NCBI GenBank assembly: GCA_038049695.1 | Contig: CP142452.1 | Location: 92,821,501-92,885,500, forward strand | Direction of reading: 5' to 3' | DNA length: 64,000 nucleotides | Source of the DNA: Cinnamomum chago | Taxonomy: Eukaryota; Streptophyta; Magnoliopsida; Laurales; Lauraceae | Shown here: positions 1 to 64,000 of the stretch, piece after piece | How the letters are laid out: every line of letters starts with the position of its first letter | Numbering within the stretch: position 1 is the stretch's first letter | Notes under the pieces: model-generated | The model's input: the letters and a program-made list of their open reading frames with translations, nothing else | Told to the model about the DNA's origin: nothing | The model's database searches: none | Program-made: the position numbers and the translations under genes

Positions 1-190
1 ACTAATTCTTCTTGGCCAATATGCAGTCAGATGTTAAAAAACGCTTTCCTTGTGGTGACATGCAGAAGTGTACATGGATCCACCACGTCGATTTATACCA
101 AAAGGAAAAGGAAAAGTGTGCAAGTTAAAGAAGGCATTGTATGGGTTAAAGAAGTCGGTCAAATAGTAGTTTGAAAAGGGACAAGAGGCT
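1..190 (+). mobile_element. Ty1/Copia reverse transcriptase remnant
   Basis: A short, decayed piece of Copia polymerase. Translated fragments resemble the conserved RT stretch that follows the DVKNAFLHG block, including an EVYMDPP-like motif and a KALYGLK block. No LTR, integrase or RNase H is seen next to it. It lies in the SPG11-like intron downstream of exon 9, antisense to that gene, and may continue past the left edge. Old and broken. Confidence 0.6.
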
Positions 191-411
191 ATTTAGCCAT
201 TCTCAATTTTTACGCAGAACTAAAAATCGATGATGATGACACCCTTTCAAAAGAAAACGATGCCCTTTAAAAAATGAATGGCATTGTACTTATGGAGACC
301 GGCAATGCAGAAAATTACTCTAAAAAATAAAAATTATGAAATACAATGCAAATAATCTAATGAAGTCAAGGTTAATAAAACATGTATTTACCAAGAGAAT
401 TTCAAACATAC

Positions 412-535
412 CGACGCCCTTTTAAAAGCTCCATCAACCCATTCAACAAGTTCAAGAGATGCTTTATCTTCTGGAGGTAATGAAAATCGATGTACAGCCT
501 CCTCTCCTATATCATACTTTGCCCTTTGCATGCAA
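412..535 (-). CDS. SPG11-like exon 9
   Basis: 124 nt. Acceptor TTGGGCAG, donor gtatgt. The first T completes a Leu codon with the CT left by exon 8, giving ...[16 protein letters not shown]... across a 17.6-kb intron. It codes the [20 protein letters not shown] block and ends in phase 0 after ...FKRAS. It is the last exon in the window. Confidence 0.85.
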
Positions 536-3500
536 CTGCCCAATGATTAAGACATCAAAACCAGTTTAAAATGAGAAAAGGCAATATTCAATGATGGAGG
601 ATTTCAAAAAAATACACAAACTAAAACGCCAGGCATACAGGTGAAGATTATCACAAACTTCATGATCATGACACATGGAAACAATGTGCATCCAACCAAT
701 TAAATAACAAACAAAAAAAGTTAGATCGTAGGATACTATGGAAGGTAAAAGGGAAAAAAAGGAAAAGATTACATAGAAAAGCTTCAAATCATTGGGAGGT
801 ACAAGAAGTTGAACTCCTAGCAGATGGTCAGTGGGCCAAGAACAGTGCAACCAGTTAAATTTTAATATGATTTCCTCTTATAGATGGGAATAGCAAAATT
901 GAGCAGAGTTTTTTTTTTTTTGGTTTTTGGGTATCACGAAAAAAAAAAAAAAAAACCAAACACCCCATAACCACCAACACACACGAAAAAAAAACCAAGA
1001 AAACATTTCTTTCCTCAAAGAAGAAACATTCATACTGACAAACCGCTTCTTGTCCATCCCTGACAAATAAAATTTAAACCCTTTTTATATACTTGGACCC
1101 CCCAAAAATATATACTCGAATGCTTTGGATCCAATTTAACCCATTAATGATTTGGAATATTGACGCAAGAACGGAAGGTCCAAACATAATGATTGTGTCT
1201 TCATAAGAGCCCAATTTGAAAGGAACCATGCACTACTTGTCAACCAGAATAGTTGAATTATTTACCCATGCTATTTTGTATGGCCCCATATGCTTTGTTG
1301 TAGGCAGCTTCAACTTTTCCACGGCTTCTTTAGAAATAACGTTCATAGCATTGGCTCCATCGACTATCATAATGCAAGTCTTACCCATGCAACGAACTCA
1401 AGAGCGAAAGATGGGTGCATGATTACAGTACTGCTCATCCTGTTGATCTTTTGTAATCAGAAGATGACGCTCAAGATATACAAGCGGTAACCACCATCGT
1501 CAGGAAATTCATCATTGACAAGGCTTTGAGTGTCTGCAGGTTGCCATCTCAATGTGCTCATCATATTCTTCATGAGAGGACATTCCCTAACATAATGCCC
1601 TTTCTGCTAGCAAGTTTGGCAAATCACTTCCCCTTTGTCAGCACATCCTCGCACACGAGGATCATTTTGTTGTGCCTGATGTCTCTGATTTTGAGAAGGA
1701 AGCGGCCTTTGTTGCGCCTCTTGGGGCTACATTTGCTATACAGGTGGAGGTCTTGGTCGAATAATCGACTGCTGGGAGTTATTGGGGTTAGTATACGGTA
1801 CCCCACAATTGGAAAACTCCCCGGCCTGATACTTTCCCGCCTCCGTAACTGGATTTCATGTTGTGCTTTACGGGCTTTACAATAGGCTTCGCTGATATCA
1901 TTGAAATAAAATATAGAAATTCGTTGCCGAATATCAGGGCGTAAGCCTTCTTTGCATTTGTTGACGATGAGCCCATCATTAGCCCGTAAGTTACGGCATA
2001 CTATATACTCTTGTAACAAATTGGTATACTCATCCAGAGAATAGGCACCTTGTCACAGACTAAGGTATCCTTTATGTAGGGAATCAATATAGTTAGAAGG
2101 AAGAAAATTTTGCTTGAGTCACTGCTTCATTTCTTCCCACTGCATGATAGGATGCCCAAAGGCAAGTTCATTGTTTTCAATACTTTGCCACCAAATGCGT
2201 GCAGGACCTTTGAGCTTAACTTTCATGAAGGCTATCTTCTGGGCATCATTCATGTTGTACCATGCAAAATAGTTGTTGAGAGAATTGAGCTAGTCAACGA
2301 AGGCCTTGGGATTGAGATCCCCTGAAAAATCACTAATCTCCGGTCTTGCCTTTTTGGTAATGTCATCTGTAGGTGGTGCAATATGTGGCTCGTCATCACC
2401 ATTTTCGATTAGATAACGTTGTACCATGTCATACATGGTCTCACGATGCTGACGCTGGCGACCAGGTGTGGCTAGATTCACTTGGGCCCTTGTTCCGGAT
2501 GTTTAAGGAGCGGGGGTTACTAGCATGGTCTGAGTTCTGGTTCCAGATGTTTGTGGATCTAGATCTGTGACAGCAGATTATGTTCCTCCTGTAGTCCGAG
2601 TTCCTTGTAGTTCAGCAATGGAAGCTTCAACAATTTCAAGTTGATGAACCACATCATCCATGTCATGGCCCAGTTTGGTCATTCGCTCATCATGCTGGTA
2701 ATTGGTTAAGTACCCGTGGTATTGACGTCCACGGGTGGCCATGACAGTTCAATTGCAATTTATTTATTTATTTTTACTATTACTCTACTGGGTCGGGTTT
2801 GGGTTCAAGTCAGGCCTTAACTTAAGCCCAATACATGTGGCTACGAGAAAATAACACATGTGGAATGGACTTTTTCTTAGTGTTTTGGGTTCTATGCAGG
2901 CAAAGACAAAAGGGCCTGAGATGAATTCCTTCTACTTGTTGAGATGAAGGGGAGACAAAAGAAACTATTACGATGGGGCCGGGTGCTTACAGGCGAAGTG
3001 GTTGCTGGACGGCCCTGCTGATGATGGCTTGCGGCAGTGGCGCTGATGGAGTTGGGTGTCTAAATATGGTGGTGGTGACGCAGGCCCTAGGGTTAGGGCT
3101 TGTGTAGAAGCCGAAGCACGTGTCAAAAGACACCTCATTATCTTTGTAGAGATTTCTAACACGAGGAAAATCTCTCCAAGGAAAAATCCCAATTTTTACT
3201 CAATTCCAAATCTGAGATTATCATCTCTACAATACAATATAAATAGGCAAAGTAAACTTAGGGCTAAGAAACTCCAATCTAATAATAGAAATTATCCTAA
3301 TCAAACTAGGAAACCAAATAAATCAGAATACTAATCCTAATTACAATAAAATCAGGAAACTACTAAAATAAATAAATATCCTAAAACTATGTTGGGTGAG
3401 ACCAGTGGAATTATGGTAGCCCGTTCTGCATCATTCCCCCCCAGGTTGAAAGAAGAGTTCGACCTTGAACTCCAGTCTTCTTCATGTTGTCTCTATATAT

Positions 3501-6500
3501 ATGATGTACGTGAAGCACTTCCTTTGTAGCATGGGCCCTTGATTTCCTCTTCAGTGATTCTAGTTTCTTGGGATGGAGAGTAACTTCCTTTCCACCGTGC
3601 ATGAAGGTATATGTGTTATTGTGCATCTCATGAGTGCCGCTCTTGTCATACATCCATGGGCGACCCAATAGGATATCTCCACTGTCCATTGGTAGCACAT
3701 CGCACCAAATTATATCTTTGTAATCATTACCAACTGCAAAAGTAACCTGACATATATGTCGCACTTGTGCTTCATCACCTGTCATTAGCCATTTGACAAA
3801 ATAGGGATGATTGTGCTTGTAAACCTTCAACTTCAAGCAATCAACAAGAGATTGGGAGATAGTACTCTCACAACTTCCACCATCAATCACAACCGTACAA
3901 TTTTGCCCATGTATTGTACCTATGGAACGAAAAATCATTTTCCACAACCATTTCTTCTCAATAGTGGGTATAGACCCTTGTTGCACCAAGAGAAGTGCAC
4001 CATCTGTTTCAACAGCTATTTCCTCCACTTCATCAAATTCTTCACTTTTAGGATCATCTTTTTTTTCCAGTTCTTCTGGTGCACCTTCTATTAAATTTAT
4101 TCTTTTTGGGCATTCAAGCGCACAGTGACCCTTTTGCTTACAATGAAAACATGTGAACTTGTTCTGATCTTCAAACTTAGAGGAAAACTTTTCTGAGGAA
4201 CTGGCACTTGGATTGAAGTCTGGCTTTGCGGGAGTCTTTTGTGCAGGTCATTTAGAGACAATAAACTTTTGAGCTAGAAAATTAGCACTGTCTTCCGCTT
4301 TGATCGCATGTTCGATGATCTCATCAACATTATCAAAATTCTTAAAAAGTAAGGATATGTTGTATGTCAATGCGCAACCCATGAAAATATCGATCAACCA
4401 ACACATCATCATCCTCTTTCAAGCCACAACGAGCTTGCATGGTTAGGAACTCCTCAAAATATTCAATAACAGTTCTAGAGCCTTGTTTCAAATCTTAAAA
4501 ACTTGAACGGAGATCTCTGGAATAATTCACAGGGAGGAATTTTTGCTTCAACAAATTCATCTCGATCCAGGTGTCAACGGGGTCAATATTTTGATTTCTT
4601 CTTTTCTTTTGTAACTCAGCCCACCATATCGCAGCATAATTGCAAAATCGAGTTCCACTAAGGTGACTTTATGACCATCCGTCATTGGCTTGTGTGCAAA
4701 AATATTTTCAACACACACTAACCAATCCATGAATTCATCTGGTTTCAATTTTCCATCATATTCAGGAATTACGAGCTTAATACCCAAATCATGATCAACA
4801 TTGACTGCGTGTGGGTCTTGTTCATTCCGATTATGTCCTCCATCAGCTCGACGATTATCCTCACGCCGATTAGTTTTTAAAGTAGTTAATCGGGTTTCAA
4901 TCCTTCCAAGAGTGTCTTGCATTTGAACCATCATTGCGGATAGTTGATTCACATTTGCTGATAATTCCGCAACGGTTCCCCTCAAATTATCATCATTATT
5001 GGAGGACGACTCCACTTCTACATGCTTCTTAGGAGGCATCTTTTTATTGTTTATGCAAGTTCAAAATTTTGACTGACCTGATGTGTGTTAATAAGGCCCA
5101 AGGCCCATGAGAAAGTCCATCACATAAATCTCACGTGGATTGATTGGGTTGTATAATAACAACTGTACATATTCTTTAATTAGTTTTTGTTAGTTTCCTT
5201 CTTAACTTATGATTGATGTAATTAGTTTCCTTCCAAAATTAGAACCTTGATTAAAGGCATGTAAATACCGATAAATTGAGAGTTGATCTCCAAAGGAGAC
5301 ACAAAATTATAATACAATTCAGTATTACACACTTTCAAGTTCTGTAATTGTGAATTTGTTATGGTATCAGAGACTAGCGCTTTAATTGTCCACATCCAAT
5401 GATCTGTAAGATCATCCTCAACATCTTCCAAGGTCTGTAAGATCACTGATCAACCCTGATCATCACGGATCATCTCAGATCAAGATGTGGCCCACTTCAG
5501 ATCGTCATCAACACCTCTCAAGATCCCTTCCATCCTAGTTGACTGGAATTATAGAACTTTCTGGTGATTTTTTTAAGATTTTTTTATCATCAGAGGTAGG
5601 CCACCTGCTAATTTCTAGGTTTTTTCAATTTTATCCATAAGTTTCAATCACAGCCGTCTAGAATCTCGGATCTTGATCCTTTTTTAGGAGTTCTTCTTCC
5701 ATCAGTTGCGGAATTTATATCTCCTATCATCCCTTCCCTCTAATCTATCCAGAGATCATCTGGTGGGGACCACGTAGAGGATAGCCTCTGCCGAACCAGG
5801 GCGCCTGGGAGACTTGGCTACTGCAACATCTGTTCTGCTAGATTTTTTGCTCTGCTGTGTCACCTACTGCTGCTGTGTCTATTTGCTGTGTCTACTTGCA
5901 TCATCTACGTCTGGCAGCCCTTAGATCATCTTAGACGGAACAAAGATAAACCTACAGGTACTCCCCCTCTTGATCTTCCTCCGGCATCGGGTCCGCCTCC
6001 AGAACCTGGTCCCTCCGGCCCTCCTTCATTGCGTCTCTCCACTCGCATTTCAGTCCCGCCAGACCGCTATGGGTTCTCTCATACTTCCTTAATGGCCACT
6101 CTGTCGTCCTCTTCCATCCCGCAATCATATTCTCAGGTTGTACAGCACCAATGTTGGAACCAGGCTATGCAAGAGGAATTGGAGGCTTTAGAACAGAATC
6201 ACACATGGGATGTTGTCCAGTCTCCTATGAATGTCAAACCTATTGGCTGTAAGTTGATTTTCTCTCAAGGTAAAATACAATGGCACATTGGATAGATATA
6301 AGGCGCATCTCGTCGCTCTTGGAAATCGGCAGGAATATGGCATCGATTATAATGAAACGTTTGCTCCTGTCGCCAAAATGACCACGGTTCGCATCATTCT
6401 TCTTGTTGCTGCATCTCGGTCTTGGCCTCTATATCAGATGGATGTCAAAAATGCATTTCTTCATGGCAATCTAAAAGAAGACGTTTATATGCGTCTGCCT

Positions 6501-9500
6501 CAAGGGTACTCATCTGGGAAGGGTATGGTTGCCAAACTCCGTCCCTCCTTCTATGGTCTGAAGCAAGCTCCTCGCGCATGGTTTGAGAAATTTCAAGCTG
6601 CCCTTCTACGATTGGATTTTCATCCGAGCCAGTATGATCCATCTATGTTCTTATGTCATGCTCCATCCGGGATTACTGTGCTACTAGTCTACGTGAATGA
6701 CATTGTCATTACTGGTCCCAATGCACATATGATTCAGGAAATCCAAGCTTCTCTTAATAAGACATTTCACATGAAGGATCTCCGCCCATTACACTATTTC
6801 CTTGGTCTTGAAGTTCATCAATCGACTAAAGGTATAGTTCTCAATCAGCACAAATACACGATTGACCTCATTAACTTGGCTGGCCTTACTGCTTCCGCTC
6901 CAGTAGATACACCGGTCAAACTAAATGCCAAACTTAGTAAAGAAGAGGGTGACCTTCTTCCAGATCCTACAACATATCGCCAGTTAGTTGGTAGCCTGAT
7001 CTACCTCACAATCACTCGCCTTGATATCTCCTATGTGGTCAACCTCATGAGTCAGTTCATGACTGCTCCACGACATCTTCATATGGCTGATGTTTGTCGC
7101 ATCATTCAGTACCTTATTCATACACCGACTCACGGATTGTTTTTTTCATCAAACAATCCTCTATCTCTCAGAGCTTATTCCGATGCTGATTGGGCTGGGT
7201 GTCCGGATACTCGCAGATAGACAACAGGATAGTGCATGTTTTTGGGTGATAGTCTGATTCCCTGGAAATGCAAGAAACATGAAAAAGTTTCAAAATCTTC
7301 TATTGAGGCTGAGTACGGAGCCATGTCTTCTGCGTGCTCCGAAGTTCTTTGGCTACGCGGACTCCTTTCCGGCATTGGGTTTCCAGCGGTTAGTGCTACC
7401 CCACTATATGCGGATAATACAAGTGCTATTCGGATTACTGAAAATCCGATTTTCCATGAACGCACTAAGCACATCTAGGTTGATTGTCACTTCATACGTG
7501 ATGAACTTACACGCGGTGTCATTAGTCTTCCACATATCTCCACTGAGCTTCAAATTGCTGACATTCTTACTAAAGGCCTTCCGCGACCGCGTCATCAGTT
7601 CTTGGTTGGCAAATTGATGCTGGTTGATTCTCCCACATCAATTTGAGGGGGGGTGTTAATAAGGCCCAAGGCCCATGAGAAAGTCCATCACATAAATCTC
7701 ACGTGGATTGATTGGGTTGTATAATAACTACTATACATATTCTTTAATTAGTTTTAGTTAGTTTCCTTCTTAACTTATGATTGATGTAATTAGTTTCCTT
7801 CCAAAATTAGAACCTTGATTAAAGGCATGTAAATACCTATAAATTAAGAGTTGATCTCCAAAGGAGACACAGAATTATAATACAATTCACTATTACACAC
7901 TTTCAAGTTCTGTAATTGTGAATTTGTCAATGTGTAGATCTGCTTTCCATGATCACGCTAGCGAAAACGGATTTGAAATTTGACGGCGGATGGCTGTGAT
8001 TGTACGGAAACAAGATCCAACGGTTAATCTTGGTCAAATTTGCCGTTGATCAGATGTGCTGATGTCTGCCCTCTGCCTGAAGTTTTTTTTAGTTTTTTAT
8101 AAATTGTTGGGCTCTGCAAAACACGTTGGGCCCTGAACTGGCTGGACAGTAGATGGTGGAACAAGTCAAGTCGAGTCAAACCCAAACTAAGTATAGGCCC
8201 ACAAGACTTGTTAGGGTAACAAGACCTGCACGTGGGCACTTTGTTGCCTCGATTCTAGCGCCCAAAAGAGAAGAGAAAAGGGTTGAATGAAAGGTGTGCC
8301 TCTGGTGCTTCTTAATGCGACGAACATGGTAATGGTTCGATGGAGAATATGCAGCGACGAAGCGGATGGTGACGGTCGTCCTGGGTGCACGGTATGCCTC
8401 CTCTTTCCAGATTCTTCTTCTTCTTCTGTGTCTTTTATCTACTGCTTCTTTCTGCTACTTTTTGTTCTTTTTCTTTTCTTTTTTTTTTGTGGGTTTGGGG
8501 TTTTCGGGGAAGATGGGTTCTGAAGGCGATTGGGAGGTTGGAGTAGGGATCCCGGCGGTTTTGGGCTATGGCAAACACTAGGCTAGGGTTCTGTGGAACA
8601 AAAAATTGGGTTGTTTCGCGGGTGAGTTTTAATGGCCGATTTTGGAAGGGGGTTTTGGTGGTAGTGGGCGTGGGTTTTGTAATATCCTGTATTATATGGG
8701 CCTATGATTAGTCCGGCCCAGGTAGTACTTGGGTTGTTTCCTTATTATGGTATTGGTAGAAGTATTTATTATGGAAATTGGAAATATTGAAAGTGTCCCA
8801 CGTTTTGGGCTCTAATAGAGGAAATAAGGGAAAGATTGGAATTAGGAAGTTTATGCAACTCTCCTAGTAGAACCCTGTTGTTTATTTATTTTGTTAATTA
8901 GGAATGTCCCACGTGTATGGTGATTGGAAAAGGAAAAGAGTTGTGAAACAACTCTAATTGGAAGTAGGAGAAGACTGGGACTCTAATTCCTTTTAGTATA
9001 TATATTCAACCATTGACCATTAGGGTAGTATTCAATTTTCTTTCTTCTTGTTTAGAGAGCAAATTTGAGAAAGAGACTTGATCTCTGGAATCCAGGGGAA
9101 GAAGAAGAAGAGGAAGGTCACTGACGCACGGATGTCCTATTCGCGCCCGCACATTTCAAAAGCAACGATTGCATATCAAAGGTGAGTGGATCTTCCTAAT
9201 TGATTGGATGATTAATCAAGATGATTGATAATGGAATGTGATTCAAAGATTCTGTATTGTTAGGTATTCAATGATTTTTAAAACCATCACATAGGCATAA
9301 AAGATATGTTTTGAGGCAAGGAATCATATTTGAATGGTGATTTGAATGTTACAGTTTGATAGGGAGTGTAAATCATTGAATATATGTCAAACAGGCACAA
9401 ATCTGTAAAAACAGAGAGTTGTCGTCAATGGTAGTATTGAATGTAGTGAGTTGTGGGACCCCAGGGACCACTAGATGGAGAATCAGGACAATAGATCCAC

Positions 9501-12500
9501 AAGGGGACCCATGGTCGACCCATGAGGACCTGGACCCATGTGGAGTGGATCCCGTTTGGGCCGTCATCCACTAGATTTACATATTACAGACGTGAGTTGG
9601 AGGCAAACAGAATTTGAATGTCGTCAGGGGCAGTGGGACCCATCAGTGGGTCTGATTGGAAATCAGAACCCCACATCTTGAAGTGGACCCTTGGGCGACC
9701 ATAGAGTAGTGGGGCATCTGGGGTTTTGATCAGTGGGACCCACTGAGCAATGGATCCAAACACAGTCAGGCGTGACTGTGTACAGAACAGCAGCAAGTTC
9801 CGTTTTTTATTTGTGGACCCCAGGACATGATCTGATGATGGATCAGATCCATTAGGGTGATAGTTTAGTAGTGGTCGACCATCACCTAGGTGGCTGATCA
9901 TGGATTTTGTAAGTGGGACCCACTGGATGTTATATGGGTGTGCCTTCAGACGTGGACAACTAAATACTGGGCTCTGTTCATGGATCTGTGACAATTTTAA
10001 TTGGGTTTGGCCCAGGATTGGTAGGTGATGACCATATAGAGTGTATATACAAATAACTTAAATATTAGATGATTAATTAATGGTGATTAAGTGACTGTGA
10101 TCAACTTAGTTATGGTTAATTATAAGCATTATGATTACTTACTGTATATTATGTTTTGTTCTAGGGTGTGGACCAACCATACTCCAATAATACCAATTAT
10201 GAATTGGAGCGGGGCAAATAAACTGTGAACTTAGTAAGGGCTGGGCCCACACTGTTGATATGTACATGAGGAAAATTGTTAATAATATTGAGTTGTGGTT
10301 GTTATGAGATGGTGAGGTCCCAGACGTGGGATGCTGGACTTAAGTGTCCGAGCCGTTATAGCGGCTGGTCCATAGGGGACGTGTCCAATGAGACAGGGTC
10401 ATAGTGACCGATATACATGTATACGATGGGCCTTTGAGGCGTGGTAAGGTGCATGGGCACGGATATATATTTATGGATGTATTTTTTTGCAATTAATATT
10501 TTGATTCAACATATGTTCATCATGTGATATTATGTTTTATGCTGCTTATGTAATTAGGAACATTCATTCACCAGTAATACTGATGTTGTGTTGCCCCCTT
10601 CAGATAATTTTACTGCGGGTGGGATAAATCAGGATGGCACCCAGCACGTAGATTTTGGCATGCGTGGCTGAAGGGAGAGAACGAGAAATATTTATATGAG
10701 TGACAGAAGGATTAGCTTTTGTTTAGCAATTGATTTAATGTTTAGTACATTATTAAATTGAGTCAGAACATAGGGATTTGGATTATTCAGAGATTTTTGA
10801 TATTATTTGACTTTATTTAAATTAATTGGAATTATAGTTGATTTATATGCCAAATCTCTTATGCGAATAATTTGATAAATGAATGGTAAACATTGCCAAG
10901 TTATCACGATCCGAATATTCGATAGGGCCCCGGAATTTGGGTCGTGACAGGTTTTCGATTGGCAATGGGGTGATGGGGATGGGACAGACGGATAGGGGTT
11001 TGGTTTGTGCAAGGGTTGTGCGTGATGGCAGTGGGGTGTGTCGGAGATGAATGGATGGGGATGGATAATGGATATGCTCCAATTGGTGACCCGAGACGGA
11101 TCGAAGCGACGTAGATCTTCGTCTCAGCTACCAACTGCTGCAGGCCCTAGGGTTACGGCTTTCGTAGATGCTGAAGCACGTGTCAAAAGACACCTCAAAT
11201 TATCTTTGCAAAGATTTCAAACACGAGGAAAACCTCTCCAGGGAAAAATCCAATATTATGATTAGTTTTAGAAACATAATGTTCTATATAAACAAAAGAG
11301 ATAATGTTTTTATCATACTTATTCAATCAATAAACCATCGTGAGTTATTCTGGAGTATATAGTTTTAAGTGTTCTTTGTGTGGAATCCCTTCGTTGGATT
11401 CGACCAACCTCATCTGAGAGGTTGGCCTACTCGATCGAAGGTCCGGGGCTGCGCCAGATTGGTATTAGAGCCCAAATCCGTTCGCCGGAGAAACGACTAT
11501 CTTCCCTGGTTCATCATCGTCCCTCTCCTCTTCCCTCGTCGACCACCACAACCCACCTCTCAGTCCCTTAATCGCTCCAACCCATCCCCTCTACCAAATC
11601 TCTTCACCGAGACCCAAACCATCTCGACAAACCCCACCACCTGCCCAAATTCCCAAACCAGCCCCAGCCCCAGCCCGACCCTTGCCACCATCTCCCAGAA
11701 TACCGACACCCACCCAACCAAAAAAAAAACCTAACCCTACGCGCGACAGCCACTCCCTACCAAACACCCGAAATCCAATTCCCACTGGACCCTCTATTCC
11801 TAAGCCCCTCCAAGCACAAAACTTTCCCGCAACTCCAAAAACCCTTCCCACAACTCCCCACCTCCTTCGTTCACCACCATCAAAACCCCGACCCCTAAGG
11901 ACACGACCCACTGCCACACCCAAACCCCAGCCGCCCCTTCGTCCCTCCAGCCTTGTCCAAAACCCGGTCAAACACAACCCTTCGTCCCTCCAGCCTCATC
12001 AAAAAAAACCCCACCCACCAGAAGATTAAAAAAAAAAAAAAAAAACAGAGAGAGACAAAGCAGCAGAAGAGAGAAAAGAAGGCGATTTGAGAACAAAAAG
12101 AATACCTTGCACCGACGACGAGCACGCACGCCAGCAGCACCATTGCTCTTCATCTCCACTGGAACTCCATCATCATCGCAACACACCAGTAAGCACAGCC
12201 AGCATTGTCAGTCGCTGCACGCAGAGAAGACCGCATCACCATCGCTCCTCCATTCTTCTTTGAGTCGAAGGTAAACAAAAACCATTCTTCTCCTTTTACT
12301 TTCTCTGGGCACAAACCTCGAAGAGCCTTTCACACGTGTCTTGTCTGAAGACTGAACTGGGCATGAGTTTTGGGCCTGACCTGTAGTTTGGGCCCGCTTT
12401 GAGTCCAGACCCAACCCAGCCCACTTAAAATAAAAATAAAAAAAATAATTAAAAATAAAATCCTTTTTCAGCCACGCCTAGAAAAGGTGACAATCTCAGT

Positions 12501-15500
12501 CATTGGCTCACGGACAAGGAACGTGATGAACAATTGTTCAAATTGGGCCAAGATCTGGACAAAGTGATGGATCGTCTACGCACAGTAGAGGCTGCACTTA
12601 TTGAATTACAAAGTAATTACAAAGTAAACAGTTGGTTGCAAAGGAAGGATAGTCACACACATCGAAACAGAAAGGCCTAAGCAACGTGAATCCATGCATG
12701 ACTTTGTATAGCGTCTCATCGCTGAATGAACCCAGGGTCCCATAGTTGCACACCGCACTGATGACATCACAAACAAAGTTAAAATTGAGGTGGCTGATTT
12801 CTCTGGAGATGTCAGTCCGAAAGTTTTTGTTGACTGGCTTAATTCCCTGGAAGACTATTTTGCTTGGTATAACATGAATGATGAACAGCGGATAGCCTTT
12901 ACGAAGGTGAAACTTAAGGGTCCTGCTAGAATCTGGTGGTATGGTGCTGAAAATAACGAACTTGCTTTGAGACGGCCCATTACCAAATGGGTCAACATGA
13001 AAGAAAGGCTCAAAAGCAATTTTCTTCCTTCTGATTACATTGGCACACTACACCAAGAGTATCTTACTCTCCAGCAAGGCAATCTATCTGTGGAAGAATA
13101 TACAAACAAATTTCGCGAATATATTGTTCGTTGTAATTTGAAAACAGATGATCGTCTCACTATCACTCGATATCGAGATGGATTGCGCAATGATATCAGT
13201 CGAGAAGTTGCTATGTTTGATTACACCAGAGTTGATGAGGTATTTTGTAAAGCGCGCAAAGCTCAGCATGAACTTCAATTGCGGAGACGCAACACTTTTC
13301 AAGTCAGGGAGTCTTCCACTATTAGAGGACATGAACCTACTATTAACCGTACTCAGACGCAAGATTTTCGTCCTCCTCCTAAACCATTTTAGCAAGCACC
13401 ACATAGGCCACAGCAAGCCATTCAACAGAGGCAAGCTTTGCCACAGCCAAATCAACGGGTGCAGCAGAATCAGAATGATAATCGTGCCCGCGGAAGGATA
13501 GATAAGAGAGAAATCATTTGTCATGCCTCCAAACAAAATGGACATTATGCAGCCGAGTGTCCCCATAAAAATTTATACGCCACTAATGAGCCAGAAGAAC
13601 ATGAACAATATGATGAGGAAATAAAAGTACAGTTGTTCAATGCAGAGATTCAAAATGAAACCACAATAGATTAATTCCAAGATACAGAAGCTGATGATGG
13701 CACCCCTCTGCTTTTCCTTGATCGTCGTCTCCTAGTAGCAAATTCGATGGAAGAAAATGAAGAATGGAATCATGCATTCAGTTTCCGGTCACAAGTCAAT
13801 TGCAAGGGCAAGTCTTGTAACATGATCATTGATGGTGGTAGCGCGATAAATGATATTTCTCAAGAGGCAGTCGAGAAACTCAAGCTACCTACCGAGAAGC
13901 ATCCAAGACCATATAAAGTTGCATGGGTCAACAATTACTCCATTCTTGTCCATAAACAATGTGTCGTCCCTTTCAGAGTCAGCAATTATGAAGAAACAAT
14001 TCGTTGTGACGTCATTCCAATGAACGTTACACATATTCTCTTCGGACGACCATGGTTAAAGAAACTTAAAGTCATCACATATCATGAGCATAATACTTAT
14101 TCTTTTAACTGGAAAGGAGGCAAGATTAGGTTGCTTCCATTGCCCTCTAAATCGTCCACCTCCACATCTAATACAGCTCCAGCACTTCCTATATTGACCA
14201 TGCGGAAATTTGAAGATGACAGCAAAGAACAGGGCGTCATGTATGCATTGATTGCTAGGCAAATTCCAGAAGAATCTCTTGATACATCTGTCCCACAAGA
14301 AGTAGAGCCACTTCTGAAGAAGTTTGCTGATCTAGTTCCAGATGAGCTGCCTAAGGAGCTACCTCCATTACGTGACATCCAGCATGCCATTGATCTTGTC
14401 CCAGGCGCTTCCTTGCCAAATTTGCCTACATACCGGATGACTCCAACGGAGCATACAGAATTAAGAAGGCAAGTTGGTGATCTTTTACAAAAGGGATATA
14501 TCAGGTAAAGCCTCAATCCCTGTGGAGTATCTGCACTTCTCACTCCAAAGAAAGACGGAAGTTGGCGTATGTGCGTGGACAGTCGTGCCATCAATAAAAT
14601 CATGGTAAAGTACCGCTTCCCAATCCCCAGATTAGATGATATGCTAGATTTGATGACTGGTGCATGTATTTTCTCTAAAATTGATCTCCAGAGTGGTTAT
14701 CATCAAATCCGCGTAAGGCCAGGTGATGAGCGGAAGACCACATTTAAGATCAAAGACGGTCTTTATGAATGGTTGGTTATGTCCTTCGGGCTCACCAATG
14801 CACCTAGTACTTTTATGCGGGTCATGACACAATTATTGCAGCCTTATATTGGAAAGTTTGTCGTCATCTACTTCGACGATATTCTAATCTACAGCAGGAC
14901 GAAAGCAGAACATCTTTAACATCTAGATACAATTTGCCAACTCCTTCACCGAGAGCATTTCTATATTAATCTCAAGAAGTGCACTTTTATGAGTGATTCT
15001 ATTATCTTCTTGAGATATGTTGTGTCGGCACAAGGAATTAAAATGGACCCTGAGAAGGTCAAAAAAATTATGGACAGGCCCATTCCTACGACACTCAATA
15101 AAGTTCGAAGTTTTCATGGTCTTGCAAACTTTTTATAAGAGATTCATTCGAAACTTCAGCAATATCATGGCTCCCATCACAGACTGCATGAAAAATGGTG
15201 AATATAAGTAGATTAGTTCGGCCACTAGAGCCTTTGAAGAAATAAAGCGTAAAATCACAGCGGCACCAGTTTTACAAATTCCAAATTTTGACAAGGTCTC
15301 CGAAATAGCTAGTGATGCATCAAATGTTGGCATTGGAGGTGTTCTTAGTCAAGAGAGACATCCGATTGCATTTTTCAGCGAGAAACTTTCTGATGCCAAG
15401 AAAAAGTGCTCTTATGATGATTTGGAACTCTATGCCGTTGTACAATCACCTCGTCATTGGAGACATTACTTGATTGGCAACGAGTTTGTTCTTTACTCAG

Positions 15501-18500
15501 ACAATGATGCTTTGCGACATCTACATTCTCAATAAAAGATCAGTGCCAACCGTGCCAAGTGGAGCGCATATATACAGGAGTTCAGTTTCAGCATTCGCCA
15601 TACTACAGGAAAAGATAACTTGATAGCTAATGCACTCAGTCGACGAAAACATTTGTTGACAACCATGTCTGTTAGTGTGTCAGGTTTTGACCAACTCAAG
15701 CTAGATTACGAGGATGATCCAGACTTTGGTTCTATCTATGCAGACCTCAATAATGGTGGTATGGGTAAGCATCCTCACTATAGCATTCATGATGATTTTT
15801 TGTTTAAAGATACACAACTTTGTCTTCCTGCCACATCCATTCGTGAATATGTTGTCCGAGAGTTGCATTCAGGAGGAAGTAGTGGTCATTTGGGACGCGA
15901 CAAAACTCTTGCTCTTGTCAGCGATAGATATTATTGGCCCCGAATGAAGCCTACCATTATTCGCATTTGCGAACGATGTAGGACATGCCAACTAGCCAAA
16001 TGTAATAAGAAGAACACTGGACTTTATCAACCTTTGCATGTTCCTCATACTCCATGGGAAGACATTAGCATGGATTTTGTGCTAGGTTTGCCAATGACTC
16101 AAAGAAAAGTTTATTCTATTTTTGTTGTCATTGATCGCTTTTCAAAAATGGCACATTTTATTCCATGTCCTTCCACTAGTGATGCCTAAAAGGTCGCAAA
16201 ACTCTTTTTATGGCCTTCCAAAGACAATTGTTTCGGATCGAGAAACCAAATTCATGAGTTATTTTTGAAAGACCTTATGGATGTTGTCCAATACCAAGCT
16301 CAAATTCTCTACAGCTTACCGCCCTCAAACTGACGGCCAAACCAAAATGCTAAACCGAAGTCTTGGACAGTTGTTACGATGCCTTGTTCGTGATCACATC
16401 ACAACTTGGGATCAAGCATTACCTATGGCTGAGTTTGCCTACAATAATTCGGTCAATCGGTCTACTGGTACTTCTCCATTTAAAGTTGTAACAGGGGTTC
16501 GACCACGACTACCTGTTGATCTTGTCCCTTTGCGGGTAGATGCCCGGATAAGTGCGGATGCTGAAAGTTTTTTCACCACATGCAACAAGTGCTCATGGTC
16601 CATATCCGTCCAGAACGTATGCCTCCAGGCGCTTATAAAAAGTTGCATCCACGAAATGCTGGGCCATACAAGATTCTCAAAAAAATTGGTTCTAATGCTT
16701 ATGTGCTTGATCTACCATCCAATTTAGGAGTCAATTCTACCTTCAACGTAGAGGATCTTACACTCTACCGAGGTCATGACAATGATGGTGAAACTGAAGA
16801 GCAGACTATTGCTCTCCCTTCGAATCTTCCCCATGTTGACGAGATTGTTGATGTGCTTGATGATCAGATTGTTTCCACTCATCAAAGAGGTTTTCAAAAG
16901 TTCTATGTCCGCTGGAAGAATCGCCCTCTCCGATGCTACATGGATCGCTGCAACAGATTTTCAACGCTTGAATCCAGATCTTTACAAGCGCTATCAGGCG
17001 ATTAACTGGCCGGAGTCGAGTTCTTTCAAGCCTGGGAGAGTTGATGCAGCCCGACAGAAGACTAGGGCCCGCAGGCCCCCTCGATGGATCATCTAATGGG
17101 GTCCACATGATTCCTGATTCAATCAAGGATCCCTATCCATCTAAATTAGTACTATCAATTAGTTACTTAAATAGAATTGCTTTCTAAAATTCTAATTTGA
17201 TTAGGAAAAGGTATGTTACTCATTCCAATATTATTGTTTTTATCATGCTTATTCAATCAATAAACCATCGTAAGTTATTCTGGAGTATATAGTTTTGAGT
17301 GTTCTTTGTGTGGAATCCCTTCGTTGGATTCGACCAACCTCATATGAGAGGTTGGCCTACTCGATCGAAGGTCCGGGGCTGCGCCACTCTACCTTTTTGG
17401 AGTCATCACCATTGGCAGCCCGTGGAGTCATCACTTGTGGAGGGAGAATGCTTAATGAGATGCACTGTATTTGAGTGAGAAAAGACAAATCTTCATCGAA
17501 TGCATCAATGAGAGAATACAAGGGACTTAATAGAGGACGGGATGACAATCCTGCCTATTAGGGATCCACATCTAGAAAACCTTGAGGAAGATTTGCTAAA
17601 CTAAGAATGTAGACCAAGGAAATCTTCTTGGAAATTTGCTTGCTAAAAAATAGATACAGTTGTATTACACAGGACCATGGGCTAGGTCCAATGAGCTACT
17701 CATCTATGGCTTGGCCCAATGGGCTAGGATGGCCTACTACAGCATAGGCATTTATTTGTTAAATAGAATCCTCTTTCATCTCTCTAATTCATTAAATGTA
17801 AATCAACTTCAACTATCTCGCTAGACCTCGGACATAAGTATTTTCTAAACTAGGAATGCAAATTGAAAAAATCTTCTTGAAGTTTGCTACTCTAGGACTA
17901 ACTGTGAGAGTTTTTTGAAATTTTGCTACTAAGTAGATATTTTACAGTTAGCTGACCAAGGACCATGGGCTAGGTCCAATGAGCCAGTCATCTATGGGTT
18001 TGCCCCACTATGGTTAGGCCTCCTTTTGTAGCCATTTAGGCTCATGATGCACTTAAGCTACATCAATTGTTGTTCAACATTTCTATATTGTTATAACTGA
18101 TATAAAGGAAAAGTATCACAAACTCACAGGTTTAACAATTTAGAAGGAGCAGCACGCAGAATGGCCAATGCCTCCTTCCAACCCCACTGACGTTCAGATA
18201 ATGGTAGAAGACGCTGCAAAACAGATAAGCGCCATTCCCAATCTTCAATAAAATATTTAGCATTCAAAATTCTCCACTCCAAGGCCTGTTTTCCAGCAGT
18301 TGCTATATCACTGTTCAACATCTGCTCCAGTTCAAGCCCCACAGACGGTAAATTGTGACGCAATATGTCCAACAGTAGTCCAGTAAACGAAACTACCATT
18401 CTATTTCCCCCTTCACATGAACTAAAACGATCCGGTTGTTCCCAAGCAGAAGAAATGCATGATGACTCAGAATAGCTGCTGGATGAGGGACAATGCGCCA

Positions 18501-21500
18501 TATTTGCAGAGATGTCATCTATATGCAAAAGTGAGATGATGATGCTCACAATAAATATCTGCATCATTGACAAAGTTCATTGCTAAGTGAATTGAAAACA
18601 GACAGTTGTTAGAGAACAAAAGATTTTAGAACCATAGCAGCAAAATATTGAGGTCACATGAAGAACATTGCTATAAGGCTTTTTTTAAAATGATGTGATA
18701 AACTGGGGCCATGGGAGAGATCAGAATGATGAATCAAAATACTACCAACAAGCAAAACAGCCTTCCCCAGCTCGAAACAAGAATTTTAACCCCACTATAG
18801 ACACAATCAAAAAGGGGGTGAAAAGTAGTAGTTAGGAACATCAGACTTGAAATTCATGTGACATGTAACACAGGATAAGGTATCACTATCCAGCAATACT
18901 TCATACAATGGCCAGCATCCCACTGACTATCGTAGTTCTACAAGGAAATAGAACTGCCAAGGATCAGGAATATGAACCTTTTTTGCCAATCACAAAGAAA
19001 AGTGTAATCGATGGAGCAAAACTTACATAATCTCTAGAGATAAATAACAAATACTAAATGACAATTGATCAGCCAATCTACCACTTCCTTGGCGCGGATA
19101 ATTCACCTAAAAAGATTCAAATCAGGGAAACTAAAAGAAGTGACTGCTTTTTCATTAACAGTTTGATTCCACTATCAAAAAAGTATCATGACCCAGTTCA
19201 ACCTACTTTCCAATCAACAAAATGCATGGATGAATCATCTTACAATCCCAAGAAATCTCTTCGAAAGGCTTAAATATTTAATCCAACAACATCGTCCAAA
19301 TTTCCACTTTAATTTGAGTTTGGAATGCAAGGGAAAAATCATCACATTGGAAACGATTAAAATTTTAAAACAACCTTCTGGAGGGTATTTCTTTTCGCTT
19401 CAATTTAACTTGTGAGTACTTTTTTAAAGATCTCAACAAAATGTACAATGGTAATTCTATTTGTTGATTTGAAGAAACATTATAGAAGGAAGACAAATTA
19501 GAAACGTGTTCGAAAGATGGTGCTCCACCATTCGAGGATCAAGTGAGATTAAATTCTATTTCAAAATAAAATCGAGGTGCCTGTATTCCTTTCCAAACAA
19601 ATGAAGGGCATTCTTGTCAATGTTATTCAAAGTTACCTTAGGGGTCGTTTGTCTTTTATGCGTGGGATATGTAAATACAATTTACACATGTAAAAGACGA
19701 ATATTCAAATTTTAAGTATGTAACGTTTACACATGTGTTTCTTTTTACAACGTTTGTCTAATAACACTATTTTCGCATCATGTACACAAGTGATTCATTT
19801 TTCTATGTTTTTGTTTGGTTAAAGAAATAAGAGTTTATAGTCTGATGGTTAAGAAAAATAGTATGATTATTAATATTTCTATTAATTAATATTTATTTCA
19901 ATATTATTTTAATTCATTATTCAATTTGCATAAAACTTAACCCATGCATCTCACCAGCTTTATGCCAATATTAATCGATTATAGAAAGTTCTTAAAATGA
20001 GTACTTTATTGCTAAGTCCAATTATATTAAAAGTATCACAAATTTATTATGGTTAGATAAAATTGCATTTATACATTATTTTTTAATGGTACCATAGTGC
20101 TATATATTATACATTCTTCCTTTTCTCTTACATTCATTAATACATATTTAAATATTTTTAAAGTAATACAATAATAAATAATTTTAGAAAAATCATTAAG
20201 ATATTGGAAGAAAATCTAAAAGGAGAAGAGAAGATATAGAATCAAATTTTGAAAGAATAAACCTACATAGTAAATAGAGAGGTTACCTTTATAAAAGGGG
20301 ATGAGATGTGGGAGGATTTTCATTCATAGGTTTCATCAGTCTTTATGCATATGTTATTATTATTTTGTAAATGTGTTGGAGGGGGGTTTCGAACCTAGAA
20401 CATCTTTGATGGAAATGCCTCTTTTATTATTATTTTTCTAAATGCGTTAGGGGGGGTTTCGAACCCAAAAACTCTTTGACGGAAACTACCCCAAAACTAA
20501 ACCGTCCGCCTCCAACGGGTATTCTTTGAAATCAGATGTGCTTTGGTATTCTCTTTTCCCACCTGAATAGGTGTTCAAATCTTAGTGTGAAAATGGACTC
20601 ATTTTCACACCATTTACACATCTGATTTACACACAAGATGCATAAATGGTTGAAGACAAACATTACTGTTGCTTAAATATTACGCATATTCACCATTTAC
20701 ATATGTAAATGGGTGCATCGTTTGTTTGAACCCAGTGAAGTATGTAAATGGGGTTTGATGCATAACCATTATGCATCTCATGCTCCTTTACAGCATTTTA
20801 CGCACACATGCGTAAATGGCAGTGTAAAAATGGTGTGAAAATGGGCTCTTTTTCAGCACAAAATTTTATCATCTCTCTAGGTGATCCTCATTTACGCACT
20901 ACGTACAAAATGGGGTACGCTACAGTGAATTCAATGTCCACTTTACCCAGTCCTTTTTTTCCAATTGTTTTTATTTTTGTGAGGCCCTAAATAAAAATCC
21001 TAACCATTTATCTACTTTAGAAGGCAAAAACGGCCAGGGGTAAAATTTCAGTGGTTGATTCATCATGAATTTTGAGATATTTTTGAAAAAGTACAGATCC
21101 TAAATCACATTTTTGAAAATGAAAACACATCCCATGCCAGTCTATTTTATTCAATTTTTAATGCCTATGGGGCCCCAAATCATGATCCAAACCGTCCATC
21201 CTCTTTAAAAGGTCACAAATGGCCAGCGGATCGAATTTCATCCATTGATACGTCAAAATGGGGTACGCTACAGTGAATTCAATGTCCACTTTACCCAGTC
21301 CTTTTTTTCCAATTGTTTTTATTTTTGTGAGGCCCTAAATCAAAATCCTAACCATTTATCTACTTTAGAAGGCAAAAACGGCCAGGGGTCAAATTTCAGT
21401 GGTTGATTCATCATGAATTTTGAGATATTTTTGAAAAAGTCCAGATCCTAAATCACATTTTTGAAAATGTAAACACATCCCATGCCAGTCTATTTTATTC

Positions 21501-24500
21501 AATTTTTAATGCCTATGGGGCCCCAAATCATGATCCAAACCGTCCATCCTCTTTAAAAGGTCACAAATGGCCAGCGGATCGAATTTCATCCATTGATACG
21601 TCAAAGATTTTGAGATATTTGTGAAAAAGTCCAGACCCTAAAATCTACAGGCCCCATTTTCACGATCCGGACCGTTCAACCTCTTAAGAATGCCAAAAAT
21701 GGCTAGGGGATCAAATCCCATGACATGAATCATCATGGATTTCATAAATTTTGTGACAAACGATGAACTATTGGATGTACTCAAATTCACATGTGAAGAA
21801 ATGTGAAGATGACAAAAATTGGAATGTGTTTCACATGTGACTCGTTTGCATATGTAAATGAATCACATGTAATGGTTATGCATGATTCCCATTTATGCAT
21901 CACAAGCATAAAGAGACAAATGACGCCTTACCTAATTTAGACTTTATAATGACAAAACCTTAGCACAAACCAAATTACAGCTGGAAGATATAATCGGGAT
22001 TTTCTAACAACCCATGTGCCCTAAAATTAGGGAAACTTGTGATACAAAGAGAGGAACGAGTGACTTCATTGCCGTCACTTCCAGTTTCCTTCACGGATGA
22101 CTATAAAAGATTATGGAAGATTTTTGTGACCCTTCCATCTTCCTTCACTGATTCCTCAGTGTAATACCCCAGACCTCGATTCAGGGGCTAGAATATTTTT
22201 AATATTTATATATTTAATTTCCTTGATTTACTGTATTTATATATTTAATTTCACTGATTCCTCTAGTATATCTTGGATATTAAAATTTTGGACCCTTAGG
22301 GTTAAGCCAAATTTTTAGATCTGAGATGAACCTTTGTGGGATTTTCTTTTGTAAATATAACTGGGTACAACCCATTAGTTCTAACCCATAGAAGTTATCA
22401 TATTATGCCACGGAGATGGGACCCATGTCTTGATAAATTTTGGAGTTGTCGCATGACGTAAATAAATAGACTCTAGTGCATGAATCCCAATAGGAAGAGA
22501 ATCGTGCAAACAGGTCCAGAACAAAGAAGTATTTTGACTTCTATTTCAACTCTATTTGTAAGTACTCAATGTGTTTGAAAGGAGAGAAACCCCCATGCCT
22601 TCACCACACCGACTGATAAGTGATTAAATGTTTACAATTTAAGCCCTAATATTTTATTTATCGTGTGCTAGTCCATTGTTATTTTATTTGTTTTTACATT
22701 GTCTTGTTATTTTTGTAAGGAAAAGTCAAAAGAAGCCAAAAGAGAGAATTTCAGCAAAAGAGTTACTTGAGAGATTGTTGGTGACTTGGCGTGAAGGAGG
22801 GAAGCTTTAAGATCAGATTTCAGCAGGAGGAGACATTCAAAAGTAGGGTCCACCATTGATAAAAAAATTGCACGCGTCCAAAGTGGTCCCATCATGTGTT
22901 CCTTGTTTGAAACAAGATTTTTAGAATCAGATTTGGGAAAGTCGAAGCCAAAGATGGACATCCCACTCCATAGAATCTTCCATCATGTGCAACTTTTGGG
23001 ATTTTTTGGAAAGATCTCCCTCCCAAGTCATGATGTCATCTTTGAGAGAACTTCAAGGAGCCTAAAAGGAAAGAAGTGCACACCAAGACATTCAAAGTGG
23101 CAAGAGAATCTCCTATAATGTCTAGTTGTGTCCTAACTAAGTTTTCTTGAAAGCCAAGCTAGAGGTCTACACATAAGGAAACAAGAGCCTAAAAAGGAGG
23201 GATCTCTTTACTAAAGAAAGCTTTTCAAAAAGCATAAAAGGAGAACCAAACGGGGATACTCGACCACCACAAACCAAACCAAACCAAGCCTTTTCCCACT
23301 AGGTGGGGTCGGCTATATGGATTTGACGACGCCAATCAAATCTGTTTAGGACCATGTCCTCCGTTAGATCCATGTAGGCAAGGTCATGTTTAATAGTTTC
23401 TTTCCAACTTCTCTTGGGTCTCCCTCTCCCTATCCTACTCCGGGCAATCTCCATGCTTTCACACCTTTTAACAGGTGCCTCCGTTGGGCGCCTTCTAACA
23501 TGGCCGAACCATCTCAGTCGATTTTCTCTCATTTTATCTTTAATCGGTGCTATTCCTACTTTGCCCCTAATCTCCTCATTCCTGATCCCATCTCTCCTTG
23601 TGATCCCGCACATCCATCTTAGCATTCTCATCTCCGCAACTTCCATCTTCTTAACATGATTATGCTTTACTGCCCAACACTCTGATCCATATAACAACGC
23701 TGGACGTACCGCCACCTTATAATACTCTCCTTTAACCTTGAGGGAGACTTTCCGATCACACAAGACCCCCAAAGCACTCCATCTGGTCCACCCGGCCTGA
23801 ATCCTGTGACTTACATCAGTATCAATCTCTCCATCATGTTGCACCATAAATCCAAAGTACCTAAAGTTTTCTTTTTCTACAATCTTTTGTGTGCCCAAAC
23901 TTACTTCTAAGTTACCAAGTGTCCTACTTTGACTAAACTTGCATTCCATATATTCCCATATACTCGACCACCACAAAAAAAAAAAAAAAAAAAAAAAAAA
24001 GACACCCAAAACCCTAGCAGCCGTCCAACATTAATTCTGGGAGCTTTTTGGAGCAAAGGAGAAAAGGAAGAAGCCGAAGGCCATGCCTTCATCACCATCA
24101 TCTTCTAGAGTTCTTCCTATGACTTTTATTTTCCATGTTATTATTCATTGCAAACATGAGTAGCTAAACGTTTAGGGCTAGGGTGTAATTGAAACCCTAG
24201 CCTAATTTTATGTAGTTCCTTTTGGAATTCCTTAATTGAGAATTCAGTTTTACTGGATGAGTTTCTAAACCATGCTTTGATTTGATGAGTTGTGTATATG
24301 CCATGCCAACCATGCCATGTTCAATTGAATTTAAGATTAGCTAACTTGTTTTTTATTGATCTTGATGTTTAAGCATCTAGGGTTTAGAATCCATGAACAA
24401 TCTAGGTATATGCCATGCCTAGACTCACGCATTTATCATTCCCATTATTTTTGTGCATCATGCGTGTATTGACTAGGACATATGACACGGTTAGTTCTTG

Positions 24501-27500
24501 CAACTTGATGAACAATTCATGTTGTATGCCACTCGTGAATTAGCTTAAAGGGAATCATAATCTAGATACATATGCCATGGTCTAGATTGATGTCACCAAT
24601 AAATCTAGTTTTGATTAAGGAATAATAAGGAACATGCATTGGATAAGGTTTGGGGAGTTGATGAAACCCTCGTCCGTTCATTCTCACCATTTTCAATCCT
24701 AGTAGTATTCTTATGTGTTTGGTTACTTTTCATTGTGCTTTTGATTTATTTTAATATTTTTAACTTCTTGTTCCAGTAATTTCATTCAGCCAACTTTTCA
24801 TCCATTTAATATTCTGAATTCATAGTTATTTTCAACATTGTTTTATCACTAGTCTTCGTAGGATCGACCTCGTACTTACAATTCATCATACTACATAGTG
24901 ATCTTGTGCCCTTGCGAGTTTAAGTTGTGTGCATATTAAGTAGCTTATTTCTAGGTTACTTGGTGCGTACCCACCAACCCTCTCTCCCTCATTACTTCTT
25001 TACTTCCCTCCTCTACCCCTCATACTCCCACATCTTAGAAGCCCTAGACTACAAAAGTAGAAGGAGAAAGAAGAGGATCAGTAGTCTAAGAGCCTAGTGA
25101 AAGAATTTTCTCCTCCCTCAGGCGAATTGGGCAAACCTAGTCGATAAAAGGTGAGTGGAATCCTTATCTACTTGTGATGAATCCTAGATCCTGATGTTTT
25201 GCCTTTTGTATTCCTTGCTACGCAATAGTACGCATTCAAGATAATTTTGCTTCTTGGATTCGCTACAGGGTTCATAATGGTCATCATGTTAAATTTTGGC
25301 ATGATGAGTGGTGCGGGCAGTTTGTTTTGAAAAAGCAATTCCCAAACTTATTTTTGATGGATTGGAGGCAAGAGGCTTTTGTTGCTGAAAATTTTAGTGG
25401 TTCTAGTGGAGGAGTAATTTGGAATTTTTTCTTTTCGAAGAAACCTGATTGACATCGAAATTTCTGATTTTGTCGTTTTGCTTGGCATCCTTGATAAGGT
25501 ATATGTGTCGGTTGGCAGAGATGATGAAAGGATTTGGAAACCAGGTGTAAAAGGTCAGTTTTTAGTCAAGTCTTTTTATATGTTTTGGATGACAGTTCAG
25601 GTCAAGGGAAAGGTTGGCAATCTTTTTGGGATCCCTATGTTCCGCCAAGGGTTTTGGTGTTTTGTTGGTTGGCAAGAAAGCATAAAATTCTGACTATAGA
25701 CAAGCTGCAAAGAAGGAAGCATTTTTTAGTAAATGGGTGTCCTATGCGTTTAAAGGATGGGGACACGACGCATCATTAATTAATTCATTGTCAGTTTGCT
25801 AATAAAGTTTGGATGGCTATTTTAAATTTCTTTGACGTGAGTTGGGTGATGCCTAATAATGTGGAGGATTGTTTTCTTCAATGGCGTTTACGAAAGAAGT
25901 TTGTTCGTGGCAATATTTTGTGGAAGTTAGTTGCTTATGCGACGGTTTAGAAATTGTGTTTGGAGAGTGGCGCAACCCGGATCTGCGATCGAAGCGTTAG
26001 ATCAATCTCCCGAGGGATTGATCGAATCCAAGATGGATTCCAGTCACTAGGGCACAAACAAAACCATGAAGCCAAGTATGGAACTCACGATGAACTCAGA
26101 AATCTATTTACTGATTGAAATTAAGCATGATAAAAAAACAATAGATCTCTTCTGTTTATATAGAACATTTTGTTTCTAAAACTAATCATAAAATTGGAAA
26201 TAGTAACATACCTAGTCCTAATCAAATTAGAAGTTTAGAAAGCAATTCCTATTAAGCAACTATTTGATATTACAAATTTAGATGGATAGGGATCCCTGAT
26301 TGAATCAGGAATCATGTGGACCCCATTAGATGATTCATCAAGGGGGCTTATGGGCCCTAGTCTTCTGTCGGGCTGCATCAACTCTCCCAGGCTTGAAAGA
26401 ACTCGACGGATCGCCTGATAACGCTCATAAAGATCTGGATTCAAGCGTTGAAAATATGTTCCAGTGATCCATGTAGCATCGGAGAGGGCGATTCTTCCGG
26501 CGAACAGAACTTTTGAAAACCTCATTGACGAGTGGAAACAATTTGATCATCAAGCACATCAATAATCTCGTCAACAGGTGGAAGATTCAAAGGGAGAGCA
26601 ATAGTCTGCTCTTCAGTTTCACCATCATTGTCATGACCTCGGTAGAGTGTAAGATCCTATACGTTGAAGGTAGAATTGACTCCTAAATCGGATGGTAGAT
26701 CAAGCACATAAGCATTGGAACCAATCTTTTTGAGAACCTTGTATGGACCAGCATTTCGTGGATACAACTTTTTATAAGCTCCTGGAGGCATACGTTCTGG
26801 ACGGATACGGACCATGACCATATCTCCTTCAGCAAATTCAAGAAATCGATGACGCTTGTCTGCTTGTTGTTTATAAGTGGCATTACTAGCAGATATATGG
26901 CGCAGGACTTCATTGTGCACTTGTTGCATGTGGTGAAAAAACTTTCAGCATCCGCACTTATACGGGCATCTATCGGCAAAGGGACAAGATCAACAAGTAG
27001 TCGTGGTCGAACCCCTGTAACAGCTTCAAATGGAGAAGTACCAGTAGACCGATTGACCGAATTATTATAGGAAAACTCAGCCATAGGTAATGCTTGATCC
27101 CAAGTTGTGATGTGATCACGAACAAGGCATCGTAACAACTGTCCAAGACTTCGGTTTACCACTTCGGTTTGGCCGTCAATTTGAGGGTGGTAAGCTGTAG
27201 AGAATTTGAGCTTGGTATTGGACAACATCCATAAAGTCTTTCAAAAATAACTCATGAATTTGGTTTCTCGATCCGAAACAAGTCTTTGGAAGGCCATGTA
27301 GACGTACAACTTCTTTGAAAAAGAGCTTTGCAACCTTGTAGGCATCACTAGTGGAAGTACATGGAATAAAATGTGCCATTTTTGAAAAGCGATCAACGAC
27401 AACAAAAATAGAATCAACTTTACTTTGAGTCATTGGCAAACCTAGCACAAAATACATGCTAATGTCTTCCCATGGAGTATGAGGAACAGGCAAAGGTTGA

Positions 27501-30500
27501 TAAAGTCCAGTGTTCTTCTTATTACCTTTGGCTAGTTGGCATGTCCTACATCGTTCGCAAATGCGAATAATGGTAGGCTTCATTCGGGGCCAATAATATC
27601 TATCGCTGACAAGAGCAAGAGTTTTGTCGCATGCCACTACATCCTCCCAAATGCAACTCTCGGACAACATATTCACGAACGGATGTGGCAGGAAGACAGA
27701 GTTCTGTACCTTTAAACAAAAAATCATCATGAATGCTACAGTGAGGATGCTTACCCATATCACCATTGCTGAGGTCTGCATAGATAGAACCAAAGTCAGG
27801 ATCATCCTCATAATCTAGCTTGAGTTGGTCAAAACCTGGTACACTAACAGACATGGTTGTCAACAAATGTTTTCGTCGACTGAGTACATTAGCTATCAAG
27901 TTATCTTTTCCTGCAGTATGGCGAATGCTGAAACTGAACTCCTGTATATATGCGCTCCACTTGGCACGGTTGGCACTGATCTTTTGTTGAGAATGTAGAT
28001 GTCGCAAAGCATCATTGTCTGAGTAAAGAACAAACTCGTTGCCAATCAAGTAATGTCTCCAATGACGAGGTGATTGTACAACGGCATAGAGTTCCAAATC
28101 ATCATAAGAATACTTCTTCTTGGCATCAGAAAGTTTCTCGCTGAAAAATGCAATCGGATGTCTCTCTTGACTAAGAACACCTCCAATGCCAACATTTGAG
28201 GCATCACTAGCTATTTCGAAGACCTTGTCAAAATTTGGAATTTGTAAAACTAGTGTCGCTATGATTTTACGCTTTATTTCTTCAAAGGCTCTAGTGGCCG
28301 AACTAGTCCACTTAAATTCACCATTTTTCATGCAATTTGTGATTGGAGCCATGATACTGCTGAAATTTCAAATGAATCTCTTATAAAAGTTTGCAACACC
28401 ATGAAAACTTCGAACTTCAGTGAGTGTAGTAGGAATGGGCCGCCAGTCCATAATTGATTTGACCTTCTCAGGGTCCATTTTAATTCCTTGTGCCGATACA
28501 ACATATCCCAAGAAGATAACAGAATCACTCATAAAAGTGCACTTCTTGAGATTAATATAAAAATGCTCTCGGCGAAGGAGTTGGCAAATTTTATCCAGAT
28601 GTTGAAGATGTTCTGCTTTCGTCCTGCTGTAGATTAGAATATCGTCGAAATAAACGATGACAAACTTTCCAATAGAAGGCTACAATAACTGTGTCATGAC
28701 CCACATAAAAGTACTAGGGGCATTGGTGAGCCCGAAGGGCATAACCATCCATTCATAAAGACCGTCTTTGATCTTAAATGCAGTCTTCCATTCATCACCT
28801 AGCCTTATACAGATTTGATGATAACCACTTCGCAAATCAATTTTAGAGAAAATACATGCACCAGTCATCAAATCTAGCATATCATCTAATCTGGGGATTG
28901 GGAAGCGGTACTTTACCGTGATTTTATTGATTTCACGACTCTCCACGCACATACGCCAACTTCTGTCTTTCTTTGGAGTGAGAAGTGTAGGTACTCCACA
29001 AAGACTGAGGCTTTCCCTGATATATCCCTTTTATAAAAGATCATCAACTTGTCTTCTTAATTCTTTATGCTCCATAGGACTCATCCGGTATGCAGGCAAA
29101 TTTGGCAAGGAATCGCCTGGGACAAGATCAATGGCATGCTGGATGTCACGTAATGGAGGTAGCTCCTTAGGCAACTCATCTGGAACTAGATCAGCAAACT
29201 TCTTCAGAAGTGGCTCTACTTCTTGTGGGACAGATGTATCAAGAAATTCTTCTGGAATTTGCCTAGCAATCAATGCATACATGACGCCCTGTTCTTTGCT
29301 TTCATCTTCAAACTTCCGCATGGTCAATATAGGAAGTACTGGAGCTGTATCAGATGTGGAGGACGACGATTTAGAGGGCAATGGAAGCAACCTAATCTTA
29401 CCTCTTAAAAGAATAAGTATTGTGCTCATGATCTGTGATGCCTTTAAGTTTCTTTAACCATGGTCGTCCAAAGAGATTATGTGTAACGTTCATTGGAATG
29501 ACGTCACAACGAATTGTATCTTCATAATTGCCGACTCTGAAAGGGACGACACATTGCTTACGGACAGAAATGGAGTAATTGTTGACCCATGCAACTTTAT
29601 AAGGTTTTGGATGCCTCTCGGTAGGTAGCTTGCGTTTCTCGACTGCCTATTGAGAAATAACATTTATCGTGCTACCACCATCAATGATCATGTTACAAGA
29701 CTTGCCCTTGCAATTGACTCGTGACCGGAAAATGGATGCATGATTCCAGTCTTCATTTTCTTCCATCGCATCAGCTACTAGGAGACAACGATCAAGGAAA
29801 AGCAGTGGGGTGCCGTCATCAGCTTCTGTAACTTGGAATTGATCCACTGTGGTTTCATTTTGAAGCTCTGCATTGAACGACTCTACTTCTATTTCCTCAT
29901 CATCTTCTGGCTCATTAGTAGCATATAAATTTCTATGGGGACACTCAGCTGCATGATGTCCATTTTGTTTGCAGGCATGACAAATGATCTCTCTTATCTA
30001 TCCTTCCACGTGCACGGTTACCATTCTGATTCTGCTGCACCCGCTGATTTGGCTGTGGCAAAACTTGCCTCTGCTGAATGGCTTGAAGTGGCCTATGTGG
30101 TGCTTGCTAAAATGGTTTAGGAGGATGAGGATGAGGACGAAAACCTTATGTCTGAGTACGGTTAAAAGAGGTTCAGATCCTCTTCTAATGGAAGACTCTC
30201 CGACTTGAAAAGTGTTGCGTCTCAGCAACTAAAGTTCATGCTGAGCTTTGCGCGCTTTACAAAATACCTCATCAACTCTGGTATAATCAAACATAGCAAC
30301 TTCCCGTCTGATATCATTGCACAATCCATCTCGATATCGAGTGATAGTGAGACGATCATCTGTTTTCAAATTACAACGAACAATATATTCGCGAAATTTT
30401 TTTGTATATTCTTCCACAGATAAATTGCCTTGCTAGAGAGTAAGATACTCTTGGTGCAGTGTGTCAATGTAATCAGACAGAAGGAAATTGCTTTTAAGCC

Positions 30501-33500
30501 TTTCTTTCATGTTGACCCATTTGGTAATGGGATGTCCCAAAGCAAGTTCATTATTTTCAACACCATACCACCAGATTCTAGCAGGACCCTAAAGTATCAC
30601 CTTCGTAAAGGCTATCCGCTGTTCATCATTCTTGTTATACCAAGCAAAATAGTCTTCCAGGGAATTAAGCCAATCAACAAAAACTTTCGGACTAACATCT
30701 CCAGAGAAATCAGCCACATCAATTTTAACTTTCTTAGTGATGTCATCAGTGCGGTATGCAACTATGGGACCCTGGGTGTCTCATTCAGCGAAAAGACGCT
30801 GTACAAAGACACGCATGGATTCACATTGCTCAGGCCTTTCTGTTTGGATGTGTGACTAGTTGTGCAGTAGTGGAAGACCCTTCCTTTGCAACCAACTATG
30901 TACTTTGTATTTCAATAAGTGTAGCCTCTTATGTGTGTAGACGATCCATTACTTCGTCCATATCTTGGCCCAATTTGAACAATTGTTCATCACGTTCCTT
31001 GTCTATGAGCCAATGACTGAGATTGTCACCTCTTCTAGGCATGGCTGAAAAGAGTTTTTTTTTAAAGTGGGCCAGGTCAGGTCTAGACTCAAATCGGGCC
31101 CAAATGGCAGATCAGGCCCAAAACTTAGGGAAGGCCCAACTCAGACTTAGCACGTGAGAGACGGTCTTTTGGTTCTACCTTGGGGTTCGTGCGCAGAGAG
31201 AAAATAAGAGTGGTTGGGTTGTTACCTGTTTCGACTTGAGAACGAGAAACGATGGGAGGAACGAAGATCTGCAGCAGAGATCGATGGGAGGAAGAAGAGA
31301 ACGATGGCTACAAGCAAGGCGGTGGAGTGGCTTGCGATGGAGTTGGATGGCGAGGCGAAGCTTCCCGATAGAGCACATTATCCGTGCAGGTGTGTGCGAC
31401 AAAGTGGAGAAGCGTCGCTACTGGTCGAGCTGACGTCGGTGCAAGGTAGCTTCTGTCGACTTCTTCTTTCTGTTTTGGTTTTTTTTTTTGTTCTGCTTCT
31501 CTCTCGCTACTCTTTTTTTTTTTTTTTTGTTCTCTGTAGGGGTGTAACGGTTCGGTTAACCGATTTTTTTGGGAAAACCGTTAATCGAACCGTAACCGCG
31601 GTTTTCTATCTTTTAAAACCGTAACCGTATCCACAAAAACCGTGGAAAACCAAACCGCGGTTAACCGTATTAGACGGTTCGGTTACGGTTAATAACCGTG
31701 GAAAATTTTATTCATGCACCATTTTCACACCTTCCTGCATGTTCTCTCTCCATTCCATTCCATAACTTGAATTTTAAACAAGGAGCAACACATCTGCACC
31801 GTGTACTACAGTAAACAAGGAGCAACACACCTGCACCGTATACTTTTCCATCCAAAGTCCAAAACTCCAAATCCAAGCCTTTGCTGCTGCCAGGCATCAC
31901 ACCCATATAGTACAAAAGTAACCAGCAATTTTATTCAATCCCGAGTAGAATACACGATTCCAGAAGGAGAAGACCAAAACTATCTTTCTGTACAATGTTC
32001 GAATTCTTACAAAAAAAAAAACCTGAGCCAAAGCAACAGTAGATTCCATCAAGTCAATGAAACCCCTCTACTCAAATGGGACCGAAATAAACCAAAAAGG
32101 AAAGAAGGAGATCGAGAAAGAAGCTGCCGAACAGATTTTGTTCATAATATATGCTTAACCTAAAATCATCACCACCAAACCTGGATCTGGCGAATGAGGC
32201 GAGAGAGAGAGAGAGGTGTCTTTTTCTTCGTGCGTAGAGAGAGAGAGAGGCGAGAAAGGGGATGGCCGGCTGGGATTGGGAGTTGAGAGGAAGAGGCGAG
32301 AGAGAAAGGGGCTAGGGTTACTTTGTTTTGTTACTTACCTACTTATACATAAGAAAATTTTCATTCAGCTCCCTTTTTTTTTTCTTTTATTTGCATAACG
32401 GTACGGTTAACCGTGTGCAGTTAACCGAACCGTATTTTATGGTTCGGTTCGGTTAACCGCCGTGAGTTATTATGGGAAACCTTAACCGAACCGAACTGTG
32501 CAGTTTTTAGATTTCATTAACCGTAATCGTAACCGAACCGTGAAATACGGTTATGTTACACCCCGACCCAAACTAATCATGATTAAGGCTAATTAATTGA
32601 TATTAATGCTAATTAAGCATGGATAAATGGGTTAATGAAGATTGATGACCAAAGAGAGAGAAATTAGTCTCAAATGACGCATTAAGCATAATGAAATGAA
32701 ATTGAGTGGGTTAAAATGAGTATAGACTCAAACAAGATATACTAAGGACTTTTTCGTAAATACGAGTTTTCACGTATTTCGTCAAATACGAGAATTCTTG
32801 ATACCAACGCGTGTATCTCGAATAGTGCGTTAACTTTCATAATAGACGCGACCCCGTTTGACCTCAAAGGGACCAAGTGAAGCTTCATTTGACTCAATAT
32901 GTAATAAAGCTTATTAGGAGGGGTTTTTGGTGTAAGTGAACCTTATAATAGAATGAAATGAATCACTCATTCATTTCTCACTTCAAGCAAAAACCCTAGG
33001 CTCATTCTCTTCTTTTCTCTTTCAATCTCATTCCTCAAGAGAGAAGCTAGGAGTGATCCCAAGTAGTTTGGGAGGAGTGAGTTGAATCTTCATCATCTTC
33101 TCCAAGCTTTTTTTCCCCATTGTTGGAGTGTGGAGCTTGAGAAAGATCTCAAAGTTTCTCTCATTTGAGCTACAAGTAAGTATTTGGAACCCTGATGAGT
33201 TTTCAAGTCATAATGAGTACTTAGGCATGATTTCTAGCACCAATAGCTTATAGATTGTGTATTTTCATGTTTTCATGGGATTAGGGTTTCATTTGGGGGT
33301 TGTAATCCCAAGCCAAGCTAAGTAAAAGAGGGCTTTGAGTTCATTGACTTCAAGAGAGGCAAGTATAAGCATTTCTTGTGATTAGTAGTAATTATTGTAG
33401 CAATGCATAGAGTCTTCTTGGATTTGTGCATTTTACATGGATTTTTGGAGTTGTTTATGGTTTGAGTAAGATTGTTAATGAATGATTAGAAGTGTGGTTT

Positions 33501-36500
33501 GTGAATGGAGGATGTGTGAGGAGGGTCAGGAGGTCCCATTACTATTATATGTTGTGGATGAATAGTGGAGAAGAGAGTGTAGAAGAAGAGAGAAAGAATC
33601 AGATTTTCGGAGTTGAACTCTGGACAGTTCGCTCGAGCGAACATAAAATGCGCTCGAGCGACCAAGGTTCTGTTTCAGAGTGAAATTGTTCTGGACAGTT
33701 CGCTCGAGCGAACTTAAGGTGCGCTCGAGCGACAAACATTCTGTGAGGTGCTCGCTCGAACGAACTTTACTCGCTCGAGCGAACCTGATACAATAACGAA
33801 CATGGACCTGTAAGTGAAAATTTGGCCAATCGATCGGACCAGCGGATTTTGGATTTTGCGTAAACTTGGAGTACTTCTCGTAAGTATGAGTACTCTTTAA
33901 ATTGGTTTTGAGTCTAAACCTCCATGAGTGATAATTATGGGGTCTATTCAATGCACATATTAAATATAAATGTGATGTCCATCAAGAATAACACGTGCAT
34001 TGGAAACCTATAGTTACATCCAAATGGTTGGTTTAGATTGAGTCAGAATTGAGTGAAGTTATAAATAAGTAGTAAGATCTCTCATTATATCGTATGACAC
34101 ATTGTTGGGTCCCAATCTAGTGGGATTGGCACCACCGGTATCCCCTTCTCTTGTTATGGAGAGAATTATTGAAATAAATTGAACGGGTCATTAGAAAGAC
34201 ATTAACCCTTAAGTTGGCACTACATAACTACTGTACTAGAACTCTAAACGAGTTCAATGAATTGATAAATGAATGAATAATCATGCTGCAGCAGATGGAT
34301 TTGGGGGCGCTCCGGAGCTCCGTGGTGATGCTAGTTGTCCCTGGCCAGGACACTAGTAAGTCCCACACATTCCGATCATATCTATGGGTATTGATTGATG
34401 CCTTCCGTTTGGAAGATGAATCCTTCCTTTGGGGGAAGATGGTAAATTAAATGAATCCTTCCTTGAGGGAAGATGGTAAATTAAATAAATCCTTCCTTTG
34501 AGGGAAGGTGGTAATAAAATGAAATAAAATGAAATGAGCGAATGAAAGCTATAATAAGGACTACCTTGTGAACGACTATTGGTTAACTCTTATGGTTATC
34601 TATTCGTCATTATAGACATTATCTGAATTTGTTAGAATTGCAATTATTATTAAATAGATTGAATGAGTTAGTATATGTATTAACATGTGCTATTACTAGA
34701 TTTGTTTATACATTGTTGAACCGTCGTGTTCATTAGTGTTATTGATGGCATTACAGGCCCGATTGCCCCTACCGGTGCGGCAGCAGCGCCAGCGGAGGAG
34801 ACCGTTCCGGTTCCTCCAGGAGGTCTAATCGAATGGAATGGACGAAATGCCATTTGATATCGGCATCCGAGTGCGAGAAAGAACTCTAATATTTTGAGAA
34901 CGTTTAAAACCATTATTTTGTACATTCATTTATGGAATGTAATTAATACTTATTGTATGGTGTTGAATATGCACCGATTGATAAACTTTGATGGAGGTGA
35001 TACATGTATAAGGACTTTATTTTGTATACATGTAAATCATAAATTGATATTTGTCAAGTTTAAATATTTCCGCAAAATTGTGTAATTGACAGGTTTATTG
35101 AGTTTGATAGCCCTTGTGGATTCCGTTTTAACTTCGGTTAATTCGGGGTTTACAGGAGTAAGTATGGGCTCACGGCTCGGGGTTACCGTAATTCGGGCCC
35201 GGGTCGTGACAGGTTATTAACCGCGGTTCGGTTCGGCTAGATGGTTTTTCGGTTTTTTTTTACACCCCTAGTTCTCTGGTATGGGCGACTGCTGGGTGGG
35301 GGTGTGCTGTCGCTGGGAGATGAAGGGAGTGCGCTGGGGTTTCAGATGAGGGAATTAGGGCTCAGAATTTTGGGGATTTGGTTTTCAGTAGGGGTGGACG
35401 GTGGATTAGGGTTTGGGAAGGTAGGATTGGTTGTCGGTATTGCTGGGACGTGGTGGAAGGGGTTTTGGTGGTCTGTTTGGATGGCTTAGGGTTTAGCAGA
35501 ATGTTGGAGCAGAGAGGAGATGGAGAAAAGAAAGGGACGAGTGGACGATGACGAACAAAAGAAGACGATCGTTTCTCCGGCGACCGGATCTGGGCTCGGA
35601 TACCAATTTGGCGCAACCCGGATCTACGATCAAAGCGTTAGATCAATCTCCCGAGGGATCGAATCCAAGATGGTTGAGGAAGTTGTTGAGTCCATTGTTT
35701 GGAGAGTGTCAGAATGGGTTTGCTATAGTAAGGACTTTATTGGTATCTCTTTGGAAGACCTTAATCGGTCTTGGAACCATCCTCCTCCTGGTATTTTAAA
35801 GTTAAACTTTGATGGTAGTTTTGTTCAAAGTGTTCAACGGGGAGGTATTGGTGGCGTCATCAGAGATTGGAATGAAATCATTATTAGAAACTTTTCTGGG
35901 CCGGTGGATTCTTCGGATGCTAAAGAAGCATAGTTGTTTGCACTTCTAATTGGGTGTCGTGAGCTGCGTAGATTTGGATGTCATAATCCTATCCTTGAAG
36001 GTGATTCTTTTTCTTCTATCCAATGGGATTCTGGAATAGCTATTCATCCTTGGAGGCTAGCGGATTGGGTGGAGGAGGTGCAAGATATTTCAAGTCTGTT
36101 GGTGCTTCTTTCCATCATATTTTAAGAGAGGCTAATTCTATGGCGGATGGTTTGGCCAAGGAAGGAATTCTTCGCACTTCTATTTCTTTTGATGTATAAT
36201 GTCTAGTGCTTTCCCTAGTTCGTTGTCTTTTTTTTTTTTTTTTTTGGTTTCTGGTGGAATAAAATTTTATCATTTATCAAAAAAAAAAGATTAGTGATGA
36301 TGATGGAGATTAGACTGAATTTTTTAGTTTTGTATGACTGCTACAGTAACTTTCCCTTCACTGTCGACATGTTTGGGTGTTGAAAGAGCACAAAAATCCC
36401 CTTTTCAGGCCCTAGAAACTTGCCAATTGATGTTCTAAGGTAGATAGGGTCCCTCATGAATGATTCCTACCTATTTTGTCCAAAGATCTGCAAGGAATCA

Positions 36501-39500
36501 CAACAGAATTAAATTCTGTAGAAATTCAGGTCATCTTGGAGTAGATTCACATTTCAGGATATGGGGCCCACATGGGCCACTTGATCAAAGATCAACACCG
36601 ATGGATGGAAACTAGACCCTCGGGTAACCTAAGTGGTATGGGACCAACATGGGTTGGGCCCACTGTCAAACAAGCCCAAACCAGCCCACGCGAGAAGCCT
36701 AGTAGATTTTTCTTCTTAAGTGCAGAATTCTGTAAATTGCAATTTAAGACCTGTTGTTTCTTACTATTTCATCTGGATAAATTTTAGTTATTTTTGTGTC
36801 CTAAAGTTCCCAGAAATCACAAATAGGCCCCTGATAGTTGTTGAATTCAATGACTGAACTATTATGAACCATGTAGTTGAGTTCCAACTGTTTCCGAATT
36901 TACAAATAAGCCCCCGCTATAAACTTTTTTTACAACTAAACCCCCGAGGACTGTTTTCTTCGAGTTCTTTATGTACTGAAAATATATATAAGCCCCTGTT
37001 AAGGTCTGTTTTACATCTAAGAACATCATAAGTTCTATTAATTACATACCAGCCCTGCCCTTTATTTTATTGTGTATATACATCTCCTAAAAGTTACATA
37101 TAAGCCCTTTTAATACACTGTTTCTGTTATTTTCATGAATTCGAAATCTGAAGTTGCGAATATTGTTGATATATACATGCTGAATTTTTGTGTTTCCTTA
37201 TATCATTAATTGTTATTGATATGTTGATGATTGGTACTTGATCATAAAAATTGTATAAAGCAGATGATGCGGGTGTGAAACTAAGAGTTGTTAAAGAATT
37301 TAGGTGATTATAATGTATTTGTTATGTCATTATATAAATATGAAAAATCTCAAGCATACAATGGGCTGGCTACGTCAAGGCTTTTACACATAGATACCAA
37401 TGGTGAATCAGAGAGGGGCATAAATAAAAATCTGGATTTATGCGTAAGGGGCAGGTTGCAGGCTAACTTGTTGTATGTGTTGGGGACCAATTGAGAGCAT
37501 GTGGTTTACGGATGAAGGACTTCATATAATATGAGGAATTGAGAACGACCTTGAAGATGTATTTGTACCTTGGACCCTAGACTGCTCAGCACGGTATGGT
37601 AATGACGTCCACCTACCATGGCCTATGACGTTCTAACTATAAGTCATCATTGGGAGGATAATCTCCACGTACTGCCTTGATGATTCAGACCTTTGATGGT
37701 CACCTTGTGATGTGTACAAAGTTTGTTAATGGTACTCCTTGTTCTGTCTTGCTTCCTTTGGGACCGTGTTGCCCCATGCTAAGCAGTTAGGCAGTTGTCC
37801 ATGGGAAAAGACCAATTTAACCTTACCTAAATAAAACTTTCGGACTCAATGCAAATATGTAAAACTCATATGTTACTTGTCTCTTTATGCTATTTTGTTT
37901 ATTTATGGTGAAATACTATACATGTGCTTAAATAGATTTGCAAATCCATTCACTCAGTTTGTTCTGATTTGTGAATTTGCACCAATCCAGGTTAACCAGA
38001 ATGTTGAATTGCTAGAAAATTATAATGAACAAGACATAGGCTTTGGCATGCGTTCTTGAGCAGCGGGTTCACTTAAAAGTTTGAAGAGGATTAGTTCTTT
38101 AATTTCATTTGGACAATGGAGATTTTAGTTTTTTTTTTTTTTTTTTCTCATTTTTTGTGGACTTGTTTAGTTGTTTCAAATTGATTCAAACTTTAAATTA
38201 TTATTCAAAGAATTATTAAGATAGCCCTAAAATATTATTGTTGCTCATTTAATTTGATTTATGATGATGGTGATTGTGATACATTATTAGTCGCACCACG
38301 GAATCCGACAAGCCCCGGGTTCCAGGCCGTGACACTCAGGGAATTCAAAACAATCGATGAAGTATGAGCCATGTCACCATGCATGCTACCGTCTTCACCA
38401 AGTAGGGATTCACTGCCAGCAATTGGAAAAAAAAAAATCAGTAGAACCGATTATTTACAAAGAAAAAAATGATGACCGATCCACAGTTGAGGCTTCATGT
38501 TACACCTTTATGAAGAACAGACACCATTATGGAATGGATTTGGGTGAACAAGAAGAGTTATCACAGAAAATCATAACCCTAGCATACTCCACCATTTCCA
38601 AGTACTTAGATTTCTCGTCAATATCCAAGACAGAAACCCCAGTTACCCAAGAACTAATCAAGATTTATTTCTGAATAGGTCCAATGACTTCAGACCCACA
38701 ATCTGTTATCCGTACTATGTTGTTTGTAAACCTAATCCATCATTAAGGAGTCAAGGACCTTCATGAACACTGCCCGCGAAGATGGTACAATCCAAGTAAG
38801 AACTCCACTGAACGTTTTTTTATGATAACGTGATTAGATCTTGCAACCTTGTGGTTGCGACACTTGTGGTTGCGACACTGAGCACCTTACGATTGATTAA
38901 AGAAGTATTTTACCATAGTTCTGAGAGCCAATCCCCACTGCTGTAAAAAAACCACTCCGGAAGAGTGCCCTCTAGAAATATCAAACCTTGACAGCAAACC
39001 TAGAAAAGAATGGGAAAAAACCCTCTCATGCAGACTTTCAAACCATCCAAATGAAGGTTCTAGGTAATTAAAAGTCTAAGCATGCTCTGAGTGCCCACAA
39101 AAACAACCCAAGTATCACTAGAAATAAAATCAGTCAACCCTATCATTACCAGATAAAGCAATTTGTTGTTGCTTGCCAACAATCTCCCTCAAATCACTAT
39201 CAACTGAGACTTGTTGACACCCTCAAGGAACAACCAGACCTATACCAACATTTACCCGAATCTCATACAGTGGCTAATGCTTCCACTTCATTTGAGTCTA
39301 TGTTGATGTCAGACTCCAAAAGGCTAACCTCAACTCGGCTTTTCATTCCTCCACATACATCACCAGTAGAGTTCACCTCTAGTGGCCCTATCTATGCTGA
39401 ATCTCGAGTACACTTTGCGGAGACTTGATCCTCTTTTTTCTTAAATGTTCAGTGAGACCAGACATAACAGTGCTACTTTCAGAAACAGGAACATTATACC

Positions 39501-42500
39501 TTTTGTTCATTGGAGTCATAATTTTTTCCGCAGTTAAGATCATTAAAAATATTTTACTAGGATTTCATGCGTAGAAAGATTAAGCAATCCTGAAAGGTGC
39601 AGTCAACGATTCAAGAGAATGAACAATCAACAAACCGGCAAAGCCTAAAATATGAAGAAAGAATAGTGATGCATAACAACATTAAAACCAGAGAGAAATT
39701 CTAATACCACCAACCTTACGTGGGGCATTATTGATGGACTCTAAATGATTTTGTAGATCTTTCAAATACCAAACCGCCATTTGGTGAAGTTTATCGTTCT
39801 CATCAGTTACACTCCTTTCCATGGATCCTAAAGCAAGAACAGCTGATTCTAGAGCATATCGCATATGCATAAGCTCAATGTCCTGCATTCTATCAAGATA
39901 AATGGGATATAGACATCAGATGTGACAATATGATGAGAGAAAAACCAGTTTATAACAAATATCAGTGAACAGAACAGTATAAATGCGGAATATTAAAGCT
40001 CATCTGTGCTTCTTATGTTAGAAGACACATCAAAATAGGTACCATCCCCAGGTCTTAGTAGTTCAAGCATGCCATACTATGAAATATGAAGATACAACCT
40101 ACAAATGCCAATAATAATAAAAATAACAAATAAAAAGATATGAATTATATTATAAACTAAAATGAAAAACCCATACTGTTTGTGAAATAGCCGTTTGGAA
40201 TGTAAAATATTTACAGGTTTAAATGCAAATCCGTTCATCTAAATCCTCAAATATGTAACTAGTTAACGATGCAAATTTGAATCTGCAAAGTAATTTCTTG
40301 TTGACCCAAATATGCAGACCTGTGTGCACCACAACTAAAGTTCTATATAAGAAAAGCATGGAAAATATGACACAGCAGACCAATTCATGACACAGAAAAC
40401 ACAGCTGAATACTGTTTCGCAACCAGTAAGCAGAGGATTAGAAAACAGCAGTAACAACAAAAAAATGTTTCACTGTGTTCAGGAATCCCATTAATTTAAC
40501 CCACAGCCTTGGTTGTAAGTAATATTCTGAACCCTATGGGGCCCCTGGATTTGCATAGTCCAATTGTTTCACTGTGTGCGGACTTATGTATGAATTATGT
40601 TTGATTATGAGACATGAAGATTGAAGAAACAGAAGTGAGCTGAGTCTTAAGAAGCCATGGTGCTCTGAACTACATGCGCAATGCGAGGTGACGACTTCGT
40701 ACTTAGGGTCGTGCTGTGGATATGTGATTGTGGATATGTGATTATGGACCTGGGATCAGACTGTGACATGTATTGATGAAGGACAGACCCATGGGTCGAT
40801 CCGCCAATGGGCCCAGTTCATCTGTCTCGACCCAGTCTTTTGAGCCCAGCCCACCTATCAATTAGATATTCTATTTTATTGCATCAAAAATGAATTAGAA
40901 GAAGGAAACTCAAGATCATCTGAGAAAGAAGACCACATCTTACATTTTTATTTTCCTTCCTTTTTTTTCAGTACCACATTTCCAATTCTTACGTGACAAC
41001 AAAAGTGGCATTGAAGGAGGAGATACTGAAGGCATTTGAATCCGCACCTTTTCCAAGCCATCGCAGTAGATGGAAGGGGCTGCATACTAATCAGCTCAAT
41101 AGCATCTTGAAATTTTATCCCAGGAACAACATCAAATAACACCTGCAAAAGATTTCATACCCTCGCTAAAAATCAATAAACGGCAAAAAAAAGAGAGAGA
41201 CTAGCATAAGATTCCGTGAATAAAAATAGATTCCATGATCTCCCAGCTCCAACCAACGCTAATGATATGCAGGCACGGCAACAAGATAAAACAAACAAAA
41301 CTTCATACTAGCGAACACTAAAAAGCATATACATCGTATACAGGTTCAGAACATGATAACGAAAAATAGAAAAGGAAACTAAGGAACTCCACGGGTGACC
41401 TTCACTGAACTCAGCTCTTGCACCCCCTATGTTCCACAACAAAAGTTTTAAACATCTAGTGTCAATGATCACGGATTAGATCACTTGGATCAGTTACATT
41501 TTCAGAAGAGATCGACATTCATTAAAGATCAGCTTACAATTAATGTCAGCCAAATAATCCAATAGCAATACTATTATAAAAAAGGGACTACCAAGTAATA
41601 GTACAACCTCAATGTGCCAAGACCAGTTTTCTGTGTACGGATATTGATAACTAAAATAACTGCAACAATAACAATCAAATCCAACAATCATCCAATGAAG
41701 AAGTCATGTAGTTTTACTATGTAGGATTTGAGAAAGTACATGAAATATGAATTAAGAGTTTCAAATAGGGCAAAACCTAACAGATCCCCAATTTCAATCA
41801 TTCAAGCAACACTATGAGTCAATTCACTCTCATTTCTTTCTATAAAAATATCCCCATCTTTTGATAAAACAAACCATTACATAAGATTCATTCCTGCTTG
41901 TACCATTCAACCAAAAAATTTTAAAAAGATAAAAATTAAAATTAAACCTTTAGCCGTGGAGAATTTAAAAAGAGAAGGTACTGAATTTTCAACTCTAAAG
42001 AAGCGTAGTGGATCGTTTCTAGGTGGTATGAAAGTGCAAATTGGTAAATGGATTTCATTATTCACTTGGGACATCTCAAGTTATCCGATGATGCGTTGAA
42101 GTAGAAAGTTCATACCAATTTTTGGAGGAGCTGAAAAAACTAGTAGTATCCTCTGGCAAGTCTGCTTAAATTCAAAAAAGATGGGGCAGCAAGATGTAAG
42201 CGAAGAGCGCTTCTTGTTTTCTCTTGCCCAACTAGAGTCAACAAAGGAAATCCTAGCTATTAAAGAAGCATGAGATGATTCAATTTTGCACTCCAAACTC
42301 TGTAAGACTTGTCTTAGAGTGTGATTCTTCTAATACCAAGGAAGTTGATAAGGATTAGACAAACCACATGGAAACATCAGTTTATATTGAACGAAATTGT
42401 TGGAGCTCTTCTCTAGAGGTAGATCTTTTGTCATGTCCTTAAGGAACCCAATGGGTAAACGATGCTTTAGCTAAACACTATACTGACAAAGAGGTGCTAT

Positions 42501-45500
42501 TCATGTGTCTCTCGATGCGATTGTCTTCCACATTTTGTTGTTGATGTTTGGTTGGTATAGCTCTCATATACTTTTTGTCAGTGAAGACATGACTTGAACC
42601 TTGTGGTTGCCACACAGAGCACCTTTTAACTGTGCTACAGGCTTCACTTCTACGTGATCGTTGTGCTTTCGTTTTGTAATAAAACTTCTACCTTCAAACC
42701 TATCAGAAATAAAAATAACAATAATAATAAGGCATCTGCATTACAGTAACCTACGTCGTGGAATGACTACAAAGCCAAGACATGTAAGAACAGTAATTTT
42801 TAGTCCCACTTGATTATAACTGCCAAAGAAGACTGCACCTTACATACGTTACCATTAGAAATTAGAAATGCTTACTCACCCGCAAAGGAGTTTGAACAGC
42901 AAGCCGTTCAAGCACTAAGTTTTCAACAAAAGGATCTGAATGCCATTCCACGTTTTCATCTCCCATGTGTTCTTTTCCAGAGAACAATAATGAAGTTTTA
43001 GAATTCCATGGCCGACCAGAATTGACAGACGCAACAAATGAAGCAAGATCCAGTTGATAGCATAAAAGATCACAAAGATGCTCCACACAAGACATCTGTT
43101 AAAAATAGATGTCAATTACATAATCATTATATCGACTGCAAACATGACATAAGCAATGCAGTAAAAATAAAACTAAATTTACCTCATCGGATTGTTTCCC
43201 ATAAAGAGAAAACTCTTCCAGCCTCAGTACTTGCGACTTGCTTGTCCACAAAAGCTGCATCAATTTTCTCCTTGTTGCTGTCTTACCAGATAATAAATCC
43301 CATCCCATGACAGCTACCAGAGGTTGAAGAAGGGGAAATAGTTGAAGGACCTATTGCATTCCATCATTCACCATAATTAATTCAATAGAAGCATAGTGAT
43401 AGAAACATCACCCATTATTAAATAAATAGTACCGGTACTTGCTCATTCAATTGCTAGAAATCATTTAACACATACATTGCTAGCTTCTTGAAGCTGTTCT
43501 CTCCTGACAGCAGACAGGGCAGTATCCATAACACATTCAAGAGTATGAAATCCACAGACACGAGCATAGTGGTACATGTCTCTCATGCAGGATCTGATTG
43601 CCATGCTTTGGGCGGTACGCTCATCTACATCTGTAGCACTTTCCAAATCCAATGCACCAAAATGCTTCTGAAGTTGTTGAAGTGGAGGTGGGGTAAAGTT
43701 GGCATCAGAAGCTCGGTGTTGCTCAATTTCTTCGGAAAGCAACTCATCTTGAATGATCTGATGAGGAGTAAATATCAATGACTTCTATAGTATAAGACGA
43801 TTGTTAACGACCCCCCGCCCCCCCCCCCCCCCCCCCAAAAAAAAACACACACACACACACAAGGCAAAACAGAATTGTTGAACTAAATTAGGCAGATAGA
43901 AAAATTCATATTCCATGAAACAAGTTAATGCAATCAATTTTAAACAAAGAAATCAGGCAGTTCGCTTGAGTTTTTGGCAGAAAGTTTGTATAGAGTTGTA
44001 TTATTCAATGGGAGCCTACTCCTTGCAACTTTCCACAGCAGTTAGCAAACCAGATTAAGCAAGCCCGGGCGAGACTATTATAGGGGGTCTAGGGCTCCAG
44101 GGGCCTTAGAAGGTCTCCTATGACCTACTTGTCTGCTCAAAAAAAAAAAAAAGCTGGACCATCCAATAAGGAAGATAAGGTTTCAACAGCTTCAAAATTG
44201 TTCGAATCCTAACCACTAGAGAAAGTGAGGTGGGTGCTTGTTATCCAAAACAAAAATGAAATGGGTCCCATAATTTTGAACGATCAATTTAAGGACCTAC
44301 ACATCTCCAACAAGCATGGAACAAAATATCAGCCACTGTGTAGCGCAGTGAATGAAATATCAGGCAAGGCGGCCATGGCCACTACACTAAATAGAAAATA
44401 TTGCTGCTATGACTCGGCGGTTATAAAACCTAGTCGAGCCAAGCTGTTTTCATTTAAAACATTGTTTTCCCTATCTCTTCTCCCCAATGCCTTTCCTAAA
44501 GTATTCTATACCCTTACACGGGTTCCAAATCACTAAAAAAACACAAGATTGGTCACTACACAAGATTTCAATTTCGTTGACCACTTTAAAAATCCACACC
44601 GCTACACCAACGTATCGCCGCAATGGATACCGATTGCCAGTTAAACAGTGATTTGGCCACCCGCCGCAAGTGCTATTTTGATCCTTGCCGATGAGTGTCA
44701 ATTTTGGATCAATGCTAATTCAAGGGGAATTAAGGTGTGAAAAGGCTTATATTAACCCTAAGGGGAGCCAAGTGGGCACAAGCCAGGCTGTTCAAATCTT
44801 AAAAGCAGGCCTGGCCATTCTTGAAAAATTATATACATTGCATGACCCAAAAAATTGCAGTAGTGACTATCCCTCAAAACACCAAGCTTTGGGAGTGTCA
44901 CTCTCATGTTGTCATGACTCATGAGTCCTCCAAACATTAAGGTGATTAGAGCAACATAATTGATGACATCATCCACACATATCAATCCAAAGTGAATATC
45001 ACTCAGTCGAAGGGGTCTTTTTCTTTTTTTTTTACCAAAGAATCCACCCTATACTTTGCTTGAAATTGGAACAAACTTAGTTTGTGTCAACAGTATATAA
45101 TCATCTATATACTACGAGTAATTGTAGTATCACCCCAGTATTCCATTAATCATGTCATTCCTGCTAATTTTATTCAGTGGTTCCCTTGTAGAATTTGCTT
45201 GATGCTAATCTCACATATACTAGATGGCATAGCATTCTTAAATCACAGCTATTAGTGTGGCATTAATTGTGGTCCAATCATATAAATTAAGATTTAATGC
45301 GTAATTGGTTCCAATCATAAAAACAATGATTTAAAACAATAGTTCCTTCATAATGATCTCATGTATATTATATGGCTTATCAATCTTGAATTGCAGTTGA
45401 GTGAGATATTTTTCTTAATGTTCAATGAATACTTTGACATGGATACCACCACAAAAGCAAGGGTATATTATTCCATGGCACTGCAGACTGTTTCAATTCA

Positions 45501-48500
45501 ACCCATATTTAAGAGACTTTTCTAAATGCATGATAAAAGGCACAGCATCAAACCATCAAAGCATGAAGCAACAGAAATGAGTTCAACATATATTAAATGC
45601 ATATGCATATCAATTGGTTCCAATCATATAAATTAGCGGTCTAAATGCATGATAAAAGGCACAGCATCAAACCATCAAGCATGAAGCAACAGAAATGAGT
45701 TCAACATATATTAAATTCTTATGCATATCAATTGGTTCCAATCATATATATTAGCGGTTGATCAAGATTTGTACCACCTGAATCATTTGCGCAAGTTCTG
45801 TACAACTGGATGAAAGAGCTTCTCCATACATTGACAGCATTTTGTGTCGAAATGCATGCCAGGTGTCTCCAAAACCATTTCTTTGTGACCAGGCCCTCCT
45901 AATGATATCATGTAAAACCAACCTGGGAGAAACACAATAGATATATAAGAATGGAAAACAAGGATAATGAAATTCTGGCATGCCAACTAGTCTGAATCAG
46001 CAAGCTCTTAAAAGATAATTTGATAGAGACAAAAGAACCATTTATGATAAAGAGCTCATTTATGTTTGGTATTAGTGAAGGAGAGCAATCACTCATGGTA
46101 TTAGTTCAGGAGCAACCCACTACATCCAAACCAATCTAGGATAGAATTCAACAGCAATTGGGCACAAATGCAGTTAAGAAGCAAGTGATCAACCGATTCC
46201 GCCACCACTAAACACATAGGACAAGCATTCACAACGATCTTACAATGCCTACGAAGGTTGCCAAAGGTTAGAATGCCTCAAAGAAGCGTCGTCCGACCAA
46301 ATGCTATCAATCTACGAGGGGCCTTCATTATCCATAGGCTGGGTATGCTACTCTGAGGGCACGTTTGTGTAGCCCATTTCCACAGAAAATGAGGTGTTTT
46401 TTTTTTTTTGCGGAAAACTCCTTTTTCATGTGTTTGGCGAGGCAATTTTCTGCGAAACTGCTTTTCGTCACATCAGTTTTTTCCTTTCTAACTTGGAAGT
46501 AGACTTCCTCCGGGGTGGGGGGGGGGGGGGGGGGGGGGGGGGGTATGTTGGGCCGTGACAATATGGGAAGTTTATTTCCACATAAAACCGACCCCCCATT
46601 TCCTCACTCCCACACCTACTCCACCTAGCCACCCTCTTTTTCCCCCTCCCCTCCCAACCCCACCCACCCACCCACCCCACACACATACCAACCCAGTAGT
46701 TTACACTAAGAAATCCACAGATGCACCAAACAACATTAGCACCAATTCATCGAGGAAAAACTTTTTGAGCCAAACATGAATTTCTAACTTCCTCAGAAAA
46801 TTTCCAAAGTACTTAAAAACCATAGAATTTGCTGATGTGGCAATTTCATCTTTCCATGGAAGTTGCCTTCACACAAACATGCCCTGAGAGATTGTATCAT
46901 CTCTTGTCATGACAATGAATAAAGAAGGGGGGAAAATCCCATCGACGAAAGCCATCCATATTCCTCTATCTTTGCCATCCAAGGGGACAGACATTCCCAA
47001 TGAGGGTCATCAAAGCCCGAAACTGAGCATCTATATTGTTGGTCAGATTTCTTTTAAAAATGGGACCCCAAGCGACCTGATTGCCTATTATCTCTATATA
47101 TAGTCTTGCACTTGCACCAAAGCTTTTTAATTCTGAGCACAACAGAAAATATCAGCAAACTGAGAAGCCAGAGGATGCCTCTCCACAAGCCAGAGTGTTT
47201 TTTCTACCCCCGATCCAGAATCTATGTTTCTATGGAAAGCATCTTTGACAGAGAGAATGACTCTCCACAAGCCGGAGTGTCGTGGCACAGCTGCACAGCA
47301 TCCTGAACAAACCATCCCTCTCTAGAAATCTCATACTTGGAAGTTGGAAGGACGGACCTGCTTCCAAAGACCAAACGAACCATCCCCCAACCTCCATAGC
47401 CACTTCCCAAAGAAAGCAGCATTCATCTCCTTAAGAGGTCTAATGCCAAGGCCTTCCTCTTCTTTAGAAATACAACACAGGGACACTTTTAAAAAAAGGT
47501 TTTCTATGTAGGTTTATGGGCCTTAAAAACAAGCTAGGACTAAGATTTCATAGATGGAAGTAGTAAGGATGGAGCTGAAGAAGTGCAGCCTATCTGAGGA
47601 TTTGGCCTAGGATTGACTGGATGGCAAAACAAAATTCATGTAGCTGATCATCAAACATAGTTTTTTTTTTTTTTTATTGGAATTTGAAAATGCATTAGAA
47701 AGAAAAAGAGAACATAGTAGAAAAGAAACAAGACCACAACACAGCGTTCCAGCATAACAGTATGGACAAGGCTTTGATGATGATGATGACAACTAAATGC
47801 AGACTCATGCACCCTTACTCCCTACGTGATGCCCCTAACCAACTGAGCCACAACTGGGGGACAATCTTATGCATTACCATTTGTATGCATTAAGCACATT
47901 AACAATAATTGCTCAATCTTACGGTTGACCAACTCTTATTTAAGTAAAATATGGAAAGATCCAACCGAAGGGAAGAGCTTTCATATTGAAAGTTCGGATT
48001 TTTGATAGGTGAATCCTAATGTGTACTTCTACTCCCTTCCCTCAATGCCAGTACGACACTAGGACAATCAGCTGAGCAGGACTGAGAGATCTTTTCTTTT
48101 TTTGGATGGGGGTTGAAGCAGGGGCGTGGGCCATGGCAATGATGGTGGTGGTTGTTATCATGGCGGTGGTGGTAACCATCACAATCTTGGTTTGGCATTT
48201 TGTTGGGTGAAACAAGGAGTACCAAATTCATTAAGTGGTGCAGTGAAACAGTCTAGGACATGAACAGTTGTGGTTTTCATTTCACAGTGAAAACATAAAG
48301 CATGAACCATCCTGATTTAGCATGAAATTCTACAAAAGGTAAATTCCAACAGCATAACCATTAATGAGTATGTAAATGAATATACCTGTACTCAGACTCC
48401 TCTGCTCCATAATCTAGATGAAGGAAACGAAGATGAGAAATAGCACTCACATCATCACCTTCTTTCATGCAATCCTTCAAACCATCCAAATGCGCTATCT

Positions 48501-49284
48501 GGACATTCTGCTGTATCCAAGTAAGAGCTTTCGAATCCTCTTCAGAGGGCAGTACAGACGCTGAGCTCTCGTTAACTTCCCCTCTCATGCTAATTGCCAA
48601 ACCAGAATCAAAAGGATCGGACCAACTCAACTGCTTTTGAATATTCAAACACAGCGCATCCAAAATCTCATGTTGATCTAAGAAAACCTTTCTCAAGCAC
48701 TTCAATTCCGCATCCGTGAACGAAAAAAGAGTGTCCAAATGCGCAACATCATCAGCAATATCTTCCCTCAAGCGCCTGAAGCCCAAGTCCGAGATTCGAT
48801 CCAGAAGTTTCACAGAATCAAGGCCAGCGCCCCCACTCGTCTCGGCCAAATTCGTTCCATCTGCCAAATCCTCCGGCCGAGACTCGAAATCTCCATCGAA
48901 GCCTTCTTCTTTCTGGATGCTTTCCAGGTCCAGGAACCTTCGGAGGTCTTCGGAAACCCTAGAAGAGACGATTTGGACCAGGAGAAGAAATTCTACCTTC
49001 AGGCGCAAGATCTCGGGGTCGAGATTCCAGGTCGCGGAGACATCGTCGAAGCGGAGGAGCTCGAGGGCGGATAGCCAGGCGAGATGGGAGGGAGAGGGGC
49101 AGGAGTCCGACCAGACGATGCCGTGGAAGCGGTCGGCGCCGGCAACGACGGTCTGGAGGATGGAGAGGGCGAGGCTAGGGTTCCGCTTGTAGAGGCTGAG
49201 GAGGGAGGCTCGGAAGGCTTCGAATTGGGAGAGGAAGAGGTGGTTTACGACCACGCGCGAGAGGAGTTGGATGTCTTTGTCCAT
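412..49284 (-). CDS. SPG11-like (spatacsin C-terminal domain family) protein, N-terminal 845 residues, 9 exons, 3' end off the window
   Basis: Seen: coding exons at 49284-48386, 45922-45778, 43757-43476, 43350-43183, 43095-42880, 41142-41048, 39889-39715, 18558-18128 and 535-412. They sum to 2535 nt, are open throughout, and every junction keeps phase with GT...AG sites. The start ATG at 49284 lies about 180 bp below a TATA box. Recognised blocks include [74 protein letters not shown] and [14 protein letters not shown], which match my memory of plant proteins annotated as spatacsin C-terminus proteins (Arabidopsis At4g39420). Known: human spatacsin (SPG11) acts in lysosome reformation with SPG15 and AP-5; the plant function is unsettled. 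The family-defining C-terminal domain would lie off the left edge, where a protein of over 2,000 further residues is expected. Odd: introns 7 and 8 are 21.2 and 17.6 kb, packed with transposons. Identity is strong; fine exon edges are inferred. Confidence 0.86.
536..1149. other. Intron 8, gene-proximal stretch
   Basis: AT-rich intron sequence between exon 9 and the first Ty3 remnant. The only structure seen is the T-run/A-run inverted repeat at 908-961. Open frames here have no recognisable content. Confidence 0.5.
908..961. repeat. T-run/A-run inverted repeat
   Basis: A run of 13 T followed by GGTTTTT faces a run of 17 A followed by CCAAAC, with a loop of about ten bases. The two arms can pair as a hairpin. 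It may be the scar of two opposed poly(A) tails or a simple slippage product. Confidence 0.5.
1150..3060 (-). mobile_element. Ty3 element D (minus strand), gag to protease remnant
   Basis: Degraded Ty3-type element read on the minus strand. From right to left: part of a leader (3060 to about 2745), a gag start near 2742, a gag core with the [15 protein letters not shown] block near 2290, a zinc-knuckle-like stretch near 1570, and the start of a protease-like region near 1220-1420. Reverse transcriptase, integrase and the 3' LTR are not seen. The gag resembles that of chromovirus copies A and B but is more diverged. Element C interrupts its leader near 3060-3079. Broken in many places; old. 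Confidence 0.7.
3079..3400 (-). repeat. 3' LTR of Ty3 element C
   Basis: On the minus strand this stretch has a TATA-like box (CCTATTTATATTG, near 3235) and then a segment that recurs in the partial 5' LTR at 11141-11250. It ends near AGGGCCTGC, where the two copies stop matching. The outer boundary is approximate. Confidence 0.6.
5086..5361 (+). repeat. 5' LTR of the Copia element
   Basis: 276 bp, TGTTAATAAGG... to ...GTGAATTTGTTA, followed at once by the tRNA-Met primer-binding site. Partner of 7654-7929. Confidence 0.9.
7654..7929 (+). repeat. 3' LTR of the Copia element
   Basis: 276 bp, preceded by a G-rich polypurine tract and followed by the second ATGTG. Same length as the 5' LTR with about eight differences by eye. 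Confidence 0.9.
7935..8672 (-). mobile_element. Leader of Ty3 element C, distal part
   Basis: Sequence between the Copia element and the solo LTR. On the minus strand it is rich in A-runs and GAAGAA, like the untranslated leaders of copies A and B. No protein-coding signal was recognised; the open frames here reflect low-complexity stretches. Confidence 0.5.
8673..10954 (+). mobile_element. Solo LTR, Tekay/Del-like long type, GGTTT target duplication
   Basis: Element 8678-10949 (2272 bp) starts TGTAATATCC and ends GGGTCGTGACA. It is flanked by GGTTT at 8673-8677 and 10950-10954. A TATA-like run (AGTATATATATTC, near 8995) and a good splice donor (CAAAGGTGAGTGG, near 9178) read on the plus strand. 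There are no gag or pol sequences, so it looks like an LTR left by recombination. A relative lies in MSH7 (57722-60397): the segments around 9130-9190, 10330-10470 and 10590-10700 match closely. Termini of this kind are known from Ty3 chromoviruses of the Tekay/Del group; that assignment is inference. Confidence 0.8.
11141..11250 (-). repeat. Partial 5' LTR of Ty3 element C
   Basis: Minus-strand LTR end matching 3079-3200. Its upper part is missing: at about 11250 the sequence passes into the LTR of copy A, which has also lost its start. Confidence 0.55.
11250..17386 (+). mobile_element. Ty3 chromovirus copy A (plus strand)
   Basis: Plus-strand Ty3 element with a partial 5' LTR (11250-11456), primer-binding site TGGTATTAGAGCC at 11460 (initiator tRNA-Met type), a C-rich then A-rich leader to about 12465, gag from about 12470 (capsid-like part 12790-13392, zinc-knuckle region near 13520), protease-like region 13747-14100 (MIIDGGS), RT 14300-14930 ([16 protein letters not shown]), RNase H to about 15640, integrase 15850-16600 with an H2C2-type zinc finger and the D-rich core, then a chromodomain-like tail ([10 protein letters not shown], near 16900). 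The 3' LTR is 17097-17386. Broken by roughly ten or more lesions, so a fossil. Same family as copy B (25968-35672), which faces the other way. Confidence 0.85.
17097..17386 (+). repeat. 3' LTR of chromovirus copy A
   Basis: 290 bp from TGGGGTCCACATGATTCC to GGGGCTGCGCCA. The last 150 bp match the partial 5' LTR at 11300-11456. It shares its upstream half with the 3' LTR of copy B. Confidence 0.75.
17387..18127. other. Intron 8, upstream end, with a diverged direct repeat
   Basis: Intron sequence between copy A and exon 8. Two imperfect copies of a segment containing GGACCATGGGCTAGGTCCAATGAGC (split here: GGACCATGGGCTAGG then TCCAATGAGC) lie near 17670-17735 and 17968-18025. A minus-strand open stretch at 17548-17400 reads like protein ([12 protein letters not shown]...) but was not recognised; it carries no convincing splice pair into the host frame. 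Confidence 0.4.
18128..18558 (-). CDS. SPG11-like exon 8
   Basis: 431 nt. Acceptor GATGCAG at 18559-18565, donor gtgagt at 18127-18122. It starts in phase 0 ([17 protein letters not shown]) after ...NNAPRK of exon 7 and ends with two bases of a Leu codon. It contains [18 protein letters not shown] and [20 protein letters not shown]. This exon is isolated between the two giant introns and between the inverted chromovirus copies. Confidence 0.87.
18559..19637. other. Intron 7, downstream stretch with nothing recognised
   Basis: AT-rich intron sequence between exon 8 and the PIF/Harbinger-like element. Short open frames only; no TE protein, TIR or LTR seen. Confidence 0.5.
19638..21930. mobile_element. 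Non-autonomous PIF/Harbinger-like DNA transposon, TTA duplication
   Basis: Element 19641-21927 (2287 bp). The left end GGGGTCGTTTGTCTTTTATG and the right end in reverse complement, GGCGTCATTTGTCTCTTTAT, form imperfect terminal inverted repeats. The trinucleotide TTA flanks both sides (19638-19640, 21928-21930), as is usual for PIF/Harbinger. There is no transposase; the interior is filled by repeated CATTTACACATG-like motifs, a pair of GGTTTCGAACC motifs (20389, 20456) and a 348-bp tandem duplication. A related sequence in the other direction starts at 63329. Confidence 0.7.
20906..21601. repeat. 348-bp tandem duplication
   Basis: Two head-to-tail copies (20906-21253, 21254-21601) starting CAAAATGGGGTACGCTACAG, differing by eye at about four or five sites, so the duplication is recent relative to the element that holds it. 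A third, older and partial copy follows to about 21740. Confidence 0.85.
22614..24973 (+). mobile_element. Inner solo LTR (unclassified Ty3-like) carrying an RTE LINE
   Basis: Starts TGATAAGTGATTAAATG and ends near GGTGCGTACCCA. A possible diverged target duplication is CCGAC (22609-22613) against CCAAC (24974-24978). Near the right end is the phrase GGATCGACCTCGTACTTAC, a signature seen near the end of several plant LTR families. No protein domains of its own. It is inserted in the outer solo LTR and itself interrupted at 23256-23977. End positions are approximate. Confidence 0.6.
23256..23977 (-). mobile_element. RTE-clade LINE, 5'-truncated, with 18-bp target duplication
   Basis: Body 23274-23959 on the minus strand. 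The flanks share ATACTCGACCACCACAAA (23256-23273 and 23960-23977). The open frame is the C-terminal end of an RTE reverse transcriptase ORF: blocks such as [36 protein letters not shown] and [10 protein letters not shown] at the C-terminus are those of plant RTE elements. The 3' end is a short TTGGTTTGG-type repeat. The 5' truncation is normal for LINEs. The frame stays open over about 220 codons, so the insertion is not very old. A 24-A run just past the right duplication belongs to the host LTR side. Confidence 0.88.
25968..26325 (-). repeat. 3' LTR of chromovirus copy B
   Basis: 358 bp, reading TGGGGTCCACATGATTCC to GGATCCGGGTTGCGCCA on the minus strand, with a TATA box (TTCTATATAAACAG) near 26160. 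Its last 60 bp recur at 35612-35672, the remaining piece of the 5' LTR. Confidence 0.78.
32549..35216 (+). mobile_element. Solo LTR, Tekay/Del-like, GGTTA target duplication
   Basis: Element 32554-35211 (2658 bp) starts TGTTACACCCCGACCC and ends GGGTCGTGACA. It is flanked by GGTTA at 32549-32553 and 35212-35216. There are no gag or pol domains. A pyrimidine-rich leader-like stretch and a possible splice donor (ACAAGTAAGT near 33172) read on the plus strand. It contains the CGCTCGAGCG palindrome cluster at 33629-33783. It is the innermost and thus youngest layer of the nest. Confidence 0.87.
33629..33783. repeat. Cluster of TTCGCTCGAGCGAA palindromes
   Basis: Six near-copies of CGCTCGAGCG (some as TTCGCTCGAGCGAAC) within 155 bp, in pairs spaced about 20-30 bp, two of them in a longer repeated frame (GGACAGTTCGCTCGAGCGAAC). 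Each is self-complementary and carries CpG-rich XhoI-type cores. Confidence 0.8.
36290..38334 (+). mobile_element. Right part of the outer solo LTR
   Basis: Resumes after the LINE A-run and runs to GGCCGTGACA at 38334, followed by CTCAG. It contains stretches of repeated AAGCCCC-like units (36820-37110) and no protein-coding content. Confidence 0.7.
38340..39714. other. Intron 7, upstream end, nothing recognised
   Basis: About 1.4 kb between the nest and exon 7. It includes a plus-strand open frame of about 105 codons at 38357-38674 with no recognisable domain, and a local repeat of CACTTGTGGTTGCGAC near 38850. No element ends identified. Confidence 0.45.
39715..39889 (-). CDS. SPG11-like exon 7
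   Basis: 175 nt. Acceptor TTGATAG, donor gttggt (weak). The leading A joins AG of exon 6 to give Arg, so the protein reads ...[17 protein letters not shown]... A better-looking GTAAGG donor four codon-bases earlier breaks phase, so the weaker one is chosen. Its 21.2-kb downstream intron is the largest in the window. Confidence 0.83.
39890..41047. other. Intron 6, nothing recognised
   Basis: 1158-bp AT-rich intron without TE proteins, LTRs or inverted repeats that I could see. Confidence 0.5.
41048..41142 (-). CDS. SPG11-like exon 6
   Basis: 95 nt. Acceptor TTTTGCAG, donor gtgcgg. Codes [20 protein letters not shown] and the next 11 residues; ends with two bases (AG) of the Arg codon completed by exon 7. 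Confidence 0.87.
41143..42879. other. Intron 5 with a decayed L1-type LINE RNase H remnant
   Basis: 1737 bp. The part near 41980-42730 (plus strand) has broken stretches resembling an L1 RNase H domain (AIKEA..., then [17 protein letters not shown]) and ends in a LINE-like tail: TTTTGTAATAAAACTTCTACC followed by an A-rich (AAT)n run near 42710-42730 (motif split: TTTTGTAATAAAAC, TTCTACC). Many stops and shifts; the assignment is tentative. Confidence 0.45.
42880..43095 (-). CDS. SPG11-like exon 5
   Basis: 216 nt, 72 codons, phase 0 at both ends. Acceptor TTTTTAACAG, donor gtgagt. Starts [19 protein letters not shown] and ends ...LAVQTPLR. Confidence 0.9.
43183..43350 (-). CDS. SPG11-like exon 4
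   Basis: 168 nt, 56 codons, phase 0 at both ends. Acceptor GCAATAG, donor gtaaat. Codes [19 protein letters not shown] and [19 protein letters not shown], among the best conserved blocks of the plant family. Only an 87-bp intron separates it from exon 5. Confidence 0.9.
43476..43757 (-). CDS. SPG11-like exon 3
   Basis: 282 nt, 94 codons, phase 0 at both ends. Acceptor CCTCATCAG, donor gtatgt. Starts [13 protein letters not shown] and contains [20 protein letters not shown]; ends ...REQLQEASN. Confidence 0.9.
43811..43862. repeat. C-run, A-run and (CA)n microsatellite
   Basis: Six C, one G, nineteen C, nine A and about eight CA units in a row, some 50 bp upstream of the exon 3 acceptor on the minus strand, where it reads as a (TG)n-T-G run. 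Length is likely variable and prone to sequencing error. Confidence 0.9.
45522..45758. repeat. 119-bp tandem duplication beside exon 2
   Basis: Two head-to-tail copies (45522-45640, 45641-45758) beginning CTAAATGCATGATAAAAGGC, about 96% identical by eye. It ends 20 bp from the exon 2 donor. Confidence 0.85.
45778..45922 (-). CDS. SPG11-like exon 2
   Basis: 145 nt. Acceptor TTTCTCCCAG, donor gtggta. The first G completes Arg with AG of exon 1 (...[17 protein letters not shown]). Ends in phase 0 after ...CTELAQMIQ. Confidence 0.87.
46354..46887. mobile_element. MITE (PIF/Harbinger-like) with TGA duplication
   Basis: Element 46357-46884 (528 bp). Left end GGGCACGTTTGTGTAG and right end in reverse complement GGGCATGTTTGTGTGAAG; flanking TGA on both sides. 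It interrupts the LINE fragment between its post-RT and zf-RVT parts, which supports insertion. Interior: a 27-G run (46517-46543) and a C-rich CCACCCACC tract (46600-46690); no coding content. Confidence 0.65.
46517..46543 (+). repeat. 27-base G run
   Basis: An uninterrupted run of G inside the MITE, preceded by CGGGGT. On the coding (minus) strand of the host gene it is a C run, so the quadruplex-prone strand is the template strand. True length is uncertain in sequencing. Confidence 0.85.
47661..47865 (-). mobile_element. tRNA-headed SINE-like element with poly(A) tail
   Basis: On the minus strand a tRNA-like head has a full A box (TGGCTCAGTTGG at 47850-47839) and a poor B box, followed by a (TCA)n stretch with AAAGCCTTGTCC (near 47765) and a terminal run of about 17 A (47677-47661). 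The TCATCATCATCAAAGCC phrase is common in plant RTE/SINE tails; a short copy recurs at 52601-52630. No target duplication found. Confidence 0.5.
47870..48385. other. Intron 1, upstream end
   Basis: About 0.5 kb between the SINE-like element and exon 1. Contains a GGTGGT-rich stretch (48130-48180). No element or coding region recognised. Confidence 0.45.
48386..49284 (-). CDS. SPG11-like exon 1 with start codon
   Basis: 899 nt coding from ATG at 49284 ([18 protein letters not shown]) to the donor gtatat. It codes 299 residues rich in Leu and acidic residues, with [20 protein letters not shown] near residue 60 and an end at [11 protein letters not shown]. This start is chosen because it is the first in-frame ATG, the block after it matches the remembered N-terminus of plant homologues, and a TATA box and pyrimidine-rich leader precede it. 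The context around ATG has G at +4 but T at -3, so initiation may be leaky. Confidence 0.9.
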
Positions 49285-49294
49285 CGATGGGGCG

Positions 49295-49369
49295 TTAGAG
49301 AATTTGGGTTTTAGGGTCGAGAGGGATCGAAGGCAAAGGGATTTTTGTGTCGAGCGGGATCGAAGGCAT
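49295..49369 (-). CDS. Upstream ORF in the SPG11-like leader (24 codons)
   Basis: ATG at 49369, stop TAA at 49297-49295, ending 10 bp before the main ATG. The peptide holds two copies of PSIPLD, because the DNA repeats CCTTCGATCCC(G/T)CTCGAC. Such short uORFs commonly reduce translation of the main frame. Whether it is in the mature leader depends on the transcription start, which is inferred from the TATA box. Confidence 0.55.
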   Translation of the reverse strand: MPSIPLDTKIPLPSIPLDPKTQIL

Positions 49370-49458
49370 TAGGTTTGTGAGGTTTTTGGAATGATTGTGT
49401 TTCTGGTGTTTGAACTTTGAATTGAGATAGTGGAGAGACGGAGAGAGAGAGCAGGTGG

Positions 49459-49466
49459 TATTTATA
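49459..49466 (-). promoter_or_regulatory. TATA box of the SPG11-like gene
   Basis: TATAAATA on the minus strand in CGCCTATAAATACC, about 90 bp before the uORF ATG and 175 bp before the main ATG. It is followed by a CTCTCTCTCTCC pyrimidine patch at 49450-49437, typical of plant core promoters. A start site near 49430 is inferred. Confidence 0.65.
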
Positions 49467-49469
49467 GGC

Positions 49470-50375
49470 GTGAACAGTTTCAGCGGAAAATTTTACGAAA
49501 ATGCCTGGGAAGGATAAATGATGTTGTCTCCAACCATACCTGCCGTGCTGACCATCCAGTTACGTGGGTCCCATGTTTGATTTGATCCAGATGCGCCCCT
49601 CAAATTGCGGAAAGGTGCTAAATCAAGACATTTTATGGATCATACTTTAAAACCATTTGAGCGAACCTCCATGTAGAAGTGAATCACCCCACGTGCGGGA
49701 AAAAAAAAATTATTTTTATGGATTTTATCTTGACATATTAATCCTCTTTAAATCCGATTTTACTAATTTTATGAGATAATGTCACCAAAGCCCTATGTTG
49801 ATTAAATGTTTACTTACTATTTTCATAAATTTTGATTTTTCATGTTCTGTAAAAAAAAATTGAATTCACTCCGTCTCACCCCCCCCCCCAAAGGTGACAT
49901 AAAAACTTTCAATTTATAGGCCATAATGGATAAATAGATGGGCTATCGATTAAAAATATATCGAACATCATCCTTATTTAAACATTTATAGTTATTTGAT
50001 CTCAAGTGAGACTGCATTTATCCTAAAATCAATTGGCCTCAAAAATCTTTCATCTTGCCATACCATGGTCCAATTTTTCAGCTTTAATTGGACCTGACTG
50101 TAGAACCCCGGCCTCCAGACACCCTGGTCCAATGTTCAGCCCCAAGTCTACTTTTTCACATTAAGAGAACTCCCTACCAGAGAAAAAAAATCAACTCCCT
50201 ACAGCAAAGAACTGCTTCTCGTCATTCAATAACTTGCATTCTTTACAATGTAGGCACTAGTTAAAGATACAGAAATGCTGTTCTTCCCAACATCCCAAAA
50301 AAGATAAAGCCTCCTGGCCATTTTAGAGCTTCCTAATAGCTCTTTTTAGCGTCTTTATACTCATTTGATACAATG
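49470..50375. other. Intergenic region between MSH7 and the SPG11-like gene
   Basis: About 0.9 kb that must hold the MSH7 3' untranslated region and polyadenylation site (right end) and the SPG11-like upstream promoter (left end). AT-rich; a C-run lies near 49880. No transposon or gene recognised, in contrast to the introns. Confidence 0.6.
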
Positions 50376-50858
50376 CTAATCTTTTCTCTTGTGTGACCTG
50401 TAAAAGCTCTTAAGCTCATGCCACAAGAGAAGCAGCGTATCCGAAGCATCCTCATCCAAATCACAATCACCGATTTTTGAAACAGCCAATAGGGTCTTCA
50501 ACCATCCTTCGTGGTGTGTGGAAAATTCTGACCTCACTTCGCTCGACCTGAAATTTTCTCCAACCAACTTCTTCATCCTTTGACTGGCATTTGATGCAGA
50601 TTCTACAGCACTTTTTGGGATCCCTGCCATGAGTGCCACTTGCAGTCCGTAGCTCTCAGGGCATGATCCCGAAGTGAGCCTGTAGAGGAAAACCAACTCC
50701 TGCTCACCTATAACAGAGCTTCCACTTTTCACCTTAAAAGCACAGGCCATGTGTTGCAAGGTCACATGGGGATGAGAAGCAAATTCTTTTGTTAGAGGGT
50801 GATAGTGAGTGGCAAACAGCAAGCGGCAGTGCACTTTCTCAACAAGATGCCGGAATAC
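50376..50858 (-). CDS. MSH7: MSH7 last exon
   Basis: 483 nt with TAG at 50378-50376. Acceptor AATGTCCAG. Starts [20 protein letters not shown], the ATPase switch-histidine motif, then the helix-turn-helix dimer region ([19 protein letters not shown]) and a basic end SHKRKD. Confidence 0.92.
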   Translation of the reverse strand, partial: VFRHLVEKVHCRLLFATHYHPLTKEFASHPHVTLQHMACAFKVKSGSSVIGEQELVFLYRLTSGSCPESYGLQVALMAGIPKSAVESASNASQRMKKLVGENFRSSEVRSEFSTHHEGWLKTLLAVSKIGDCDLDEDASDTLLLLWHELKSFYRSHKRKD

Positions 50859-53800
50859 CTGGACATTTATTCAAAAAATCAGACAGACACAAAGCATACA
50901 AGGAATAAAACTTTCATTTTTATTTGATTTATTGAAATACAATTGTATGATACATCAAGAGCATGTTTAGTAACAGGCGAGGAATCCATAGATCCGATGA
51001 TTCTTCACTACCACTGGAATAAGGATTTATCACTAGGGATTTGTATAGTTGAGGATTTCACATTGATATTGGTGTGTATTAATCATATAACTGAGAAAAA
51101 TAAGGTTCGGTGTGCAAATCCATTTAAGTGAGGATTTTCAAATCTTATGAGGCGTGGTCAGATCTGAAAATCCTAGCAAGTGAAGATTTTCATTCGTCCA
51201 AATCCTCATGAATTTACAATTGTCAAACATGGATTTACCACAACTTTATGGAAACCGAAAATCTTTTCCCTAAAGATTTGGTTGTCAAACGTGACCTTGA
51301 GGAAATCTTTTAGTGCACAATTATTTAGGTGGGACATGTCATAAAATGACACTTCTTCACGTCAGACTCCCCAAAACCACAAGAAGGTCAACACATCTAT
51401 CTTTTTTCGATTGGTAAAAGGGAAAAAGTTGACCTTTATACTTCCAAAATACAACATCATGGGGGATGGTTAAGTTTAAACTATTTGGAGGATGCTTGGT
51501 AGCAAGTGTATTGAAATCACACTATCGGAGATTTTGGAGTCAGGAGGCAGAAATCCTGACAATGTGGAATTAAAAATCGCATAAGAAGACTAACATTCCA
51601 AATCCTGGTATAGGGAGGGTATAGTGTGTTTGTCTTTTCCTTTTGGCTTCCCCCATTTCACATGCAGGCCTCTGAAATATTCAATGATAAATTTTTGAAT
51701 CATATGGCAGCATCTAATAATATTATATGAAATACCTGACAGGACCCTAAATATCCAAAAATTCTCATCAGAAGGGCACTAGGTGGACTGCGTAAGTCCA
51801 TCACTTTGAAAGGCAGGAAGCAAAAGAGAATTTTAGTACAAAAATAGGTGTGAATGGTGTAAACGAAGCCATTTTAGTATGAAAATTTTACACACCTGAA
51901 GAGGTGTCAAAATGTAACACACTTCACTGGCTAAGAGAACTCTAGTACAAGTGACTGTCCGAGAGGTCATGGTTTTAAAACTCATCAGTCCTTTTTTTTC
52001 TGCAACTCCTGTGGGCCCCAAGATTTTAATCTGAACTGATCAAAAAATTTTACCCATAAAATTCCAAACCATGTAGTTTCCTCTCTTAAATATTCATGGA
52101 TCTTGAGATAATGGAAAATTTTGATATGCAATAGGAATTGTTCAATGATTACTCGTGAAATGGTGCTCGCAAACAATCATGGTAATGTGTCACATATGTA
52201 GATCCCATTTTCATGTCCCATGCATAAAAGAAAAACGACCCCTCAAGGTGTTGGAAGAAGGGGGAAAAATAAAAGACAGCGAGTTCAAAGACAACTAGAC
52301 AAGCCTGTTTCTCTCACTTCAAGGTTCCATGCATTATGAGCCTTTTATAAAGGGAAAGAGAGCAAGAACATGGAAAACAGACAATAGAGAAAACAAGAGT
52401 ACTCACAGCATATGCTATGGCATATCCATCAAATGTGCTTGTTCCGCGACCTAGTTCGTCAAGAATAACTAGAGAATCTTGAGTGGCATGTTGAAGAATT
52501 GATGCTGTCTCTGTGCATTCAACAAAAAAGGTACCTATGCAAAGAAACTCACTCTTCAATGATCAACTAACTACATTTGAAAAATATCTTTGTTATAGAT
52601 GGGACAAGGCTTTGATGATGATGATGATGATTTGACAAAATATATTTGTTATAGATTGCCACAAAAGAATCAAAACATGGCACCAGTAGGCAAATCAGCT
52701 GGCACAAATATCAAATTGACTAAGGTAATTCTGACTGTGGAAATGAAGTCGTGGAGATAGTGGAGTTATATTACTTCCAACAAAAGCGGAATCCAAAAGA
52801 ATTTCAGCTGAAGTAACTTTGCCATGTGACTCAAAAACATGCATGCAATTGACATGAAATTGCATGAGATCCATGCATGCACAGCTCATGTTAAAGAAAA
52901 TATATCCACAGTATAGTTGTATCAAGTGCTTCATGAGATCCACAAAAGCACACTACTTAATACTGTGCAACATGAAATTTACTTCCATTCAACGAATAAT
53001 CTGGCAAAGGCATGAACTGATCACATTAAATAAGTAATATGCAAATGAAATAACATCGACCAAATATCATTAATGTATAAACAGAAAACATATGTTGGGA
53101 AGCTGGCAAATTTTTGGGATGTAAAATTAAAAAACCCAGGGTCCCCATGTTAAAGTAAATAGTTCAAACACAAAGCACTAAAGAAATGCAATGAATCAGT
53201 GTCATAAGAGAAAACTCACTCTCGCCTGACATGATTCGATCGGTGGCACCGAGCCTTGTAAAGATAATATCCACAGGCGACAGGACACACATTTCACAAG
53301 GCACATAGCACCCCAACTACAACCGAAAAGCACAAAAACAAAACAGAGATTCAAATTCAAAGATCCAAAAACTTCCCATCTTCAGCTATTATGTGTTAGA
53401 CATATAACTATCCATTTGTTAATATTGAACAAACCTGGGCTAGCAAAACAGCTAGACAAGTAGCACGCAGAAGAGTTGATTTTCCACCCATGTTTGGTCC
53501 GGTCAACAATAATGTACGAGGGCAATTCCCTGTTGTGTCTTTACCAAGATATACATCATTGGGGACAAGTTCGCCCCCATTCTCTCCAACAGCATATGGA
53601 TGCCATAGTCCCTTAATCATAAGAAGAGGCCCCCTAGTTTCTTGGAAGGAAAATGTGGAACTGGAATCAGCAGGCACAACTAGAGGTCTACACATGGACC
53701 CACGAGAAGAATTTGCAGTGACTGCAAAGGATCGTAGAACATCAACACAGTTGAGGGCATCAATGATTCTCGACCACTGAACAACTTTTTCAGCAAACAG

Positions 53801-56800
53801 CTTAATAAGAACAGACAGTGTTTCGGCGTCTGAATCTTTTACATCGTGGTCCTGGTTTGCAGAAACAGATCAATAATATGTTTTAATTGGGTCACCAGCT
53901 ATTTTTACATAAGTAATACACAAGATGTAGTAATGTGAGAGTCCATTTCAAGGACCATAATCGTTTTGAGAAATTAAATTAAATTCAACCATTGTCATGA
54001 ACCTAAAGCAATATTTTTTTTAGTTACTACCTACAGGCTACCGACTATTAGAAAAACATTCAAACACCAAGAAGAGGACAAGGCTTTCCATGAGAGTGGG
54101 GCATGTCGTTGTACAGTGTTCTCAAGTAAAAAGAAAATGCTGCAGAGGAACTCTCTTTCATTTCCATCAATTTTTCTAGGGTAACAAAAAAAAATTAAAA
54201 TTAAAGGAGAAAGGGGGTTATCCAATATGCAGCTTGGAAAGATCAACTGATTTTGTAAATGTGCTGACAGGAACGGTATGGTGGTCAATAGTGCAAACCT
54301 GGTAATGGGGGAAGTCATCGTCAACGGCAGCTTCAAACTGAGTTAGCAGCACATCAAGTCCATTGTTTCCATATGGCAATGGTAAATTTAGAACTGTAGA
54401 TAATGACAAAATCCCATGATCTTCCTTCTGGAAAATTGTTAATAAGTCTAGTCCAATACGCAGTCCTTTAATAAGAGAGCCAAATGCTTTCACCTGAAAT
54501 ATACCAACAAGTTGCACAATCAATCAATGGTGTATGTGTGATCTGAAGAGTTTTCCTATCATGCATCCAAATGAAGAAGTCTTTTTTTGATGTCTATAAA
54601 AAAAATAACTGGTAACATGACTTGGCCCCACAACCTCAAGGTTACAATAGTGAGCACCAAAGTCTTCAATTATCACACCTTAATCACTAATGCAGCCATG
54701 ATATTTCTGATGTGTCGATTGGAAATGATAATACATAAAGGTATGCTGCAGTCTCCATGTTTAGGGAACATGGGTATGAAAAACAAAGAAGATGCCATTG
54801 CAATTTGAAAATGAATATATTACAAAACATTTGCACACAGAATATGTACAAATGCACTGCAGAAAGTAAGAACTCATGCAGGTTCAAGGTTTTAGGTCAT
54901 ATGAACTCTTCGATAAATTTTAGCAATGAGCAAAATAGAACATACATGTTGTTTCAGTATCTTTTCTCCAACCACAGGCAACAAAAGTGCTGAGGACCCA
55001 ACACTAGCCTTAACCCGTCCCAGTAGTCTTTCAAGATCCGGAAGCCTGCGTAGATACTGTGCAATGACAAGTGTGATCTCTGGGTGCTTCACTAGTCCTT
55101 CTACCACATTAAGCCTATCGTTGATTTCTCCAATACTAATTAAAGGGTGACAGATCCAGTTTCTCAAAAGCCGTTTCCCAGATGATGTGATACAGTTATC
55201 GAGATGTTTGTATAGCGTGCCTGAAATTTAACGACATACAAAGAATAGTAACTATATAGGCCCACAAGAATGTGAATAGAATAACTAGGAGTTATGTGGA
55301 TATGCATATAAGAGCTGTTGTTGCTTGCCTGCTGGGGAACCATCAACATTATTGCTGAAGATCTCAAGGTTTAGAAGAGTCTGCCCATCCATCCTTAGGC
55401 GTCTTTTGTAAACTTCATAAGGTGATATATCACCATTATGTAAAGCATCATCCAGCTGGATTTTAAAACAGGAAAGGATTAATCACACGTGCAGAAATGA
55501 GACTTCTTTTTTATGAATATAAAGGAAAAAACCTACCTTCAACCTAGATAAGTGACTGATGAGTCCACCAAGCGCACATAAGGCAAGATCATTGTCCATC
55601 ACATCCTCAAGTGCAGAAGCCCAAAAACTAGAAAACCTTTGAAAATATCCATTGGACTCTATTAATTTTCTAACTTCGGAGGCATCAATAAATAATGTGC
55701 CTGGCGGTGCAGGACTCAATTGCATTGCAGAAGAACCTGCAGTATAGTCAAATGATTCATCTAGCTGCCTAGGTGATCTTATCTTTCATAATAACATAAA
55801 AGCAAAATTGATATGAAGCATCCCAAGAGTTACTCAATCCTCATGATACATGCACCAACTAGCAACTTCATTTGACTGGATGCGGCATTGGGGTAGCACT
55901 ACCTGAAAGTACCATATCTAAAGAAACTTTTCTTCCATTTCTCCCTTTTGATTGGTAATCTAAATTCAAATTGTTACAGTAAGAAATTGGTAAAAACTAT
56001 TCTTTAGGAAAATTCTATCTAGTTAACTAGATTGTGAGACACCAGCATCAGCCATCTATCTACATGACGCAGGTAAGAGCAAAACAGATTGGAAACCAAT
56101 GTAAAAGCACATCTAAGAGCTTGCATAAGTCTTGACCAACCTTGAGTGGAATATAAAAATTTTGATCATGTAGAACTTGGTACCGCACAAGTTCAATGCC
56201 ATCTTTTTTCCCTTTCCGCTTGGCTCAGCGCTTGATTGACCGTTGGACCCTTAGGCTGATGCAGCAAGGGAGAGGAAGAGTTATTGATTACTCTCCAAGC
56301 GGAAGGAGGAGGTTGATCAATTCCCACTTGAAGTCTTGAACACACAAGGGATATATGTCGATTCCTCATTGGAACAACATAGGAAACATATAATGGGAAG
56401 GGTGAAATTTCGGGGTTTATGTACTCATCCACAAAATTTTGTTTGAGCTGGCCGCCCGACAAACTGGTTCCAACAAATAGTGTGATAGAATTCGACAGAT
56501 GTCCTCAAAAAATGTTTAATTACCCAGCACCATGACATCTAGCTACTTTATCCACAGCCACTTGAAATTCAGAATAAAGACATAAGCAAATGCATGAAAA
56601 GAAACCATTCATCATACGGTACCAAGTACCAATAAAAAAAATGTCCATTTGTATTATCACCTGTTGAAGTGTACTTTTTGAGTGCCTTGTGAGCTTCATT
56701 CGAGAGACCTGCAACAGTGAAATTGCTTAGTTGCATACTGTAAATTTGTAAGATTAGCAGCACAAATGGAAGTTTCATGGTGAAAATGTTGACCTTGACT

Positions 56801-59800
56801 TTCATAAATGACTTCTTTCGGTGACACCTGTAAAACAAATTTAAATAAGAATTTAAACAGGTCCAAGAACTTGAAATCAGAAGATGGAAGTAGAGGACTT
56901 ACATGCATCAATAATGCTCCCAAAGCCGCACAAGAAGCATCATCACGTATATAACCGACCCAAAATTTTAAAGTAGCATAATCCAAAAAAGCAAATCCAT
57001 ACAGGGTTGAACCATTCTCCAAACTGCAGTTCTCCTAAACAAAGATTCAATGTGTCACAAGAAAAAGTCGTAACTAACAAGATTTCCATGTCATGTTAAT
57101 GGACTAACATACATTTTTATACAGAATGCACAACATGACGATGAAGAATGAAGGATTCATTAGTTTGATTGGTGAACATAGGTATAAAATAACAATGGAT
57201 AAAACAAGCACCCAAAAAAAAAAAAGGGCACAGAAGTGTCTGGAAATGGAATTTACTGACTTTTGTGGAATTATGGCACAAAGGGTTTTGTGTTTGGGTG
57301 AGGGGATTGGGTGTGTATGTTGAGAGGGTAGAAGGTGGTGGCTCAACTGTAGATGATGCGTGGCTCATATTCTCGCCGCAAAACTCATTCTCCAGATGTC
57401 CTAATTTGAAATGTTAATGGAAATCTTAAGCCCTATTTTGAAATGTCAGGGTTTTTTTGTCTTGATTTGAAATCTGGGCACAAGTAGAGCCCTGTTTTGA
57501 AATTTTCCCTTAATTTTATGTAGATTGTAGAAACCTTTTGGTTGAAAATCAAAACTCAGATATAATATATTGTTTGGATTAAATATTAAAAAAAAAAAAA
57601 AAAAAACATCTTTGAAGCACTTCTTAGTATATTTAGGTTTCTTCTACATGATTTCAATGTTGACATACTTCGACATGGACATAGGTGATGGTACCAAAAA
57701 CAGCTATCAGGCCACGCTATTCACGCTATCCTGAATTACCTGGCCCAGGATTAGTCTGGCCCAGGTGGTACCTTAGTTGTTTCCTTATTATGGAATTAGT
57801 AGTAGTACTTATTAAGGAATTGGAAATTGGAAAGTGTCTCACGTTTTGGGACTGGAGTTGTATAACAACTCTAATAGAGGAAACAAGAGAAAGATTAGAA
57901 TTAGGAAGTTTATACAACACATCCTTATATATATGCATAAGCAAACCAACGAACCCCTATTATGATGTTTTAAGTTGGAAAAATTCTGAGAAAGACTGTG
58001 GGCTACAATCTAGGAGAAGGAGAGGAAGATTGATGTCCTATTCACGTCCGCACATCGCAAAAGCAACAATCACGTATCAAAGGTGAGTGAATCTTCCTTA
58101 ATTATTCAATCCATGTTTTAGCTGATGAGATATATGATTGGGAAACTCAGATGTTGTGGAGTTGCTATTCGTGTAAATAGTTTAAGAATAATTGACATAC
58201 TCAGGTTCTGGATTGTGGTAGAAAAGGGTGGATTTCTTGGTGAAATTAGAAGAGTTTGGATTTTTTATGAGTAATCTTGCTTCAAATGATGATTAATGTA
58301 GAAAGGGAAGATGGGATGATGAATCTGTGCAATTATGCACCTACTGTTTTCCTATCACAAGAGGAGAATTTCCATCGGCAAGGGTTGCGGGACCCCATGA
58401 ACCACCCGATGTACCATCTGGTCCAGAGATCCAAGAGGGAAGCCATGGGCGACCCTTAGGGTGGACTCATGGAAAGTGGACCCCACTTGGGCCTTCATCC
58501 AATCACCATAATGCCAAGGAGGCGTCTGTCACAAAGTATGTGATTGCATATCGTTAGGCTCTACTGGGACCCATCTGGCCACATGATTGGGAATCCATTC
58601 CAGCCATCCTGTAGGGGACCCATGGTCGACCCTAGTGATGGTGGACTCATAGGAAGTGGGTCCCATCTGTTTTCCTATCCAACAGCCACAAAATTCTCAT
58701 GCGAAAGTTAACACTTGGAAGCCAATAATACCTGTTTTGATCTGTGGGCCCTAGGGAGTGGCCTGATGATGAATCAGATCCATTGGTAGGAGAGTCTACC
58801 CCTGGGCGACTCTAGGGAGCATGCCTGATCGTGCATTAGATCAGTGGGACCCACTGGATACTAAATTTGGAGTGTTGCAGGCGTGAATCAGGCCGCTTGG
58901 TCGATGATAGTAGTGGAACCCACTACCTAAGTTAATCCAAGATTAAGACCCCACGTCTTGAAGTAGGCTCAGAGACAATCTCAATGGTGGTGGTCCCATA
59001 TGGCCTGGTCTTCATCTGACCAGTTATCCAAGAACTTCAATTTTGTTAACCATAAGACTTATTTATGAATTTGTTGAGACTACGGGGCCCAGTAAATATG
59101 CCTGATGATTAATCAGAACCATGGGACTTAATGTAGGGCACTGGGTGACCATATAAATCAGGGTTGATCATGTATCATTCAAGTGGGGCCCACTGTTCCT
59201 TACATCCAGATGGTTCGGCCGTATTATCTGTGAGTCTGGGAAGAGTTTGAGAATTGAATAAGACCCTGTACTTCATGAGAAATTACCAAATCGCCATAAG
59301 ACTTAACAGAACCTGGATTATGTGTATTATGAGTAGTTATATGGATTATTTAGACCATGATTAATTATATGAATGGTGATTAATTCCTTAAATTACGATT
59401 AATTAATGTTATGTTTATAATATTGTGTGGGCCACGCTTATACCACTCAATACCAGTGATGATGAAGAGTGGGGCAGCAATTAGCGAAGTGCACATAGGT
59501 GGGGTCCACACTACTGTTGTATAAATTAATAGTAATAAATTCTGGTTGCTATGTGATCGTGAAATTGTGCACTTGGTCCCAGAAGTGGGATGTTGGACTT
59601 AGTGTCCGGGCCATTATAGCGGCTGGTCCTTAGTGGACGTGTCTAATGAGACAGGGTCATGGTGACCGGTATACATGTATACGATGGGCCTTTGAGACGT
59701 GGTAATGTGCATGGGCACGGATATGTATATGGATGTGGTAATGTGCATGGGCACGAATATGTATGTGGATGTGGTAATGTGCATGGGCACGAATATGTAT

Positions 59801-62800
59801 GTGGATGTGGTAACGTGCATGGGCACGAATATGTATGTGGATGTGGTAACGTGCATGGGCACGGATATATATATATATATATGGATATTCTTTTGATGGC
59901 ATTTAATATATTGATTCAAATATGTTGAACATGTGATATTATGTTTTATGATGCTTGTGTAATTAGGAAAATTTATTCACCAGTAATATTGATGTTGTGT
60001 TGCCCCCTTCAGGTAATCTTACTGCGGGTGGGACAGATCAGGATGGCGTTCAGCACGTAGATTTTGGCATGCGTGGCTGAAGGGAGAGAACGAGAAATAT
60101 TTAAATAATTTAGAAGGATTAGTTTTTGTTTAGTAATTTATTTAATGTTTACTACATTATTAATTTGAATCAGAACATACGGATTTGGATCAGTCAAAGA
60201 TTATTTTGAATCAAAACATATGGATTTGGATCAGTCAGAGATTATTGATATTGTTTGACTTTTATAAATTAATTAGAATTATAGTTTGATTTATATGCCA
60301 AATCTCTTATGCGAACTATTTGATAAATGAATGGTAAACATTGCCAAGTTATCACGATCCGGATATCCGACAGGGCCCCGGAATTTGGGTCGTGACACAT
60401 GACATCCCTCTTTTTAAGTGCATAGGTACCATAGAGACAGAATGTCAAATACAGCAACTTAAATTTATAGAAATATATTCAAGTCTTGAGAGAATATGTA
60501 TTTTAATACTATGGCACTGGATAGACTCGAATGGAGAAGCAGAATGCATGTAGCTGACCTCAACATAGTTAGGATAAGGCTCTGAGAATTCCATGATTAA
60601 GGGTTGATGCATCAAAGCTAAAGCAGCCATGGAGCTGACCAAAAACTGATGGTCCACATCATCCAATATTTGCACCATTGGAGAAGCTCTTTTGCCTTTT
60701 AGTGGAGAATATTATAATCCATGTGTCAAATGATGCCAATGGCATGAAATTGGTTCGGTTTTATTGGTCATCCGCCAAATCACCTTTTTGACACCCGAAG
60801 TTAAGAAATTCTAAGATAGTGCACAATATGGCTCATTTTCTGATAAAGGAATCTACAGTCATGAATTGATGATATTGTGATTATTGCTTTTAGTTGGTGA
60901 TAAGGGTCTTATGCTTCGATGGATGGTTTATACCTGTTTTACGGCAGGATGATGGTGGGTGTCTTAGAAATATGATTCTAAGAGAATTAGGGACATTTTT
61001 CCCTCATTATTTTATTATTGATAGCTTGAGGCGTGAATACAAAAAATTCATAGGAAATATTTGGATTTCCTTCTCCAGTTCCTAACTTCATACTCTAGAG
61101 ATTCAGTTTGACAGATTCTAAAACCCTAATTTTCTGTTTCGTTAAATTGGTGCCAAAGAGTTCCAGGTTGCATCAATTGTAACCAGGACTGAATTAAAAA
61201 TTGCCACAAAGTACAACTAAAAGCAAGATTAAATTCTCAGGTCCAGAAAGATAGGCCTACAAAGAGACAAACACAACATCCCTGCAATGACCATGAATGG
61301 TGCTCATGCACAATGGGTAAAACTGTACTCATATGGATGTGAAGTACGTGTCGACAGCTAAAAATATACTGCCGACAAATGGTAATCATCTCAACACAAT
61401 AACCATTTAACTTCACTATCCCAACTCACCCCCAGCTATGAGCACTTCATGTATGTGCCGTACCAAAAAGCAAATCCCCACAATGAGATAATTGTGATTG
61501 TCCATTTAATCCTGATCGTGGTGCTGCTTCTACATGCACTGTCACATCCATTGAAATCTAGATATAAACCAAAATATATTAAATGAAACCAAAACCTGTA
61601 AAAGACAATAAGTAAACTACCAAAATCTAAATGAGCGGCTTATCAGAGAAAGTGTTAACAAAGGTGAACCATGGACAAAGATATAGAACTCTAAAAAACA
61701 AGTAAATAAGCTAATAAAATAACGTATTTCAGAGAGGCTGAATCAAGATAGAAGTTCAAACCTCTTTCAAAGCAAGAAGATGGACAGCGTTAGGTCCCAT
61801 ATTTCCATCAACTGTAGTTGATGGAGTGTATACATTTACTAATTTCCTTTGAATCACCTGGAAACAAAAGGTTAGAACTTAAGAATGCCATGCTGACATA
61901 CATTTTAAAATCAGCTCAACAGCATAACGGATGATGATTAGAACTGTCATCAGGCAGCCACAGTAGAAGTCCATTGTAAACATAATGTGATATATATTGA
62001 TGATTGAGACAGTTATTTAAAACAGTGCTGGCCAATGAGAGCATCTATAACAATCTGATTGAATAATAAAGCACAAAGACATGCATAAGCATAACTGGGT
62101 CATTGCTTTGGTGCAATGGTAAAAGTCTCGAGTGCCATGCATGATAATGCAGGTTCGAGACCTGCGAGTTGCCACTTTGTGCAAAATTGCCAAAGATTAG
62201 GTCCGTCTCCCATTTGGACCCTCCCAGGACCCTACTTCCGTGGGACCACAATGAGTGATGACATGCATGAGCATGACCATCAAATGGACTTTGGAGCCAG
62301 GACTAAGAAAGATTCTCCTTCAATTTTCAGCACAAATTCCAAAGATAGCTTACGTGACAACATGATTAAAAATCAGGATAAAGAGCCGAGTCATGGTAAT
62401 TGGTAACAAGGACTGATTATTGATTAAAATAAAATAAATTTGAGCTGCTTCATATAAATTCCAGAGTTCCCAAAGCACATCTGATGTGGGAATAATTGAA
62501 AATTATGTGTCTCATATGGAAAGATATCAGATGAAAGATGTGCATAATAGGACTGAAAGTTCAGCTTTCCTAGCCTTACACCATACTTACTGCATTTGCT
62601 CCTCTAGCTTTGGCTTGATCAGATGTCTCGATCTGTTCAATTCGTCCAACTTTATACCTTCCAATATAAGATTGATAGGAAATAAATAGAATATAAAAAA
62701 AATGGGACACTCAACAGGTTCAATAACTGGAACTCAAAAGAAATTAATTATGATCAAGGAACCTTAACATGTTCCCAAACTTCACCAACCATATGGACCC

Positions 62801-63170
62801 AAAAGGCTCCGATGTTTAGAGAAATATGTTGATAATGAAGCACTGGAATTTCTTCGTTCAAAAAGCTGACTATTGGCAAAAGAATGCTGATTCAGGTACT
62901 TGAAAAATATAGTAGTTAGACCTCCACATAAAGAAAGGCTCTTTTTTCAAGTCATGAGTTGCTACTAGAGAAAGGTTACCATCAGGTGGACTCTCAAGAA
63001 GGCCTGGACTCCAAATTCACAGGACTTCTTCTAAGTTACAACTTACAACTAAGATCATCTATAGTACTGACATCAAAGAGAGAAGCCTGACTCATGCATA
63101 ACTCATGATCTTACCCTCGGGCAATTAGCTTCTGAATAGCATCATCAATTCCACACTCAGAGATCCCAAC
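50376..63170 (-). CDS. MSH7: DNA mismatch repair protein MSH7, C-terminal 784 residues, 14 exons, 5' end off the window
   Basis: MutS-family ATPase, plant-specific MSH6 relative that pairs with MSH2 (MutS gamma) to bind certain base mismatches in the nucleus. Exons: 63170-63115, 62657-62591, 61857-61762, 57034-56903, 56827-56794, 56708-56661, 55736-55537, 55455-55329, 55220-54946, 54493-54299, 53851-53435, 53316-53220, 52534-52407, 50858-50376. Together 2355 nt in one open frame ending in TAG. Visible-residue map: connector blocks ([19 protein letters not shown], residues 22-40), MSH core with [12 protein letters not shown], Walker [11 protein letters not shown] (527-536), Walker [15 protein letters not shown] with DE at 607-608, and ATHYH (H642). 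All ATPase residues are present. MSH7 rather than MSH6 is called from [22 protein letters not shown] and SNGYF-type spacing and a short C-terminus. The mismatch-binding N-terminal domain lies off the right edge. One intron is GC-AG. Confidence 0.9.
50859..52406. other. MSH7 intron before the last exon
   Basis: 1548 bp. Contains a possible MITE at 50958-51300 and a tRNA-like SINE trace near 51930-51990 (GGCTAAGAGAACTC and a weak B box). The rest is unassigned. Confidence 0.5.
50958..51300. mobile_element. Possible MITE
   Basis: Ends AGAGCATGTTTAGTAACA and, in reverse complement, AGGTCACGTTTGACAACC resemble the GTTTG-type terminal repeats of Tourist-like MITEs. The interior repeats GAGGATTT motifs in both directions. 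No clean duplication of the flank; tentative. Confidence 0.4.
52407..52534 (-). CDS. MSH7: MSH7 exon with Walker B
   Basis: 128 nt. Acceptor TTTGCATAG, donor gtgagt. Starts with GT completing Ser (A|GT) and codes [20 protein letters not shown] then [16 protein letters not shown]. Carries the catalytic Asp-Glu pair. Confidence 0.92.
52535..53219. other. MSH7 intron, nothing major recognised
   Basis: 685 bp. A short (TGA)n phrase with GACAAGGCTTTGATGATG at 52603-52628 matches the tail of the SINE-like element at 47661-47865. No coding content. Confidence 0.5.
53220..53316 (-). CDS. MSH7: MSH7 exon LGCYVPCEM
   Basis: 97 nt. Acceptor GGTTGTAG, donor gtgagt. Codes [20 protein letters not shown] and [12 protein letters not shown], the segment between Walker A and the signature region; the trailing A is the first base of the next Ser codon. 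Confidence 0.92.
53435..53851 (-). CDS. MSH7: MSH7 exon with Walker A
   Basis: 417 nt, 139 codons. Acceptor GCAAACCAG, donor gtttgt. Starts [20 protein letters not shown], then [17 protein letters not shown], and ends [20 protein letters not shown] and the next residues up to LLAQ. Confidence 0.92.
53852..54298. other. MSH7 intron, nothing recognised
   Basis: 447-bp AT-rich intron; the open frames in it have no domain. Confidence 0.5.
54299..54493 (-). CDS. MSH7: MSH7 exon (core domain)
   Basis: 195 nt, 65 codons, phase 0 at both ends. Acceptor ATATTTCAG, donor gtttgc. Codes [18 protein letters not shown] through DDDFPHYQ, part of the MutS lever/core. Confidence 0.9.
54494..54945. other. 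MSH7 intron, nothing recognised
   Basis: 452-bp intron. Short open frames on both strands are spurious; no repeat ends seen. Confidence 0.5.
54946..55220 (-). CDS. MSH7: MSH7 exon (core domain, [12 protein letters not shown])
   Basis: 275 nt. Acceptor AAATTTCAG, donor gtatgt. GC completes Gly with the G of the previous exon. Codes [20 protein letters not shown], then WICHPL, then [16 protein letters not shown]. Downstream partner of the GC-AG intron. Confidence 0.92.
55221..55328 (-). promoter_or_regulatory. MSH7: GC-AG intron of MSH7
   Basis: 108-bp intron. The donor reads CCAGCAG|gcaagc (gc at 55328-55327) and the acceptor is the normal TTTCAG at 55226-55221. No GT lies nearby that keeps the frame, and the join restores the conserved GTLYKHLDN block. 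The exon side (CAG) and the AAG after GC are the usual compensating consensus of GC donors. Confidence 0.8.
55329..55455 (-). CDS. MSH7: MSH7 exon
   Basis: 127 nt. Acceptor AAAATCCAG, GC donor. Codes [20 protein letters not shown] then [16 protein letters not shown], the conserved MutS core start. Confidence 0.9.
55537..55736 (-). CDS. MSH7: MSH7 exon
   Basis: 200 nt. Acceptor TATACTGCAG, donor gtaggt. GT completes Gly. Codes [33 protein letters not shown] and [13 protein letters not shown]; the SNGYF region is typical of MSH7. Confidence 0.9.
55737..56660. other. MSH7 intron with an unassigned repeat-like piece
   Basis: 924 bp. A minus-strand open stretch of 89 codons at 56462-56193 has no recognised domain; its base composition and position suggest a transposon leader or LTR piece, but no ends were found. 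Confidence 0.4.
56661..56708 (-). CDS. MSH7: MSH7 48-nt exon
   Basis: Acceptor ACTGTTGCAG, donor gtgata. Reads [17 protein letters not shown] with split Gly codons at both ends. Small, but required for frame and for the family's LSxEAxKAL block. Confidence 0.88.
56794..56827 (-). CDS. MSH7: MSH7 34-nt exon
   Basis: Acceptor TTTTACAG, donor gtcaac. Codes [11 protein letters not shown] plus the first base of Gly. The smallest exon here; 75- and 85-bp introns flank it. Confidence 0.88.
56903..57034 (-). CDS. MSH7: MSH7 exon (connector domain)
   Basis: 132 nt, 44 codons, phase 0. Acceptor TTTGTTTAG, donor gtaagt. Codes [20 protein letters not shown] and the next 24 residues to [14 protein letters not shown]. 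Confidence 0.9.
57722..60397 (+). mobile_element. Solo LTR relative of 8678-10949 in MSH7
   Basis: Same family as the LTR at 8678: shared segments at 57770-57920 (GTTTCCTTATTATGG, CACGTTTTGGG), 58030-58090, 59590-59700, 59990-60110 and the end GGCCCCGGAATTTGGGTCGTGACA (split: GGCCCCGGAATTTGG, GTCGTGACA) at 60397. The left end is diverged (CGCTATCCTGAATTA against AATATCCTGTATTA) and no target duplication was found, so the start is approximate. There is no internal region. It reads against the host gene. Confidence 0.72.
59701..59888 (+). repeat. 36-bp tandem repeat, about five copies
   Basis: Units start at 59701, 59737, 59773, 59809 and 59845, each GGTAA(T/C)GTGCATGGGCACG then (A/G)ATATGTATGTGGATGT, the last running into a (TA)n. 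The related LTR has one unit at the same place (10442-10480), so the array expanded after the copies separated. The unit length is divisible by three and lacks stops in several frames, which explains overlapping open frames there. Confidence 0.9.
60560..60720 (-). other. Unidentified coding-like stretch in an MSH7 intron
   Basis: Minus-strand open stretch reading ...[20 protein letters not shown] then [20 protein letters not shown] and PYPNYVE, followed by a GT donor-like site (GAG|gtcagc near 60560). Codon use and composition look protein-like, but I do not recognise the family. MSH7 exons join without it. It may be a captured gene fragment or part of an unrecognised element. Confidence 0.3.
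61762..61857 (-). CDS. MSH7: MSH7 exon
   Basis: 96 nt, 32 codons, phase 0. Acceptor TGTTTCCAG, donor gtttga. Codes [20 protein letters not shown] then [12 protein letters not shown], the conserved TPST block of MSH6/MSH7. Confidence 0.92.
62078..62277 (+). mobile_element. tRNA-derived SINE with 18-bp target duplication
   Basis: Body 62096-62259. A box TGGTGCAATGG (62109-62119) and full B box GGTTCGAGACC (62152-62162), followed by a tRNA-unrelated part with GGACCCTCCCAGGACCC (62216-62232), resembling the Au-type SINEs of plants. Flanks GACATGCATAAGCATAAC (62078-62095) and GACATGCATGAGCATGAC (62260-62277) match at 16 of 18. It lies in an MSH7 intron, antisense to the gene. Confidence 0.8.
62591..62657 (-). 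CDS. MSH7: MSH7 exon
   Basis: 67 nt. Acceptor TATTGGAAG, donor gtaagt. G completes Gly. Codes [20 protein letters not shown] then NA. Confidence 0.92.
63115..63170 (-). CDS. MSH7: MSH7 first exon in the window
   Basis: 56 nt. Acceptor ATTTGGCCAG, donor gtaaga. Codes [18 protein letters not shown] plus two bases of Gly. Upstream exons, including the mismatch-reading domain, are off the right edge. Confidence 0.9.
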
Positions 63171-64000
63171 CTGGCCAAATAAAAGACAATTTAGTTGAAA
63201 AAGATATGGTATATTCACCAAACAATCAAATCAAAAAAGAAAAGCAAACTGACATCAGACTTGATAGTTCAACAGAAATCCAATTTAAGAAACTCAATTG
63301 TTTTAATGAGTTAACTAGAAAAGACTTAGGGCTTGTTTGGCGACTCTTATCTATATAAAACAGATTTGTTTCAAATGGCCCTATTTGAAATAGTTAGTGT
63401 AGAATTATGCTGTTTGGTAACACTTTTAAACCGATTAAAACAGATATTTTAAAATCAATGGTTGATATTTTTTTATAAATTTATTGATAAAGACAGTGAA
63501 TTAGTGGCTAATACTTGACCACATGGCTATTTGTAGTATTCCTAAGAGGATCGATGGTTCAAATCTTGATAAAAGGGCCCACAAAGTCCAAAAATTAACT
63601 TCAATTGTTCACTTTTGTTTTACAAATATCTCAAGATTGGTGAATAATCAACGGTTGATATTTGATATGGTGGTTGTTTTTAGTCATCCTAAGAACTTTT
63701 ATGATTCAGATTATAGTTTAGGGCCCCACCATTGGAAAAGAATGAGGAAAATCAGACCGTGTGATACAAATTCAAAACCCAGTTAAGTAATGGTTGGTGC
63801 ATCAATGGTCCAGTGTCTTTCTTCGATTTTTTGAGATCTACATTGAATCAGGCACTACAAATTGACCTCGTAGCATTGATTATGTCTCCAAAGAGGATTA
63901 ACGGTTCTGATCTTTTGTTTGGGGCCCACAAATGTCAAAAATGTGGATCAAACTATAGGGGTATTTTTGAAAATATCTAAAATTATAAGATCATCCAACG
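63171..64000. other. MSH7 intron running off the right edge, with a PIF/Harbinger-like end
   Basis: From 63329 (after TTA at 63326-63328) the sequence GGGCTTGTTTGGCGAC looks like a Tourist/PIF-type terminus. Interior phrases such as GAGGATTAACGGTTCTGATC and GGGGCCCACAAATG mirror, in reverse orientation, those in the element at 19641-21927. The other end is outside the window. Confidence 0.45.

Follow-up and report, generated by a model that had tools for sequence, protein, structure and literature searches.

Nested LTR, LINE and DNA transposon insertions in one intron of Cinnamomum chago, and the order in which they were inserted

A single large intron of Cinnamomum chago carries a stack of transposons inserted one inside another. 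The nest occupies positions 22155-38339 of the 64,000-nucleotide stretch of DNA that was analysed, here called the window. From outside to inside, the main line consists of solo LTR A, a 5'-truncated L1, a Ty3 retrotransposon, a short hAT element and solo LTR E. A side branch is formed by solo LTR B within LTR A, and a truncated RTE element lies within B. The insertion order is shown by uninterrupted copies of the interrupted families in the same genome. A sequence-only reading had described a six-level nest of different transposon classes in one intron. Every layer was found at its place and the nesting was confirmed; the figure of six included the host intron, and the transposon layers are five. 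The layers are indeed mixed, with three kinds (LTR, LINE and DNA transposon) across the five. The nest would have arisen by neutral, stepwise piling-up of insertions within the intron, and a stack built in place in this way is, with high confidence, the best account of it. The features are as follows.

22155..22159, no strand: left target-site duplication (TSD) CTCAG of LTR A, with the right copy at 38335-38339
22160..38334, + strand: solo LTR A, TGTAATACCCC...CCGTGACA, with left and right ends matched by relatives
22614..24973, + strand: solo LTR B, TGATAAGTG...GTACCCA, with the uninterrupted site in L002, L003, L008 and L039
23276..23955, - strand: 5'-truncated RTE LINE inside B, ~680 bp, absent from L046, TSD ATACTCGACCACCACAAA
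25235..36288, + strand: 5'-truncated L1-type LINE with A-tail and zf-RVT match, relatives L040, L041 and L047
25968..35673, - strand (coding): degenerate Ty3 retrotransposon, with pol domains on separate open pieces
25968..26380, - strand: Ty3 3' LTR, complete, 413 bp, left end as in L045 and inner end as in L050 and L051
31537..35270, no strand: hAT element, termini TAGGGGTGTAA...TTACACCCCTA, TSD GTTCTCTG at 31529-31536 and 35271-35278
32554..35211, + strand: solo LTR E, 2658 bp, TGTTACACCCC...GTCGTGACA, TSD GGTTA at 32549-32553 and 35212-35216
35609..35673, - strand: Ty3 5' LTR stub, 65 bp, defined by comparison with relatives

Each nested insertion was evaluated by comparing the interrupted element with its other copies in the same genome. 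All six nested insertions were missing from copies read at base level (four for B, one for L1, two for Ty3, two for hAT, three for E and one for RTE), and in all six the halves of the interrupted element were collinear with uninterrupted family members. Uninterrupted copies of each interrupted family gave independent support for the proposed order. TSDs flank five insertions (A, B, RTE, hAT and E). As had been claimed, CTCAG, the 8-bp GTTCTCTG, GGTTA and ATACTCGACCACCACAAA could be read directly from the sequence around A, hAT, E and RTE, respectively. A flanking TSD was also looked for at L1 and Ty3, and none was found at either.

The own sequence of LTR A comprises 22160-22608, 24979-25229 and about 36287-38334 (~2.75 kb). 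Its left end was matched by L003 and its right end by seven of the eight fetched relatives, and 50 matches, counting itself, were found in the genome. LTRs A, B and E all display TG...CA ends, 5-bp duplications and no internal region. With both ends present, they are like the solo LTRs left by LTR-LTR recombination, which was probably the route to the solo LTRs of this nest. At the outermost layer, an LTR element would have entered the intron and then shrunk to solo LTR A. The host exon has one match in the genome, on C2 only. An identification of the host gene as spatacsin was dropped, as both Spatacsin_C matches in the genome are on C9 and the host exon is not. The idea that LTR A is common to a C9 duplicate of the host gene was likewise dropped, the host exon being without a second match. 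A Pfam search of the host open stretches 18127-18576, 39685-39915 and 43464-43784 gave no match, and neither did a PDB sequence search of 18127-18576 and 48364-49368. A plant ZFYVE26-like gene is no more than a guess for the host.

The L1 retains 25235-25967 and 35674-36288 as its own sequence. In plants, L1 elements are marked by zf-RVT and RNase H domains at the ORF2 C-terminus. Here, zf-RVT was matched above its cut-off (5.2e-08) and RVT_3 below it (7e-04; 19.9 bits, cut-off 21.6); the C-terminal match to zf-RVT and the 3' A-tail identify the element as L1-type. In place of a TSD, ~7-9 bp of target are missing, as deduced from one A relative, L039, which lacks the L1 at base level and is the sole base-level relative for this site. 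In other copies the A side stops at 25229 and the L1 side begins at 25235. In L003 and L008, homology to A resumes after 67 and 332 unaligned bases, respectively, with no L1 match. Four of the eight fetched A copies do not reach the site, and L002 is ambiguous there. The 5'-truncated L1 would have entered A with a small target loss, presumably by target-primed reverse transcription. Target deletions at 5'-truncated L1 insertions are described in PMC2912911, which cites work in HeLa cells; because such deletions are on record, the missing TSD is not disqualifying. The L1 insertions with target-site alteration treated there are alike in truncation, A-tail, lack of a TSD and small target loss, whereas the present one is an old copy of a plant element whose target loss is read from L039 alone.

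The Ty3 element gave Pfam matches to RVT_1 (2e-20), RT_RNaseH_2 (1e-28), Integrase_H2C2 (2.6e-10) and SH3_Tf2-1 (8e-19), with reverse transcriptase, RNase H and integrase in this order between the LTRs. It was missing from three of three L1 copies, in L040 and L041 at base level and in L047 by match coordinates. It had been called a chromovirus; a search with Pfam Chromo at E 1 left both 26382-26546 and the second copy, 16565-17005, unmatched. By eye, a putative primer site resembling the complement of initiator tRNA-Met adjoins the 5' LTR. A chromodomain-like stretch is also visible by eye in the element. The segments 25968-26036 and 35609-35673 were considered as complete short LTRs and rejected, the LTR of L050 and L051 being longer and ending in GCTGCATCA; the left LTR copy in the window extends to this same end. 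Dating of the element by its own LTR pair was dropped, the shared length being only 65 bp. L044, which had been chosen to represent the 5' end of Ty3, showed no match anywhere in the nest.

At the right Ty3/L1 junction, ~350 bp are missing from the 5' LTR and ~35 bp from the L1. After a Ty3 retrotransposon had entered the L1, a single later deletion probably took most of the 5' LTR, the right TSD and the ~35 bp of L1. Alternatively, the element could have arrived truncated, as incomplete cDNA captured in L1 by end joining, so that a TSD was never present. The absent right TSD, the 5' LTR of only 65 bp, the lost L1 bases and a junction homology of ~1 bp (by eye) would suit such an event, but the left end is an LTR terminus as in L045, integrase-like, and a 65-bp stub is less expected than complete absence of the 5' LTR. 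Incomplete second-strand transfer would more readily leave zero 5' LTR than a stub of this length. Truncated arrival is thus regarded as improbable; if true, the stack would record several integration chemistries along one line of descent. The later deletion is the reading retained for this layer.

The hAT element consists of 31537-32553 and 35217-35270, about 1.07 kb, and is called putatively non-autonomous, as judged solely from this own sequence. Short terminal inverted repeats and an 8-bp duplication were found in the window copy and in five of six fetched relatives, the duplications of these five being perfect. The element is missing from both Ty3 copies (L050 and L051), and a short hAT would have entered the 5' untranslated region of Ty3. 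In turn, E is missing from all three hAT copies (L042, L043 and L048). Among 26 relatives of E with both ends, 21 have perfect 5-bp TSDs and two more agree at four of five positions; the solo LTR is the usual state among the best matches of this family. Beside L012, a member of the family, SH3_Tf2-1 was matched above its cut-off and Chromo below it (E 0.01; 16.2 bits, cut-off 25.1). Beside L013, another member, Integrase_H2C2 was above its cut-off and rve below. A second Ty3-family element would have entered the hAT and then shrunk to solo LTR E.

On the side branch, a TSD was newly identified for LTR B, CCGAC at 22609-22613 and CCAAC at 24974-24978, with one mismatch. Where the site is uninterrupted, L003 and L008 have CCGAC, L002 has TCGAC and L039 has CCAAC. 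These four are all the A copies that cover the site, and each lacks B; the other four of the eight fetched gave no match there. Relative L046 has ends nearly identical to those of B and its own TSD, CTAAT. B differs by 7.6% from its nearest relative (ungapped columns). The RTE is missing from the one B copy compared, L046, whose site resembles the duplicated sequence and is not letter-identical to it. The final AAA of the TSD ATACTCGACCACCACAAA could also be assigned to the element end and the A-run. The RTE has 39 other genome matches (96-97%). The window copy is partial and has no Pfam match, and the copy at L063 runs into L070, which encodes RVT_1, a reverse transcriptase domain that is clade-neutral; the assignment to the RTE clade is putative. 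Independently of the main line, solo LTR B would have formed inside A and then taken in the truncated RTE.

Divergence was predicted to fall from outer to inner layers. Terminal branches of the window copies, calculated on all sites with 58-60 bootstraps, were 0.069 for A (bootstrap range 0.052-0.076), 0.050 for L1 (0.036-0.059), 0.041 for Ty3 (0.026-0.059), 0.017 for hAT (0.008-0.026) and 0.017 for E (0.012-0.024; tree with 9 of 29 relatives). The value for A is a lower bound from alignable parts only, which cover between 1024 and 1985 of its 2745 bases, depending on the relative. The RTE of the side branch gave 0.018 (0.005-0.030). The predicted fall was thus observed on all sites, with overlapping neighbouring intervals and a tie between hAT and E; without CpG-like sites, L1 (0.050) and Ty3 (0.053) change places. 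The best relative was at 94% for hAT and 95% for E in gapped search, and at 96.5% and 96.2%, hAT marginally closer, in ungapped columns. The two cannot be separated by divergence.

A misjoining of repeats from separate loci, so that the nest is not one molecule, is very unlikely. Each layer is a multi-copy repeat of a type prone to it, but paired TSDs at five insertions are not expected from misjoins, nor is depth-graded divergence; the uninterrupted sites lie at the same base in other copies, and the window is free of N. Least probable of all is that the nest formed elsewhere and reached the intron in one piece, by movement or duplication: PMC2672092 mentions that an element carrying a nested one can be mobilised together with it, but only LTR A adjoins the intron, with its own TSD, and other genome matches crossed neither the A/L1 junction (0 of 40; best 40 of 78 candidates) nor the right Ty3/L1 junction (0 of 39; best 40 of 271 candidates).

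The stepwise stack leaves views of transposon mechanism unchanged. It offers a clean stratigraphic column, with three transposon kinds in fixed order at one site under a common local mutation rate, and such loci can test the agreement of family-based ages among LINEs, LTR elements and DNA transposons. Its description as unusually clear is a fair, qualitative one. Plant nests whose outermost element is the oldest are a familiar finding; what is notable here is how deep the nest is and how many kinds it mixes. Nested retrotransposon stacks of the maize adh1 region and Triticum monococcum 5Am were re-annotated in PMC2672092, whose Table 1 gives at most three enclosing elements per element for two loci only (160 kb of maize and 215 kb of wheat). 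Those stacks are alike in having insertions within insertions, with the order taken from interruption and LTR ages in agreement with nesting. In contrast, they consist mostly of LTR elements, while here four enclosing elements were found, alternating among LINE, LTR and hAT, within one intron. In PMC2773423, an intron of a conserved maize gene grew to >12 kb by nested retrotransposons. Both introns were swollen by nested insertions, that of maize by two elements, and the present one, of about 21 kb, by five in line and two on the side branch.

The element boundaries were first set by reading the window sequence directly. Family copies were taken from the plant's own genome (G000, 1.06 Gb), in which the window lies at C2:92821501-92885500; some copies were fetched per family (L-numbers). 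At each layer, family copies were found that read uninterrupted through the point where the window copy carries an insertion. This bears out the line proposed in the sequence-only reading, namely solo LTR, L1, Ty3, hAT and solo LTR within an intron. The elements are as follows.

22160 to 38334: LTR A, beginning TGTAATACCCC and ending CCGTGACA, CTCAG at left and right
22614-24973: LTR B, CCGAC before and CCAAC after, a single G-to-A difference within a CpG
25968-26380: Ty3 3' LTR, 413 bp, complete
35609-35673: Ty3 5' LTR, 65 bp only
Within Ty3: hAT, termini TAGGGGTGTAA...TTACACCCCTA, GTTCTCTG at each side
32554-35211: LTR E, GGTTA at each side

The host intron is a candidate of ~21 kb, predicted between minus-strand exon-like open stretches at 18127-18576, which has one match in the genome, and 39685-39915. 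At 20906-21642, immediately to the left of the nest, lies a direct repeat of 300 bp (99% identical, spacing 348 bp), of which a further 67 bp recur as a partial third copy (81%). Next to the host gene, at 50379-55227, the minus strand has open stretches resembling a MutS homologue, and a TGPNMGGKS motif was seen by eye within 53411-53869.

The right end of LTR A was matched by 7 of the 8 fetched relatives and the left end also by L003, at 83.4-87.1% identity over ungapped columns. The sequences flanking LTR B are contiguous in the A relatives L002, L003, L008 and L039, where the site reads CCGAC (L003, L008), TCGAC (L002) or CCAAC (L039). Since these relatives read through and CCGAC/CCAAC flank the insert in the window, LTR B was delimited with a one-mismatch duplication. 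Another B-type LTR (L046) has nearly identical ends and its own duplication, CTAAT, and lacks the RTE. These copies support the proposed side branch, in which the RTE lies inside another solo LTR. The RTE copy measures 680 bp, with 39 other scored genome matches at 96-97% identity; a family copy at L063 runs on into a reverse transcriptase (L070).

The L1 piece at 25235-25967 resumes at 35674-36288, according to relatives L040, L041 and L047, and displays a zf-RVT domain, a weak RNase H match and an A-tail. Its insertion point is uninterrupted in A relative L039, which has ~7-9 bases absent from the window. No target site duplication was found at the L1 flanks. In cell culture, loss of target sequence is noted for 5'-truncated L1 copies (PMC2912911), so this is not odd. 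None of 40 other genome matches scored crosses the left A/L1 junction; A-side matches end at or before 25229 and L1-side matches begin at or after 25234-25235.

The Ty3 element is coded on the minus strand, where separate open pieces carry its RT, RNase H, integrase zinc-binding and SH3_Tf2-1 domains. It is likely a chromovirus; Pfam Chromo gave no match in this copy. In L1 relatives L040 and L041, ~35 bp of L1 missing from the window lie between its two flanks. Given this and the 65-bp 5' LTR, the right junction is short of ~350 bp of LTR, an expected second GAGAG and ~35 bp of L1. One deletion after Ty3 insertion probably removed all three. No other scored match (0/39) crosses this junction, so it is, as far as seen, private to the window copy. 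A partial second copy of the family lies nearby on the plus strand at 15536-17234 (ORFs 15536-16189, 16269-16727 and 16565-17005; match C2:92838210-92838734 at 91%).

The hAT element is absent from Ty3 relatives L051 and L050, whose sites read GGTTCTCTGG and TGTTCTATGG, respectively. Perfect 8-bp duplications were present in 5/6 fetched hAT relatives (L042, L043, L048, L053, L054); in the sixth, L052, the right end was not found by exact-string search. Beside the right hAT duplication, at 35271-35300, Ty3 relatives L050 and L051 both carry ~20 bp that are absent in the window.

The LTR E site is uninterrupted in L042 and L043 (AATACGGTTATTAACCGC) and, with one change, in L048. Both ends were located in 26 of 29 fetched E relatives, the best genome matches (L010-L038); solo LTRs prevail among these, with perfect 5-bp duplications in 21 of the 26, four-of-five matches in 2 and no match in 3. 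A Ty3-type integrase region adjoins L012 and L013, which indicates a Ty3 family origin. LTR E contains two 55-bp direct repeats (33619-33744), each with a 16-bp palindrome, GTTCGCTCGAGCGAAC, seen by eye.

Divergence had been predicted to fall from outer to inner layers. The terminal branches of the window copies (FastTree) agree in direction, with overlapping bootstraps for neighbouring layers: A 0.069, L1 0.050, Ty3 0.041, hAT 0.017, E 0.017 and RTE 0.018. The relatives were drawn unevenly from best matches (A 8, L1 6, Ty3 5, hAT 6, E 9 of 29, RTE 7). In identity on ungapped columns, the best relative of LTR A is more distant than that of any other layer. Excluding CpG-like sites gave A 0.067, L1 0.050, Ty3 0.053, hAT 0.018 and E 0.018, L1 and Ty3 changing places within error. 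A terminal branch reaches back to the split from the closest relative in the sample, so as a proxy for the age of an insertion it gives an upper bound. At 1.3e-8, a rate quoted in PMC3903597, applied there to maize and rice and possibly not this plant's, the branches correspond to ~5 to 1.3 million years.

PMC2773423 reports nested insertions, the oldest lying at the base, from maize and other large plant genomes, and also illustrates nested elements within a maize intron. No deeper mixed-kind intronic nest was found in the open-access literature, searched mostly at the level of titles and abstract openings; deeper examples may well exist in genome-wide catalogues of nests. Table 1 of PMC2672092 gives at most three enclosing elements for any element, whereas LTR E has four.
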